From: Weissella confusa
GTDB lineage: Bacteria; Bacillota; Bacilli; Lactobacillales; Lactobacillaceae
DNA: 61,267 bases
Reading direction: 5' to 3'
NCBI GenBank assembly: GCA_016466735.1
Contig: JAAOED010000017.1
Coordinates: 1-61,267 of the forward strand
The position numbers and the translations under genes are program-made. Below, piece after piece: positions 1-61,267 of this stretch. The notes below the pieces were generated by a model that saw only the letters and a program-made list of their open reading frames with translations, made no database searches and had not been told where the DNA came from. The stretch's first letter is position 1. Each line of letters opens with the position of its first letter.

Positions 1-25
1 GCCAGGATCAAACTCTCAATTTGAA
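1..25 (-). rRNA. 16S rRNA gene, 5' tip only (partial)
   Basis: Read on the minus strand, the first bases end in GAGAGTTTGATCCTGGC, the universal 5' segment of bacterial 16S rRNA (the 27F priming site). Only the first about 25 nt are in the window; the rest lies to the left. The exact 5' boundary is approximate because the mature end is made by processing. Confidence 0.95.
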
Positions 26-149
26 GTTTGAGTATAACTCAATTTTTGTTGTTTAACAGAAGTTAAACGAATTTACTAGCGAATTGACTTCGCAAATGTT
101 TTTGCATCAAGAACTAGCTTGATGACCCTACACATTTGTTTCATCGAAA

Positions 150-169
150 CGATATTCAGTTTTCAATGA
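150..169 (-). promoter_or_regulatory. rRNA leader boxA-like antitermination element
   Basis: On the minus strand the leader contains TCATTGAAAACTGAAT, close to the boxA-type TTTGAAAACTGAAT segment common in Lactobacillales rRNA leaders. It sits between the rRNA promoters and the 16S 5' end. Its role in Nus-factor antitermination is inferred from position and sequence. Confidence 0.5.
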
Positions 170-201
170 CCTACGTCGTTGCCTCATCAGACAACTTATA
201 T

Positions 202-230
202 ATCTTAACAGTTGATGAAACGAATGTCAA
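202..230 (-). promoter_or_regulatory. rRNA operon promoter P2
   Basis: Minus-strand TTGACA at 225-230, a 17 nt spacer and TAAGAT at 202-207. It is the proximal of two tandem promoters facing the 16S gene, with about 175 nt of leader between them and the 16S 5' end. Confidence 0.75.
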
Positions 231-300
231 CAACTTATTTAAAGATAATTTTTTTGAAGCGTCTCACGCGGATAACTCGTACCCCGTAACAACTTAATCT

Positions 301-329
301 ATATTACAGATACAGTTACCAATTGTCAA
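301..329 (-). promoter_or_regulatory. rRNA operon promoter P1
   Basis: Minus-strand TTGACA at 324-329, a 17 nt spacer and TAATAT at 301-306. It lies about 100 nt upstream of P2, the usual tandem arrangement for growth-rate regulated rRNA operons, and just downstream of the lysS terminator. Confidence 0.75.
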
Positions 330-364
330 CACTTTCTTCAAACTTTGTTGCATTTATTTTGTAC

Positions 365-398
365 AAAAAAGAGCGATGCCCAAATCTAGGCATCGCTC
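365..398 (-). terminator. Rho-independent terminator after lysS
   Basis: A 10 bp perfect stem (GAGCGATGCC at 371-380 with GGCATCGCTC at 389-398) is followed on the minus strand by TTTTTT. It closes the long pth-to-lysS gene block before the rRNA operon. Confidence 0.85.
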
Positions 399-415
399 CT
401 TAATTTTAATCGTTA

Positions 416-1954
<1,539 letters not shown>

Positions 1955-2003
1955 TTATTAGTTTGCCAATATTGGCCACTTTTTGCAAGTGCCTCGCCCA
2001 AAA

Positions 2004-2897
2004 TTACAATCCTTCAGCATCCTTAGCTGCAATAATACCTGCCAACTCTGCCTCATCGAATTGAATCTTCTTACCTGTAAAGCGATCAACCACTTCGACG
2101 CCGTGATCTTCATCCAACATTTCTTGCAAATCCTTCATTGGCAAAGTAGCCAACATGCGCTCATATTCGCGCTTTGAAATTTCAGGGTAAAGAGACACTT
2201 CCGTCGTCGTCAATTGCTTAACGTTATCCTTACCAAACAAGTTAGCCAACAAATCCATTGGCGCGTGACCTTCAAGCAATTGTGATGAGATAGCTGGCAC
2301 ATGGGCCAACTTCTCTTCCAAAGCCGTAATATCCTCATCAGCTGCATCTGGCAATGCTGAAATCATGAACCCACCAGCGGCTGCAACTGTACCATCAGGA
2401 TCAACCAAAACTGAAACCGCAACGGCAGAAGGAATTTGTTCTGACTTAGCCATGTAGTAAGTCAAATCATCCCCAATTTCACCAGTTACCAATTGCACTT
2501 GACCCGTAAATGGCTCACCTTCACCGAAGTCCTTGGTCACTGACAAGAATCCGTTGTTACCAACAGCACCGGCAACATCTTGTTGGCCCATTGCCGTCAA
2601 TGGCAATTCAACAGTTGGGTTGGTCACGTAACCGCGCACCTCACCTTGTGCTGACGCTTCAACAACAATCTTACCCACTGGGCCGTTACCGTCCATGACA
2701 ACTGCCAAGCGTTCTTCACCCTTCAAGACAGCGTTTGAAACCATCAAAGAACCCAACAATGCACGACCAAGAACCGTCGTACCCAATTGCGATGCTTCGT
2801 GGAACGTTGCAACTTCACGCATCATTTCCGTTGCGTCGATGGCAATCGCACGGAAGTTTCCGTCAGTCGTCACCGCACGTACAAGTGTATCTGTCAT
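2004..2897 (-). CDS. hslO: Hsp33 family chaperone homologue lacking all cysteines
   Basis: A 297-residue homologue of the redox-activated holdase Hsp33, in the conserved ftsH-hslO-lysS order. The N-terminal fold (MTDTLVRAVTTDGNFRAIAI) and linker (EEKLAHVPAISSQLLEGHAP) are clear. The C-terminal domain normally carries CxC and CxxC, which bind zinc and act as the oxidation switch. Here the matching positions read LYPEISKREYER and VVDRFTGKK, and no cysteine occurs anywhere in the protein. Canonical zinc/disulfide activation is therefore impossible; the protein may respond to unfolding or heat alone, or have another role. SD GAGGC precedes the ATG. The frame is intact, so it is not a pseudogene. 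Confidence 0.93.
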   Translation of the reverse strand: MTDTLVRAVTTDGNFRAIAIDATEMMREVATFHEASQLGTTVLGRALLGSLMVSNAVLKGEERLAVVMDGNGPVGKIVVEASAQGEVRGYVTNPTVELPLTAMGQQDVAGAVGNNGFLSVTKDFGEGEPFTGQVQLVTGEIGDDLTYYMAKSEQIPSAVAVSVLVDPDGTVAAAGGFMISALPDAADEDITALEEKLAHVPAISSQLLEGHAPMDLLANLFGKDNVKQLTTTEVSLYPEISKREYERMLATLPMKDLQEMLDEDHGVEVVDRFTGKKIQFDEAELAGIIAAKDAEGL

Positions 2898-2962
2898 CTT
2901 TTCATGCCTCTTATTTTTCGTATATTTCTGTTTACCAGTTTAACACATTCACCATATAGAAA

Positions 2963-2994
2963 AGAGACGTGAACGATTACTCATTCACGTCTCT
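2963..2994 (-). terminator. Stem-loop terminator after ftsH
   Basis: A perfect 11 bp stem (2963-2973 with 2984-2994) with a 10 nt loop lies between ftsH and hslO. Only a short T run follows on the minus strand, so read-through into hslO is likely. Confidence 0.6.
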
Positions 2995-3002
2995 AACGTT
3001 CA

Positions 3003-5063
3003 TTATTCTTGATCAAGCTTGCGTGGTTGCAAAACTTCAACCTTAACGGCTGGTTGTGCATCCTCATCGGCCGTCAACTTACTGTTGGCAGCTTCCTTAG
3101 CTTCATCATACGACATTGGCGTTTCAACATTCTTTTCAACCTTGGTCGTCTCTGGCATCTTACCAGTTTCGAACAAGCTCAAGATTTGCTTCTCATCCAA
3201 CGTCTCGTACTCCAACAAAGCCTTCGCAATTGCTTCGTGCTTGTCCTTGTACTCTTCGATGATTTCGTGCGCCTTGTTGTAACCTTCAGTCGTAATACGA
3301 CGAACTTCTTCGTCGATCAAACGAGCTGTCTCATCAGAGTAGGCAGCTGACTCACCGTATGAACGACCCAAGAATGGTTGACCACCGTTCTCAAGTTGTA
3401 CCATACCAAGCTTGTCTGACATACCATATTCCGTAACCATCGAGCGGGCAATGTTAGTTGCTTGCTCAAAGTCGTTTGAGGCACCTGATGATTGTTGGTC
3501 GAAAATAATTTCTTCGGCCGCGCGTCCACCCATCAAACCAGCAATTTGGTCCATGGCGTCCGTCTTGTTCATCAACATTTGGTCTTCACGTGGCAACATG
3601 ATTGCATATCCGCCGGCGCGTCCACGTGGCACAATCGTTACCTTGTGGACAACACGCGCTTCATTCAATACCAAACCAACGATAGCGTGACCAGCTTCGT
3701 GGTAAGCAACCGTTTCGCGTTCCTTAGCAGAAACAACACGGTCCTTCTTGGCTGGCCCCGCGATAACACGGTCCTCAGCTTCATCCACGTCCTTGGCGTA
3801 AATTGTATCGTGGTTTTGACGAGCAGCCAACAATGCCGCTTCGTTCAACAAGTTTTCCAAGTCGGCTCCGACGAAACCAGGTGTTTGCTTGGCAATTTCC
3901 TTCAAGTCCACGTCATCAGCCAATGGCTTGTTCTTAGCGTGGACGTGCAAGATTGCCTCACGACCCTTAACGTCAGGACGACCAACCAAAATCTTACGGT
4001 CGAAACGACCTGGACGAAGCAAAGCTGGGTCCAAGACATCTGAACGGTTAGTAGCGGCCATCACGATGACACCTTCACTACCTGAGAAACCGTCCATTTC
4101 AACCAACATTTGGTTCAACGTTTGCTCACGCTCATCGTGACCACCGCCCATGCCGGCGCCACGTTGGCGACCAACCGCATCAATTTCATCGATAAAGATG
4201 ATTGATGGGGCAGCCTTCTTTGCGTTATCAAACAAATCACGGACACGGCTGGCACCGATACCGACGAACATCTCCACAAAGTCAGAACCTGAGATTGAGA
4301 AGAATGGTACGCCAGCTTCACCGGCAACGGCACGGGCCAACAATGTCTTACCTGTTCCTGGAGGCCCCTCAAGAAGAACACCAGATGGGATGCGAGCCCC
4401 CAACTTCAAGAACTTCTTAGGATCCTTCAAAAATTCAACAACTTCGACCAATTCTTGCTTTTCTTCTTCAGCGCCGGCAACGTCCGCAAAGCGAACCTTG
4501 TTCTCTGAAGGATCAGCTGGCTTAGCCTTTGACTTACCGAAGCCCATCATGTTACCACGACCGCCTTGTCCGCCTTGGCTCATGCCACCCATCATCAAGT
4601 AGAACACACCGACCAACAACAAGATTGGCAAGAATGAAATGGCCATGTTACCCCAGAAGTTTGAAGCTTCTGGCTTTGTTGTGATTTCAGTCTTCGTCTT
4701 ATCCGCAGCCTTTTGCAAACTCTCCATAATTGGATCGTTGCTAATGACTTGGGTTTCGAATCCTGTCACCTTATTTGAAGCACCACCAACAAGTGAGACA
4801 AGAGAATCGTCCTTTGAACTCTTATCCGTTTGTGCCTTACGATACTCACCCTTAACGTCGTAAACACCCGCGCCAGGTTGAATCGTGATGGTTTTAATCT
4901 TCTTGTCGCGCAATTCCGTCATGAATGTCGACGTAGAGATAGTCTTCGTACTAGTCGTTTGAGAAGGACCGGCTACCCAGTAAATCAAACCCATAATACC
5001 GAGGACTACGATTACGTAGAACAAACTATTCCGGACAAAATTGCCGTTTCGTTGATTCTTCAT
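3003..5063 (-). CDS. ftsH: ATP-dependent zinc metalloprotease FtsH
   Basis: Membrane-anchored AAA+ protease for quality control of membrane and regulatory proteins. Of 686 residues, the first about 35 include a transmembrane segment. An extracytoplasmic region follows, then a second membrane segment near residue 145. The AAA module has Walker A GPPGTGKT, Walker B IIFIDEID and the SRH arginine region (LLRPGRFDR). The peptidase has zinc motif HEAGH. A strong AGGAGG precedes the ATG. It lies downstream of hpt, the usual tilS-hpt-ftsH order. Confidence 0.98.
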
Positions 5064-5128
5064 CTATTCCTCCTACAGATAGTTACTACTACCTTCGTTG
5101 CATCATTATTATGTTTCCGAGACAGAAA

Positions 5129-5725
5129 TTAGTGCTCAGGCGTGATGTCGATCGTATCAACCTTGTCCGCGTGGGCAGGATCATAAACTTCACGCTTCAA
5201 GACACCAACATATGGCAAGTTACGGTACAGTTGCTTGTAATCCAAGCCGTACCCAACTACGAACGCCTTTGGAACATCAAAGCCGATGTAATCAACCGTC
5301 GCTTCAACAACGCGACCTTCCTTCTTATCAAGCAAGCTGGCAACCTTAACTGACTTTGCACCACGTTCCATCAACAAGTCGATCATAAACTTCAATGAGC
5401 GACCAGTGTCCACGATGTCTTCCATAATGATGATATCGCGGCCTGAAATATCAGTTTGCAAATCAGTGACCATTTGCACTTCACCTGATGAAGCAACGCC
5501 ACCGTTATAACTAGAAACGTCGATAAATTCAACTTCAGCGTATTGCATGTGACGCATAACATCGACCGTCCAAAGTACGGCACCCTTCAAAACTGACAAA
5601 ATGATTGGTGTACGTCCTTCGTAATCGGCAGCTAGTTGCTTACCAACACGCTCTGCTGCTTCGGCAATATCGGCTTCGCTATAAAGCACGCGCTCGATAT
5701 CGTTATTCATGTCCCATTGGTTCAT
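5129..5725 (-). CDS. hpt: Hypoxanthine phosphoribosyltransferase
   Basis: Purine salvage: converts hypoxanthine or guanine plus PRPP to IMP or GMP in the cytosol. The 198-residue length fits the family. The PRPP-binding signature is IIIMEDIVDTGRSL, and the substrate-side motif KAFVVGYGLDY is present. The ATG at 5725 has AGGAG 11 nt upstream; the in-frame ATG at 5710 has none, so 5725 is kept. A possible promoter with an extended TGCTATG box lies upstream in the 107 nt gap after tilS. Confidence 0.95.
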   Translation of the reverse strand: MNQWDMNNDIERVLYSEADIAEAAERVGKQLAADYEGRTPIILSVLKGAVLWTVDVMRHMQYAEVEFIDVSSYNGGVASSGEVQMVTDLQTDISGRDIIIMEDIVDTGRSLKFMIDLLMERGAKSVKVASLLDKKEGRVVEATVDYIGFDVPKAFVVGYGLDYKQLYRNLPYVGVLKREVYDPAHADKVDTIDITPEH

Positions 5726-5832
5726 GTCTTTTCAATCTCCTAAATCTTAATTCCCCTATCGTTACATAGCATTAAGAATACCATGTTTAACAGTAAATGT
5801 TTAGTGCTACACATAAAAGAAATGTGAACGCT

Positions 5833-6810
5833 TTAATCTTTTCGTGAAAGCAATAAGTAGTTTTCGAAACGTTCCAACTGCAAGCCATTCCCAAGGTCAA
5901 TGAAACCTCGGTTAACATTCGGATTGCGCATCAACTGAATCGCCTGTGTTAACTGACTATCTTTTACAGCGAAGACGTGTTTTTTAGTTAACCACGTCTG
6001 CAAAACCAGCAACAAAACGGCGTCATCAACGCGCCAATCTAACCGGCCGTCTTCCAAAGCCTTCACGTGCACATTAATCGACCCACTCGCCAGTTTCTGT
6101 AATGCCGCAAGTTGATCAGCGAACGCAATCACGTGGTCCTTGGTTTGTTCATTGATATCTTCCAACGCTGGCACAACAGTATGTCGCATGCGATTGCGCG
6201 CGAACGTTTCATCCGCGTTCGTGTAGTCCTCAACCCACTCAGTTAACGGTTCGTTGACTAGTTGCCCGAGCATTTCCTTATCCAGTTGCAGTACCGGACG
6301 AATCAAGTTGATGTCGCCTTGCAGCTGTTGCTTTTTAGCCATCCCCACCAACTGTGTCAAACGACTACCACGCGCCAGCTTATACAAAATCGTTTCAACC
6401 TGATCACCCTTATGGTGGGCCGTAACAATCGCATTCGCACCAACTTCACGCGCGATGGCAATCAACGCCTCGTAACGCTTTTCACGCGCTAACTCTTCAA
6501 CCCCTGTCGTTGGTACCACGTCCCACGCAAGCTGGCGAATTGTCGCACTGGCCAAATTAGGTGTTTGCGCAAACACCCGTTCGACTAGCCCTTGTTCCGC
6601 GTCCGCGTCCGTACGCAATTGATGATTGATGTACGCCGCGCTCACCGTCGGTTGGATATCCGCCGGTAGCGAGCCATCCGTTAACCAACGCAAGACATGC
6701 AGTGAATCCTGACCACCTGAAACAGCTAACAACACATGGTCGCGGTTATCAAATAAGCCTTCTTCCCGAATCATTCGCGTTAAATTAGCACGTACAACTT
6801 TATCTTGCAT
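5833..6810 (-). CDS. tilS: tRNA(Ile)-lysidine synthase, short form
   Basis: Modifies C34 of the AUA-reading tRNA-Ile to lysidine, an essential decoding step. The PP-loop motif SGGQDS is near residue 31, followed by the conserved AYINHQLR and the YEALIAIARE region. At 325 residues it is clearly shorter than the usual about 420-460 residues. The sequence ends soon after the central substrate-binding region, so the C-terminal tRNA-binding domain seems to be absent. The frame ends in a normal stop with no sign of a frameshift. SD GGGAGAG precedes the ATG. Confidence 0.92.
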   Translation of the reverse strand: MQDKVVRANLTRMIREEGLFDNRDHVLLAVSGGQDSLHVLRWLTDGSLPADIQPTVSAAYINHQLRTDADAEQGLVERVFAQTPNLASATIRQLAWDVVPTTGVEELAREKRYEALIAIAREVGANAIVTAHHKGDQVETILYKLARGSRLTQLVGMAKKQQLQGDINLIRPVLQLDKEMLGQLVNEPLTEWVEDYTNADETFARNRMRHTVVPALEDINEQTKDHVIAFADQLAALQKLASGSINVHVKALEDGRLDWRVDDAVLLLVLQTWLTKKHVFAVKDSQLTQAIQLMRNPNVNRGFIDLGNGLQLERFENYLLLSRKD

Positions 6811-6865
6811 GATTCTCTCCCGTTATTTAATGCTTGCCATTATTATATCGCTAATCGAAAAATAA

Positions 6866-6893
6866 AAAGACAATCAGTTGCCCGATTGTCTTT
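6866..6893 (-). terminator. Rho-independent terminator after divIC
   Basis: A 10 bp stem (6866-6875 with 6884-6893) is followed by an A/T-rich tract that reads TTATTTTTC on the minus strand. It separates divIC from tilS. Confidence 0.75.
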
Positions 6894-6905
6894 ATTCGTT
6901 GATTA

Positions 6906-7280
6906 TTATTCACCCGGCAAGTTGAAGACAACTTCACCGTCTTTGCTGTACATGTACTTTTCACGAATCAGCTTTTCCAAATATGAATTATCGCCCAAGT
7001 CTTTTACTTCTTGTTTGAGGTTCGCATTGGTCTTGTTGGCCTTATCAAGGTTTGACTTTGCTGTCTCAAGGCTCTTAGCAGCCGTCTCATACTTTACGTA
7101 CTGCGTATGGTAGTTGACCATTGCAAAAATCGTGACAACTACCATCACTGCAACTAGTACAACGCGTCGGCGCAAGTGCACAACTTGACTGTAACGCATC
7201 TTGCGCTCTTCAAGATTTAATTGGTTGGCGCTCTTAGCGTTCAGCGGCGTGATATTTGATTGTTTGTTAACTGCCATCAT
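6906..7280 (-). CDS. divIC: Septum formation initiator DivIC/FtsB family
   Basis: Bitopic divisome protein that forms coiled coils with FtsL and DivIB at the septum. Of 124 residues, about 40 are cytoplasmic and basic. A single transmembrane helix (VVLVAVMVVVTIFAMV) follows, then a heptad-rich coiled coil (TAAKSLETAKSNLDKANKTN) and the family C-terminal motif LEKLIREKYMYSKDGEVVF. SD GGAGGT supports the first of two adjacent ATGs. The S1-domain gene yabR, which often follows divIC in Firmicutes, is missing here. Confidence 0.93.
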   Translation of the reverse strand: MMAVNKQSNITPLNAKSANQLNLEERKMRYSQVVHLRRRVVLVAVMVVVTIFAMVNYHTQYVKYETAAKSLETAKSNLDKANKTNANLKQEVKDLGDNSYLEKLIREKYMYSKDGEVVFNLPGE

Positions 7281-7480
7281 TCCGCTGACCTCCCCGAGAT
7301 AATTTGAGCGGACACTCTAATATAGACCTACACCATTAACCAATTCTCCCATGCTCTTACTGTACAGTAGACACCGGATAATCTTAAGCAGGATTACCTT
7401 TCCTTAACCTTTTCGTATCAAAACCTAACGGATAGTTATCCACAAGCGCCTTTCACCACATTTTTACAACATTTCCTAAA
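7281..7480. promoter_or_regulatory. divIC upstream region with a 12 bp palindrome
   Basis: A 200 nt gap between the rqcP terminator and divIC. It should hold the divIC promoter. A possible minus-strand TATATT lies at 7319-7324, but no good -35 is visible. A perfect palindrome TACTGTACAGTA sits at 7358-7369 and could be an operator; no regulator is assigned. Confidence 0.4.
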
Positions 7481-7508
7481 AAAAGACGCCCTATTTAGGG
7501 CGTCTTTT
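7481..7508 (-). terminator. Rho-independent terminator after rqcP
   Basis: A 13 bp perfect stem (7481-7493 with 7496-7508) that ends in a T-rich tract on the minus strand. It closes the pth-mfd-murJ-like-rqcP operon. Confidence 0.85.
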
Positions 7509-7516
7509 CGTCTTAC

Positions 7517-7795
7517 TTAATTTTCGTCGTTACCGAAATCTTGTTCGTATGATTCTGACACGATGCTGTACATGTGTTCTGCTTGTTCCTTACGAACAAC
7601 TTCAGCCGTGCTCTCAACCTTAAGAACAGATGTCTTGTTTCCAAAGCGAATCGTCAACTCATCACCTGTCTTAACGTCATTAGAAGACTTCGCTGTCTTG
7701 CCGTTGATGTCGATACGACCTTGATCCGCGATTTCCTTAGCAACCGTACGGCGCTTAATGATACGTGAAACCTTCAAATACTTATCCAAACGCAT
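7517..7795 (-). CDS. rqcP: S4-domain RNA-binding protein RqcP (YabO)
   Basis: A 92-residue S4 domain protein ([20 protein letters not shown], then a GRIDINGK turn). In Bacillus, RqcP helps RqcH add alanine tails to stalled nascent chains on 50S subunits. The gene overlaps the stop of the upstream flippase-like gene by one base, so they are translationally coupled. Its position after the SpoVB-like gene matches yabM-yabN-yabO in Bacillus, without yabN. Confidence 0.92.
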
Positions 7796-9384
7796 TATTT
7801 TCTTCCTCGATTTATAAACTGATAAATTTGGCGTCCCTTAGGCAAGGCGTCCCACTCTGCTTCTTCTAGTAGCGCTGTCCACCACAACATTAAAACAAAG
7901 ACGATGGCGCCAACGCCTACACCGACAACTGTCGTTAAAACACTGGCCAGGCGTGTTGCACCAAATAGGCTATGCCCTAGTATATACGCAAGACGGGCCA
8001 AAATGCCAACTGCGAGCAAAATTGCAACCAATTTTCCCCACCATTTCTTTGGCACCCAACTTATCCACAGACTTTCAGGCAAGCGAGTGAGCGTAAATAT
8101 TAAGAATGGCAGCAATGCACCAACCGTTGCCAACGACGCACCGGCGATACCTAAAATTGGTACCAACCAGATGTTAAGACCCGCTTTCACTAGCATGGTT
8201 AATAAGACAAACCATCCTAAGCCTCGCGTCTTATCAAAGCTCTGCAAAACGCTGGTTGAGACAACAATCAACGTCGCTGGCACGATGCTAATCGTGAACA
8301 GCGCCAGTGCGTCACTACCTGCCGGTGAACCAAACAACAATTGATTAACTGATGGCATAATGGCTACCAAACCGACCGTTGCCACACCCGAAAGCAAAAT
8401 AGAAAGGCGCATCGTCAATTGGAAATCATTCCGCAATGCTTGTTCATCATGTCGAATCACGTGCTGACGTAGCGCAGGCAACAACGATGTCCCGAGTCCA
8501 GTCGCCAAGACCATCCCCAACTGAACTAACGGTTGGCCACGATCATAGACTCCTTTGGTGAATTCAGCTTGGTGCGCCGTTAACCCGGCGTCTTGCAACA
8601 ATAACTTCGTTGAGAACGAATCGACCAACTGTAGCAAAACCAGCAAAGCCGCTAGCATCGCTATCAACCCGCCTTCACGCCACAAACGGCCGAACAAGTG
8701 ACGCCAGCTTAACGCTTTCGACTGCTTAACCGTCTCATCAATTGGTAACGACCAAATGCGACGAAGTGACGTCGCTAGAAATAATGTTGCGGCCAATCCA
8801 GCAATCGTCGCCCCAAAAGTTGCCCATTCACCAATCCGATACACGGACCAGCTAGCATGTACACCCCACCAAGCAACACCAATAATAATCGCCACGCGTA
8901 CAATTTGTTCAATGACTTGCGACATCGCAGTAGGCACCATATTCAATTGGCCTTGCGCATAGCCACGACCAATTGCCAAAAATGGCATAAACCAAAACAT
9001 CCAAGCGACCGCGCGCACAACTGGGTACAATTTCAAATCGCCACCCATCAACAATGACAAGGGTGCCGCCCCACCATACACAATCGTGAATAATACAGCG
9101 CTAATGCCGACTAGTGACCAGAACAAACGACGCGCTACCAGTTGTTGATGCATTTCATCCGGTTGTTCCGTGATGATTTTTGAAATAAACAACGGCCAGC
9201 CACTCAAAGCAAGCACCATGCCAATACCGTAGATTGGATAGACTTGCTGATAAACGTAGAAACCAGTATTACCAACTAGGTTTTGGAACGGCACGCGATA
9301 CACTGCACTCAGCACCTTAGCAATTAAGCCTGACACCGCCAAAACACCGGCGCCAGCCATCAAATTCTGACTTGTTTTAGGCAT
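7795..9384 (-). CDS. MATE/MurJ-SpoVB family polysaccharide flippase-like protein
   Basis: Polytopic membrane protein of 529 residues with about 14 predicted hydrophobic segments, of the SpoVB/YabM branch of the MOP superfamily. It starts with the family N-terminus ([20 protein letters not shown] and [10 protein letters not shown]). Relatives move lipid-linked cell-wall or polysaccharide precursors across the membrane; the exact substrate is not visible from sequence. The ATG at 9384 has AAGGAG 6 nt upstream; a TTG two codons earlier is rejected. The start overlaps the end of mfd by 8 nt. Confidence 0.88.
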
Positions 9385-12300
9385 CAGCAACTCCTTCTTC
9401 AGGAGCTAGCGTGTTAAATACCGTCAACAAACCAGTTAGCCATTCTTCAGCCGTTTGGTTTGGTTGAATTGGCACTTCAGCCTTAACTGGATCCGGCACA
9501 ACCACCTGACCGCGTACCTTGGCCAGTGCCAACGCTTGCGTAAATTGTTGCGCCGTAAACTTTGAACGGGCATCGAACGTCACAACCAAAATGTTTTGAC
9601 GCTTGAAGTCACGACGAATCGTTGCAATACCAACGCGGTCAGCTGCCGCCTTAAGACGTCCAACCAACAACAAACGTTGCGCAGCTTCTGGCAATTCACC
9701 AAAGCGATCCAACAAATCATCTTCAATTTCTTCAAACTCAGCTGATGTCTTAGCCTTACGAATACGTTGATACAAATCTATCTTTTGTGGGCCATCCGCC
9801 ACATAGTCAGCCGGCAAGTACGCTTCAACTTGAACATCAAGTTCGGCATCGAACGTTTGCTTACGCTTACCTTGCTTTTCGGCAACTGCTTCATTCAACA
9901 TCTGCGTGTACAAATCATATCCAACCGCATTAATGAAGCCGTGCTGTGATTGACCCAGTAGGTCACCCGCACCACGAATCGACAAATCACGCATCGCAAT
10001 CTTAAAGCCAGAACCTAGCTCCGTGAAATCACGAATGGCCGTCAAACGCTTTTCACTTTCTTCGTTCAACGAACGGGTTCCTGGATAGGTGAAGTAGGCA
10101 TAGGCAATATTGTTTGAACGACCGACACGGCCACGCAACTGATAAAGTTGCGCCAAGCCCATGTGATCGGCGTTTTCAACAAATAGCGTATTAGCATTTG
10201 GAATATCCACACCTGTTTCGATAATGGTCGTCGTCACCAGTACGTCGTATTCACGGTTAATAAAATCAACCAGAATCCCTTCCATTTGCGCCTCAGTCAT
10301 TTGACCGTGGATATAGCCAACCCGCGCATCCGGTACCAACGACTCAATCATCGCCGTGACTTGTTCGATATCTTCCACACGGTTGTGGAGATAATACGTT
10401 TGACCGCCACGTGCCATTTCTCGTTCAATCGCACTCGCCGTCACACGACCATTTTGCTCCATCACATACGTTTGAATTGGATAACGATTTGCAGGTGGCG
10501 TTTCAATCACAGACAAATCACGGACACCAACCATCGCCATGTTCAAAGTACGTGGGATTGGCGTGGCCGTTAGCGTCAAAACATCGACGTTCGTTTGCAA
10601 CGCCTTCAAACGTTCCTTGTGCTTCACACCAAAGCGCTGTTCCTCATCGATAATCAAGAGTCCTAAATCACCAAACTCGATATCCTTAGACAAAATTCGG
10701 TGGGTGCCGACGACCACATCAATGGTGTGATTCTTCAACCCTTCCTTTGTTTCGTCCATTTGTTTCTTCGTTTGGAAACGTGACATGATGGCCACGTTAA
10801 CGCCAAAACCATCAAAACGACTCAACATTGATTCGTAGTGTTGTTGGGCCAAAATCGTTGTTGGCACCAACATTGCAACTTGCTTACCATCGTGCACCGC
10901 CTTAAAGGCTGCACGCAAAGCGACTTCTGTTTTACCAAAGCCAACATCCCCGACCAACAAACGATCCATTGGCCGTGACTTTTCCATATCAGCCTTGATT
11001 TCCTTCGTTGAGCGAATTTGATCAGGCGTTTCAGGGTATGGGAAAGCATCTTCAAAGGCACGAATGACATCATCATCTGGTGCGAAGGCATAACCTTGCT
11101 TCAATTCACGCTCGGCATATAGTTGGAGCAATTCATCCGCAATGTCTTCAACCTTCTTGGCTACCTTGGCCTTCGCCTTCTGCCATTCCGTGCCACCCAA
11201 CTTATTAATCTTAGGGGCCTTCTCAGCCGCGCCAACATACTTTTGCACCAAATCCAATTGCGTGACTGGAATGAAAATCTTCGCATCCTTTTGGTAGGCA
11301 ATCGTGATGTAGTCTTGCTTAACGCCACGGTTTTCAATTGTCTGCATGCCTTCATAGACACCGACACCGTGGTTCACGTGAACCACATAGTCACCGGGCT
11401 TTAGTTCGTTATAGCTCTTAATACGTTCCGCGTTTGATAGCGTTTGGCGCTTCGGAGCCTTCTTGCGAACTTGCTGGAACAATTCACGTTCCGTCAACAC
11501 AATCAACTTTTGCGCCGGCAATTCAAAACCAGCACTCAGTGGCATGGTCGTCACTTGGGTTCGGCCGGGCGCCAAAGCATCCGGCGCCACCTCATTGATT
11601 TTGACCCCAAAATCAGCCAACGTTTGCACCAACTTAGCTTGTCGCTCGGTTGTATTCGTCAAAAAGATAATCGTCTCGCCTGACTTCTGCCAGCGCGCCA
11701 CTTCACTCTTCAACATTGGCATTTGACCAAAGAACTGTTGTGCTGGACGGACCGTCAAATTCGTCAAACTTGTCTGACGCAATTGGCCAATGCCACGTTG
11801 CAATGGTGAGAACACCAAACTAGCTTGTTGCACATCACGCGCCAAATCAGCCAGTTGCCAGCCCAAATCAGGATCTGGCAAAACACGTTGCTCAGCCATC
11901 TCATCGGTCCACCAATTTTGGTTGTCCAATGTGATTTGATCCGCATTTTCCAACGCACGTGGGTAATCATCAAACACTGCAATACCATCAGCTGGCAAAT
12001 AATCTAACAAACTCACCGCATCTGGATAAAGAATATGCAAATATTGACGAATTTCTGGTAGCAAACCACCTTGGCTCATCATCGACAACAACGGACTCAT
12101 CGCTTCAGTCAAATGACGCTTATCAGCGCCGTCCAACTTGTCACGGGCTTCGGTCATGGCAACTTCCAAATTCGTCGTAGCCGTTGCCAAATCATCTGCG
12201 TCAATTACCAAATCTGTTGCGGGCAAAATTGTGATGCTGTCCAAATTTTCCAGACTACGTTGCGTTTCCGCGTCAAAGCTACGCAGTGAATCCAACGCCG

Positions 12301-12889
12301 TATCAAAGAAGTCCAAACGCACCGGATTGTCAGCATCCAACGGATAAATATCAACAATTGAACCACGCACAGCAAATTCACCTGGTTGTTCAACTGAACC
12401 GTTGCGCTGATAACCCATCTGCACTAGCTTTGCCTGTAGCTCAGCCAATTCATAATCATGGTCGAAATCAAGCGTAATCGCAGCATCCGCAAACGCCTTA
12501 ACTGGTGGCAAGTATCGCATGACACCCGCAACGCCGGTTACAACGACTGCCTGCGGATCTGTTAGCAATAGATGCAACGCTTGCACACGCGCCAAGCGCG
12601 TATCCAATGATGTCACAGCCACTTCTGCAGATAACGTTTCCTCAGCTGGAAAAACCGCGACGTGTTCATCACCCAACATGGCGGCCAAATCTTCAGCTAA
12701 TTGATCCGCGTGAAACTGGCTATCACCAACCACAACCATCGGGCGTTGGGTTTCTTGTTGTAATGCCGCCAAATACACCGTGCGCGCGGTGCCGGAAATC
12801 CCGGTCATCAAATGACGGCCACCTTTTTTCAGCCCTGATGCGAGTTGTTGAAACTCAGCATCTTGCTGAAGTAGACCTGTAATTTCCAT
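9377..12889 (-). CDS. mfd: Transcription-repair coupling factor Mfd
   Basis: DNA translocase that removes RNA polymerase stalled at lesions and recruits UvrA. The 1170-residue length is typical. Order visible: UvrB-like N-terminal domains, the RNAP-interacting domain (LKPGDYVVHVNHGVGVYEG), helicase Walker A (LLVGDVGFGKTEVALRAAF), DEEQ box (LLIIDEEQRFG), TATPIPRT motif III and the QLRGRVGRS motif VI. SD GAGGT overlaps the stop codon of pth, 10 nt upstream. Confidence 0.98.
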   Translation of the reverse strand: MEITGLLQQDAEFQQLASGLKKGGRHLMTGISGTARTVYLAALQQETQRPMVVVGDSQFHADQLAEDLAAMLGDEHVAVFPAEETLSAEVAVTSLDTRLARVQALHLLLTDPQAVVVTGVAGVMRYLPPVKAFADAAITLDFDHDYELAELQAKLVQMGYQRNGSVEQPGEFAVRGSIVDIYPLDADNPVRLDFFDTALDSLRSFDAETQRSLENLDSITILPATDLVIDADDLATATTNLEVAMTEARDKLDGADKRHLTEAMSPLLSMMSQGGLLPEIRQYLHILYPDAVSLLDYLPADGIAVFDDYPRALENADQITLDNQNWWTDEMAEQRVLPDPDLGWQLADLARDVQQASLVFSPLQRGIGQLRQTSLTNLTVRPAQQFFGQMPMLKSEVARWQKSGETIIFLTNTTERQAKLVQTLADFGVKINEVAPDALAPGRTQVTTMPLSAGFELPAQKLIVLTERELFQQVRKKAPKRQTLSNAERIKSYNELKPGDYVVHVNHGVGVYEGMQTIENRGVKQDYITIAYQKDAKIFIPVTQLDLVQKYVGAAEKAPKINKLGGTEWQKAKAKVAKKVEDIADELLQLYAERELKQGYAFAPDDDVIRAFEDAFPYPETPDQIRSTKEIKADMEKSRPMDRLLVGDVGFGKTEVALRAAFKAVHDGKQVAMLVPTTILAQQHYESMLSRFDGFGVNVAIMSRFQTKKQMDETKEGLKNHTIDVVVGTHRILSKDIEFGDLGLLIIDEEQRFGVKHKERLKALQTNVDVLTLTATPIPRTLNMAMVGVRDLSVIETPPANRYPIQTYVMEQNGRVTASAIEREMARGGQTYYLHNRVEDIEQVTAMIESLVPDARVGYIHGQMTEAQMEGILVDFINREYDVLVTTTIIETGVDIPNANTLFVENADHMGLAQLYQLRGRVGRSNNIAYAYFTYPGTRSLNEESEKRLTAIRDFTELGSGFKIAMRDLSIRGAGDLLGQSQHGFINAVGYDLYTQMLNEAVAEKQGKRKQTFDAELDVQVEAYLPADYVADGPQKIDLYQRIRKAKTSAEFEEIEDDLLDRFGELPEAAQRLLLVGRLKAAADRVGIATIRRDFKRQNILVVTFDARSKFTAQQFTQALALAKVRGQVVVPDPVKAEVPIQPNQTAEEWLTGLLTVFNTLAPEEGVADA

Positions 12890-12899
12890 GCTGTACCTC

Positions 12900-13466
12900 T
12901 TAGTTAAACTTGTTCATCAATGTTGGCATGTCAGCCCCAGATGCGAACGCCTCAAAGATGTCGAGTGACTTATCAATACCACCAAGCATCTCAGGCTCTT
13001 CATCCTTACCAAACTTACCCAAGACAAAGTCCACAACGGCCTTTTGTACGTGAGCAGGGTGTCCGATACCAAACTTCAAACGATTGAAAGCTTGCGTATC
13101 CAAGTGTTGCGCAATGCTCTTAATTCCATTGTGACCACCGGCTGAACCCTTTTGACGCAAGCGCAAACGACCAAGCTCCATGTCCATATCATCTTGTACA
13201 ACCAACAAGTCGGCGATGTCCAAATCGTAGTAATCCATCAACGGACGAACCGCACGACCTGAATCATTCATGTAAGTCGTTGGCTTCACCAACAAAACCT
13301 TCTCGCCATCAATGCGCACATCAGCTACAAATGCATTGTGTGCGCCATCTTGCTTGAATGATGCACTGTACTTATCTGCCAACGCATCAACTGTCATAAA
13401 GCCAATGTTGTGACGCGTACGGTCGTATTCCTTACCAATGTTTCCCAAACCAACAATCATCTTCAT
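12900..13466 (-). CDS. pth: Peptidyl-tRNA hydrolase
   Basis: Releases peptides from peptidyl-tRNA that has dropped off ribosomes. The 188-residue protein has the N-terminal GLGNIGKEYDRTRHNIGF motif with the catalytic His, the LLVKPTTYMNDSG loop and the VVQDDMDMELGRLRLR segment with the catalytic Asp. An ATG at 13475 abuts the AGGAG directly; the ATG at 13466 has it 9 nt away, so 13466 is chosen. First gene of the pth-mfd operon. Confidence 0.97.
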   Translation of the reverse strand: MKMIVGLGNIGKEYDRTRHNIGFMTVDALADKYSASFKQDGAHNAFVADVRIDGEKVLLVKPTTYMNDSGRAVRPLMDYYDLDIADLLVVQDDMDMELGRLRLRQKGSAGGHNGIKSIAQHLDTQAFNRLKFGIGHPAHVQKAVVDFVLGKFGKDEEPEMLGGIDKSLDIFEAFASGADMPTLMNKFN

Positions 13467-13578
13467 CAGTATCATCTCCTATTTGAAACGCGCGTTAAAC
13501 GCACGAAAGGGGCAGAGCCGCGATGACCCTACCCTGTTAATGCCTTATTAATACTAATATTTTACCCTATTTCCCGGA

Positions 13579-14388
13579 TTAGTGGGCAAAAAATACCGTT
13601 GAGATAATATACAAAACAGCAATGTGCGTTGGGTAAAAGATGTAGAAGAACCACTTGTCTTTACGTCCTTGCTTACCGTTGTACAACGCAAGCAAAGGTG
13701 TGGCAAAAATCATCATCCATTGGTAATCGCTAAAGCCGTGCATGGCTGATTGCCACAACAAGAACAAGCTAAAGATGACGAAAATCGTCAAGCCAATCCA
13801 ACGCTTATCGCGGAAAATATGGAACACTAGTCCAAGTACAATCCAACCAATACCGCCTTCGACTGTAAGTGCAGTTGGGATAACGCTTGAACTCAAGATA
13901 ATCAAAAACATGTTTTGGCTTGCTGATGCGACGTTCAATAATGATAACGCCAAAACTGGTCCAAACACCAAGAAAGCCAAGCCCAACAATCCCCATGCAA
14001 AGCGCTTAGGTTCTTGCTTAGGGTGCTTCAAACTATCCCAAGTCCACATAGCGATAATCGTCAAGAACAGCGTTCCGAAAATTGAATTAATCATCACCAC
14101 GTGATCGTTTGGCAAAACTTGTTGCAAGACCATAATCATCACATTGGTAATCCAGAATCCGATCAACAGATTACGCAAATACCCAACCCGACTGTGCGTG
14201 TAGTGGAACCCTTCCGCAGCCAAGAACAAGAAGATTGGCGCCACAATACGTCCCAACATATTCAACCAATCCGGTGCGCCAACATAACTAAACATCTCGT
14301 GTGTGTGGTCAGCGACCATCAACACAATTCCAATCATTTTAAGTGTAAAACTCGTCAACCCATACTTCTCTTGTAACTTATCAAGCAT
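13579..14388 (-). CDS. TraX family membrane protein
   Basis: A 269-residue polytopic membrane protein with the TraX-type N-terminus (LKMIGIVLMVADHTHEMF) and several hydrophobic helices. The family is named for F-pilin N-acetylation. Chromosomal Firmicutes members have no proven substrate and may be membrane acyltransferases; this is inference. The ATG at 14388 has GGAGAG about 8 nt upstream, while the ATG at 14430 has no ribosome binding site. A minus-strand TATAAT at 14429-14434 may be its -10. It stands alone, with an empty 110 nt gap before pth. Confidence 0.8.
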   Translation of the reverse strand: MLDKLQEKYGLTSFTLKMIGIVLMVADHTHEMFSYVGAPDWLNMLGRIVAPIFLFLAAEGFHYTHSRVGYLRNLLIGFWITNVMIMVLQQVLPNDHVVMINSIFGTLFLTIIAMWTWDSLKHPKQEPKRFAWGLLGLAFLVFGPVLALSLLNVASASQNMFLIILSSSVIPTALTVEGGIGWIVLGLVFHIFRDKRWIGLTIFVIFSLFLLWQSAMHGFSDYQWMMIFATPLLALYNGKQGRKDKWFFYIFYPTHIAVLYIISTVFFAH

Positions 14389-14519
14389 CACAATCTCTCC
14401 GTATACCTTTATTTGAACAATACTATACATTATATAGTACGTGGTGGCTAGGATTTAGGCTTGTTTATTTTTTCCGAGAAATGGAAATTTTCCAAAACGT
14501 GTTTAGTTATTTGTGGTTT

Positions 14520-15091
14520 GTGTCGCCACTGGCGTGACGAGGTGTGGTGGGTGGTTGGGTTGGTGGTGCTCCGTCCTGCAATATAAGCTGGTGGCGACGG
14601 AGTCCCGGTCTCACTAAGCCTCAGCGTGTTTCGGCGCCTGCCGGCTTGAAATCCACTGCTGCTAAGTGATCTCTGGTGCTCCTGTCTCCTCGCTCGGTCA
14701 CCGGCTAATATCGCAGGAGCTCCGCACCACCAACCCGACCACCCACCACACCAGCAACCAAGATATTCTCTATTAGTTTTGTTAATCATCCACGGTTAAA
14801 TACGTAAGGATTAGCTTTCTCTATTCATTGAACCGTGGATGTAAATCCCAGACAGACAAGAACATCTTGGTTGCTGCAAATGCCTGAGGGGGCTTTCGGA
14901 GCGATTTTTTGAAGGACAGAGAAGCCCGACCCGACCGCTGCCCGTCTATTGACCAAAACCCCAAGTTCCCAGTTTGGTCAATGCGACCGGCAAGGGAGCC
15001 ACGGGCAGTGCTCGCGGTTGGGCGTGTCCTTCAGAAAAATCTTTGTCGGAGAAAGCCCCCTCAGGCATTTGCTCGTGCGCTAGCACGACAC
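14520..15091 (+). ncRNA. Large structured non-coding element, copy 1
   Basis: About 570 nt with no credible ORF, between a TraX-like gene and the glycogen operon. GTGTCG (14520-14525) pairs with CGACAC (15086-15091) to close it. Inside are: stem A, 14541-14568 with 14725-14752, extended inward by a stem across an internal loop; stem B, 14754-14770 with 14861-14877, enclosing an inner helix ATCCACGGTT/AACCGTGGAT; stem C, a 22 bp perfect helix 14876-14897 with 15051-15072, continued by 14904-14918 with 15025-15040; and a terminal hairpin near 15072-15087. Wobble pairs mostly favour a plus-strand RNA. No strong promoter is seen. A homologous element is at 29339-29868. Whether it belongs to a known large RNA class (GOLLD, ROOL, OLE) cannot be decided here. 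Confidence 0.7.
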
Positions 15092-15107
15092 TACGCACAA
15101 ACAACAA

Positions 15108-15140
15108 AAGAGGCGCAACGCCAAAACGTCGCACCTCTTC
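15108..15140 (-). terminator. Rho-independent terminator after the glycogen operon
   Basis: AAGAGG-type stem-loop directly after the amylase stop, followed on the minus strand by TTTTGTTGTTTG. On the plus strand it is followed by a weaker T-rich stretch, so it might also end a plus-strand transcript from the structured element. Confidence 0.75.
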
Positions 15141-15143
15141 TAA

Positions 15144-16826
15144 TTATTGTTGCTTAATAATAGCTAACCCAGTCTTGCGACTAAATTGCATCATTTCGTG
15201 CTGCCCATCCTTGTGGAAGGCGTAAATGAGTGTATCTGAATCAATGGCGTGGCATTCAAACCAATCCGCCGATTGCCACCACGTTGGTCGTGATTGTAGC
15301 AAACGTTGGAACTTGTTGAAAATTTCACCGCGTGGCTCATCCCAAGGGAAGTAACCCCGGTTTTCCGGATCCTTACCACCCGTCATCCCCATCTCGTCAC
15401 CGTAGTAAACACACGGCACACCAGGCATCGTTAACCACAATTCAATCGCACGCTTCAGCTTCTCTTCATCTTCACCCATTTCAGTGAACAATCGCTTTGT
15501 GTCGTGCGTTCCCATGTTCGTAAACGCCCCAAAAAAGGCATTCTTTGGGTAGTTAGACTCCAAAGTCATCAAAACGGTCGTAAAGACACGCGCGTCGATT
15601 TCTTCGAGCATGAAGTCAAGAATCAGGTTTCGCAAAGGATAGTGCATAGTTGCTTGCAAACCACCGCCAAGCAAGTATTGACGGCGTTGGTCGTACGCAA
15701 CTTTGTTCGATGCGTCTTCCCAAACTTCTCCAATCAGTACTTGTTCTTTATTCATCTGATTACGAATGCCGGCAATGAAATCATCTGGTAACTCATCGGC
15801 CACGTCTAAACGCCAACCATCGACACCAAATTTATTCCAGTGGTTAATGACCGAATCCTCGTCACCATAAATAAACTTACGGTAACTGGCTTCACTTTTA
15901 TTAATCACTGGTAAATCCTTCACACCCCACCATGAGTTATACTCATCCGGGAAATCCGTGAAATCAAACCAGTGATAATACTTTGATGATGGCCCTTGAT
16001 AAGCACCCGGCTCCTTGAAGTGACCGTCTTTGTTAAAGTAACGCGAGTATTGTCCAACGTGGTTAAACACACCATCTAAAATAATGTGCATGCCACGCTT
16101 GTGTGCTTCATCTAACAAAAATTTGAAATCATCTTCGTCACCTAAGATAGGATCTAGCGCCAGATAGTCTGACGTATCATAACGGTGATTTGAATTAGCT
16201 TCAAAAATCGGGCTCAGATAAATAGCGTTACATCCCAATTCCAGAATGTAATCTAGCTTTTCTGCAATTCCTTGGAAATTACCGCCAAAGAATTCCCATC
16301 GGGCAATCTCACCTTGCTTGTCACGCACATAAAATGGCGTATCACGCTTATTTGCGTAAATAAACGAGTTCGGCTTCGGATTGTTGACGTGCATATCCTT
16401 GTTGCCGTTATTAAAACGATCAACGAAGATGTGATAGAAGCGCGCCTCCTGATACCATTCAGGCAACTCTTCCAGTTCGGCCATCACCGTAATTTGAAAG
16501 TCAGGAATCGATGCGTGATGCATACCATAGACTTCAGCCGCCCCGCCCAAGTTATTTCCTTGCGCGGCCAACCAGTACTGGTTATAGCCATCGATTACTT
16601 CGAAACGATAGTAGAGCAGACCGGCATGGGCTGCTGAAATTTCAACAACCCAATTGTCCTCATCTTCTTCATGCAAATCGTACCAAGTGACCTTGCCAGT
16701 TTCGTCGTCATAGACACGCAGACGCACTTCTTCAGCATGACCTTGCGTATGCAACGTAATGGTTTCGCCAACAATAACTGCGCCAAACGGATCGCGGTTT
16801 GCGACCAAAAATGAATCAAACTCCAT
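15144..16826 (-). CDS. GH13 alpha-glucan hydrolase (neopullulanase/maltogenic amylase-like)
   Basis: Cytoplasmic GH13 enzyme of 560 residues without a signal peptide; in the glycogen operon it likely trims or debranches dextrins left by phosphorylase. An N-terminal beta domain (residues 1-120) resembles CBM34. Catalytic motifs are DGWRLDVADE (nucleophile), LIGEVWED (acid/base) and NMGTHDTKR (third Asp); region I reads DGVFNHVG. A GTG at 16835 is possible, but AAGGTG lies 8 nt before the ATG at 16826. Last gene of the operon; it starts 13 nt after the glgP stop. Exact specificity (alpha-1,4, alpha-1,6 or both) is not decided. Confidence 0.9.
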   Translation of the reverse strand: MEFDSFLVANRDPFGAVIVGETITLHTQGHAEEVRLRVYDDETGKVTWYDLHEEDEDNWVVEISAAHAGLLYYRFEVIDGYNQYWLAAQGNNLGGAAEVYGMHHASIPDFQITVMAELEELPEWYQEARFYHIFVDRFNNGNKDMHVNNPKPNSFIYANKRDTPFYVRDKQGEIARWEFFGGNFQGIAEKLDYILELGCNAIYLSPIFEANSNHRYDTSDYLALDPILGDEDDFKFLLDEAHKRGMHIILDGVFNHVGQYSRYFNKDGHFKEPGAYQGPSSKYYHWFDFTDFPDEYNSWWGVKDLPVINKSEASYRKFIYGDEDSVINHWNKFGVDGWRLDVADELPDDFIAGIRNQMNKEQVLIGEVWEDASNKVAYDQRRQYLLGGGLQATMHYPLRNLILDFMLEEIDARVFTTVLMTLESNYPKNAFFGAFTNMGTHDTKRLFTEMGEDEEKLKRAIELWLTMPGVPCVYYGDEMGMTGGKDPENRGYFPWDEPRGEIFNKFQRLLQSRPTWWQSADWFECHAIDSDTLIYAFHKDGQHEMMQFSRKTGLAIIKQQ

Positions 16827-16838
16827 CGTGGTCACACC

Positions 16839-19250
16839 TTACTTGCTTTCTTGTTGTGCGAGCGCCTTGTGTGGAATGTTCCAAATTTCATCAGCATACT
16901 CAGCAACTGTGTAGTCAGCTGAGAACTCACCACTTGCTGCAATATTTGCCAACGCCTTACGCGTCCAAGCTGTCTTGTTTTGGTAATCTTGACCCAAACG
17001 TGTTTGCGTCGCAACGTATGAGGCGTAGTCACCCAATACAAAGTACTCGTCGTTATCACGAATCAATGAATCAAACACCGCACGGCCTTCTTCTTCGATA
17101 TTTGGAATCGTACCATCAATCAATGCATCCAAGACACGGTGCAAAACTGGGTTGTTGTCATAAATACCTTGGGCAGAATAATCGTGCTTCTCATAGTGTG
17201 AGTAAACCGTATCTGTATCCATACCGAAAGCGTAGGCATTTTCTCCACCAGCTGCGTGAATAATTTCAATGTTAGCCCCGTCCATCGTTGCCAATTGCAA
17301 GGCACCATTGGCCATCAACTTCATGTTTGATGTTCCAGATGCTTCCTTACCAGCTGTTGAAATCTGTTCAGACACATCGGCTGCCGGAATAATCAATTCA
17401 GCAAGTGATACCCCATAATTTGGAATAAAGACAACTTGCATCTTTTGATTAACCGCTGCATCGTTGTTGACCATGTTAGCAACCTCATTAATCACCTTAA
17501 TGATTTGCTTTGCATAGTAATATGACGGCGCTGCCTTTGCGGCAAAGATGTGGACACGTGGCGCTACATAAGCATTCTTGTCATGCTTCAACGCCAAGTA
17601 ATCCGTCAGAATACCAAGCAAGTGGAGCAATTGACGCTTGTAGGCGTGCAAACGCTTGATTTGCACATCAAAGATGGCATCCGTGTTCAACTCCAAGCCC
17701 ATGTTGCGCTTGACCCACTCGGCCAAACGCACCTTGTTCTCGTGCTTCACATCTTGCAACGCTGCCAAGAATTCTTCGTCCTTGGCAAACTTATTCAACT
17801 TAGTAATGTCCTTTGGTAACGAACGCCAACTCTCGCCAATCTTCGTATCAATCAAGGCTGACAAAGATTCGTTGGCTGCATGCATGTAACGACGGTGCGT
17901 AATACCATTCGTCTTGTTTGAGAACTTTTCAGGCCACAACGTGTAGAAATCATGCAACACCTTGTCCTTCAACAACTCACTGTGCAATGGTGCCACACCG
18001 TTAATGGCATGTGACCCAATCGCTGCCAAGCGGGCCATGTGAACTTGACCGTCTTGCAATGGTGACGTGCGCCAAGCGAAATCTTCCCCGTGTTCGCTAG
18101 CAACTGCCAAGCGGTGACGACGATCAATTTCTTGAATCAATTGGAACAAGCGTGGCAATTCAGCTTGGAAGAGGCCTTGTGACCAACGCTCCAATGCTTC
18201 AGCCAACAACGTGTGGTTCGTGTAACTAACCGTACGTGTCGTGATGCCCCATGCTTCTTCCCAACTCAAGCCATGTTCATCCAGCAAGATACGCATCATT
18301 TCTGGAATCACAACCGTTGGGTGAGTGTCATTAATGTGGATGGCTACTTGGAATGGCAATGAGTGTAGTGAATACCCGTCTGCCAAATGGTGCTTAATAA
18401 TGTTTTGTACACCGGCTGAACTAAAGAAGTACTCTTGGCGCAAACGCAAGCGACGACCTTCTTCATTTGAGTCATCAGGATACAATTCGCCTGAAATACT
18501 TTCCAGAACACTGCGTTCAGAAACCGAAACTTGTACCCCTTCTGGTACTTCAGCAGACCATAGACGAAGTGTGTTAACGACGTCATTGTTGGCCCCAATC
18601 ATCCCCGTATCATAAGGCACTGCCAAAACATCAACACCACCTTGGTATACCGGACGCAATCCATCTGGCGTTTCAGCCATGTAGACGCTACCACCGTAGT
18701 GCACGACTTGTGCTTCACTATCTTGGCGAACTTCCCAAATGTTGTCGTTCTTCAACCAATCGTCTGGATATTCCACTTGGTAGCCATTCACAAATGCTTG
18801 GCGGAACAAACCATAACGGTAACGAATACCATTTCCGTTTCCAGCAAGTTCAATACTTGGCATCGCATCCATGAAGTCTGACGCCAAGCGACCCAAACCA
18901 CCGTTACCCAAACCTTGATCAACTTCCGCTTCCAACAAGGCGTTGAAATCAACACCCAAGTCTTGCATCACTTCTTCTGCTTCCGTCAACAAACCTAGGT
19001 TCAGCAGGTTCGCACGCAAATAGCGACCTGGCAAAAATTCAATCGAGAAGTAGTACACCTGCTTTGCGCCGGTGTCACGGTAGTTTTCCTTCGTAAGACG
19101 CCACTTGCTAGCGATCAACTTCTTGGCCACCGTGGCCAAAGCTTGATAGCGTTGCAAGTCCGTGGCATCTGCCAAACTGACTGCGAAAGTCCCCTCCAAT
19201 TCGGCTAGAAAACTGTCTTTCAGCATAGTTACCTTATCGCTTTGTTGCAT
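16839..19250 (-). CDS. glgP: Glycogen/maltodextrin phosphorylase
   Basis: Releases glucose-1-phosphate from alpha-1,4-glucan ends. At 803 residues it is of normal family length. The pyridoxal-phosphate lysine lies in KEASGTSNMKLMANGALQLA, and the family motif GNGGLGRLASDFMDAMPS is intact. GAGGTGA precedes the ATG at 19250. It follows glgA by 19 nt, so synthesis and breakdown enzymes share one transcript, as in Lactobacillus acidophilus. Confidence 0.97.
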   Translation of the reverse strand: MQQSDKVTMLKDSFLAELEGTFAVSLADATDLQRYQALATVAKKLIASKWRLTKENYRDTGAKQVYYFSIEFLPGRYLRANLLNLGLLTEAEEVMQDLGVDFNALLEAEVDQGLGNGGLGRLASDFMDAMPSIELAGNGNGIRYRYGLFRQAFVNGYQVEYPDDWLKNDNIWEVRQDSEAQVVHYGGSVYMAETPDGLRPVYQGGVDVLAVPYDTGMIGANNDVVNTLRLWSAEVPEGVQVSVSERSVLESISGELYPDDSNEEGRRLRLRQEYFFSSAGVQNIIKHHLADGYSLHSLPFQVAIHINDTHPTVVIPEMMRILLDEHGLSWEEAWGITTRTVSYTNHTLLAEALERWSQGLFQAELPRLFQLIQEIDRRHRLAVASEHGEDFAWRTSPLQDGQVHMARLAAIGSHAINGVAPLHSELLKDKVLHDFYTLWPEKFSNKTNGITHRRYMHAANESLSALIDTKIGESWRSLPKDITKLNKFAKDEEFLAALQDVKHENKVRLAEWVKRNMGLELNTDAIFDVQIKRLHAYKRQLLHLLGILTDYLALKHDKNAYVAPRVHIFAAKAAPSYYYAKQIIKVINEVANMVNNDAAVNQKMQVVFIPNYGVSLAELIIPAADVSEQISTAGKEASGTSNMKLMANGALQLATMDGANIEIIHAAGGENAYAFGMDTDTVYSHYEKHDYSAQGIYDNNPVLHRVLDALIDGTIPNIEEEGRAVFDSLIRDNDEYFVLGDYASYVATQTRLGQDYQNKTAWTRKALANIAASGEFSADYTVAEYADEIWNIPHKALAQQESK

Positions 19251-19269
19251 ACACTCACCTCAATAATCT

Positions 19270-20700
19270 TTATAGTTGTTCATAGAGTTCGCGATAGGCG
19301 TTGGCTGATTGTGTCCAAGACACATCAACTGCCATCGCTTGTTCTTGCAAACTACGCCATGCTTCTGGCTTGTTCAAGAACGTTTGTTGCGCGTAATCCA
19401 TCATCCAACCAAGGGTGCTAGCATCAAATTGCTTGAACCCGAATCCGGTTCCCTCTCCTGAAACCTCGTTATACGGCACCACTGTGTCACACAAGCCACC
19501 AACCTCGTGTACCAATGGCAACGTGCCATACAATTGCGCCATCATTTGTGAAATACCACATGGCTCAAATGCACTTGGCATTAGGAACATATCCGCTGCC
19601 GCATACATGCGTTGGGCCAAATGCACATCAAAATCAATGATGACACGTAATTGATCTGGGTAGTGCGCTGCCAAGTTCGTCAACTGGCCTTCCAGTTCAG
19701 GAATCCCTGTTCCCAAAATAACGACTTGTGCGTCGTGCGTTGCCAAGAAATATGGCAATGCTTCAGCTAGCAAATGCACACCCTTTTGTGGTGTCAAACG
19801 TGACACCATCACCATCAAAGGACCAGCTGCGTGTGGCAAGCCAAATTCGTCTTGCAACGCGTGCTTATCCTTTTCCTTACCACTCAAATCAGTTGCATCA
19901 TAGTTAAATGGCAAATCTGGATCAGTGGCTGGGTTGTAACGTTCTGTATCAACCCCGTTTACGATTCCTGATAGCTTGCCTTCGTACATGCGCAAAACTG
20001 GATCAAGATGCTCACCAAATTCAGGCGTCTTAATCTCTTCGGCATACGTGGGACTAACTGTGTTGATACGGTCGGCAAACACCATCGCCGTCTTCAACCA
20101 GTTGCTACCATCCCCAAAACGAGCCTCACCACTCGCGTACAAATTCCAATCCAAATCGAAGAACGTTTGCAACGTTTCTGGCGCATAAGCACCTTGGAAT
20201 TGCATGTTGTGAATCGTCAACAATGTCTTGATTTGTTGTAGCGGTTGTTGCCAGGCATAACGCGTCTTCAACAAGGCTGGAATCATTGCTGTGTGCCAGT
20301 CATTGGCGTGCAATACATCCGGAATAAAATCGATTTCTTGCATCATTTCAATAACGGCAAGTTGGAAAAAGGCAAAACGTTCACCGTCATTCCAGTGTTC
20401 ATAAAGCTTTTTGCCTGAGAAATATGACTTGTTATCGATGAAGTAATAGATAACACCGTTCAAGCGCATCGTCTTCACGCCAGCATATTCCTCGTGGTTG
20501 TTAATCCAGACCGTGAACCAACGCAAATCCATCAACTGGTCGCGGTACTTTTCTGGAAAAATTTCATGGTAGTAAGGCGCAACCACACGCACATCTTCAC
20601 CTTGCGCATTTAGCGCATTAGGCAAAGCACCGGCCACATCCCCGAGGCCTCCCGTTTTGTAAAACGGCACTACTTCACTTGCAGCAAACAGTACTTTCAT
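19270..20700 (-). CDS. glgA: Glycogen synthase (ADP-glucose GT5)
   Basis: Transfers glucose from ADP-glucose to the growing alpha-1,4-glucan. Of 476 residues, the N-terminus has the diagnostic KTGGLGDVAGALP loop that binds ADP-glucose, and the C-terminal GT-B half has FLMPSAFEPCGISQMMA with the conserved Glu. The ATG overlaps the glgD stop codon by one base (TAATG), showing translational coupling. Confidence 0.97.
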   Translation of the reverse strand: MKVLFAASEVVPFYKTGGLGDVAGALPNALNAQGEDVRVVAPYYHEIFPEKYRDQLMDLRWFTVWINNHEEYAGVKTMRLNGVIYYFIDNKSYFSGKKLYEHWNDGERFAFFQLAVIEMMQEIDFIPDVLHANDWHTAMIPALLKTRYAWQQPLQQIKTLLTIHNMQFQGAYAPETLQTFFDLDWNLYASGEARFGDGSNWLKTAMVFADRINTVSPTYAEEIKTPEFGEHLDPVLRMYEGKLSGIVNGVDTERYNPATDPDLPFNYDATDLSGKEKDKHALQDEFGLPHAAGPLMVMVSRLTPQKGVHLLAEALPYFLATHDAQVVILGTGIPELEGQLTNLAAHYPDQLRVIIDFDVHLAQRMYAAADMFLMPSAFEPCGISQMMAQLYGTLPLVHEVGGLCDTVVPYNEVSGEGTGFGFKQFDASTLGWMMDYAQQTFLNKPEAWRSLQEQAMAVDVSWTQSANAYRELYEQL

Positions 20701-21824
20701 TAGACAGTCACCTGCTTCTTGGCTGCACGCACAACCGCTTCCTTACCAACAATAATTGGCATTTCCGGCGTACCATGCAACACAACACCAGGCTCAATTA
20801 CGGCATCCTTGTCCATGATGACATATGACAAATCAGCTCCGGCACCAATCTTGCCACCTTGCAAAACCACTGAGTGGCGTACCTTTGCATCTTCTGCCAC
20901 TTCAACCGTTCGAAAGACAACTGAATCTGAAACAGATCCAGCGAACGTCCCACCTGTTCCAAACAATGAACGGTGCACTTCCGCTGATGGCATGAAGTGT
21001 GCTGGTGCTTCGTTCTTTGACTTCGTGTGCACTGGACGTTCCATCAACAAACTACGGTAGTTGTCAAAATCCAACAATGCTTTGTTTGCTTCAAAGTAAC
21101 TCTTCACATCATGCACTGGCAAATGTACACCTTCGTGCACAACCACGTTAGCACCAAAGTCGCTCATCAATTGACGCGTCAAACCTTGGACATTTTTACC
21201 CGTCGCATGTTCAATTTCACGATCAGCAGCAACTTGCAAAATGTTTGAATCAACAATGCTTGCTTGCAAATAGACCAACACTTGCTCTGCAGATGAACGA
21301 CGCACATTTTCGGCTGGTTCAAGGTTGCGAGCCAATCCCTCATCAGTCAACGTCAACACTTGCATACCAGGCACCAAATCAGCGACGTCCATCCAACGCG
21401 CAACAACCGTAACTGGTTGTGCTTGCTCTTCGTGGTTCGCCACAATCGCCTTCAAGTCCAAGTTCGCCACTTCTGACGTTCCCAAGATGGCCGTGTATGG
21501 TGTCTTAGCATGATTAATAAAGCGACGGATGTCCTTTAATAAACCACGATCTGACTGAAATGTCATAAATAAACCACCGCCCAAGCGATCCATTTGCCAT
21601 TCACGACCCGTACGAACGTGGTCCAAAATTGATTGGCAACGGTCTGGCATAGCCATCATTGTCTTTGTGACCCCAGCGTTACTTGCAGCTGATAGCGGAA
21701 AATCAACCAATCGGAACTTGCCACCGAATGGCACGCTTCCCAATGGACGATCAACCGTCAATTGCCCCAAAGTGTGGCAGTGCGCTTCATTCAAATCGAG
21801 AATGACACTTAATTGATTACGCAT
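20700..21824 (-). CDS. glgD: ADP-glucose pyrophosphorylase accessory subunit GlgD
   Basis: A 374-residue GlgC paralogue that in Firmicutes forms a heteromer with GlgC and modulates its activity. The N-terminal nucleotide loop GGxGTRL of GlgC is replaced ([15 protein letters not shown]), consistent with a non-catalytic or weakly catalytic subunit. The C-terminal left-handed beta-helix repeats are present. The ATG at 21824 has GAGGGGG 9 nt upstream; the upstream in-frame ATG at 21842 lacks one. It overlaps glgC by 8 nt. Confidence 0.95.
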
Positions 21825-22969
21825 TCGACAATACCCCCTCATTTACTTGCGTCTCTGCATAATATTCATCGCAACCAACAACTGCGATATCGTCCGGCGT
21901 ACCAACAATCACGGCTCCCGGCGCCACCACAGCACCTTCACCAACGATTGCGTATGACACAGCTGCGCCTGCGCCAATCTTTGCTCCTGGCATAATCACA
22001 CTATGATCAACCACGGCATGGTCTTCCACCGTCACACCAGTTGAAATCAAGCTGTGTGAGACACGCCCCGCAACGTACACGGCATCCACCATTAAACTAT
22101 CGTGAATTTGAGCTTCTTGGGCTACGTACATTGGGTTTTGGTTCGTGCTGTGCGAGTAGATACGCCAAGCGCGGTCTGACAAGTTCAACTCATTGTCGCG
22201 TTCCAACAACTCCATGTTTGCTTGCCACAATGATTGAATCGTCCCAACGTCGCGCCAGTAGTTACGGAAAGCAAAGGCGTAAACCTTCTCATCGTTTGCC
22301 AAGTAGGCCGGAATAACGTTCTTACCAAAGTCGACCATATCCTCGCCTTGCTCATACCCCTCTACCAAGTACTCGCGTAGCTTCTTCCAGTTGAAGACGT
22401 AGATTCCCATTGAAGCCAAGTTAGACTTTGGGTTAGCTGGCTTTTCTTCAAATTCCACAATCTTGTTGTCGTTATCCGTGTTCATGATACCGAAACGTGA
22501 TGCTTCGTCCATTGGCACTGGCATAACTGACACCGTCAAATCAGCTCCCGTCTCCTTGTGTGCGTCAATCATGTCCGTGTAATCCATCTTGTAGATGTGG
22601 TCACCTGACAAAATCATCACGTATTCAGGGTCTTGGCGATCAATGTAACCAATGTTTTGGTAAATCGCGTGGGCCGTCCCCTCGAAGAACTTGTTTCCTT
22701 CACCGTCTGAGTATGGTTGCAAAATCGATACGCCACCATCCATCACATTTAGCCCCCAGTCTGAGCCGTTCCCAATATGTTGGTTCAATTCGTATGGTTC
22801 GTATTGTGTGATTACACCAACTGATGTCACGTTTGAGTTCGCCAAGTTACTCAACGTAAAGTCAATAATGCGGTAGCGTCCGCCGAATGGCACTGCTGGC
22901 TTAGCCAAGTTCTTCGTCAACTTGCCTAGTCGTGTTCCTTGTCCCCCTGCGAGGATCAAAGCCGTTACT

Positions 22970-22980
<11 letters not shown>
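21817..22980 (-). CDS. glgC: Glucose-1-phosphate adenylyltransferase
   Basis: Makes ADP-glucose from glucose-1-phosphate and ATP, the committed step of glycogen synthesis. The 387-residue protein keeps the catalytic loop [15 protein letters not shown], the [14 protein letters not shown] segment, the metal-binding [10 protein letters not shown] and a C-terminal beta-helix ([14 protein letters not shown]). The start overlaps the glgB stop by 11 nt. Confidence 0.97.
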
Positions 22981-24865
<1,885 letters not shown>

Positions 24866-24935
24866 AATCATGGTCCCTCTTTCTTTTCTCTGGAAAACTG
24901 TTCGTTTCAGAGATTGTCTTTTAATCATATGCTAG

Positions 24936-24954
24936 AGATATGAAATCCATATCT
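24936..24954. promoter_or_regulatory. Inverted repeat upstream of the glycogen operon
   Basis: AGATATG-N5-CATATCT, a perfect 7 bp inverted repeat about 70-90 nt upstream of the glgB start. A minus-strand TATGAT at about 24927-24932 could be a -10. The repeat is a candidate operator; no regulator gene for it is in the window and no cre site is seen here. Confidence 0.4.
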
Positions 24955-25048
24955 GAGAAAATATGTTGTTTTTTCACACTTCCGCTCGGACAATCGTCGA
25001 ATTTGTTATTTTTTGAGCAAAGTTTTTGAAAATATTTTGAACACGCAA

Positions 25049-25084
25049 AAACGCCCGCTCAGCAAATTGGCCAAGCGGGCGTTT
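25049..25084 (-). terminator. Rho-independent terminator after the YhgE gene
   Basis: An 11 bp stem (25049-25059 with 25074-25084) is followed by TTTTTG on the minus strand. It separates the YhgE/Pip gene from the glycogen operon. Confidence 0.85.
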
Positions 25085-25123
25085 CTCAAAGTATTTAATT
25101 CGTAAGATTTTTTATATCTCGGT

Positions 25124-27748
25124 TTATGCTTCAGCAATATCTTGCATCATGCTGTAGTGACGACGGTGACTGACATAGTAAATCACCATAGCGATAATCG
25201 AAACAACAAAGATGCTAAATAGCACTTCAACTTGCGGCATTGCCGAGCCACCAATCATGATTGTCTCACGCAAACCATCAACTGTATAAGTCATTGGCAA
25301 ATATGGGTGCAACCACTCAAAGAAGGCATTAGACAATTGGATTGGGTACGTTCCAGCTGAACCGCTCAATTGGAATACCAATAGAACCATAGCAGCAAAT
25401 GCACCAGCCTTATCGAACCACATGTAGATAGCCGTCACCAATGCGGCATCCATCAATGAAATCAATATCATAAAGCCATACGTTTGTAGTGGGTGAACTG
25501 GATCTAGTCCCAAAATACTACTACTCAAACCATACAAAACAGTTGCTGCCATTACGGCGATACCGAACAACATAACCATTTTTGATCCCATCCAGGCAGC
25601 CAAAGAACTAATCTTAGTACGTGGTGAAATCATATCCAGCATCAAGTTCAACGCCATCATACCAACGAACATCGCAACTGAGAACATGTATGGCACCATA
25701 CCAGTTCCGTTGTTAGCAACGTGATCCTTTTCAGTTTGCTTTGCCGTTGCAGGTGCTGCAATTTGCTTAAACGTCTTGTTGGTTGCCTTGGTGTCGTTAA
25801 CTTGCTTAGCTGCAGACCCCATTTTGTCAGCCAACGTTTGGTTACCAGCTTGTACCTTTGCCAATGCTGGGCTCAATTGCTCAGCGCCGGTCGTCAATTG
25901 GTTAGCACCGCCATTAAGTTGACGAGCACCATCCGCCAATTGACCAGCCCCGCTGTTCAACTCGCTACGCTTGCTGTTTAGTGTATCAAGGCCTGTCGTC
26001 AATTGACTTGACCCAGCCAACAATTGGCCAGCCCCGTTTGATAGGTCACCAGTTTTACTGTTCAACGTATTTAGACCATCACTCACTTGCGTTGATCCGT
26101 TCGTCAAAGCGCTGACACTGCTTGATAGCGTGCTCGTCTTACCCTTTAGCGTGTCCAAACCATCGCTTACCTGGGTTGAGCCGTTCGCTAACGCACTAAC
26201 ACCATCTGATAGGGCGCCAGTCTTACCGTTCAACGTGTTCAACCCGTCCGACAACTTATGCATGTTTTCATCTACAGTATTAATCGCCGTTGGTAGGGCC
26301 TTCATTTGCTCAAGTTGCGTGTTAACCTCATTCAAATCCGTGTTGTTGGCAGCCTCCCCCAATTGCATGATTTGATTTCCGTGCGCATTATTAAACGTAT
26401 TGATTTGCGCTGATAGGGTTGCAATATCCCTAACAATCGGTTGAATTTGCTTAGAAGTTTCGCTATTAGCAACATCTGTCGTCAAAGATGCTGCAATCTT
26501 TGCCTTTTGCTCCGGTGTTACCTGTACACCAGCATCTGCAAATGCTTTATCAACATTCGCTGGCATTGCCGCTGCATCCTTTTCGCTTGCCTTGTTCAAA
26601 TTATCCAAGTGCGTTTGGACCATCTGCAACTGTGTTTGGAGTTGCTCTTGTGACGGCATATCCTTAGCGATATCTTGTAGCATCGCTACTTGATTTTGCA
26701 ATGTCGTAATCTTTCCAGCAAAATCTTGATCCTTCAGTTGTTGATTCAATTGATCGACACCGTTTGTGAGTTGTTCACTACCAGTGGCTAATTGATTAAC
26801 ACCACTAGCTAGTGCTGGCACTTGGCTATTCAATTGTCCAAGACCGGCAGTTACTTGATTACTTCCGTTCGCTAATTGGTTAACGCCACCAGTCAAGGCT
26901 GGTACTTGACCATTCAATTGACCTAGACCTGCCGTTACCTGATTACTTCCGTTTGATAATTGTCCAACACCATTAACCAATGCTGGTACTTGACCGTTCA
27001 ATTGACCTAGACCTGCCGTCAATCGCTGGCTACCTGCATCAGCTTGCGCCACACCGTCAACATATTGTGACAAACCTTGCGTCAACGTTTGGGCACCATC
27101 ATTGAACTGCAACGTACTTGCAGATAACGTCTGCAAGCCACTCGTCAATTGATCAGAACCTGACTTGATTTGGGTCGTACCATCAGCCAATTGCTTATTG
27201 GCGTCAGCGGCTGTACCCATCCCCTTGCCAACTTTCTTCATCTCAGCAAAAATCGTCTTGGCATAAGTCTTTGTGACTTGCTTTGAAATTTGTTGACTAA
27301 TTTCTTTAGCACCCGATTCTGACAACTTACCGGCGATGAAACTGTGACCTGAACTCGTTTCATAATCAAGCTTCATTTGCTTTGGATTCTTATCCAAGAG
27401 CGTCGTAGCGTCCTTAGAAAAGTCGCTTGGAATCGTGATGACTGTGTAGTACTTGCCATCCTTCAAGCCAGTCTTAGCTTCTTTTTCTGAAGGGAAATGG
27501 AAATCCATGTCCTTCGACTTGCGTAGCTCCTTTTCAAGGTCATCGCCGACTGCAAGCTTCTGTCCTTCATAATCGACTGACTTATCCTTATTAATAATGG
27601 CTACTGGCAAGTTCTTCACCTGGCCATATGGATCCCACAATGAGCTCAAAAAGGTTACCGCGTATATTGATGGTACGAAGAACAATACGACGATAACCAA
27701 CATGAAGAACTTATGCGTCTTCAAATATTCCCATTCTGCTTTAAACAC
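25124..27748 (-). CDS. YhgE/Pip domain membrane protein with long repeat region
   Basis: An 874-residue protein. One N-terminal transmembrane helix (FFMLVIVVLFFVPSIYAV) is followed by a long extracellular region of glycine/asparagine-rich coiled repeats (units like LGQLNGQVPALxxGVxQLxxGSNQVTAG, broken here into LNGQVPAL and GSNQVTAGLGQL). About five C-terminal membrane helices resemble ABC-2 permeases. The family includes the Lactococcus phage infection protein Pip and ESX/type VII-linked proteins; function here is open. A TTG start at 27793 is rejected: GGGAGGT lies 7 nt before the GTG at 27748. Divergent from a TetR gene, which probably represses it. Confidence 0.88.
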   Translation of the reverse strand: MFKAEWEYLKTHKFFMLVIVVLFFVPSIYAVTFLSSLWDPYGQVKNLPVAIINKDKSVDYEGQKLAVGDDLEKELRKSKDMDFHFPSEKEAKTGLKDGKYYTVITIPSDFSKDATTLLDKNPKQMKLDYETSSGHSFIAGKLSESGAKEISQQISKQVTKTYAKTIFAEMKKVGKGMGTAADANKQLADGTTQIKSGSDQLTSGLQTLSASTLQFNDGAQTLTQGLSQYVDGVAQADAGSQRLTAGLGQLNGQVPALVNGVGQLSNGSNQVTAGLGQLNGQVPALTGGVNQLANGSNQVTAGLGQLNSQVPALASGVNQLATGSEQLTNGVDQLNQQLKDQDFAGKITTLQNQVAMLQDIAKDMPSQEQLQTQLQMVQTHLDNLNKASEKDAAAMPANVDKAFADAGVQVTPEQKAKIAASLTTDVANSETSKQIQPIVRDIATLSAQINTFNNAHGNQIMQLGEAANNTDLNEVNTQLEQMKALPTAINTVDENMHKLSDGLNTLNGKTGALSDGVSALANGSTQVSDGLDTLKGKTSTLSSSVSALTNGSTQVSDGLNTLNSKTGDLSNGAGQLLAGSSQLTTGLDTLNSKRSELNSGAGQLADGARQLNGGANQLTTGAEQLSPALAKVQAGNQTLADKMGSAAKQVNDTKATNKTFKQIAAPATAKQTEKDHVANNGTGMVPYMFSVAMFVGMMALNLMLDMISPRTKISSLAAWMGSKMVMLFGIAVMAATVLYGLSSSILGLDPVHPLQTYGFMILISLMDAALVTAIYMWFDKAGAFAAMVLLVFQLSGSAGTYPIQLSNAFFEWLHPYLPMTYTVDGLRETIMIGGSAMPQVEVLFSIFVVSIIAMVIYYVSHRRHYSMMQDIAEA

Positions 27749-27785
27749 AGTGGCTACCTCCCTCTTTTGGGTTTCAACCCTTTTA

Positions 27786-27802
27786 TTGAACAACCTGTTG
27801 AA
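27786..27802. promoter_or_regulatory. Probable TetR operator, YhgE side
   Basis: TTGAACA-ACC-TGTTGAA, an imperfect inverted repeat 38 nt upstream of the YhgE GTG start. It matches the perfect site at 27860-27876 in all but one base. Confidence 0.65.
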
Positions 27803-27859
27803 TAATTAATTTACTTGTATTATATTAAGTCTTATAAAAGGTGAGTACAATACACAGTT

Positions 27860-27876
27860 TTGAACAGTGTGTTCAA
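27860..27876. promoter_or_regulatory. Probable TetR operator, regulator side
   Basis: TTGAACA-GTG-TGTTCAA, a perfect 7-3-7 palindrome just upstream of the tetR ribosome binding site. Center-to-center distance to the other site is 74 bp, about seven helical turns, so one repressor could control both divergent promoters. Confidence 0.7.
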
Positions 27877-27892
27877 TAAGTTGGAGGGGAAC

Positions 27893-28495
27893 ATGAAACA
27901 GGCAGAACGAAATGCGCAAACGCAGCAACTCATTAAAGAAGCTTTTATTCATCTAATTAATGAAAAAGGCTTTAACAGTTTAACTGTTTCAGACATCACG
28001 CGCGAAGCTGGCGTGAGCCGTGGTACCTTCTATGTCCACTACACCGATAAATTTGAACTGCTAACAAAAATTGAAGATGAGCTGATTGATAATATCGCCG
28101 CTGCTTTGACTGCTAACTTGGCCGAGCCACTTTCTAACCACACCCCCGAAGATTTCTCAGGTGCGCCTTATAAAGTCTTTAACCAAGCACTTGGGTACGT
28201 TAATCAAGAGCGCGAAACGATGCGCGCGTTACTTTCATCAAATGGTCATCCCCAATTCTTCAACCGCATCAAAGAATTGGTTGATCACCTATTTACTCGT
28301 CAACTAACGCAAAATCACGGTCGCTTTTCAAGTGAACTGCCCATCGATTACACCAAAGAAATTGCTCTCAACAGCATTCTAAATATCGTGCGCCACTGGC
28401 TTGATAAGGACGAACCTGAGTCACCCGAAGAATTGGCCGAAATCTTAATGAAGAGTCGTTTCATGGCCCCTCATGAATTAATTACATTCAACTGA
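27893..28495 (+). CDS. TetR/AcrR family transcriptional regulator
   Basis: A 200-residue regulator with an N-terminal TetR helix-turn-helix (TVSDITREAGVSRGTFYVHY, about residues 30-50) and a C-terminal ligand or dimer domain of the TetR_C type seen in YhgE-linked regulators. GGAGGGG lies 3-4 nt before the ATG at 27893; the ATG at 27860 falls inside the operator and is rejected. Divergent from the YhgE gene and flanked by two matching palindromes, so autoregulation and repression of YhgE are inferred. Confidence 0.9.
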   Translation: MKQAERNAQTQQLIKEAFIHLINEKGFNSLTVSDITREAGVSRGTFYVHYTDKFELLTKIEDELIDNIAAALTANLAEPLSNHTPEDFSGAPYKVFNQALGYVNQERETMRALLSSNGHPQFFNRIKELVDHLFTRQLTQNHGRFSSELPIDYTKEIALNSILNIVRHWLDKDEPESPEELAEILMKSRFMAPHELITFN

Positions 28496-28511
28496 TTAAT
28501 CAGTGTAAAAC

Positions 28512-28541
28512 AAAAAACCAGCCACAATTGGCTGGTTTTTT
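28512..28541. terminator. Bidirectional terminator between tetR and the CBS gene
   Basis: A 12 bp stem (28512-28523 with 28530-28541) has T runs on both strands. It serves the convergent tetR (+) and CBS-domain gene (-). Confidence 0.9.
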
Positions 28542-28544
28542 GTT

Positions 28545-29189
28545 TTACAGATAATTTAATTTTGATAGGTCTTCCAACGACTCCAAGTGGAACCCCTTGC
28601 GTGATAGCACCTTGATAATCTTTGATAACATCCCCTCATTAACTGAGTCCGGCAACGTAAATAAAATACGCACCGTACGTGGGTTGTTATCAGGATTCAA
28701 CGTCATTGATGATGAAATTTGCGTGTAACGCGTAATAATCTTAGCAGCCTTTTCTAGGCTACCACGTTCACCATCCGTCACAAGCGTCAACGTGTATCGT
28801 CCATCATCCGTTTGCCATGAGTCAGACATCAATTTCATCATACGACTGTGCGTCATAATTCCCATGAAATGATTATCCTTATCCAAAACAGAGATGAATG
28901 GCAAATCACGAAGCGTAAAGAACATCTCGAAGAACGTCGCTTCAACGCCAACGAACTTCGTCATGTTACGCATGTAAGTTGTTACGGGCAGATTCATATC
29001 TCCGCCATCAACTTGGTGTCGGTAGATGTGCATCTTATAGATCGCACCGCGGAACAATTGACCACTCTCATCCAAGATTGGAATTGCACGGAAATTTGAG
29101 TTATTAAAGATGTCCAAGGCATCTTGCAACGTCGCATTTTCGCTGACCGTCGTCAATACGTCACGGGACTTAATTAAAGTTGCTAGCAT
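28545..29189 (-). CDS. CBS-domain pair plus ACT-like protein (CbpA-like)
   Basis: A cytosolic protein of 214 residues. Two CBS motifs occupy about residues 1-125 (ATLQDALDIFNNSNFRAIPI and LRDLPFISVLDKDNHFMGIM), and an ACT-like C-terminal domain follows from about 130. This layout matches proteins annotated as the cyclic di-AMP binding protein CbpA in Listeria and lactobacilli. Ligand binding is inferred, since AMP analogues bind many CBS pairs. GGGAG precedes the ATG. It stands alone, with the second structured element upstream. Confidence 0.82.
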   Translation of the reverse strand: MLATLIKSRDVLTTVSENATLQDALDIFNNSNFRAIPILDESGQLFRGAIYKMHIYRHQVDGGDMNLPVTTYMRNMTKFVGVEATFFEMFFTLRDLPFISVLDKDNHFMGIMTHSRMMKLMSDSWQTDDGRYTLTLVTDGERGSLEKAAKIITRYTQISSSMTLNPDNNPRTVRILFTLPDSVNEGMLSKIIKVLSRKGFHLESLEDLSKLNYL

Positions 29190-29338
29190 TTGTGCCGACT
29201 CCCACTTTCTAGTTTCTAATCTAATTATAATAACACGATTACAGTACTACCGCACCTTTTTGTGGAAAGTATCACGAATTCTTCTAAAATAATGAGAATC
29301 ACCTTTGAACTGGAAGTTAGTAAGGCAAGTTGTTATGT
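29190..29338. promoter_or_regulatory. Gap between the CBS gene and structured element 2
   Basis: A 150 nt AT-rich gap with no ORF. A plus-strand TTGTGG at 29260-29265 and TAAAAT at 29285-29290 (19 nt spacer) form a weak candidate promoter that would transcribe the structured element from about 29297. The CBS gene promoter should also lie here on the minus strand. Confidence 0.3.
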
Positions 29339-29868
29339 GTGTCGTCGCTATCGCGCCGAGTGACCTGCCCCTTCTTTTGACTCGCTAACCCAAGTGGACC
29401 ATGACCTGTGGGGAGCGGAGTCCACTGCGTTGCAGCGTACACCTTTACCTCCTCGTGGCTCTAAGCGGTAAAACCGCTAAGAACCCACAACCACGGGTCA
29501 AGGTCCACTTGGGTCTATACGCTCGGCGGGGCAGGTCACAGCAGCCAAGCAATGCTATATTTGTTTGATTTTCATCCACCGCAAAACTAAAGGGCGAACA
29601 ACTTACTTATTTACTTTGCGATAGATGTAAATCCATAACATACTAGAACATCTTGACTGCTGGCATGAGGGCTGGGGACTATCGGAGCGTTCAAACTGGG
29701 GCAACATACCGCATGGCCAGCGCTATTCAGATACGCCCACACAGGACTAAAAGGATTAGGGGGAATTATTTGCCCCGCTGAATGGCGTCTGCGCCATTCG
29801 GTTGCCCCTGTTTGAACTTTGCCGGAGATAGTCCCCAGCTCTCATGCCTCGACGCAACGCGTCGACAC
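29339..29868 (+). ncRNA. Large structured non-coding element, copy 2
   Basis: About 530 nt without a credible ORF. GTGTCG (29339-29344) pairs with CGACAC (29863-29868). Stem A: 29360-29371 with 29528-29539 and 29388-29400 with 29502-29514, plus an inner GU-containing helix. Stem B: an imperfect helix from CAGCAGCCAAG near 29539 to CTTGACTGCTG near 29652. Stem C: 29664-29683 with 29827-29846 and 29690-29705 with 29801-29817. A terminal hairpin is TCGACGC-AA-GCGTCGA-like at 29849-29865. Layout, loop motifs and ends match copy 1 although the stem sequences differ, which points to selection on RNA structure. Confidence 0.7.
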
Positions 29869-29883
29869 TAACCTCAAACTAAA

Positions 29884-29910
29884 AAGACAGCACCAAATCG
29901 GTACTGTCTT
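29884..29910 (-). terminator. Terminator after the DUF871 gene
   Basis: An 11 bp stem (29884-29894 with 29900-29910) with one pair that is G-U only when read on the minus strand, followed by TTTTAGTTTG. It directly abuts structured element 2. Confidence 0.7.
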
Positions 29911-29918
29911 CTTATCTA

Positions 29919-31016
29919 TTACAACTTTTCAGCTGGCTCCAATGTGAAACCGTGCCATGGTTGAATCAATGATAACAATGCCATGTCCTCGGGATGGATA
30001 TGACCGACCACGTTGATGCGGCCGTCGTTTGGCAAATCGCGTAGCGCAATCTGCAACTCACCCTTGTATTGTCCATAGTCATTGTTGTCGATAATGACAT
30101 CCCCACGCGTTACATCAACTGTGTTGAACGCTGGGAAATCCTCAGCCTTGTACTTCACACGCGTTTGCGTTGAACGTAGCACATAGTCTGAACAATCACC
30201 ACGATACATTTGTAGTTGATCATACAACACTTGCTTTGAAACCCTAGATACCAACGGCTCCTCCACAACACGTAGCCCAACCATCGTGCGGTTGAATGCC
30301 TCTGCCGCAGCTTGTAAATCAGCATCATCCGCAAACGCGTCAGCAATCAATACATCATCCACCAATCCATTAAAGCGCAACTCTTGCACTTGCGTTGCGA
30401 TTGGCAAGTTACGATGATCTTCCATTGAAACCAAGCCATCGCTCACTGGCCATGGACCAAATGAGCCGCTTGGTGCGTTAACAAACGCCGCTGTGCGTAG
30501 GCCGTAGCGACGGTATTGCATTGACGTTTCTGCAAAGTAGTCACGTCCCAATCCCGTAAAGCGTTGTGGATAGAAATTATGTGAACCAATCAAGTTATCA
30601 CGGTTAACACCAAAATCCATAATCAAATCGATGTAATGTTGGCCACGTGACATATTCAACTCAATCTTCAACCCGTATGGATTATGCGTCATTTGCGCTT
30701 CTTCAGCACCCGTGAAACCCAAATCCAAACGAAGTCCCCAGGCACCCATTTCAGAAAATAGGCGCAAATCCGTGTAGCTTGTTCCTAGCTGTTCAAACAA
30801 TTCCGGATTGATGTCCAAAATCGTCTTCATCCCCAATTCGTTTCCGCGCATAATGACTTGCTTGTATTGATCCAACAAATCCGTCATGTCTGGCGTCAAC
30901 TCTAACAGTGATGTGAAAATGCGGGTATAACCGTAGCTTGCCGCCTTTTCGATGTACGCAATGTTATCCGTCACGCTCGCACGTGATGGATACACTGAAA
31001 CACCTAATTCCCCCAT
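29919..31016 (-). CDS. DUF871 family protein (MupG-like 6-phospho-N-acetylmuramidase)
   Basis: A 365-residue protein with an N-terminal TIM-barrel (GVSVYPSRASVTDNIAYIEK, then LRLDLGFTG and NPYGLKIELNMS) and a C-terminal cyclophilin-like domain. Characterised relatives (MupG) cleave the MurNAc-6-phosphate-GlcNAc disaccharide during cell-wall recycling. Here it follows a cellobiose-type PTS permease by 3 nt, so its substrate could equally be another phosphorylated disaccharide. GGAGG lies 8 nt before the ATG. Confidence 0.85.
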   Translation of the reverse strand: MGELGVSVYPSRASVTDNIAYIEKAASYGYTRIFTSLLELTPDMTDLLDQYKQVIMRGNELGMKTILDINPELFEQLGTSYTDLRLFSEMGAWGLRLDLGFTGAEEAQMTHNPYGLKIELNMSRGQHYIDLIMDFGVNRDNLIGSHNFYPQRFTGLGRDYFAETSMQYRRYGLRTAAFVNAPSGSFGPWPVSDGLVSMEDHRNLPIATQVQELRFNGLVDDVLIADAFADDADLQAAAEAFNRTMVGLRVVEEPLVSRVSKQVLYDQLQMYRGDCSDYVLRSTQTRVKYKAEDFPAFNTVDVTRGDVIIDNNDYGQYKGELQIALRDLPNDGRINVVGHIHPEDMALLSLIQPWHGFTLEPAEKL

Positions 31017-31019
31017 TGA

Positions 31020-32354
31020 TTAGGCCTCCGTTACCTTCTCTTGAAATGCCACTTCTTCTGGCGTTTCATCTGCAACTTGTTGCCCTTCAAGCACTTGACG
31101 TTGACGGTCAACCAACTTGAAGAATGGGATGTATAGCAACGTATCAAGTACGAACAAAACAATTTGCAAAACCGCACCTGAGATGTGTGAACCAGTTGCC
31201 AAGAATCCAGAAATGATTGGTGGCATCGTCCAAGGAATCACGACACCAACTGTTGCGTGAACAATCCCCGTTGCCATCGTAACATATGCGATGATGGCAT
31301 TGATAACTGGTACGAAAATAAATGGAATCAACAAGTAGACATTCAAAACAACGGGCGTTCCGAACATCGTTGGCTCGTTAATGTTGAACAAACCAGGTGG
31401 CGTAATCAACTTAGCCAACGTCTTAAATTCCTTACTCTTAGCCGTCAAAATCATGGCTGCAACCAAACCAATCGTTGCACCACCACCACCAAGGTAAACG
31501 AACAAATCCATAAATGGTTGCGTTACGATGTGTGGCATCGTTGCGTCCGCGTTTTGTGAGTAAACCTTAGCATTTTCGGCCATCAATCCTAGCCAGATTG
31601 GTGACATGATAGCACCGGTAACGTTACCACCGTGCACACCGATGAACCAGAACAATGACGTCACGATTGAAACAACAATCGCACCGGCCAATGAACCACC
31701 AAAGGCTGACAATGGACCACCCAATACCAATTGCAAGATACCATGGATTGACTCCATCGGCGTCGCAGCCAAACCGGCGTAGATACCACCCCAAAGCAAT
31801 ACAATAACCGCTCCTGGAATCAAGGCTGCAAATGAATTTGCAACAGCCGGTGGCACGCCATCAGGCATCTTAATACGAATATCCTTCTTCATAAACCAAG
31901 CGAAGATGCTCGTTGATACCAAAGCAATCAAGATTGAGGCAAACAATCCTGCCGCTCCCATGTACGTCAACGGGAAGCCTTCCCCAGCCTTCGCCATAAT
32001 CGTTGGCGTTGAGATAACGTAACCAGACAAGGCAATAATACCTGCTGATACCCCATCAACCTTCAATTCTTGTGCATAGCGGTAAGCAATACCAAATACC
32101 GCTACCAACCCCATCAAACCAAACGTTCCGTTGGTAATCTTAACCAACCAGTCAAACGTTCCGTTATCAATTAACCAAGTCTTGAACGAATCAATTGAGA
32201 ACCCGTTGGCAATCAACATCGTCAAAGACCCTACAATAACCAATGGCATCGCATACGCAATTCCATCACGAACGGCATTCAATGCCTTGTTGGCAGCCAA
32301 TTTCGAGCCAACGGGCATCAAATAACGTTCTAGCAACTCTGTCACTTTTTTCAT
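31020..32354 (-). CDS. PTS EIIC component, cellobiose/diacetylchitobiose (Lac) family
   Basis: A 444-residue polytopic membrane permease that imports and phosphorylates a beta-linked disaccharide together with EIIA/EIIB encoded elsewhere. The family N-terminus (LLERYLMPVGSKLAANKALN), many hydrophobic helices and the substrate-site region ITPPGLFNINEPTMFGTPVV are visible. No EIIA or EIIB gene is adjacent. Co-transcribed with the DUF871 gene and preceded by a cre-like site. Confidence 0.92.
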   Translation of the reverse strand: MKKVTELLERYLMPVGSKLAANKALNAVRDGIAYAMPLVIVGSLTMLIANGFSIDSFKTWLIDNGTFDWLVKITNGTFGLMGLVAVFGIAYRYAQELKVDGVSAGIIALSGYVISTPTIMAKAGEGFPLTYMGAAGLFASILIALVSTSIFAWFMKKDIRIKMPDGVPPAVANSFAALIPGAVIVLLWGGIYAGLAATPMESIHGILQLVLGGPLSAFGGSLAGAIVVSIVTSLFWFIGVHGGNVTGAIMSPIWLGLMAENAKVYSQNADATMPHIVTQPFMDLFVYLGGGGATIGLVAAMILTAKSKEFKTLAKLITPPGLFNINEPTMFGTPVVLNVYLLIPFIFVPVINAIIAYVTMATGIVHATVGVVIPWTMPPIISGFLATGSHISGAVLQIVLFVLDTLLYIPFFKLVDRQRQVLEGQQVADETPEEVAFQEKVTEA

Positions 32355-32395
32355 GGTGACTTCCCCCTTTTCCTTTATGCGCCCATTCTATCGAA

Positions 32396-32409
32396 TGAAA
32401 ACGGATACA
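32396..32409. promoter_or_regulatory. cre site upstream of the PTS-DUF871 operon
   Basis: TGAAAACGGATACA fits the CcpA consensus TGWNANCGNTNWCA with one mismatch. It lies about 42-55 nt upstream of the EIIC start, suggesting carbon catabolite repression. Confidence 0.6.
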
Positions 32410-32446
32410 AAAGGAATAAATTGTGAATATGCCTAGACATACAAAA

Positions 32447-32470
32447 ACAGCTAGCCAAATGGCTAGCTGT
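32447..32470 (-). terminator. Rho-independent terminator after the MFS gene
   Basis: A 10 bp stem ACAGCTAGCC (32447-32456) with GGCTAGCTGT (32461-32470), followed by TTTTTG on the minus strand. Confidence 0.85.
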
Positions 32471-32479
32471 CTTGAAAAA

Positions 32480-33862
32480 TTATTTTCCTGTCTTCGTCTT
32501 TGTGAAACCAAAGAGCCATACCAAACTCAAGCCGGCAAATACCGTGCTGAACCAGAACAAATGTCCCAACCCAACAGCTGTCTGACGGGCAATCGCTGCT
32601 GGCGTTGCACTAGTCGTCTTAATAAACAAAGCTGCAATCGCAGTTCCAACCGCACCCGCAAATTGCTGAATCGTATTGAAAATGGCGTTAACGTCACCCG
32701 ACACCTCGCGTGGCACTTCGGCAACACCAGCTGTCATAGATGTGTTGAATGCCAAACCACGGCTCAACGTAAACAACGCATACATCACCGTCAAACCAAT
32801 TGACGTAATTGATGGTGCCATGATTGAAAAGATAACCATGACTACGAAGAAACTAATTGAACCAATCGTCAACGGCTTGGTTGCCCCAGCGCGGTCATAA
32901 AATGATCCGTACATTGGTGATGAGATTGATCCCAACAATGATCCTGGCATCAACACTGCACCCGCGATCATCGTCGTTGCACCCAACGTCAATTGGGCAT
33001 ATTGCGGAATCGCGAAGTTCACAGCCAGGTTAATCGCTTGTGACGTTGCGTAAATTAGCAACGCAAAGACCATCCCCTTGCTTTTGAACACTGAAAGATT
33101 CAACAACTTCTTCGTTGACTTGCCGGCAATGCGAATGAAAATCACCATCGCTACAACGGCAATTACTGCCAATACAATAATCGTAGCTGAGATCTTACCA
33201 GACTCCAACTCACCAAGCGCCAACAAAGCCGTCGTCAATGACACACCCAAAACAATAAATTGCCACCAATCAAAGCTAGCGTCTTCAGCCTGGTGTTCAC
33301 TTGGCAACGTACGCCATCCCAACACCAAACTAATCAACACAATTGGCAATACAATGACGAAAATCGCACGCCAACCGAGCCAATAGGTCACCAAACCACC
33401 ATAGACCGGTCCAAGGGCGGGCGCTAGTGACAAAATCAAACCACCAAAGCCCATGTACTTGCCGAGTTGCATCGGTGGAATGCTCATCAAAATAACGTTA
33501 AATACCAGCGGCAAAGCAATTCCGGTTCCAACCGCCATGACAAGTCGTCCAACCAACAAAGGCCAGAAGCTTGGGGCAAAAATGGAAATAATATCACCGA
33601 TAACAAATGAAATCATACCCCAAATAAAAATCTTGCGTGGACTCATCACCGCCTTTAGATAAGCTGAGGTCGTCATCATCAACGCCACAATCAATAAATA
33701 GGCTGTTGTTAGCCACTGCACCGTTCCCATTGGCACATTAAATTGCTTAATCAAATCTGGGAACGTCACGTTCATCGACGTTTCCGTCAAAATCCCGACA
33801 AACCCTAGAATCGCGGTCGCAACAATTGACCAAACGACTCGTGGTGAAACTTTTTCTGTCAT
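32480..33862 (-). CDS. MFS drug exporter, DHA2 (14-TMS) type
   Basis: A 460-residue integral membrane protein with about 14 hydrophobic segments. It has the DHA2 motif C region (GLILSLAPALGPVYGGLV) and the motif A-like LVGRLVMAVGTGIALPLVF. Proton-driven multidrug or toxin efflux is inferred; the substrate is unknown. AGGAG lies 7 nt before the ATG at 33862; the TTG at 33904 is rejected. A single-gene unit with its own terminator. Confidence 0.9.
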   Translation of the reverse strand: MTEKVSPRVVWSIVATAILGFVGILTETSMNVTFPDLIKQFNVPMGTVQWLTTAYLLIVALMMTTSAYLKAVMSPRKIFIWGMISFVIGDIISIFAPSFWPLLVGRLVMAVGTGIALPLVFNVILMSIPPMQLGKYMGFGGLILSLAPALGPVYGGLVTYWLGWRAIFVIVLPIVLISLVLGWRTLPSEHQAEDASFDWWQFIVLGVSLTTALLALGELESGKISATIIVLAVIAVVAMVIFIRIAGKSTKKLLNLSVFKSKGMVFALLIYATSQAINLAVNFAIPQYAQLTLGATTMIAGAVLMPGSLLGSISSPMYGSFYDRAGATKPLTIGSISFFVVMVIFSIMAPSITSIGLTVMYALFTLSRGLAFNTSMTAGVAEVPREVSGDVNAIFNTIQQFAGAVGTAIAALFIKTTSATPAAIARQTAVGLGHLFWFSTVFAGLSLVWLFGFTKTKTGK

Positions 33863-33956
33863 TTTCTCACTCCTTTTTTGAACACTTGTACTATTGAAGC
33901 ACAAAAATAAATTCTTCGTAAGTAAAATTTTTCTAAAGGCACCTGGCTAACAAAAA

Positions 33957-33974
33957 AGCCCGGAACGCTGGGCT
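33957..33974 (-). terminator. Terminator after the LysM gene
   Basis: A short GC-rich stem AGCCC/GGGCT (33957-33961 with 33970-33974) is followed by TTTTTTG on the minus strand. Confidence 0.65.
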
Positions 33975-33989
33975 CCGAGCAATAACCCC

Positions 33990-34472
33990 TTAGCGACTCA
34001 CGACAATTGTTTCGCCAGCTTGTAGGGCATTCATATTAATTGATGGGTTCATTTGTTGCAACTCAGCCACCGTTAAGCCGTGTTGCTTAGCGATTGAATA
34101 AGCTGTTGTTCCTTGAGGCACTGTCAATTGCATCGCAGAACTTGTCGATGAACTCTCAGCTTCATTTGATGCTTCCGCCTCATTTGATGTCACTGGTTCA
34201 CTTGCCACTTCGGCTGAATCAGCGACAACTGTTGATTCAGCTGAAGACGCCACCTCCTCATCTGTCGTATCAACAGAGTCGTTTGGTGTTGTACCTGCTT
34301 CATCAATAGAACTTTCTGAACTCGTTGTGGCTGTCTTCGTTGTTTCGTTATGTGAACCACCACTCACACGATCCAAAACAATTGGTGAATAGAAGCCGAT
34401 AACAAACAAAACAATATATCCCAAAATAACGAGTAGCCAAAACTTGTATTGTTGCGGTTGCTTTGTTTCCAT
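33990..34472 (-). CDS. Membrane-anchored LysM domain protein
   Basis: A 160-residue surface protein. A short cytoplasmic N-terminus and one transmembrane helix (FWLLVILGYIVLFVIGF) are followed by a Ser/Thr/Glu-rich spacer of about 80 residues. One C-terminal LysM domain (TAYSIAKQHGLTVAELQQMN) should bind peptidoglycan. The ATG at 34481 abuts AGGAA; the ATG at 34472 has better spacing and is preferred. No catalytic domain is present, so it likely tethers the membrane to the wall. Confidence 0.85.
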   Translation of the reverse strand: METKQPQQYKFWLLVILGYIVLFVIGFYSPIVLDRVSGGSHNETTKTATTSSESSIDEAGTTPNDSVDTTDEEVASSAESTVVADSAEVASEPVTSNEAEASNEAESSSTSSAMQLTVPQGTTAYSIAKQHGLTVAELQQMNPSINMNALQAGETIVVSR

Positions 34473-34598
34473 GGTGTTCATTTCCTAACTTAAGTTGATT
34501 ATTTATTTTAGATTATCACTTAACCTCTGCAAAAAACATAAGTGACTGTTTGCAACAATATTTTTTTAAACACTGTGGCGATTCTGTGAACGTACAAA

Positions 34599-34628
34599 AA
34601 GGGACGACACATCACCGTATCGTCCCTT
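34599..34628 (-). terminator. Rho-independent terminator after xylB
   Basis: AAGGGACGA (34599-34607) pairs with TCGTCCCTT (34620-34628), followed by TTTG on the minus strand. Confidence 0.8.
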
Positions 34629-34638
34629 CTGATTTAAA

Positions 34639-36147
34639 TTACTTAGCTGAACGACGGAATGCCAACAACTCGTGTGAGATTTCAGCAGTTGCACCGTAAA
34701 CTTGCTTGTAGATAGCGTGGATTTCTGCGTAACGTGCAGCGCGATCTGCATCTGGCAAGTATTCCTTGTCAAATGAGTTCCATGCAGCAGCAGCATCTTG
34801 CACAGAGTCGAACCAACCCAAACCAGTAGCGGCCAAGATTGCGGCACCCATTCCAGGTCCTTGCTCGTTCTTCAATGAAACAACCTTCTTGTTGAAGATG
34901 TCAGCTTGAATTTGCAACCACAATGGTGACTTAGCACCACCACCGATGGCAACAACAGTATCGAAGTCAGTACCAGCTTCTTCGTAGATATCAAAGATGT
35001 CCTTGAATGAGAAGATAATTCCTTCCAAAACTGAACGAACGAAGTCAGACTTCTTGTGCGTTCCGTCAATACCCGTCCATGAAGCGCGGATGTCACCGTC
35101 AGCGTATGGTGTACGCTCACCTACCAAGTATGGCGTGAACAACAAACCGTTAGCCCCAACCGTTGACTTACCAGCTGATTCAACCATTGCCGTGAAGTCT
35201 TCATCAGCAGCAAACGTCTTCTTGAACCATGACAAAGCGTATCCAGCAGCCAAAGTAACACCCATTGAGTAGAACTTGCCAGGGATAGCGTGGTTGAAGA
35301 AGTGAACCTTACCCTTGTAGTCAGCATCTGCGTTGTCTTCGTACTTCAAAACAACACCTGACGTACCGATTGATGACATCACCATGTTAGGTTGCAAGAT
35401 TGCAGATCCGATGGCACCAGCAGCGTTGTCGGCTGCACCACCAAATACCTTAGTCTCCGTCGTCAAACCTGAGAAGGCAGCGTACTTTGGTGAGATAGTT
35501 CCAGCAAATTCTGGTCCTTCGATAATCTCAGGGAAGAATTCTGGCTTCAAACCAAAGGCTTCTTGAACTTCCTTTGACCAAGTGCGGTTAGCAACGTCCA
35601 TTGCAACCGTACCAGCGGCGTCAGAAATTTCCATAGCCAACTTACCAGTCATACGGTAACGCACGTAATCCTTAGGCGTTACGAATGAAGAAGCTTGTGA
35701 GAAGATTTCTGGCTCGTTTTCCTTAACCCACAAGATCTTTGGCAAAGTAAATCCTTCCAAAGCCTTGTTACGCGTGATATCGATGAATTCTTGACCCATC
35801 TTCTCAGCGATTTCCTTAGTTTGTGGCGTAGTACGCGTGTCGTTCCACAAGATTGCTGGACGCAAAACTTGGTTGTTATCATCCAACAAAACCAAACCGT
35901 GCATTTGACCTGAGTATGAAATACCAGCAATGTCTTCAGGCTTGATGCCGTCATCCAAAATCAAACGTACGATGGCTACAGTCGTACCGTTAACCCAATC
36001 TTCTGGGTTTTGCTCGCTGTATCCTGGCTTTGGTTGTGATAGTGGGTAATCATATGATTGTTGTGCAACGATGTTTCCTTGACGATCAACAGCTGAGATC
36101 TTAACTGATGACGTTCCTAGGTCAACACCCAATACGACTTCGCTCAT
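34639..36147 (-). CDS. xylB: Xylulokinase
   Basis: Phosphorylates D-xylulose to xylulose-5-phosphate for the phosphoketolase pathway. The 502-residue FGGY kinase has the N-terminal phosphate loop [12 protein letters not shown], the substrate motif [12 protein letters not shown] and the C-terminal ATP-site signature [22 protein letters not shown] precedes the ATG. Second gene of the xylA-xylB unit, separated from xylA by an unusual 271 nt hairpin-rich spacer. Codon use is strongly biased toward C/A-ending preferred codons, as in xylA. Confidence 0.97.
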
Positions 36148-36418
36148 GTTTATGTCCTCTTTCTTTGTTATGTATACAACGAGGGCTGGGCTAATTTAAT
36201 GGCCCAGCCCTCGTCGCCGTAGGGATTGGCCCTACTGTTATGTTTGTTGCAATGTGAGCGTGAGATAGGCACTCACATCGCTTTTGTTGAGATTATTTTT
36301 GAGATTTTTTGAGATTGAGAGATGCTATATCGACCATTATTTCAAAAGGAGTCGACATGGCGGTGCTAATTCTGCATTAGCGTAAGCCTTTTCTTACCAG
36401 GAACCTATTCGGTTAGGA
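36148..36418 (-). promoter_or_regulatory. Hairpin-rich xylA-xylB intercistronic spacer
   Basis: No ORF. A 13 bp perfect stem (36179-36191 with 36202-36214) lies about 30 nt upstream of xylB but has no T run on the minus strand, so it is not an ordinary terminator. Further small hairpins occur near 36219-36235, 36254-36276 and 36364-36381. The spacer may set mRNA processing or differential stability of xylA versus xylB. Confidence 0.5.
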
Positions 36419-37804
36419 TTACTTTGAGAAAGTTGAACCCAAAACTGAGTAGATGTAGTTGTTCAACGTAGCCTTGATAGCTTCCAAACGTCCTGATTGG
36501 ATCGTTGAGAAGATCTCGTCGTTCGTCTTGTTCAAGATGTAAGCTTCGAAGTCAGCGAATGAAGCCTTGTCGTTTTCGAAGTCAGCACCGATACCTGAAT
36601 CGAATGATGAGTAACGCTCCTTGTAGATGTTCTCCAAGAAGTTGTCTTCGATCATCTTCATAGCAACACGGAATCCAGCAGCGTAAACGTCCATACCGGC
36701 CATGTGTGCGTAGAACAAGTCATCCATCTTGAATGAAGCACGGCGAACCTTTGAGTCAAAGTTCAAACCACCAGTTGGCAATCCACCGTTCTTGATGAAC
36801 TCGTACATAACCAAAGTAGCTTCGTAGATGTCGTTAGGGAATTCGTCGATATCCCAACCAGTTTGCTTGTCACCCATGTTGGCGTCCAATGAACCCAACA
36901 TACCAGCTTCACGTGCAAAACGTGCTTCGTGCTCGTAAGTGTGACCAGCCAAGTATGCGTGGTTACCTTCCAAGTTCAACTTGAAGTCGTTTTCCAAACC
37001 GTACGTCTTCAAGAAGGCGATAGTAGTTTGTACGTCAGTGTCGTATTGGTGAGCAGTTGGCTCCTTTGGCTTAGGCTCCAACAAGAATTGACCAGTGTAG
37101 CCAATTTCGTTAGCATACAACTTAGCCAACTTGAAGAACTTAGCGATGTGGTCCAACTCACGCTTCGTGTCAGTGTTCAACAATGACTCGTAACCTTCAC
37201 GACCACCCCAGAATACGTATGATTCTGAGTTCAAACGCTTAGCGATTTCCAATGAGTGCTTAACTTGTGCTGCTGCGTAAGCAAATACGTCAGCAAATGG
37301 CGTAGTAGCTCCACCAGCCATGAAACGCTTGTTAGTGAACAATGATGACGTGTTCCACAACAACTTCTTGCCAGTTTCCTTCATCTTTTCTTCGATGCGG
37401 TCAACAACGGCGTCCAAGTTAGCGTTCGTCTCTGCCAAAGTGTTACCTTCAGGAGCCAAGTCACGATCGTGGAATGCGAAGTATTCAACACCCAACTTGT
37501 CCATGAACTCGAACATGTAGTCAACCTTAGCGATTGCGTGGTCCAAGTCAGTCATGTCGTCAACACCGTTAACGTCCCATGGACGCTCGGCAGTACCTTC
37601 ACCAAATGGGTCAACCATGCGTTGGTCCATCGTGTGCCAGTAAGCAACTGAGAACTTCATCCAGTCCTTCATCGTCTTAGTCTCACCGTTGATAGTGAAA
37701 ACCTCTTCTGGGTTGTAGAAGTTGTATCCCTTTGATGCTTCAAAGTTCAATCCCTTTGCTCCGCCGATAAATTCTACCTTAGGAAAGTCGAACAATTCTG
37801 ACAT
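36419..37804 (-). CDS. xylA: Xylose isomerase
   Basis: Interconverts D-xylose and D-xylulose, using divalent metal. The 461-residue (class II length) protein shows [13 protein letters not shown] with the catalytic His, [10 protein letters not shown], the metal-ligand [10 protein letters not shown] and [20 protein letters not shown] precedes the ATG at 37804; the longer TTG-started frame overlaps the operator and is rejected. Transcribed from the strong promoter at 37903-37931 under XylR and CcpA control. Confidence 0.97.
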
Positions 37805-37867
37805 TATGTCATCCTCCAAAATTCTTAAATCATCTGTTTTAATCATCAAAGCCGGTTGGCTTTGGTT

Positions 37868-37892
37868 GGTTGGTTTAAGCAATCAACTAACT
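37868..37892. promoter_or_regulatory. XylR operator of xylA
   Basis: GGTTGGTT-N9-AACTAACT. The same 8-9-8 inverted repeat occurs upstream of the two divergent xyloside genes at 41154 and 41524. It lies 10-35 nt downstream of the -10 box, a roadblock position. Confidence 0.8.
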
Positions 37893-37902
37893 TACGAGAT
37901 TT

Positions 37903-37931
37903 ATTATAGGGTACCCATTAACATAATGCAA
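37903..37931 (-). promoter_or_regulatory. xylA promoter
   Basis: Minus-strand TTGCAT (37926-37931), a 17 nt spacer and a perfect TATAAT (37903-37908). Confidence 0.85.
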
Positions 37932-37940
37932 GCGTTTGTA
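37926..37940. promoter_or_regulatory. cre site overlapping the xylA -35 box
   Basis: ATGCAAGCGTTTGTA fits WTGNAANCGNWNNCW with one mismatch and overlaps the -35 box, so CcpA binding would block RNA polymerase. Confidence 0.65.
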
Positions 37941-37977
37941 TGTGATTTCTTTCGCAAATTGTTCAAAAACATAACAA

Positions 37978-38007
37978 AAACGCCTAAACAAAGGCGTTTA
38001 GGCGTTT
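37978..38007 (-). terminator. Rho-independent terminator after xylR
   Basis: A 12 bp stem (37978-37989 with 37996-38007) is followed by TTTTTG on the minus strand. A second small hairpin (38033-38039 with 38048-38054) precedes it. Confidence 0.8.
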
Positions 38008-38064
38008 AAAATTATAAAAACTCTAATTTTTGAATACGCTTTCATATGCGTATTTGTGCACTTA

Positions 38065-39288
38065 TTACAACCAATTAGACTCGGCCGCATCTTCTTCTTC
38101 AAGTGCAAAGTTCAACTCATATCCCATCATATCGAGCAAAGAACGCGTTACCATGGCAACACCACCAGAAAGCGTCGCACGATTAACCGATTTCTTAGCA
38201 AAGTACAACGGCGTGGCCGACTCAGGTTCGATCTTGTGGTATGTCTCCAATAGATAATCAAGCAGTTCTGGCGTCCCAGCAATGAAACGTGAGTGGACAA
38301 ACACCGCTTCCGGCGCTGCGTACTGTGCTAAGTTATAGATTGTTCGACAGATTGCATGAACCCATTCATCAATCAATGATTTCGCATCTGCATCGCCACC
38401 CATATATAGCGAAAGAAAATCTTCTCGTGTGATTTCCTCTTGTCCTTTTAACACTCCCAAGCGACTAAGCATCGCATCTTCTGAATACAAATCTTCGATA
38501 TGAATTGTGCTATCAAACTCCCCCTTGGCAAGTTGATCATTGTTTAAGACAACTTGGCGTCCAATTTCTCCGGCTTCACCATGTAGTCCACGGAATAAGC
38601 GGCCGTTTTGAATAACTCCGGCTCCAATACCGTTATGAATGTTCACGACCGTAAAGTTTTGGAATGTTTCCGCCGCATCGTAGTCATGATAATCACGCAA
38701 GTAAACGGCAGCCAGGTTGGCTTCGTTTTCTAATATAACCGGTACATGAAGCGCCTCTTCCAAATCCTTGGCCATGTCTTCATTTACCAATTCAGTATGG
38801 AACGGTGTATAGCGCACCTTGTTATCCTCGACAACACCGTGGATGGCAACCCCAATTCCGATTAAGCCATGATCCGTTTGCATATCACCTAACTGCGCAA
38901 CGTATGAAAGCATCGCACGCTTGTAATCGGCATAACGCATGCCAAAAACCGTCATTTGTCCACGTGAGATAACTTCACCCGTAATACGGGCCACCAAGTA
39001 ACGCAGGTGATTACGCCCTAGGTCAAATGAAACAATGTAACCATAATGGCGATTGAAACGAATCAACTTTGGCTTACGTCCACCAGCTTTTGAAACGGTT
39101 CCTTCACCTAATTCTTCTATATAACCATCTGCTTCGACATCGCGATAAATTGTCGTGACTGTCGATTTATGTAAAGCAATCTGTTCTGCAATTTCGCTAC
39201 GTGATGTTTGCTGCGCATTAAATAGCGCTTGCAACATCAGTTTACGGTTCGTGTCGCGCATCGCATCTTGGTCTACTTTCGAAACCAT
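38065..39288 (-). CDS. xylR: XylR-type ROK family xylose repressor
   Basis: A 407-residue ROK regulator: winged helix near residues 15-70 (TSRSEIAEQIALHKSTVTTI), then a sugar-kinase-like fold with HNGIGAGVIQNGRLFRGLHGEAGEIG. The ROK zinc motif CxCGxxGCxE is absent, as in other XylR proteins. It should release the three AGTTRGTT-type operators when xylose binds. AGGAG lies 5 nt before the ATG, and it has its own extended -10 promoter. Placed between xylA and the GPH transporter. Confidence 0.92.
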   Translation of the reverse strand: MVSKVDQDAMRDTNRKLMLQALFNAQQTSRSEIAEQIALHKSTVTTIYRDVEADGYIEELGEGTVSKAGGRKPKLIRFNRHYGYIVSFDLGRNHLRYLVARITGEVISRGQMTVFGMRYADYKRAMLSYVAQLGDMQTDHGLIGIGVAIHGVVEDNKVRYTPFHTELVNEDMAKDLEEALHVPVILENEANLAAVYLRDYHDYDAAETFQNFTVVNIHNGIGAGVIQNGRLFRGLHGEAGEIGRQVVLNNDQLAKGEFDSTIHIEDLYSEDAMLSRLGVLKGQEEITREDFLSLYMGGDADAKSLIDEWVHAICRTIYNLAQYAAPEAVFVHSRFIAGTPELLDYLLETYHKIEPESATPLYFAKKSVNRATLSGGVAMVTRSLLDMMGYELNFALEEEDAAESNWL

Positions 39289-39342
39289 TCTTTCTCCTTC
39301 TGCAACTTAAAACCCACTTCGAGTTATTCAAGATAAAACCTA

Positions 39343-39351
39343 TTTATACCA
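39343..39351 (-). promoter_or_regulatory. xylR promoter (extended -10)
   Basis: Minus-strand TGGTATAAA, an extended -10 element about 55 nt upstream of xylR. No good -35 box is visible and no XylR operator overlaps it. Confidence 0.5.
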
Positions 39352-39521
39352 TATAGATACGTTTTAATCGTCGTTATTTTTTTATTTTGTCTAAATTATT
39401 ATACAGGTTTTTACAACCCCTCAATGAAACACCCTTTATTTTAATTGAAAAAAGTGGATAATCTGGCAATACTTTTTGACAAATCTAAACACCCAGCCAA
39501 ATTTATCGGACAACTAAACGA

Positions 39522-39559
39522 AAAACAGGTATAAGCCGTTGAAGACCTATACCTGTTTT
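39522..39559 (-). terminator. Rho-independent terminator after the xyloside transporter
   Basis: A 12 bp stem (39522-39533 with 39548-39559) is followed by TTTTTCG on the minus strand. Confidence 0.8.
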
Positions 39560-39604
39560 GATCATCCAGTTACGTTTTACCGCAGCTGCTTAAATTGTCA
39601 TGAA

Positions 39605-41071
39605 TTACAACTCTGAATCAATGATGTTTGCGCGACGTGCGTCAAGCTTCTCGTTGTTTTCCTTAACTGCCATTTCAGTCAATGGGTAACGAGCCATAAC
39701 GAACATTGCAACCAAAGCAAGCACGATAGGAATCCATACCATGGCAACGTTGATACCTTGTTGTGCGGCAGCAGTTTGCACAGTTGCACCTGACTTGTAA
39801 CCGAATACACCGATAACAGTCATAGCGAATGAAGCAATCGTAATACCAAACTTGAAGGCCAATCCCATGATGGCGTTGATTTGTCCAGCTTCACGCTTTC
39901 CAGTTACCAACTCACCGTGGTTAACAACTTCAGGAACCAAAGCCCACATGAATCCAGTAGCTGACGTGATACCGAATTGGTGGATGAAACGAGCAACGTA
40001 GGCCAATGCCAAGTTGTCGTGCATACCCTTCCAAGTCCATACCCACAACAACAACGTTCCAACGATGAACATTCCGAAGAAGAAGTAGAAGAATCCCTTC
40101 TTTCCGAATACGTTACGGAACTTTGGCCATAGAGCTGGGAAGAAGATACCAGGGATTGAAGCGATCAAACCGATGGCACCCATCCACTCTGAGTGACCCG
40201 TGTTAAATTGAACGAACAATGAGAACACAGTGTTTTGGAAGAACATCAACAAGAATGACAAGAAGAAGAACAATGCCAAGATTTGCAATGGCTTGTTTGC
40301 CTTAAATGACAACCACAAGTCAGCAACCTTAACGTCTTCTGAGGCTTCCTTAGTCGTCTTGATGCGTTCCTTCGTTACGAAGAATGTGATGATCAAGGCT
40401 ACGGCACCGATTGCACCGTAGATAGCCCAAGTGCGGAACCAAGCAGGTCCAGCTGAACGAGCCAAGTAGTCACCCATTTCCAACTTCAAACCGAACAATC
40501 CAGTGTCCTTCATTTCGCGGGCAGCAGGTGCAGCCATTTGAAGCAACATTGGGAACAACGTGTAAACCAACAAGTTGGCAATGTTAGCCAACATCATACG
40601 AGTTGACGTCAACTTGTCAATTTCGTCTGGGTCACGCGTCATTGAAGCGTTCAATGATCCGTAAGGAATGTTAACGAATGAGTAAATCACAGCCGTCAAA
40701 GCATATGAGATACCTGCCCACCAAGCGTTTTGGTAAGCCCATGACGCTGGGAAGAATTGCAAGGCAGCCATAATCATCAATGGCACACCGGCAATCATCA
40801 ACCAAGGACGGTACTTGTCGCCACCCTTAAACATGTGCTTGTCAACGAACGTACCAATCAATGGATCAGTAACGGCGTTAAGTGCACGAACCAAAAGGAA
40901 CAATGTCGTTCCCATAAATGCAGGAAGTGCGTTGATTTGTAGCATGTAAACCGCTAGGAAACCACCAACAGTTCCGAAAACCAAGTTTTGAGCGAAATCA
41001 CCAAGTCCATATCCGACACGTTCTGCGGTCGTTAACTTGGCGTACTCGTTGTTTTTGACATCAGCAGCCAT
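39605..41071 (-). CDS. xynT: GPH-family xyloside transporter (XynT/XylP-like)
   Basis: A 488-residue cation symporter of the glycoside-pentoside-hexuronide family with about 12 hydrophobic segments. The N-terminal signature is LTTAERVGYGLGDFAQNLVF, and the MTRDPDEIDKLTSTRMMLAN loop is typical. It probably imports xylobiose or other xylosides for the divergent beta-xylosidase. The ATG at 41071 has AAGGGG about 9 nt upstream; the ATG at 41125 falls inside a cre site and is rejected. Confidence 0.92.
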   Translation of the reverse strand: MAADVKNNEYAKLTTAERVGYGLGDFAQNLVFGTVGGFLAVYMLQINALPAFMGTTLFLLVRALNAVTDPLIGTFVDKHMFKGGDKYRPWLMIAGVPLMIMAALQFFPASWAYQNAWWAGISYALTAVIYSFVNIPYGSLNASMTRDPDEIDKLTSTRMMLANIANLLVYTLFPMLLQMAAPAAREMKDTGLFGLKLEMGDYLARSAGPAWFRTWAIYGAIGAVALIITFFVTKERIKTTKEASEDVKVADLWLSFKANKPLQILALFFFLSFLLMFFQNTVFSLFVQFNTGHSEWMGAIGLIASIPGIFFPALWPKFRNVFGKKGFFYFFFGMFIVGTLLLWVWTWKGMHDNLALAYVARFIHQFGITSATGFMWALVPEVVNHGELVTGKREAGQINAIMGLAFKFGITIASFAMTVIGVFGYKSGATVQTAAAQQGINVAMVWIPIVLALVAMFVMARYPLTEMAVKENNEKLDARRANIIDSEL

Positions 41072-41113
41072 AAACTCTAACCCCTTCTTAATAAAAGACA
41101 AAATACCTTCAAA

Positions 41114-41128
41114 ATGAAATCGCATTCA
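41114..41128. promoter_or_regulatory. cre site in the xynT leader
   Basis: ATGAAATCGCATTCA is a perfect match to WTGNAANCGNWNNCW, just downstream of the xynT transcription start. Confidence 0.75.
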
Positions 41129-41143
41129 TTTTTCAACAAGCTA

Positions 41144-41172
41144 ACAATAACACAGTTAGTTTTCGTGCGCAA
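41144..41172 (-). promoter_or_regulatory. xynT promoter
   Basis: Minus-strand TTGCGC (41167-41172), a 17 nt spacer and TATTGT (41144-41149). The spacer is almost identical to that of the divergent xynB promoter. Confidence 0.65.
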
Positions 41173-41178
41173 CCAACT
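41154..41178. promoter_or_regulatory. XylR operator of xynT
   Basis: AGTTAGTT-N9-AACCAACT, an 8-9-8 inverted repeat overlying the xynT promoter spacer. Confidence 0.8.
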
Positions 41179-41247
41179 TAGGTAAAAATAGTTTTTCCGT
41201 TCACATATAACGTGTACCAAATACGGCACATCGCAACATAACAGGTT

Positions 41248-41262
41248 TTGAAAACGCTAACA
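41248..41262. promoter_or_regulatory. Upstream cre site of the xynT-xynB region
   Basis: TTGAAAACGCTAACA is a perfect cre match about 75 nt upstream of the xynT -35 box. Confidence 0.7.
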
Positions 41263-41523
41263 CATTAGTGATGTTTTTAACAATCTCTCTACTGGGATTC
41301 GGTAAGTAATCGGCTCCTGAAAACAAAACTTACCATTAAACTCGTGTCTATATCGTGGATAAAATGTTTTAATCCGTTTTCTAAGACTAATCGCCGTTTA
41401 TAAGGCAATGGCATTATAATAGTTCTCATTATATAGGAAGAAAACCGAGAATCACTATTATTTTACTGTGGACAACCACCTGTAATGCACCCAGATCCAG
41501 AACTTGTGAAGTCCCGTGCAAAT
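41263..41523. other. Non-coding middle of the xynT-xynB divergent region
   Basis: About 260 nt of AT-rich sequence with no credible ORF. A TATAAT-like box near 41414 is not paired with a good -35. Nothing else is recognised. Confidence 0.5.
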
Positions 41524-41548
41524 AGTTGGTTGTCTTAGCAAACTAACT
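41524..41548. promoter_or_regulatory. XylR operator of xynB
   Basis: AGTTGGTT-N9-AACTAACT, an 8-9-8 inverted repeat between the -35 and -10 boxes of xynB. Confidence 0.8.
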
Positions 41549-41558
41549 GTGTTATATT
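41530..41558 (+). promoter_or_regulatory. xynB promoter
   Basis: TTGTCT (41530-41535), a 17 nt spacer and TATATT (41553-41558). The operator covers the spacer, and the boxes mirror those of xynT. Confidence 0.7.
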
Positions 41559-41574
41559 ATGACTACAAAGTAAA

Positions 41575-41588
41575 TGGTAACGTTTTCA
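41575..41588. promoter_or_regulatory. cre site downstream of the xynB promoter
   Basis: TGGTAACGTTTTCA fits TGWNANCGNTNWCA with one mismatch and lies at about +10 to +23. Confidence 0.65.
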
Positions 41589-41624
41589 CAGAGTTGTTCA
41601 GACCTTAACATTATGGTTAAAGTC

Positions 41625-41669
41625 CGCTGTCTAAAAGCCTTAATCAGTGATTGAAACTTTTAGACAGCG
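41625..41669 (+). promoter_or_regulatory. Leader hairpin of xynB
   Basis: A 13 bp perfect stem (41625-41637 with 41657-41669) in a roughly 190 nt leader, with a 19 nt loop that contains AATCAGTGATT. No T run follows, so it is more likely an mRNA-stability or attenuation element than a terminator. Confidence 0.55.
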
Positions 41670-41750
41670 CATCTCACGAACTGCGTTGCTGCCCGACTCT
41701 CACACGTATCGGGACACATACACACTATATCTCACAAGGAGCATCTCACA

Positions 41751-43439
41751 ATGCAAATTCAAAATCCTGTATTGCCTGGATTCAACTCAGATCCATCAAT
41801 CATCCGTGTTGAAGACACGTACTACATTGCAACGTCAACTTTCGAATGGTTCCCTGGTGTCCGCATTCACGCATCAAAGGACATGGTTCACTGGAACTTG
41901 GTAACGAACGTTCTTGATACTGTTGAACTTTTGGACATGAAGGGTAACCCTTCATCAGGTGGTATCTGGGCCCCTGACTTGTCATACGCAGACGGCAAGT
42001 TCTGGTTAATCTACACTGACGTTAAGATCACTGACGGTGCCTTCAAGGATATGACGAACTACTTGACGACTGCCGAGAACATCGAAGGCCCTTGGTCAGC
42101 ACCTATCCGTGTTAACGGAGTTGGTTTCGACGCTTCATTGTTCCACGATGAAGATGGTCGCAAGTACTTGGTACAACAAACTTGGGATCACCGTGAATAC
42201 CACCACCCATTTGATGGTATTACGTTGACTGAATTTGATACTGATACGATGAAGTTGAAGCCAGAAACGGCTCGCACGATCTTCGAAGGAACTGACGTTA
42301 AGTTGGTTGAAGGTCCTCACTTGTACAAGATCAACGGTGAATACTACCTATTCGCTGCTGAAGGTGGAACTGTCTTCACTCACCAAGAAGTTGTTGCTCG
42401 TTCAAAGAGCTTGGATGAGAAGTCATTCGTTGTTGAGCCTGATGGTCCATTCTTGACGAACTTCGACACGCCATACACTTACTTGCAAAAGCAAGGTCAC
42501 GGTGCTTTGGTCGACACACCAGGTGGTGAGTGGTACTACGCATCATTGACTGCTCGTCCATGGAACCACGAGACTGAGTCATCAACTGACCCACGTGGAT
42601 GGTCAACTTTGGGACGTGAGACGTCAATCCAAAAGGTTGAATGGGACGAAGCTGGTTGGCCACGCGTTGTTGGTGGACACGGTGGACAAACGTTCGTTGA
42701 AGCTCCTAAGGACGCTATCTTGACTGAAGCCCCTGCTGACCACTCACAACACGATGAGTTTACTGACGCTAAGTTGGACATGAACTGGAACACGTTGCGT
42801 GTGCCATTCTCAGAAGAGTTCGGTTCAACTGGTGACGGTTCATTGAAGTTGATCGGTCGCGGATCATTGGTTAACTACCACGACTTGTCATTGATTGCTC
42901 GTCGTTGGCAAGCATTCTACTTCGATGCTGAAACTAAGGTTAAGTTCAACCCATTCTCATACCAATCAATGGCTGGTTTGACGAACTACTACAACCACTC
43001 ACACTGGTCATGGATCTTCATTACGAAGAACGACGAAGGTCAAAGCGTAATCGAAGTCGCCGAGAACAAGGGTGGACAACGTAACGGAACTTACACGTCA
43101 TACTTGAAGGACGATGCTATCGTAATCCCTGAAGGTACTGAATACGTATGGTTCAAGACGAAGGTTCGTAAGGAATCATACACGTACGAGTACTCATTCA
43201 ACGGTACTGACTGGACTGAAGTACCAGTTGTATTGGACGCCGCAGTCTTGTCAGATGACTACGTTGTACAATCATACGGTGGATTCTTCACGGGTGCTTA
43301 CGTTGGTTTGGCAGCTGTCGACTACTCAGGTTACGACACTACTGCTGAATTCGACTACTTCGACTACAAGGAACTTGGCGACAAGCAACTTGAAGACGGA
43401 TCATACTCATGGGAAGCTTCAGAATCACGCTTCGGCTAA
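41751..43439 (+). CDS. xynB: GH43 beta-xylosidase
   Basis: A 562-residue cytoplasmic glycosidase that should release xylose from xylo-oligosaccharides. The five-bladed propeller (residues 1-320) has the catalytic NPVLPGFNSDPSI (base), IWAPDLSY (pKa modulator) and LVEGPHLY (acid). A C-terminal beta-sandwich follows, typical of GH43 subfamily 11. No signal peptide. AAGGAG lies before the ATG. Codon use is extreme: serine almost always TCA, leucine TTG, and Asn, Tyr and Phe C-ending, unlike the next gene, which suggests high expression. Confidence 0.95.
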   Translation: MQIQNPVLPGFNSDPSIIRVEDTYYIATSTFEWFPGVRIHASKDMVHWNLVTNVLDTVELLDMKGNPSSGGIWAPDLSYADGKFWLIYTDVKITDGAFKDMTNYLTTAENIEGPWSAPIRVNGVGFDASLFHDEDGRKYLVQQTWDHREYHHPFDGITLTEFDTDTMKLKPETARTIFEGTDVKLVEGPHLYKINGEYYLFAAEGGTVFTHQEVVARSKSLDEKSFVVEPDGPFLTNFDTPYTYLQKQGHGALVDTPGGEWYYASLTARPWNHETESSTDPRGWSTLGRETSIQKVEWDEAGWPRVVGGHGGQTFVEAPKDAILTEAPADHSQHDEFTDAKLDMNWNTLRVPFSEEFGSTGDGSLKLIGRGSLVNYHDLSLIARRWQAFYFDAETKVKFNPFSYQSMAGLTNYYNHSHWSWIFITKNDEGQSVIEVAENKGGQRNGTYTSYLKDDAIVIPEGTEYVWFKTKVRKESYTYEYSFNGTDWTEVPVVLDAAVLSDDYVVQSYGGFFTGAYVGLAAVDYSGYDTTAEFDYFDYKELGDKQLEDGSYSWEASESRFG

Positions 43440-43452
43440 TATCTGAATAACC

Positions 43453-43484
43453 AAAACGCCTAACAGTTTTCTGTTAGGCGTTTT
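43453..43484 (+). terminator. Rho-independent terminator after xynB
   Basis: A 14 bp stem (43453-43466 with 43471-43484), then a T run to 43487. Confidence 0.9.
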
Positions 43485-43564
43485 TTTGCGTTACTTTGCC
43501 CTTCATCAGACATATTTTGTGGCGCAATTCGCACACTTTTTTGTGAAAAAAATAACAATCACTA

Positions 43565-43593
43565 TTAACAATTCCTTTTAGTAAGCGTATAGT
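43565..43593 (+). promoter_or_regulatory. Promoter of the sugar symporter gene
   Basis: TTAACA (43565-43570), a 17 nt spacer and TATAGT (43588-43593). No XylR operator of the local type overlaps it. Confidence 0.7.
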
Positions 43594-43611
43594 TGTTAAT
43601 GTTGATTGAGT

Positions 43612-43625
43612 TGTTACCGTTTTCA
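43612..43625. promoter_or_regulatory. cre site of the sugar symporter gene
   Basis: TGTTACCGTTTTCA is a perfect match to TGWNANCGNTNWCA, at about +12 to +25. Confidence 0.75.
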
Positions 43626-43678
43626 TAAATAGTGAAAAAAGTAACGTTAATCTAGAAATTATCTTTTGGAAAGCGAGT

Positions 43679-45073
43679 ATGCAAATCATGCGTAAAATCT
43701 CACCTCGTTTAATTTATTTTTTTGGAGCCCTAGGTGGTCTCTTATTTGGTTATGACACTGGGGTTATCTCAGGTGCCATTCTCTACGTTCAACGCACCCT
43801 TGGCCTAAACGCCTTGGAAGAAGGAATCGTCGTCTCATCAGTTTTGCTTGGCGCTATGATTGGTGCCATGTCAATCGGCCCTCTGTCAGATCGCTTCGGT
43901 CGTAAGAAGATGGTCATGGTTGCAGCTTTGATTTTCTTCATTGGATCGCTAGGCTCAGCCTTTTCACCTGACTTTGGTGTTTTGGTTGCTAGCCGTGTCG
44001 TTCTTGGTGTTGCCGTTGGTGGTGCCTCGGCCCTTGTACCAACCTACTTAGCCGAAGTTGCGCCTGCTAAAATGCGCGGTTCACTAACCTCACTTAACCA
44101 ATTGATGGTTATGACGGGGATTTTGATGGCGTACCTGGTTAACCTTGGTTTCTCTGGCCTAGCACATACCGTTTCATGGCGCTGGATGCTTGGATTCGCT
44201 GCCCTACCATCAGCTATCCTATTCATCGGTGGTATTTTCTTGCCTGAGTCTCCTCGTTACCTAGGTCGTATTAAGAAATTCGATGAAGCGTTGCAAGTTT
44301 TGAACATGCTTCGCACGCCTGAAGAGGCTAAGGCTGAATTGGCTGAAATGGAAAACGCTAAAGACGTCAAGCTTGGCGGCTTCAAGGAATTGTTCTCAAA
44401 GTTCGTTCGTCCTGCCTTAATTATCGGTGTCGGTATGGCTATCTTCCAACAATTCATGGGTATCAATACGGTTTTGTACTATGCCCCAACTATTTTTAAG
44501 ACCATTGGCATGGGTGATAGCGCCTCACTAATGGGAACTGTTGGTCTTGGAACTGTCAACGTCTTGATCACTGCCTGGGCCGTTCGTGTGATGGAAACTC
44601 GTGGTCGCAAGGAGTGGCTATTAATCGGGGGCTTCGGTATGGCCGTTTCATTGATTGCGTTGTCTATCTTAACTAGCCTGTCTGTTACAGGTATCATGTC
44701 ATACGTCACAATTGTTGCCATGGCCTTCTACCTTATCTTCTTCTGTGCAACTTGGGGCCCAATCATGTGGACCATGATTGGTGAAGTCTTCCCATTGTCT
44801 GTCCGTGGTGTCGGAGTTGGTTTCTCATCATTGATTAACTGGGGGGCGAACCTGCTTGTATCGTTGATGTTCCCCGTTTTGTTGGAACACTTCTCAATGC
44901 CAATAATCTTCGGTGCTTTTGCCATTATGTGTGTGCTTGGGTCATTGTTCGTAAAGCACTTCGTTTTCGAAACACGTGGTCGTTCACTTGAAGAAATTGA
45001 GAGCATGCTTCACCAACGCGCTAAGGACTCTGCCACTGGCGCTGTCCCACACGGTGCGATGATTCAACACTAA
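43679..45073 (+). CDS. MFS sugar:H+ symporter, probable D-xylose permease
   Basis: A 464-residue, 12-TMS sugar porter. Signatures: GGLLFGYDTGVISGAIL, the DRFGRKK loop, PESPRYLG and QQFMGINTVLYYAPTIF. It resembles XylE/AraE/XylT-type proton symporters; D-xylose is inferred from the neighbouring xyl genes. ATGs at 43679 and 43688 are both possible; GGAAAG favours the first. CcpA control is likely from the perfect cre, but direct XylR control is not visible. Confidence 0.9.
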   Translation: MQIMRKISPRLIYFFGALGGLLFGYDTGVISGAILYVQRTLGLNALEEGIVVSSVLLGAMIGAMSIGPLSDRFGRKKMVMVAALIFFIGSLGSAFSPDFGVLVASRVVLGVAVGGASALVPTYLAEVAPAKMRGSLTSLNQLMVMTGILMAYLVNLGFSGLAHTVSWRWMLGFAALPSAILFIGGIFLPESPRYLGRIKKFDEALQVLNMLRTPEEAKAELAEMENAKDVKLGGFKELFSKFVRPALIIGVGMAIFQQFMGINTVLYYAPTIFKTIGMGDSASLMGTVGLGTVNVLITAWAVRVMETRGRKEWLLIGGFGMAVSLIALSILTSLSVTGIMSYVTIVAMAFYLIFFCATWGPIMWTMIGEVFPLSVRGVGVGFSSLINWGANLLVSLMFPVLLEHFSMPIIFGAFAIMCVLGSLFVKHFVFETRGRSLEEIESMLHQRAKDSATGAVPHGAMIQH

Positions 45074-45085
45074 TTACTATCAATA

Positions 45086-45117
45086 AAACCGGCATCAGTA
45101 CTAACTGATACCGGTTT
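45086..45117 (+). terminator. Terminator after the sugar symporter gene
   Basis: A 14 bp stem with one mismatch (45086-45099 with 45104-45117), followed by ATTTTGTT. Confidence 0.8.
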
Positions 45118-45163
45118 ATTTTGTTAAAATAAATACTATCAGTGTCGAAAGGAGTAACCGAGT

Positions 45164-46054
45164 TTGAAAAAAGCACTACATGCCATCTTCAATAACCGCT
45201 ATGTCAAAACCATCATTGACGTTTCGATGCGTGTCGATATCGTAACGGCTAGTTCTTCGGTTGCTTACTTTGGACTATTGTCGATTTTTCCAGCGATTAT
45301 CATCATTGCGACCCTGTTGCCTTACTTTGGGCTAACGATTACCACAGCCCTCAGTTACGTACAGTGGGCCGTGCCAAAATCCGTTTACGGGTTTGTACGA
45401 CCAATCATTGAGTCGATTCTCGGACATAATGGTGTTGGCGTTTTGTCTGCATCAATTGTGATTACACTTTGGTCGCTCTCGCGTGTGGTCGCTTCAATCC
45501 GTACCGCTCAAAACGGCATCTACGGTGTGCAACCAAAGAATATCGCCATCATCGACCGCTTCATTTCAATGGCGTGGATGATTTTAGTGCTTGGCATTAT
45601 GGGCGTCCTCATTTTGATTGCCTCGGTTGGCTCGAACGTTCTCGAAGCGTTGCCAATCAGCAGTCATATCGTGCGTCAAATTGAATCAGCCAAGTTGCCG
45701 GTTGTCGCGACTGGATTGTTTATCGGCGCTGCGCTCTTCAACTGGGTATTACCGGTCAAAAAGCCTCGTTTACAATGGGCCTTAACTGGTACCATCATTC
45801 AAGTTGCGCTCGTTTTGTGGTTAACGAAAATCTTTGGATGGTACGTGAACCTAGCTTCACAAGCCTACACATTTTACCAAGCACTTAGTTCGGCCATCAT
45901 CGTGTTACTCTGGATCAATTTCATTGCCATGGCTGCCCTGATTGGTACAATTGTCACAGCAAGTTTAGAGGAACTTTTCCCTTCAAAACGTGATAAGAAA
46001 GCCATTTTGAAGCACTTGCACCGGAAAATTATCCGAAATAATGGAAAAAGTTAA
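45164..46054 (+). CDS. YihY/BrkB family membrane protein
   Basis: A 296-residue integral membrane protein with about six hydrophobic segments. The family N-terminal region SSVAYFGLLSIFPAIIIIA and the central VVASIRTAQNGIYGV are visible. Relatives were once called ribonuclease BN or virulence factor BrkB; their transport role is unproven. The start codon is TTG, chosen because AAGGAG lies 9 nt upstream and no ATG fits the family N-terminus. Confidence 0.85.
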   Translation: MKKALHAIFNNRYVKTIIDVSMRVDIVTASSSVAYFGLLSIFPAIIIIATLLPYFGLTITTALSYVQWAVPKSVYGFVRPIIESILGHNGVGVLSASIVITLWSLSRVVASIRTAQNGIYGVQPKNIAIIDRFISMAWMILVLGIMGVLILIASVGSNVLEALPISSHIVRQIESAKLPVVATGLFIGAALFNWVLPVKKPRLQWALTGTIIQVALVLWLTKIFGWYVNLASQAYTFYQALSSAIIVLLWINFIAMAALIGTIVTASLEELFPSKRDKKAILKHLHRKIIRNNGKS

Positions 46055-46102
46055 GAGTTATTTATTGTATAATTCATTTTTGCGCGTTATTATAATATTT
46101 GT

Positions 46103-46345
46103 TAAAGAGGAAAACGTTTCCATTTAACATTTGAGACAGCAACTTACTCATATCGCCGAGTCTAACCAGCTCGGCACGTAGGTCTAACCAACCTACAACC
46201 TACTCCTTAAGAATACCTATTTACCATGGATTAACCACCTATGGTAACGATGCGCCTAACCAACGTATCGTTAGGAAAAAGAGTCGTCTTCGGACTAGAC
46301 TCCGAAACCGCCTATGCCTAACCAACATAGGCGGTTTTGTTTTGC
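46103..46345 (+). ncRNA. Multi-hairpin small RNA with repeated YTAACCA loops
   Basis: About 240 nt that starts after TATAAT (46091-46096) and ends at a terminator hairpin. Six hairpins: 46155-46175, 46178-46196, 46221-46247, 46245-46273, 46281-46302 and 46306-46336. Five loops carry CTAACCA or TTAACCA; the fifth hairpin instead has a TTCG tetraloop. The fourth stem contains one G-U pair only on the plus strand, and the last stem has 11 bp followed by TTGTTTT. The stems differ in sequence while the loop is constant, so the loop is probably the functional part. No ORF. The third and fourth hairpins overlap by 3 nt and may compete. Confidence 0.75.
46109..46121. promoter_or_regulatory. cre-like palindrome at the small RNA start
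   Basis: GGAAAACGTTTCC is a perfect palindrome with a central CG and two mismatches to the cre consensus. It lies just after the -10 box, where CcpA or another LacI-family protein could bind. Confidence 0.45.
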
Positions 46346-46401
46346 GCTTTTTTCCAGTAAAATCAAGACAAGACTAAAACACTTTGGGGACGTGCAAAAC
46401 C

Positions 46402-47166
46402 ATGAACACATACGAGCAACGCGTTCTACAGACCTGTGCGCAGGCTGGACGCATCCTATTAGAAAGCGGCGCGGAGACTCCTCGCATCGAAGAGACTGTT
46501 GAAATCATCGGTAAGACGGCCGGCGTCAACGTGTCTTGCTACGTCACGCTAACGGCAGTCTTTGTGTCACTTGCTGATCAACCAACTACTCAGCTCACCA
46601 AGACAAAACTCGGCAGTTTTAACCTGCAAAAGGTTGATGAAATTAACCAACTTTCACGTCAATTCGTTGCCGGCGACGTCGATTTTGACGATGTCACACA
46701 ACAGGTTAACGCAATCGATGAATATGCAATTGATTTTAACTGGGCTACCAAGATTATCGGTGCTGGTTTAGTATCAGTTGCCCCCATGTTAGTTTTCAAG
46801 GCAACCTGGCCAGATTTAGCGCTTGCTTTCTTCGTCGGAATTGCCGGTTATCTAGTCGCCCAATACGTTGGCCGCAAAGCAACCGCGACGCCTTATGCCA
46901 AAGAAGTCGCCGGTGGCTTTACAATTTCGTTGTTGGCTTGGCTGTTAATCGCCGCTCACCTTGGCACAAACGCCGAGAACATCATCGTCAGTTCGGTTAT
47001 GCCATTAGTGCCCGGTGTCGCGCTCACAAATTCACTGCGTGAGATTATGGCTGGCCATATGATTTCTGGTACAGTTCGCGCTTTGGATGCCTTATTAATC
47101 GCTGCTGCTATCGGTGGCGGTGTCGTCTTAGCCGCGACCCTTGTCCATTTTGGCACGTCATTATAG
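46402..47166 (+). CDS. Threonine/serine exporter, ThrE N-terminal half (DUF1212)
   Basis: A 254-residue protein. A soluble N-terminal part has the family motif AGRILLESGAETPRIEETV, followed by about five membrane helices. Together with the next gene it corresponds to one ThrE exporter split in two, as is usual in Firmicutes. The ATG at 46402 is used; a TTG at 46384 would add six residues but lacks family support, and the ribosome site is weak. Confidence 0.88.
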   Translation: MNTYEQRVLQTCAQAGRILLESGAETPRIEETVEIIGKTAGVNVSCYVTLTAVFVSLADQPTTQLTKTKLGSFNLQKVDEINQLSRQFVAGDVDFDDVTQQVNAIDEYAIDFNWATKIIGAGLVSVAPMLVFKATWPDLALAFFVGIAGYLVAQYVGRKATATPYAKEVAGGFTISLLAWLLIAAHLGTNAENIIVSSVMPLVPGVALTNSLREIMAGHMISGTVRALDALLIAAAIGGGVVLAATLVHFGTSL

Positions 47167-47178
47167 GAGGTAATCAAT

Positions 47179-47613
47179 ATGCAATTAATCATTCATTTTC
47201 TGATTAGCTTCGTTTCGACAGTCGGGTTCGGCATCATTACGAACATCCCCCGCCGTGCATTACCCGTCGCTGGTTTAACCGGTGCCCTTGCCTGGAGCGG
47301 GTACATCGCGTACGGCTATGCACAAGACAATGTCTTTATTGCCAATATGATTGCGGCGATTATTATTGGTTTACTCGGAAACATCTTCGCCGTTAAATAC
47401 CGCGTACCAGTCAACATGATTTACATCCCCAGCCTAGTGTCACTAGTTCCCGGCGGCACCATCTATTTGGCGATGAAGAACTTCTCACTTGGCCATTACG
47501 CCTTGGCACAAGAAGGCGTCATCACAACCCTGACAATTGCGGTCGCTTTGGCAGTCGGCTTCGTTCTATCTGAGGTCGTCGTCCGCCAAGTAAAACGTTA
47601 TCGACAACACTAA
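47179..47613 (+). CDS. Threonine/serine exporter, ThrE C-terminal half (DUF3815)
   Basis: A 144-residue membrane protein with about five hydrophobic segments and the family pattern SFVSTVGFGIITNIPRRALP and SLVSLVPGGTIYLAM. AGGAGG precedes the ATG, 12 nt after the partner gene. Amino-acid export is inferred from the family. Confidence 0.88.
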   Translation: MQLIIHFLISFVSTVGFGIITNIPRRALPVAGLTGALAWSGYIAYGYAQDNVFIANMIAAIIIGLLGNIFAVKYRVPVNMIYIPSLVSLVPGGTIYLAMKNFSLGHYALAQEGVITTLTIAVALAVGFVLSEVVVRQVKRYRQH

Positions 47614-47647
47614 AAAACGGCTTGGATTCGAAAATCCAAGCCGTTTT
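47614..47647. terminator. Bidirectional terminator between the ThrE genes and uppP
   Basis: A 14 bp stem (47614-47627 with 47634-47647) with A and T runs on both sides. It serves two convergent units. Confidence 0.85.
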
Positions 47648-47658
47648 AATTTACCAGT

Positions 47659-48510
47659 TTAGTGCATCGTAAGCATGCCAGCTGTTCCCAAAGCCAAGAC
47701 AACAATACCGACAACAATTCGGTAGTATCCAAAGACCTTGAAGTCATTGTTCTTGATGTAGTTCATCATCACCTTAATGGCAAAGTAAGCCACAATCCAT
47801 GAAACGATGAATCCAACTGCCATAACACCAGCTTGTGCGCCCGTGAAGCTACCACCATCAAGAAGGTACTTACCAACCTTCAAGATTGTCACACCAAACA
47901 TAACTGGAATACTCATAAAGAATGAGAACTCAGCAGCCACGAAACGTGACGCACCCAAGATCAAGGCACCCAAGATGGTCGCCCCTGAACGTGATGTTCC
48001 AGGCACGATTGAAAGCACTTGGAACAAACCAATGAACAAGGCCATCTTGAACGTCATTGTGTTCAAATCCGTCAACCAAGCATCCTTGTTAGCCAAGTAA
48101 CGCTCAACGACAATGAACAAAATACCGTAGATGATCAACATTGATGCCACAACCCAAGCGTTCAACCAGTGCGCATCCATGTAATCGTTAAGCGCCAAAC
48201 CAGCCACAACGGCAGGCAACACACCGACGATAACCTTGAACCACAAAGTCCACGTTTGCTTCTTTTCAATCGTAGACTTTGATGGCGCGAATGGGTTCAA
48301 CTTGTGGAAGTACAATTGGATAACCGCGAAAATCGCCCCCAATTGAATTGCGTAGTCAAACATCGCTGTAAAACTCTTCGTCCAAACTGAACCACCTGGG
48401 ATGTTCATCAATGATTCAGCAATAATAATGTGTCCTGTTGATGATACTGGCAAGAATTCAGTCAATCCTTCGACAATACCAATCACTAGAGACTTCAACA
48501 AATCAAGCAT
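47659..48510 (-). CDS. uppP: Undecaprenyl-diphosphatase
   Basis: Recycles undecaprenyl-diphosphate to the monophosphate lipid carrier at the membrane and gives bacitracin tolerance. The 283-residue protein has the BacA motifs GIVEGLTEFLPVSSTGH and PGTSRSGATILGA. AAGGAG lies 6 nt before the ATG at 48510; the ATG at 48537 is rejected. Confidence 0.96.
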   Translation of the reverse strand: MLDLLKSLVIGIVEGLTEFLPVSSTGHIIIAESLMNIPGGSVWTKSFTAMFDYAIQLGAIFAVIQLYFHKLNPFAPSKSTIEKKQTWTLWFKVIVGVLPAVVAGLALNDYMDAHWLNAWVVASMLIIYGILFIVVERYLANKDAWLTDLNTMTFKMALFIGLFQVLSIVPGTSRSGATILGALILGASRFVAAEFSFFMSIPVMFGVTILKVGKYLLDGGSFTGAQAGVMAVGFIVSWIVAYFAIKVMMNYIKNNDFKVFGYYRIVVGIVVLALGTAGMLTMH

Positions 48511-48597
48511 ATGCTGCTCCTTATTTTTAAATATCAACAGTACTACTTTACCAAACCAACCTCAAATCACCTAATTCCTTAGGGACTTCTTTAATGA

Positions 48598-49479
48598 TTA
48601 ATTGAAAATAGTATCACCATCGGTCGTCACAACGTTAAGACGATCGGTTGCTGATTCATCACGGCTGTAGCTACCAACAAAGCGGTTACCTTGAATCTTA
48701 ATGTCACCATTATTAGATTGAATCTGCAAACCAGGCACTGGCATGTTCGTCACATCCAAATTACCTTCACGTAACGTCCAAGCATTTACGCCAGTCAATT
48801 GCGCGTTTTGGACGGTTAAATTACCAGAATTTAACTGCACAACTCCGTCATTCATCACAACATCCTTCAATTGCATATCGGTATCAGATGCTGAAACAAA
48901 CGCCTTACCAAGTGTTGCTTGCTTAGCTGAGAATTGTGAATCAGCGAGATTCATCGTCGTCTCAGGCGACTTCACACCACTAAGTGTTACCAATCCGTAC
49001 GTGTTATTCAACGTCAAATTCTTCGTTTCAATATCATGTAACGATGCAGAACCGGAATAGTTACGAATGTGAATATACTTCATTGCCGTCTTCTTTGGCA
49101 CATAAACCGTTAAAACGTGTTCAACGCGCTTGTTAAAGCCAACCCGATACTTATCTTTTTGTGTCCCAGTATAACGGATGTGCAACGCCCCGTCCTTGTT
49201 CGTAAGGCTAAGCTGCGTGGCATCCCCAACCGTTCCCTTCACACGATACTCATCCTTATCAGTCGCAACAACATGAACATCTAGTTCAACCGCTGTGGCG
49301 TCAATTGTCTTGATTGTATCGAATTTTTGATTGATTGCTTTCTCCTGCGGTAAGACAAAATGTCCGTCGCGCCAAACCAAGCTATTTTGGCCGCCATTGA
49401 CGTAACCAATCACCGACAACATGATACCAAGAGCAGCGACGGCAAAACCGAGAATGATAATGCGTAACATCTTAGGCAT
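48598..49479 (-). CDS. DUF4097 family envelope protein
   Basis: A 293-residue protein with an N-terminal membrane anchor or uncleaved signal (IIILGFAVAALGIMLSVIGYV) and a repetitive beta-helix-like DUF4097 region. Related proteins take part in LiaFSR-type envelope stress and daptomycin responses. AAGGAGG lies before the ATG. It overlaps the upstream DUF1700 gene by 8 nt and ends the padR operon. Confidence 0.82.
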   Translation of the reverse strand: MPKMLRIIILGFAVAALGIMLSVIGYVNGGQNSLVWRDGHFVLPQEKAINQKFDTIKTIDATAVELDVHVVATDKDEYRVKGTVGDATQLSLTNKDGALHIRYTGTQKDKYRVGFNKRVEHVLTVYVPKKTAMKYIHIRNYSGSASLHDIETKNLTLNNTYGLVTLSGVKSPETTMNLADSQFSAKQATLGKAFVSASDTDMQLKDVVMNDGVVQLNSGNLTVQNAQLTGVNAWTLREGNLDVTNMPVPGLQIQSNNGDIKIQGNRFVGSYSRDESATDRLNVVTTDGDTIFN

Positions 49480-50110
49480 GCTTCACACCTCCTTGTGGCT
49501 TACGCGTAAAGCGACGGCCGATATACTTGACGAAGTTCATCAAGGCACGGAATACCGTACGGACAACCACAAAGCCAATTGGCCAGGCAATGAATTGCAA
49601 GCCGATCCAAATCAAACCTAGGCCACCTTGGAATAAGGCTGTTTGCCAGCTTTGCCCAGCAATCGCAATCGCACCAACAACTTGGAAGAGACCCGTAAAG
49701 AGCAACCAAAGCAAAATAATAATCACTGCCACAGCTACCAAGACAACGCCGAACAAGCCCAACAAAATGGCAATAATGGCCGGAATCCAAACAACTGATG
49801 TCACCAGGCCAACAATAACCACCCACAACAGGTTTAGTTGACGCTGAATGCGTGACTTGAATTGCTTCGTGGCCGAACTACCTTCATCTGGCGCCTCTTG
49901 ATCAGCCACATCATCATAGCGGATTGAATAATCCACCAAGACACGGCGGGCCAGTTGCTTAGGTGTCCCGAACTCAGCAATTAGCTTTTCACCACTAAGT
50001 CCCGCATCCGCCGCGTACTCACGATAAAATGCCAAAACATCATCTCGTTCATCTTCTGTCAGACCAAATAAATGTCCGCGCAGTTGTGTGAAGTAAATGT
50101 TATTCTCCAT
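49472..50110 (-). CDS. DUF1700 (HAAS) membrane protein
   Basis: A 212-residue protein. An N-terminal helical domain (LRGHLFGLTEDERDDVLAFY) is typical of HAAS/DUF1700 and is followed by about four membrane segments. PadR-DUF1700-DUF4097 is a recurrent Firmicutes operon in which HAAS likely signals envelope state. The start overlaps padR by 11 nt. Confidence 0.85.
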   Translation of the reverse strand: MENNIYFTQLRGHLFGLTEDERDDVLAFYREYAADAGLSGEKLIAEFGTPKQLARRVLVDYSIRYDDVADQEAPDEGSSATKQFKSRIQRQLNLLWVVIVGLVTSVVWIPAIIAILLGLFGVVLVAVAVIIILLWLLFTGLFQVVGAIAIAGQSWQTALFQGGLGLIWIGLQFIAWPIGFVVVRTVFRALMNFVKYIGRRFTRKPQGGVKHA

Positions 50111-50426
50111 TGTCTCCCCTCTCCGCCATCATAATTTCATTAACATTGCCGCTGAATGTCCGCCACTCGTCCTGGATTCGCACCACTTCAGAGCGTCCTT
50201 CATCGGAAATTTTATAATATCGGCGATTACGCCCTTCAAAAGGTTCATCGTACGTCGTCACCCAGCCCTTAGACTTTAGACGGCGCAAGACTGGATACAT
50301 CGTTGATTCAGAAACCGCAAAACGCTCTTGGACCTGTTTCGTCAACGCATAGCCATACAAATCTTCGTCAGAAAGCAACGCCAATACTAACCCATCCATT
50401 AAATCACTGGATAATTGCATCGCCAT
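50100..50426 (-). CDS. PadR family transcriptional regulator
   Basis: A 108-residue winged-helix regulator (LVLALLSDEDLYGYALTKQV, then ESTMYPVLRRLKSKGWV). PadR proteins usually repress their own operon and neighbouring membrane stress genes. AAAGGA lies 9 nt before the ATG. Divergent from pspC with a palindrome between them. Confidence 0.92.
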   Translation of the reverse strand: MAMQLSSDLMDGLVLALLSDEDLYGYALTKQVQERFAVSESTMYPVLRRLKSKGWVTTYDEPFEGRNRRYYKISDEGRSEVVRIQDEWRTFSGNVNEIMMAERGDNGE

Positions 50427-50462
50427 AATTCATTTTCCTTTACAATACTATAACTCATATAA

Positions 50463-50477
50463 TATACTCTCAGTATA
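50463..50477. promoter_or_regulatory. Candidate PadR operator
   Basis: TATACT-CTC-AGTATA, a perfect 6-3-6 palindrome in the divergent padR-pspC promoter region, 37 nt from padR and 74 nt from pspC. Confidence 0.55.
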
Positions 50478-50550
50478 AGAAAGAATGCTAGCGTTGTAAA
50501 GGCAAACGCCGTACAACCAGTTCTAATAGCATTTAAGAGGGGTATTTATT

Positions 50551-50811
50551 ATGTCAAAAAAGCAATTAACGAAGTCTCGTGATAAGGTCATCAGCGGTGT
50601 CATCGGTGGCTTCGCCGAGTTTTTCGGAATCGACGCGACATTGCTTCGCATTATTTTTGCAACCGTCGCTTTCTTCTTCTTCCCACTAGTTATTTTGTAC
50701 ATTGTTGCAGCTGTTGTGATGCCTGAACCATCAAGCCACAATCGCTACGAGTACCGTGACAACGATGATCGCAAGGACGTGACACCACACCGTTACGATG
50801 ACGATATCTAA
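50551..50811 (+). CDS. PspC domain protein
   Basis: An 86-residue membrane protein with the PspC core LTKSRDKVISGVIGGFAEFFG, one or two hydrophobic segments (IIFATVAFFFFPLVILYIVA) and a charged tail (RYEYRDNDDRKD). PspC proteins act in membrane stress. AGAGGGG precedes the ATG. Probably controlled by the divergent PadR. Confidence 0.88.
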   Translation: MSKKQLTKSRDKVISGVIGGFAEFFGIDATLLRIIFATVAFFFFPLVILYIVAAVVMPEPSSHNRYEYRDNDDRKDVTPHRYDDDI

Positions 50812-50819
50812 TACAAAAC

Positions 50820-50858
50820 AAAGCGCCGGCTAGGACGAAAATCCTAACCGGCGCTTTT
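50820..50858. terminator. Bidirectional terminator between pspC and nupC
   Basis: An AAAGCGCCGG stem with a second helix TAGGA/TCCTA, with T-rich tracts on both strands. The two genes converge here. Confidence 0.85.
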
Positions 50859-50868
50859 TATATCTATC

Positions 50869-52110
50869 TTACCAACTAAACAAACCAACCATTGCAGCTG
50901 ACATCAATGATACCAAGATACCTGAAACCAAGATCAATGGCACATTAGCCGCAATCAAATCAGCCTTTTCACGGTTAACCAAACTCTTGTATGATCCGAT
51001 AATCATACCCAACGTACCAAAGTTTGCGAAACTCGTTACGAAGACCGTCAACACAGCACGAGCGTGAGCCGAAGCAAACATTCCCGTGTGGTGTAGCACG
51101 TCCTTTGACACTTCTCCCATGACAACGAATTCGTTCGTTACAAGCTTCGTTCCCATGTATTGCGCGATTTGGAAGGCATCGTTCACATTGAATCCTAACA
51201 ACCAAGCAAATGGGAACATGATAACACCGAAGATATTCTCCAATGACAACCATGGCAACGTCGTCAATGACAACAAGTTATCAATCAATGCTGCCAATCC
51301 AACGAAGGCAATAACCGTTGCGACGATAATAACTGCGACCAAACCAGCACCTTGGATAGAATCACCCAAGAAAGCAAAGAATGGTTGGCGTTGCGTCTTA
51401 CCGTTATCCAATGTTTCTTCGTGGTTCAACACTGCGATAACATCTTCCTCTTCCGGTACTTCAACCGGATTCAAAATCGTCGTCATCATAATTGCACTCA
51501 AAATGTTCAACGGAATTGCCGTCAACACGTACTGACCAGGCATCATACCGACGTATGAACCAACAATCGCTGCCGTAACCGTACTCATTGACATCATGGC
51601 AACCGTCAAATTACGCTTCGCATTCATTTGTTGCAATTGTAGCTTAGAAACGGCCAACACTTCTGTCGTTCCCAAGAACATCATTTCAACTGAGAAAAAT
51701 GATTCGAACTTTGGTTGACCTGTCAAAAATGACAAGCCACGTCCAACCCACTTAACCAACCATGGCAAAACACCAAGGTATGTCAAAATGTCAAACATCG
51801 GAATGATAACAATGATTGGCAAAACAGCTGACGTGACAAAGTTCATTGAACCTGATGCTGGCTTTACCCAATCAGGTAACGCAAATGAAATTCCGTCAAA
51901 GGCTGCACTGGTCAACCATTGGAAACCGTTTGCTGCAGCCAAGACAGCGTCTCGACCAATCGTGAAACTCGTGAAGAACCAAGCCAACAATAATTGGATG
52001 ATCAAGATTACACCAACTGAACGCCAGTGGATGTGCTTGCGGTCACGAGAAAATAAATATGCCACCCCTAGGAATACAAAAATTCCAAGGATGTTCATTA
52101 ACAATAGCAT
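50869..52110 (-). CDS. NupC/CNT-family nucleoside transporter
   Basis: A 413-residue concentrative nucleoside transporter with about ten membrane segments and the CNT region FFSVEMMFLGTTEVLAVSK, plus FANFGTLGMIIGSYKSL. It couples nucleoside uptake to cation gradients. AAGGAG lies 7 nt before the ATG. Two LacI-type operator-like palindromes lie upstream. Confidence 0.92.
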   Translation of the reverse strand: MLLLMNILGIFVFLGVAYLFSRDRKHIHWRSVGVILIIQLLLAWFFTSFTIGRDAVLAAANGFQWLTSAAFDGISFALPDWVKPASGSMNFVTSAVLPIIVIIPMFDILTYLGVLPWLVKWVGRGLSFLTGQPKFESFFSVEMMFLGTTEVLAVSKLQLQQMNAKRNLTVAMMSMSTVTAAIVGSYVGMMPGQYVLTAIPLNILSAIMMTTILNPVEVPEEEDVIAVLNHEETLDNGKTQRQPFFAFLGDSIQGAGLVAVIIVATVIAFVGLAALIDNLLSLTTLPWLSLENIFGVIMFPFAWLLGFNVNDAFQIAQYMGTKLVTNEFVVMGEVSKDVLHHTGMFASAHARAVLTVFVTSFANFGTLGMIIGSYKSLVNREKADLIAANVPLILVSGILVSLMSAAMVGLFSW

Positions 52111-52181
52111 CGCTACTCTCCTTGAGGGGTATTTATGTAAAACAACTTAACAAACTTAAGTGTATCAAAAGTAAGCGACTT

Positions 52182-52195
52182 GTTAAACGATTTAC
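52182..52195. promoter_or_regulatory. LacI-type operator-like site 1 upstream of nupC
   Basis: GTTAAACGATTTAC resembles the perfect site at 52212-52225 with central CG. Center-to-center spacing is 30 bp, about three helical turns. Confidence 0.5.
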
Positions 52196-52211
52196 CCTTA
52201 ATGTAAATTCA

Positions 52212-52225
52212 GTTAAACGTTTAAC
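52212..52225. promoter_or_regulatory. LacI-type operator-like site 2 upstream of nupC
   Basis: GTTAAACGTTTAAC, a perfect 14 bp palindrome with central CG, typical of LacI/GalR-family operators. It differs from cre at the outer G, so a nucleoside-responsive regulator elsewhere is possible. Confidence 0.55.
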
Positions 52226-52238
52226 CTGCAATATCCAC

Positions 52239-52276
52239 CAAAAAACACACCTACTTTTACAAGTAGATGCGTTCTG
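52239..52276 (-). terminator. Terminator after the LCP gene
   Basis: A 13 bp stem that includes G-U pairs on the minus strand, followed by TTTTTTGG. It lies just after the LCP stop. Confidence 0.75.
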
Positions 52277-52283
52277 ATAAACA

Positions 52284-53570
52284 TTATTGCGCGTATGAAT
52301 AGTAGTCGGCTCCGTAAGTTCCGGTACCATCATCTGTCGTGCTGCCATATTCTGAAGTCGTGTCAGATGTTTCAGAAGAACTGTTGTAGACATACGATGT
52401 CAACCCGTTAGCTGCAATCGTCGCTGAGCTAACTTCACCACCAAACATTGTACCAGTATCAGCTTCCTTCAAACCAAGTGACTTACGCAACACGTTTGTG
52501 ACACGTTGCTTTTCATCTGGTGTGATCAACTCAGAAGAACCTGAAGTCAAACCAACACTAACACCTTGTGCGTGATCAGTCTTAATTGTCTTAGCAGCAC
52601 TGTTGTACTTTGAAGCAATCGTTAACATATCATCAAAGGTCAAATCAGTGTTCGTTGAATCAGAAATCGTGTTCAAGAACTTCGCGTTAATCAACTTAGT
52701 TGGGTTGCTCTTAGCTTTTTCAACAATAGCTTCAAGTACCAAACGTTGACGTTCTTGACGACCGTAGTCTCCACGTGGGTCATCGTAACGCATACGAGAG
52801 AAGGCCAACGCTGCTGCACCATTCATCTTGTGGTACGTGTGCGTCACACCATCTTCACCAGTGTGCGTGTATGTAGATGAACCTTCTGTAAAGCTATATA
52901 GGTTACCTGGATCTTGGTGCGCCGTATCTGGGTTGTAATCAAACGTCAATGGTGACTCAACCTTGATACCGCCTAATTCATTAACAACCTTCTCTAGAGC
53001 ACCCATGTTAACAAGGGCATAGAAGTCAATTGGCACATTCAACCAATCTTGAATCGTCTTAATCGTCGTCTTGGCTGATCCAAACTCATAAGCTGAATTC
53101 AACTTTTGAGGGAATTGGCTTTCAAATCCAACCGGGGCGATAACAGAGTCACGTGGCAATGACATGACCGTTACCTTTTCCTTCGTTGGGTTAACCGTTA
53201 CCAACATCAATGAATCAGTACGACCCTTATCTGTTCGTCCCAACTCACCAGTATCAGTTCCCAGTAGCAAAATTGAGAATGGCTTTCCATCTGCTAGAAC
53301 TGCAGACACGTCACGTGACTTCTTAACACCTGCACTCTGAAAGGCGTTGTTAACCGCATTTTTCGTGTTGTTGAAAACCGTTCCAGCAACCGCTCCAACC
53401 CCAAGTACTAGGACTGCAATAACCGCTAAGATAATATTGCGAGCAACTTTAAATTTATTACCATCTTTCGGACGCTTAGGACCGCGGGGACCGCGAACTT
53501 TTTTTTGGTGACTATTCGCCAACCGTTCGGCCTCACGACGCGCTGTGCGTGATTGCGGCTCATTTTCCAT
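52284..53570 (-). CDS. LytR-CpsA-Psr family cell-wall glycopolymer ligase
   Basis: A 428-residue protein: a basic cytoplasmic tail, one transmembrane helix (IILAVIAVLVLGVGAVAGTV) and the extracellular LCP domain. Motifs are FSILLLGTDTGELGRTDKGR, TDSLMLVTVNP and VMSLPRDS with conserved Arg/Asp. LCP enzymes attach teichoic acids or polysaccharides to peptidoglycan. The Ser/Thr-rich C-terminal tail looks disordered. AGGAG lies 6 nt before the ATG. Confidence 0.93.
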   Translation of the reverse strand: MENEPQSRTARREAERLANSHQKKVRGPRGPKRPKDGNKFKVARNIILAVIAVLVLGVGAVAGTVFNNTKNAVNNAFQSAGVKKSRDVSAVLADGKPFSILLLGTDTGELGRTDKGRTDSLMLVTVNPTKEKVTVMSLPRDSVIAPVGFESQFPQKLNSAYEFGSAKTTIKTIQDWLNVPIDFYALVNMGALEKVVNELGGIKVESPLTFDYNPDTAHQDPGNLYSFTEGSSTYTHTGEDGVTHTYHKMNGAAALAFSRMRYDDPRGDYGRQERQRLVLEAIVEKAKSNPTKLINAKFLNTISDSTNTDLTFDDMLTIASKYNSAAKTIKTDHAQGVSVGLTSGSSELITPDEKQRVTNVLRKSLGLKEADTGTMFGGEVSSATIAANGLTSYVYNSSSETSDTTSEYGSTTDDGTGTYGADYYSYAQ

Positions 53571-53719
53571 GAGCGACTCCTCTCTTCAATCCAGTAGTGT
53601 TTAATACTGATTAATACCAATTTTTATAATTCTCAAGATATCGCAAAAACGGTATCTTTGACATTATACAAGCCTCCACCTTTAAAAAAGCTTATAGTAA
53701 CTTATTTATTCTATACCAA

Positions 53720-53761
53720 AAAACAAGCATAGTCAGCACTTCTTACTAACTACGCTTGTTT
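53720..53761 (-). terminator. Terminator after thyA
   Basis: An AAACAAGC-type stem-loop with G-U pairs on the minus strand, followed by TTTTTTGG. Confidence 0.7.
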
Positions 53762-53773
53762 CATAATCAAACA

Positions 53774-54730
53774 TTAAACTGCAACTGGTGCCTTAATCGA
53801 CTTGGCTGGCTTATAGTTTTCAACCTTAATATCATCCATCGTGTAATCAAAAATTGAAGTTACATCCGGATTCAACACAAGCGTTGGCAACTCAGCCATT
53901 TCACGCGAAAGTTGTTCAGTCACTTGGTCAACGTGGTTTGAGTAGATATGCGCATCCCCAAACGTGTGCACGAACTCGCCCGCTTCAAGACCAGTTTGCG
54001 CGGCCACCATGTGCAACAACAATGAATACGACGCAATATTGAATGGCACACCCAAGAAGATGTCAGCTGAACGTTGGTAAAGCTGCAAACTCAGCTTGCC
54101 ATCTGCCACGTAGAATTGGAACAACGTGTGGCACGGTGGCAACGCTTGTGATGGGACGTCTTCCGGGTTCCAGGCACTAACAATCAAGCGACGTGAATTT
54201 GGGTTCGTCTTAATTTGGTTCACCACATCATCGATTTGATCAATGAAGCCACCTTGCACCTTACGCCAGTGACGCCATTGCGCCCCGTAAACATCACCCA
54301 ACTCGCCATACTTATCAGCAAAGGCGTCATCTGACAAAATGCGGTCAACAAATAGTTGGTGTTGCTCATCGTAAGCAGCCTTGAACTCATCATCCACTAG
54401 AGCACGGCGACCAAAATCAGTCATATCAGGCCCTGTGTACTCTTCAGATTCAATCCAATTTTTAAATGCCCATTCATCCCAAATGTGATTGTTGTGCTCT
54501 AATAGGAAACGAATATTAGTATTACCTTGCAAGAACCAAAGCAATTCACTCTTAATCAAACCAAACGGCACGCGTTTCGTTGTTAGCAACGGAAAGCCTT
54601 CTGCCATATCAAAGTGTAATTGACGTCCAAATACCGAGCGTGTACCAGTCCCCGTGCGATCACCCTTCACATTACCTGTTTCCAACACTTCACGTGCCAT
54701 ATCCAAATATGCTTGTTCATTACGACTCAT
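53774..54730 (-). CDS. thyA: Thymidylate synthase
   Basis: Methylates dUMP to dTMP with methylene-tetrahydrofolate. The 318-residue (long Lactobacillales form) protein has [14 protein letters not shown], the catalytic cysteine in [12 protein letters not shown] and [17 protein letters not shown]. It follows the dCMP deaminase gene by 12 nt, so deamination and methylation steps are co-expressed. No folA gene follows. Confidence 0.97.
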
Positions 54731-54742
54731 GTCATTATCCCC

Positions 54743-55228
54743 TTAGTTGTTTTCAGTTACGTACTTATCAAAATTAATCATTGCAACATCCGCAGCCGTC
54801 AATGGCACTTGTTGCAGTGCAACACCCTTGGCTTGGATTAACGACGTCGCAAACTCATCGTTATTGTAGTTACGGATGTAGTTAATCTTCTTAATGCCCG
54901 CTTGTAACAAAAACTTCGTGCAGTGCACGCAAGGAAAATCTGTGACGTAAATCTCAGCACCTTCTGCCGCAATCCCCATTTTTGCTAGTTGCATCAAGGC
55001 GTTTTGCTCCGCGTGAACCGCGCGAATGCAGTGCCCATCAACAATTAAATCCCCAACTTCTGTACAGTGTGGTGTCCCTGTGACCGATCCATTATATCCA
55101 CTCGCAATAATACGGCCATCTTTAACAACCACAGCGCCGACATGTAGTCGCGTACAAGTACTACGCGAAGCCAGCATGGCCGCTTGCATCATAAAGTACG
55201 CCGGCCAACCAATTCGTTCGTCTTTCAT
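54743..55228 (-). CDS. dCMP deaminase (ComEB family)
   Basis: A 161-residue zinc deaminase that makes dUMP from dCMP. Zinc motif: HAEQNAL plus FPCVHCTKF; an additional His/Cys region is near TGTPHCTEVGD. GGGGAAGAG precedes the ATG at 55228; the longer frame to 55291 lacks homology and is rejected. It supplies substrate to the adjacent thyA product. Confidence 0.93.
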   Translation of the reverse strand: MKDERIGWPAYFMMQAAMLASRSTCTRLHVGAVVVKDGRIIASGYNGSVTGTPHCTEVGDLIVDGHCIRAVHAEQNALMQLAKMGIAAEGAEIYVTDFPCVHCTKFLLQAGIKKINYIRNYNNDEFATSLIQAKGVALQQVPLTAADVAMINFDKYVTENN

Positions 55229-55526
55229 TACTCTTCCCCGTAGATTTATTTTCGTTATCACTATAATAACCGACAAAATCGAACGTTTCAAATCTTGATT
55301 TTTAAGTTCGTACGTGATTTTATTCTGTTTTTACACGTTAGCCGAACACGGCATCATAAACAGATACCAAAAATCGGCAAGTTACGAATATTAAAAAATG
55401 AAACCACCTCAAATGAACTTAAGCCCGAAAGTTAAAGTCAGAAACAAATCAATGTCATTTAGAAAATGGAATTTTTCACGCATCTAAACTCTCTCATTAA
55501 AAAGAGGTGCACAATATTATTTTCCG
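55229..55526. other. Non-coding gap between dCMP deaminase and veg
   Basis: About 300 nt of AT-rich sequence between divergent genes. The promoter of the deaminase-thyA pair should be here. No RNA gene, repeat or ORF is recognised. Confidence 0.5.
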
Positions 55527-55555
55527 TTGTGAATTTACATTTTTTATGATAAAAT
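55527..55555 (+). promoter_or_regulatory. veg promoter
   Basis: TTGTGA (55527-55532), a 17 nt spacer and TAAAAT (55550-55555) with an upstream TG (extended -10). The Bacillus veg promoter is also very strong. Confidence 0.8.
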
Positions 55556-55568
55556 TGTAAATGACCTT

Positions 55569-55635
55569 AGCGCGTTTTAAAACGCGCTCGTTTACGCAGC
55601 GGTTTCATTTGTCGCTGGATGTGAGGATAGCCTCA
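55569..55635 (+). promoter_or_regulatory. Structured leader of veg
   Basis: A 20 bp perfect palindrome AGCGCGTTTT/AAAACGCGCT (55569-55588) and a hairpin GTGAGG-ATA-GCCTCAC (55620-55635) precede the AAGGAG site. No T run is present, so they likely stabilise the mRNA or affect initiation. Confidence 0.5.
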
Positions 55636-55649
55636 CGAAAGGAGTTCTT

Positions 55650-55883
55650 ATGCCTGCAGCATTAGCAGAAATTAAGCAACAATTAGACGATCACCTTGGT
55701 GAGCCAATTACTTTGATTACTCACGAGAGCCGTCACCGTAACATCGAGCACGAAGCCGTTGTACGCGAGACGTTCCGTTCAGTATTCGTCCTAGACTTGA
55801 AGCAAGAAGGTAACGAGTTCGACCGTGCCTCATTCAGCTACACGGATATCTTGACGGATAACATCGAGATTACTTTCGCCTAA
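55650..55883 (+). CDS. veg: Veg family protein (DUF1021)
   Basis: A 77-residue small cytosolic protein. The N-terminal LAEIKQQLDDHLGEPITL, central VRETFRSVFVLDL and C-terminal SFSYTDILTDNIEITF match Veg, an abundant protein that promotes biofilm gene expression in Bacillus subtilis. AAGGAG precedes the ATG. It lies near ksgA, as in Bacillus, but two CorC-like genes intervene on the other strand. Confidence 0.88.
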   Translation: MPAALAEIKQQLDDHLGEPITLITHESRHRNIEHEAVVRETFRSVFVLDLKQEGNEFDRASFSYTDILTDNIEITFA

Positions 55884-55888
55884 CAAAC

Positions 55889-55920
55889 AAGCCCCGATTC
55901 GCATCAGCGGATCGGGGCTT
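55889..55920. terminator. Bidirectional terminator between veg and the CorC-like gene
   Basis: AAGCCCCGAT (55889-55898) pairs with ATCGGGGCTT (55911-55920). T-rich tracts follow on both strands. Confidence 0.85.
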
Positions 55921-55925
55921 TTCTC

Positions 55926-57293
55926 TTACTCTTCGATTGTCATGTCATCATCCGTTGTTGGTGCAACACGAACAACTTCAAACTCATTGATGTAGGCATC
56001 CTTGAAATCAAGCGCCGTAATTTCAAAATCAAGCACCTTGATGGTATCACCTGCTGACGTATCTGAATGCTCATCCAAGAAGTATCCAGTCAGCGTCACC
56101 ATGTCAGAATCATCAAATGGACGAATATCGACATGGAAGTAACGTTCAAAGTCATACAACGTCATCTTTCCAGAGACCTTGTAGTGCATGTTACCAGCTT
56201 CATCAGTACCTAGCTTTTCAACCAGATCATCAGCAACCGCATCCATCTCATCACGAACTGAACCAAACAACTCTTCGTAGATGTCCTTATCAGTCACGAT
56301 ACCTGACGTTCCACCGTATTCATCCTTCACGATAACGATTGGCGTACGACGCGCAATCATCTTTTGCAAAACATCTTGAATTGGCATATTTTCAGGCACC
56401 GTTGGCATGTGACGGATAATCTTACGAACAGATAACGTGTCATCAATTTGGGCTTGGCGCATCAAATCATAATTGAAGACGTATCCCAAAATCTTATCCT
56501 TATCATTGTCAGCCACGACTGGGAAACGAGAGTGCTTCGTTTCAAAGTAGCGTTGCAAGGTGTCGTGCACTGAATCTGTGATATCAACGACATCCAATTG
56601 TGTACGGTCAATCATAATATCAACCGCTACCTTGTCATTCATTTCAAAGGCACGTTGCATAAAGACATAATCAGCATCATCAAGTTCACCACTGCGCGCG
56701 GCTGTACGTGACAAGCTTAGGATTTCGGCTTCTGAATAAACCTCATCCCCTTCATTAGCTGGTTTCATCCCCATCAAGTGCGTCACACCAGTCGCTGAAA
56801 CGTTCAACAACCACACAAATGGATAGAAGATAACGTGGAAGAGACGCAATGGCGTTGCGACAAACAAAGCCACCTTCACTGGGAAGTCGATGGCCACGTT
56901 CTTTGGCACCAACTCCGTGAAGACCACTTCAACATACGTCAAGAAGACCAAGGCAATCACTGATGCAATGACACCAGCACTCGCCCCCGTCATTTCCTTC
57001 AAAAAGCCACCTTCAAGTAACAAGTGGGCAATTGTCTCTTCACCCATCCAACCAAGAATCAACCCAGCCAACGTAATACCAACTTGGGTCGTTGATAGAT
57101 ACTCGTTTAGGTTTTCAACCATGTGGATAGCTGTTGCAATTTGACGTGATGGCTTTTCACGTTCTTCTTGCAACTCAACCAAGGCACTTTTACGCACCTT
57201 AACCAAGGCAAATTCAGCTGCAACGAATAACGTCGCAAACAATAGGACTAGGATGATGACAATAATCGAAATTAATAACTCACCTTCACTCAA
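55926..57293 (-). CDS. HlyC/CorC family transporter-like protein 1 (CNNM-CBS)
   Basis: A 455-residue membrane protein: an N-terminal CNNM domain with about four helices (residues 1-200), a CBS pair (IMIDRTQLDVVDITDSVHDT, then DEYGGTSGIVTDKDIYEEL) and a CorC_HlyC domain (KVSGKMTLYDFERYF). Relatives are linked to magnesium or cobalt efflux. The next upstream gene is a close paralogue of equal layout, so this is a tandem duplication. Confidence 0.92.
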   Translation of the reverse strand: MSEGELLISIIVIILVLLFATLFVAAEFALVKVRKSALVELQEEREKPSRQIATAIHMVENLNEYLSTTQVGITLAGLILGWMGEETIAHLLLEGGFLKEMTGASAGVIASVIALVFLTYVEVVFTELVPKNVAIDFPVKVALFVATPLRLFHVIFYPFVWLLNVSATGVTHLMGMKPANEGDEVYSEAEILSLSRTAARSGELDDADYVFMQRAFEMNDKVAVDIMIDRTQLDVVDITDSVHDTLQRYFETKHSRFPVVADNDKDKILGYVFNYDLMRQAQIDDTLSVRKIIRHMPTVPENMPIQDVLQKMIARRTPIVIVKDEYGGTSGIVTDKDIYEELFGSVRDEMDAVADDLVEKLGTDEAGNMHYKVSGKMTLYDFERYFHVDIRPFDDSDMVTLTGYFLDEHSDTSAGDTIKVLDFEITALDFKDAYINEFEVVRVAPTTDDDMTIEE

Positions 57294-57334
57294 TGTTTTT
57301 CCCTACTTTCTTTTAGTACAAATTCAATGACACC

Positions 57335-57343
57335 ATTATAGCA
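57335..57343 (-). promoter_or_regulatory. Promoter of CorC-like gene 1 (extended -10)
   Basis: Minus-strand TGCTATAAT, a perfect extended -10, about 40 nt upstream of the gene and right after the upstream terminator. It gives this paralogue its own expression. Confidence 0.6.
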
Positions 57344-57346
57344 AAA

Positions 57347-57370
57347 AACACCTGATATTTATCAGGTGTT
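57347..57370 (-). terminator. Rho-independent terminator after CorC-like gene 2
   Basis: A 10 bp stem (57347-57356 with 57361-57370) is followed by TTTTTTGC on the minus strand. The two paralogues are thus separate transcription units. Confidence 0.85.
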
Positions 57371-57383
57371 CACTTGCGTATGA

Positions 57384-58745
57384 TTAATGTTCGTCTTCTG
57401 AGTCTGATTCAGAATCTTCTTCAGGCAACGCCACAACTTCGAAATCATTGATGTAAGCATCCTTGAAATCCAATGCTGTAATTTCAAAGTTATTAATCTT
57501 GATAGCTTCACCAACCTCAAAGTTAGGGTGCTCATCAAGAACATAACCTGTCAACGTCGCCATTTCTGAATCCTCAAATGAACGGATTTCAGTCTTAAAG
57601 AATCGTTCGAAATCGTACAACGTCATCTTTCCAGAGACCTTGTAGTGCATGTTTCCTTCCTCATCTGATCCAAGCTTTTGAACCAAATCATCAGAAACAT
57701 CATCGATTTCGTCACGCACCGTACCGAACAACTCTTCATAAACGTCCTTATCAGTAACGATACCTGACGTTCCACCATACTCGTCCTTAACAACAACGAT
57801 TGGTGCACGGTGCTCAATCATTTCTTGCAAAACTTCCGTAATTGGCTGGTTTTCAGAAACGACTGGCAAATTACGCAAAACAGTTCGAACTGATGCATCC
57901 ATACTCAAACGACCTTGGCGAACCAAATCATATGAGAAGACGTATCCCAAAATTTTGTCCTTGTCGTTGTCAGCAACCACTGGCATACGTGAGAACTTTT
58001 CTTCTAGGTACAAGTTCAATGCATCTCCGATTGTGTCCGTAACATCCACAACTGTTAGTTGAGTACGGTCAATCATAATATCAACTGCAACCTTGTCATT
58101 CATTGAGAAGGCACGCTTCATAAACGTTAAGTCTTCTTCGTCCAACTCACCCGCTTGGGCAGCATCTTCAGACAACGAAATGATTTCGTTTTGTGAGTAG
58201 ATGTCTTCATCTGGGTGAGCATTAAATCCAAGCATCTTCGTAACCACAGCAGCCGTACGGTCAAACAACCAAATCAATGGATAAAGTACGATGTGGAAGA
58301 ACATAACTGGGCGCACGATGAACAACAACACCTTAACCGGTTGGTCAATGGCAATGTTCTTTGGCACCAAGTCAGTAAAGACAGCGTGAATAAATGTAAA
58401 GATCAAAATTGCGGCTACTGACGCCACACTGTGGGCAATCGCTGCTGGCAAGACACCTGATGAGATAATCAAATCAGCAATGAATTCTTCACCCAACCAA
58501 CCCAAAATCAATGACGTCAGCGTAATACCAACTTGTGCAGTTGATAGGTACTCTGTCATGTGGTTAGTCATGTTAATGGCGTGTGTTAAGTTAGATGATG
58601 GCTTATTACGCGCTTCTTGTAGGGCACGCAACGCTGATGGACGCACCTTAACCAGTGAGTACTCAGTCAGCGTAAACAAGACAGCCAACAGCAAAATAAC
58701 AACAATAACAACAATATTGATCATAATAGACGGACCGGAATCCAT
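57384..58745 (-). CDS. HlyC/CorC family transporter-like protein 2 (CNNM-CBS)
   Basis: A 453-residue paralogue of the next gene with the same CNNM, CBS and CorC_HlyC order. Long shared stretches include YVFSYDLVRQ versus YVFNYDLMRQ and KDEYGGTSGIVTDKD. The C-terminus is more acidic (EEDSESDSEDEH). Membrane location and metal homeostasis are inferred from the family. Confidence 0.92.
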   Translation of the reverse strand: MDSGPSIMINIVVIVVILLLAVLFTLTEYSLVKVRPSALRALQEARNKPSSNLTHAINMTNHMTEYLSTAQVGITLTSLILGWLGEEFIADLIISSGVLPAAIAHSVASVAAILIFTFIHAVFTDLVPKNIAIDQPVKVLLFIVRPVMFFHIVLYPLIWLFDRTAAVVTKMLGFNAHPDEDIYSQNEIISLSEDAAQAGELDEEDLTFMKRAFSMNDKVAVDIMIDRTQLTVVDVTDTIGDALNLYLEEKFSRMPVVADNDKDKILGYVFSYDLVRQGRLSMDASVRTVLRNLPVVSENQPITEVLQEMIEHRAPIVVVKDEYGGTSGIVTDKDVYEELFGTVRDEIDDVSDDLVQKLGSDEEGNMHYKVSGKMTLYDFERFFKTEIRSFEDSEMATLTGYVLDEHPNFEVGEAIKINNFEITALDFKDAYINDFEVVALPEEDSESDSEDEH

Positions 58746-58801
58746 AATCGGTTTACCTCTTCTTTAATAAAAATATTTTAGTAATAAACATTATAACAGA
58801 A

Positions 58802-59698
58802 TTAACCGTTATAAACACCCGCATCATATAATGCGTTATGCAATTCAATGAATCGCTCCAATGACAACTTTTCCGCTCGCGTACGTGGATCTAAATCAAT
58901 AGCTTCAAGTGCAGCCGTCAACTTAGCTTGCATTGCTTCACCCTTACCAAAGGCCGTCGTCAAGTTGTTCCACAAAGTCTTACGACGCATCACAAAACCA
59001 ATCTTGAACAACTCAAACAATTGCTTTTCATCACGTGGTTGAACCGCCAATGGCTCACGTGGCGTCAATGAAATAATCGCTGAATCAACATTAGGGTTTG
59101 GCACAAATGCTGTACGTGATACCGTAAAGGCCAACTTGGCGTTCATGCGATATTGCACTGCCAACGTCAAAGAACCATAATCCTTTGTACCTGGCTCAGC
59201 TGACAATCGATCAGCAACTTCCTTTTGCATCATCACAACAATGTTGTCGAAGTGAATACCTGATTGCAACACTTGCATCAAAATTGGTGTCGTAATGTAG
59301 TAAGGCAAGTTGGCCACCAACTTCAATGGCGCCGTTGTATCAGCAAATTGCTTGGCGAATTCCTTCTCCAAATTAACCTTCAAGATGTCATTATGCACAA
59401 TTGTGACATTGTCATATGGCGCCATCGTGTGGTCCAATACTGGAATCAAACGGTCATCGATTTCAAAGGCGACGACTTGCTTGGCTGCACGGGCTAGTTG
59501 CTCCGTCAACGCACCAATACCAGGTCCAATTTCAACAACGTTATCCGTATCCTTTACGTCACCGGCTGCGACGATATTCTTCAAAATATTGATATCCGTC
59601 AAGAAGTTTTGACCAAGTGACTTCTTAGTATTGATACCAAATTGATTCATGATAGCTTGCGTGCGCACCGGCGTCGCAATATCAGGTACATCAGACAT
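58802..59698 (-). CDS. ksgA: 16S rRNA (A1518/A1519-N6) dimethyltransferase
   Basis: Dimethylates two adjacent adenines near the 3' end of 16S rRNA in late 30S assembly. The 298-residue protein has KKSLGQNFLTDINILKNIV, SAM motif VVEIGPGIGALTEQLA and the catalytic NLPYYITTPIL. Its loss confers kasugamycin resistance in other bacteria. It starts right after rnmV ends. Confidence 0.97.
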   Translation of the reverse strand: MSDVPDIATPVRTQAIMNQFGINTKKSLGQNFLTDINILKNIVAAGDVKDTDNVVEIGPGIGALTEQLARAAKQVVAFEIDDRLIPVLDHTMAPYDNVTIVHNDILKVNLEKEFAKQFADTTAPLKLVANLPYYITTPILMQVLQSGIHFDNIVVMMQKEVADRLSAEPGTKDYGSLTLAVQYRMNAKLAFTVSRTAFVPNPNVDSAIISLTPREPLAVQPRDEKQLFELFKIGFVMRRKTLWNNLTTAFGKGEAMQAKLTAALEAIDLDPRTRAEKLSLERFIELHNALYDAGVYNG

Positions 59699-60256
59699 TT
59701 AATTCTCCTCATCCATCTCTTGTAAGATGGTCTTTAATTCTTCGTTTGTCACGCCAAACATGTTTAGTCGCTTCAGTAATTGCTTACCATTAACGTAGCC
59801 CAATCCCAAACGTTCTGAGACATGTTCCCGTCGTTGGGCAGCATTTGCCCCAGCCATCAACCCATAGCGCACCAAATCGCTACGCGTGATGTCTGACGTC
59901 ATATCAACATCACTAGCCGTGTAAACCTTGCTAAGCGCCTGACGAATATCATCCGCCGTGGCGTATTCAATTCCTAAACTATGATGCTTAATCTGGCGAC
60001 CAGCTTCGTCCTTTGTTAGAAATGCGTGCTTCGCATCAGGCACGACTGCCGTAATAAGCTTACGCAACCGTTCGCCATTGAAATCTGGATCCGTAAACAC
60101 AATAATCCCACGTGACTTTGCTGCACGCTGAATTGCTTGTAGCGTCGCCTCTGACAACGCTGAACCATTAGTCTCGATTGTATCTGCCTCAACAGCATGA
60201 CGCAAAACTTCAGTATCAGCCTTGCCTTCAACGACAATCACTTCTTGAATCTTCAT
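59699..60256 (-). CDS. rnmV: Ribonuclease M5
   Basis: Matures 5S rRNA by cutting both strands of its precursor, with ribosomal protein uL18 as a cofactor. The 185-residue protein has the Toprim domain VVEGKADTEVLRHAV and VFTDPDFNGERLRKLI with acidic metal ligands. It overlaps tatD by one base and abuts ksgA, the standard tatD-rnmV-ksgA operon. Confidence 0.96.
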   Translation of the reverse strand: MKIQEVIVVEGKADTEVLRHAVEADTIETNGSALSEATLQAIQRAAKSRGIIVFTDPDFNGERLRKLITAVVPDAKHAFLTKDEAGRQIKHHSLGIEYATADDIRQALSKVYTASDVDMTSDITRSDLVRYGLMAGANAAQRREHVSERLGLGYVNGKQLLKRLNMFGVTNEELKTILQEMDEEN

Positions 60257-61062
60257 TACTTATCCAAGTGCCACAAACGGTGTGCATTCGCCGTTGTGAT
60301 GTCAGCCAACTCGTTATATGTCATGCCAAGTTGGTCAGCAATGTTTTGAATCGTGTAGCGGACGAACATTGGCTCGTTTTGCTTACCACGCATTGGTGTT
60401 GGTGCCAAATAAGGCGCATCCGTCTCAACTAGCAAACGGTCCAATGGCACTGACTTCAACGTCTCGTGCACATCCTTGGCATTCTTGAAGGTTGCAATTC
60501 CTGAGAATGAAATGTACATACCCAAATCCAAGAATTGCTTAGCCTCTTCTGCCGTTCCTGTAAATGAGTGCATCACGCCACCAAACTCAGCAACGTTAGC
60601 ATCCTTTAGCACTTCATACGTGTCAGCCGTTGCCTCTCGCGTGTGAATCGTGACTGGCTTGTGGAATTCACGAGCCAAGTCCAATTGCGCCTTAAACACC
60701 GCTTTTTGGACGTCTGGCGTTGGGTTCTCTTCCCAGTAGTAATCCAAGCCCATTTCACCGATACCAACAACTGCTGGGTCGGCCAATTGTTCACGTAACG
60801 TTGCCATATCTTCTGGCTTAAAGTCACCACTCTCACCCGGTTGCCAACCAACGATGGCGTGAACACCTTCAAATTCGTGGGCGATTTCAATGGCACGTTG
60901 ATTACCAACTGTGTCATATCCAACCACATTCATTTCAACGACACGATATTCACGTGCGCGGGCCCAGTAAGCTGCGACGTCATGCCAAAAAGCTTCGTCG
61001 TTCAAGTGCGTGTGTGTATCAAAGCTATCCGCTGGACGCTTTGTTGGATCATAAATTGCCAT
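60256..61062 (-). CDS. TatD family metal-dependent DNase
   Basis: A 268-residue TIM-barrel hydrolase. Metal ligands are visible in FDTHTHLND, GEMGLDYYW, VTIHTREA, MHSFTG and VETDAPYLAP. TatD enzymes are 3'-5' exonucleases or AP-type nucleases; the YabD branch in Firmicutes lies next to rnmV as here. GGAGAT precedes the ATG. Confidence 0.95.
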   Translation of the reverse strand: MAIYDPTKRPADSFDTHTHLNDEAFWHDVAAYWARAREYRVVEMNVVGYDTVGNQRAIEIAHEFEGVHAIVGWQPGESGDFKPEDMATLREQLADPAVVGIGEMGLDYYWEENPTPDVQKAVFKAQLDLAREFHKPVTIHTREATADTYEVLKDANVAEFGGVMHSFTGTAEEAKQFLDLGMYISFSGIATFKNAKDVHETLKSVPLDRLLVETDAPYLAPTPMRGKQNEPMFVRYTIQNIADQLGMTYNELADITTANAHRLWHLDK

Positions 61063-61157
61063 GATATCTCCTATTTCTAAACGTTTGTAATACTTACTAT
61101 TTTATCAAAGAAAACCAGAGAATACGAATTAAGGCCTACAAAAAGAGGCCAGGATTT

Positions 61158-61267
61158 TGTACTAGGCCCCGTCAAGTTGACGGTCGAAATAATATAAAAT
61201 TTAATTAGGCGCTTATGCCACCGTAAATAGCCATATTCCGGAATTCTTCCGGGGTATGGCTATTTAT
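61158..61267 (+). mobile_element. Possible terminus of an IS3-type insertion sequence (partial)
   Basis: TGTACTAGGCCCC at 61158 resembles the TGTACTG-CCCC ends of IS3/IS150-group elements. It is followed by a CCGTCAA/TTGACGG inverted repeat and a hairpin at 61225-61265. No transposase is visible because the window ends. The hairpin could instead be the terminator of an upstream minus-strand gene such as metG. Confidence 0.35.

Follow-up and report, generated by a model that had tools for sequence, protein, structure and literature searches.

Intergenic multi-hairpin elements with covarying stems and exchangeable arms in Weissella: a probable family of foldback-like mobile DNA

MITEs and foldback elements have terminal inverted repeats and no coding capacity, and are marked by empty sites, target-site duplication and an autonomous relative. 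For REPINs, which are REP doublets, RAYT transposases have been proposed as the mobilising enzymes. Compensatory change is usually taken as the strongest indication that an RNA is functional; in REPIN DNA, too, compensatory changes are called common in the cited part of PMC3116915, and covariation by itself is thus no proof of an RNA. Group IIC introns, in the cited part of PMC4424553, sit beside intrinsic terminators. Here we describe an element family with two members in a 61,267-nucleotide stretch of Weissella confusa DNA (the window), in which a very strong RNA-like signal occurs alongside the marks of mobile palindromes: modules in both senses, in-place inversion, empty sites and scars. 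We consider these to be MITE- or foldback-like mobile DNA elements of the Weissella group that includes W. confusa, with a probability of about 0.6.

Two elements of one dispersed family

Both elements are intergenic, element 1 at 14507-15106 and element 2 at about 29327-29883, and their folding z-scores are -17.86 and -13.71, respectively. ORFs of 113, 82 and 83 amino acids overlap element 1, and element 2 contains no ORF of at least 80 amino acids. The span 14838-29660 given in a preliminary description of this DNA begins within element 1 and takes in two separate elements. Their parts are as follows.

14507..14524, plus strand: element 1, left terminal inverted repeat, TTATTTGTGGTTTGTGTC (family pattern TAGTTNGTGGTNNGTGTC)
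14523..14542, plus strand: element 1, left mini-hairpin CGCCACTGGCG and the bases after it, assigned from the sequence
14543..14750, plus strand: element 1, left arm hairpin, module M1
14752..14876, plus strand: element 1, central quasi-palindromic hairpin B, with GATGTAAATCC..AGAACATCTTG-N3-GCTG
14876..15072, plus strand: element 1, right arm hairpin, module M3, internal loop TCGGAGCG / CTTTGTCGGAGA
15073..15088, plus strand: element 1, right mini-hairpin TCGTGCGCTAGCACGA
15087..15106, minus strand: element 1, right terminal inverted repeat
15105..15142, minus strand: intrinsic-terminator-like site of the adjoining minus-strand gene, its T-rich tail entering the right inverted repeat of element 1
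29327..29343, plus strand: element 2, left terminal inverted repeat, diverged
29344..29360, plus strand: element 2, left mini-hairpin GTCGCTATCGCGCCGAG
29361..29538, plus strand: element 2, left arm hairpin, module M2
29539..29662, plus strand: element 2, central hairpin B
29663..29847, plus strand: element 2, right arm hairpin, module M4, internal loop TCGGAGCG / CTTTGCCGGAGA
29848..29865, plus strand: element 2, right mini-hairpin CTCGACGCAACGCGTCGA
29864..29883, minus strand: element 2, right terminal inverted repeat, with a terminator detected reading into it

All strings quoted for the two elements in the preliminary description are present. TGTGTCG lies at 14519-14525 in element 1 and 29338-29344 in element 2, GATGTAAATCC at 14838-14848 and 29624-29634 with the GCTG ending at 14876 and 29662, and CGACACTA at 15086-15093 and 29863-29870. 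The arms of stem C occupy 14876-14889 / 15059-15072 and 29663-29677 / 29833-29847; within it, TCGGAGCG at 14896-14903 faces CTTTGTCGGAGA at 15041-15052 in element 1, and at 29682-29689 faces CTTTGCCGGAGA at 29817-29828 in element 2.

The family occupies about 45 places in its own Weissella genome, scattered between genes, as apparently non-coding elements mostly of 0.25-0.6 kb, with hairpin B in the centre, flanked on each side by an arm hairpin, then a mini-hairpin and, outermost, a terminal inverted repeat. Recurrence of the core pattern is beyond chance, with 31 forward and 20 reverse matches in this genome at up to 2 mismatches; the reversed control gives one in each direction. At E<=1, model R1 returns 65 matches; 29 of these fall on the opposite strand of a site counted once already, which leaves 36 distinct places. 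Since RNAalifold gives hairpin B only a weak structure of 14 pairs, R1 is mostly a sequence model. The proposal that the two elements belong together is borne out by the conserved centre, conserved loops and covarying stems, and the 36 places take the family well past the two original copies.

One search detected the family in 6 of 60 genomes (its own included) and another in 4 of 397, in each case within the one Weissella group to which W. confusa belongs. Searches of plasmids, phages and viral contigs were negative, the phage search being made with element 2 only. No description of the family was found in the literature searched, a body that excludes most subscription papers and all bioRxiv preprints, and a term search of PMC3733652 found no mention of Lactobacill, Weissella, Leuconostoc or Firmicutes.

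Covariation, strand preference and the orientation of modules

Covariation is real and is clearest in 21 M4-type right arms from four genomes, where 96.9% of cells are paired and 27 of 66 pairs have changed on both sides (shuffled mean 14.4; 0 of 500 shuffles reach 27). The two parts of the arm behave differently: 20 of the 21 outer-stem pairs have changed on both sides yet remain paired, whereas 17 of the 22 pairs of the inner helix are invariant. Change in outer stems comes in blocks, and 49 of the 89 double-changed cells of the M4 outer stem are transversion swaps with no G.U path. One-sided stem changes, counted at five orthologous pairs, comprise 26 G.T, 37 A.C and 58 others. The stems differ between copies with compensation, as first proposed, and are not conserved by identity only.

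No preference for one strand is seen over whole elements, unlike RNase P: the plus strand is the more stable in 14 of 40 elements and G.T (108) is close to A.C (101), while the RNA strand of the RNase P control is the more stable in 30 of 30. The 40 elements are 38 of 59 end-paired loci plus element 2 and L021, both set by hand, the other 21 loci having been set aside on visual inspection as chance or partial pairings. The parts of the element do show preferences. Right arms fold better in one sense in 32 of 33 cases, and hairpin B favours the opposite strand in 28 of 35; this test covers 35 of 37 listed elements, some of them cut by contig ends (L017 and L021 have no long enough B match, and element 1 lies outside the list). 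Read outward from the ends, distinct column states over M1, M2/M2b, M3 and M4 give 48 G.T and 22 A.C, a ratio similar to the 9 to 4 of RNase P on the same measure. The RNase P control of the mismatch-type test favours the RNA sense by no more than 11 to 6 (its alignment being in antisense), which makes this a weak test, and we give more weight to the folding energies. The right-arm preference and the end-outward excess of G.T are not predicted by a strand-blind process.

Arm modules M1 and M2 are found on either side of the element in opposite sense, so a single transcript could contain one module alongside a sequence complementary to its relative. At 29 of 36 places, both strands of hairpin B are matched by the hairpin's own model. 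Between species, the body is inverted in place at two loci (L122 relative to L049 and L131; L121 relative to L136), and the arms are swapped between L039 and L119. Internal deletions reach down to bare inverted repeats: L169 consists of two inverted repeats with nothing between, and L170 and L180 retain one mini-hairpin between them. The genome G004, whose blocks look scrambled, was left out of these comparisons. Orientation relative to neighbouring ORFs follows no clear rule; at 24 loci with both ORFs called, both are antisense to hairpin B at 13 (among them L022, where B has no called orientation), both sense at 6 and mixed at 5.

These observations bear directly on the possibility that the whole element is transcribed and acts as an RNA, or that its arms do so individually; examples would be a guide or scaffold RNA associated with a transposon, or a ribozyme-like retroelement. 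The strong covariation, conserved loops and near-invariant inner helix are what such a structured RNA family would show, as are the one-strand preference of the right arms and the end-outward excess of G.T over A.C; class IIC group II introns likewise insert at terminators (PMC4424553, cited part). Against this stand the opposite senses of M1 and M2, the contrary preference of hairpin B, the lack of preference in whole elements and the in-place inversions. Furthermore, promoter-like (sigma-70) and terminator-like sites show no excess over shuffles, and Rfam gave no match in the window at the gathering score; at E<=5 there were only microRNA, snoRNA, lncRNA and terminator-like matches, far below cut-offs and chance-like. 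We regard an RNA family as unlikely, though the stronger of the two competing explanations. Of the functional RNA with a fixed core that was originally envisaged, the conserved core and the covariation stand, and the single RNA finds only partial support; the evidence leans instead to mobile, self-folding DNA with exchangeable arms.

Empty sites, terminators and a model for mobility

Both ends carry a shared inverted repeat and mini-hairpin, the repeat matching at 16 of 16 letters in L044, for example. At 6 of the 8 own-genome loci viewed, out of 12 queried, the relatives compared (three per locus, two for L017) have neither the element nor an inverted-repeat trace above shuffles, with best scores of 8-10 of 15 compared with 12-13 for the scars of element 1. 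L020 is ambiguous, its relatives scoring 9 of 15, not above shuffles. The bodies of elements 1 and 2 are absent from G003, G023 and G027, where end-like remnants are present. By parsimony, these patterns suggest insertion rather than clean loss in the relatives.

Visual inspection of the six empty sites showed no target-site duplication, and a search of five genomes with the end pattern (up to 2 mismatches) turned up no autonomous partner sharing these ends. Facing end pairs 1-5 kb apart are absent from G027 (3 contigs), the one assembly checked pairwise, the others being fragmented. The Y1 transposase family PF01797 has no match in G000, G003 or G004 and one in G021 (G023 and G027 lay outside this search); a Y1 transposase was rejected as the mover, having no match in the family's own genome.

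A terminator reads into an end within 70 nt in 22 of 27 elements. Counted by ends, 26 of 54 have a terminator reading in and 3 have one reading away, with 1.65 in shuffles; the comparison is with shuffles and away-reading terminators, not with element-free intergenic regions.

That the palindromes are selfish or dead, their structure unrecognised and their arms kept paired only by replication template switching that homogenises inverted repeats and inverts spacers, seems to us quite improbable: such switching has these effects (PMC8604942, cited part) and can maintain hairpins (PMC8794818, cited part), and block-wise change of outer stems and internal deletions would fit, but the 17 invariant inner-helix pairs speak against it, as does the strand preference of right arms, which it does not predict, and elements at loci empty in relatives need a mobilising step.

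For mobile foldback DNA we propose a model in which the element inserts, often beside intrinsic terminators, and would be mobilised by a candidate enzyme acting in trans, none having been found. Outer stems may be renewed by template switching between the arms of the palindrome, which would also invert the spacers, and/or the hairpins may be kept through recognition in single-stranded or cruciform DNA, with the conserved inner helices and loops as the parts probably recognised. More tentatively, and still only as one possibility, the family could represent a mobile element of a new type, two-ended and with a body of several hairpins. Its interchangeable arm cassettes would each be selected for single-strand folding in a fixed sense relative to their own end (as transferred-strand DNA or outward RNA), and the element would be moved to terminators by an unknown enzyme and flipped in place.

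Comparison with known systems

The family constitutes a natural test set for RNA selection versus palindrome homogenisation, and may point to an as yet unrecognised enzyme that mobilises such elements in a food bacterium. It shares large size and many helices with GOLLD, ROOL and OLE, the first named partly after Lactobacillales in the part of the source drawn on here, but differs in having no Rfam match, about 45 places per genome and modules in both senses. An apparent adjacency to terminators and a large multi-helix body recall the group IIC introns, so far as the cited part of their description extends; unlike these, the Weissella element has no Rfam group II match, its body is invertible and its ends are inverted repeats. 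REPINs are likewise hairpin-forming, intergenic and present in many copies with compensatory changes (PMC3116915, cited part), whereas the Weissella elements are larger and multi-armed, and a Y1 transposase is absent from G000, G003 and G004. With MITEs and foldback elements the family shares terminal inverted repeats, no evident gene, an intergenic position, presence or absence between relatives, and remnants. The Weissella elements depart from MITEs in that no target-site duplication was seen and no partner transposase found, and in their long, multi-hairpin body with exchangeable arm modules.

The two elements and their stems

The preliminary description, whose observation was confirmed as a whole, placed the finding in a single span; the elements are real, but this span joins two separate ones:

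14507-15106: element 1, between long minus-strand ORFs
about 29327-29883: element 2, between long minus-strand ORFs

Both contain the strings named in that description and have the layout terminal inverted repeat, mini-hairpin, left arm hairpin, central quasi-palindromic hairpin (B), right arm hairpin, mini-hairpin and terminal inverted repeat; their single-strand folding is far above that of shuffles (z = -17.86 for element 1 and -13.71 for element 2). The variation of stems that yet stay paired is real. Across 21 right arms carrying the M4 type of arm hairpin module, 96.9% of cells are paired and 27 of the 66 pairs are changed on both sides, a number reached in 0 of 500 shuffles (mean 14.4). 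Both sides are changed in 20 of the 21 outer-stem pairs, where 49 of 89 double-changed cells are transversion swaps, impossible via G.U, and 17 of the 22 inner-helix pairs are invariant. Orthologous elements differ by entire stem blocks (for example, locus L123 versus L140).

Copy number and distribution

Many further copies were recovered by searching DNA with the two elements and by R1, a covariance model of hairpin B that is mostly a sequence model. At E<=1 the model finds 36 distinct places in the W. confusa genome of the window (G000) and, B being itself quasi-palindromic, 29 of these are matched on both strands. When 52 fetched loci from this genome and the two window elements were masked against a library of the element sequences, 47 of these 52 + 2 loci had 30 or more consecutive masked bases; at least two locus pairs (L111/L113 and L035/L114) resemble halves of one element cut by contig ends, and the copy number is therefore given as approximately 45. 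Several contigs of the assembly end in or near an element (for example C4, C7, C8, C9, C13, C20, C23, C24 and C27), so the repeats probably break it.

R1 matches occur in 6 of 60 genomes, own included, with none in the 32 genomes of that search from outside the genus; a search under stricter filters covered 397 genomes of the taxonomic family and had matches in 4. An end pattern is matched exactly in W. confusa VTT E-062653 and DSM 20196. A more distant relative, G021, has M4-like cores at five loci (L147, L148, L149, L150 and L152) with no match to hairpin B. In the record of relative G004 (C11:47719-50489 and 34255-36432), the matches to one locus fall into approximately 200-base blocks in reversed order and the same orientation, as if the lines of the record had been scrambled.

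Apparent insertion, inversion and reduction

For 12 loci of the own genome, the flanking sequences were sought in four relatives, and eight of these loci were viewed. Six sites (L017, L034, L047, L050, L107 and L110) hold no element in relatives G003, G023 and G027 (for L017, G003 and G027), and the best inverted-repeat trace at them scores 8-10 of 15, not above shuffles; by comparison, the site of element 1 reaches 12 in one and 13 in the other of the two relatives scored. A scar is retained at L043 (14 of 15 in G027 and G003), and L020 is ambiguous in this respect. At the sites of both window elements G003, G023 and G027 lack the body and keep end-like remnants. Reduced copies comprise the two inverted repeats alone (L169) or these plus one mini-hairpin (L170, L180). 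Overall, the elements appear to insert, to be inherited, to flip, to exchange arms and to shrink. The viewed sites have no evident target duplication, and at L050 the target terminator is partly missing. At L169:923-958 (G027:C1:2012822-2012857) the two terminal repeats abut; the same locus, by its flank, holds a full element in G023 (L129).

An intrinsic terminator reads into an end within 70 nt in 22 of 27 elements, and 26 of 54 ends have an inward-reading terminator, versus 3 with one that reads away and a shuffle value of 1.65. Judged against reading-away terminators and shuffles, the elements likely prefer terminators.

Relative to the orientation of B, the left arm is formed by M1+, M2+ or M2b+, and the right arm by M3+, M4+, M1- or M2-. 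M1 and M2 are thus seen in either sense along B and, being plus on the left and minus on the right, keep a constant sense relative to their own end. Bodies are inverted at two orthologous loci (L122 versus L049 and L131; L121 versus L136), at the second of which the inverted repeat and mini-hairpin remain with the flank, and arms are swapped at one shared locus (L039 versus L119). In G023, the two inverted repeats of L133:982-1996 enclose 1.0 kb that contains two partial B hairpins of opposing sense; this may be a nested or duplicated copy.

Strand preference and mechanism

The proposal that the elements form one functional RNA is partly supported, but the modules in both senses, inverted bodies, swapped arms and lack of a whole-element strand preference count against it. 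Of 40 whole elements, 14 fold more stably on the plus strand, which in folds made without G.U has 108 G.T versus 101 A.C mismatches over the 40; in an RNase P control, whose alignment was in antisense, 30 of 30 sequences fold more stably on the RNA strand, by a mean of 19.5 kcal/mol. One-sided stem changes at five orthologous pairs (G.T 26, A.C 37, other 58) compare with 652, 18 and 87 for RNase P on its consensus fold and 1581, 1172 and 1575 on folds made without G.U, the kind applied to the elements, so the contrast is modest on equal terms.

Single arms count against a strand-blind DNA reading. The strand of B orientation folds better in 32 of 33 right arms, left arms have no preference (17 of 33), and 28 of 35 B hairpins fold better on the opposite strand. 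Written in outward letters, the distinct mismatch states number 48 G.T and 22 A.C over all modules. The arm counts are not independent, the copies being related, though their direction is common to them.

Strand measures by module: end-outward strand more stable; distinct G.T/A.C states; one-sided G.T:A.C changes, outward consensus fold; the same, inward fold, outward letters
M1: 28/30; 19/6; 767:145; 317:246
M2: 8/14; 9/6 (with M2b); 130:82; 107:108
M2b: 16/20; counted with M2; 448:80; 240:144
M3: 7/9; 9/4; 28:19; 28:19
M4: 20/21; 11/6; 447:112; 397:143
RNase P: control; 9/4; 654:18 (own strand); 302:186 (antisense fold)

Each arm may have one strand that is recognised, in the form of either DNA or RNA.

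The best fit would be a MITE- or foldback-like DNA element mobilised in trans. No Y1 transposase was found in G000, G003 or G004, and a search for element ends revealed no autonomous copy. Template switching reportedly homogenises inverted-repeat arms and inverts spacers (PMC8604942), and hairpins can be maintained by it (PMC8794818). Class IIC group II introns are likewise located at terminators (PMC4424553), but Rfam searches gave no group II match. REPINs provide a precedent as mobile hairpin DNA in which compensatory changes are common (PMC3116915).
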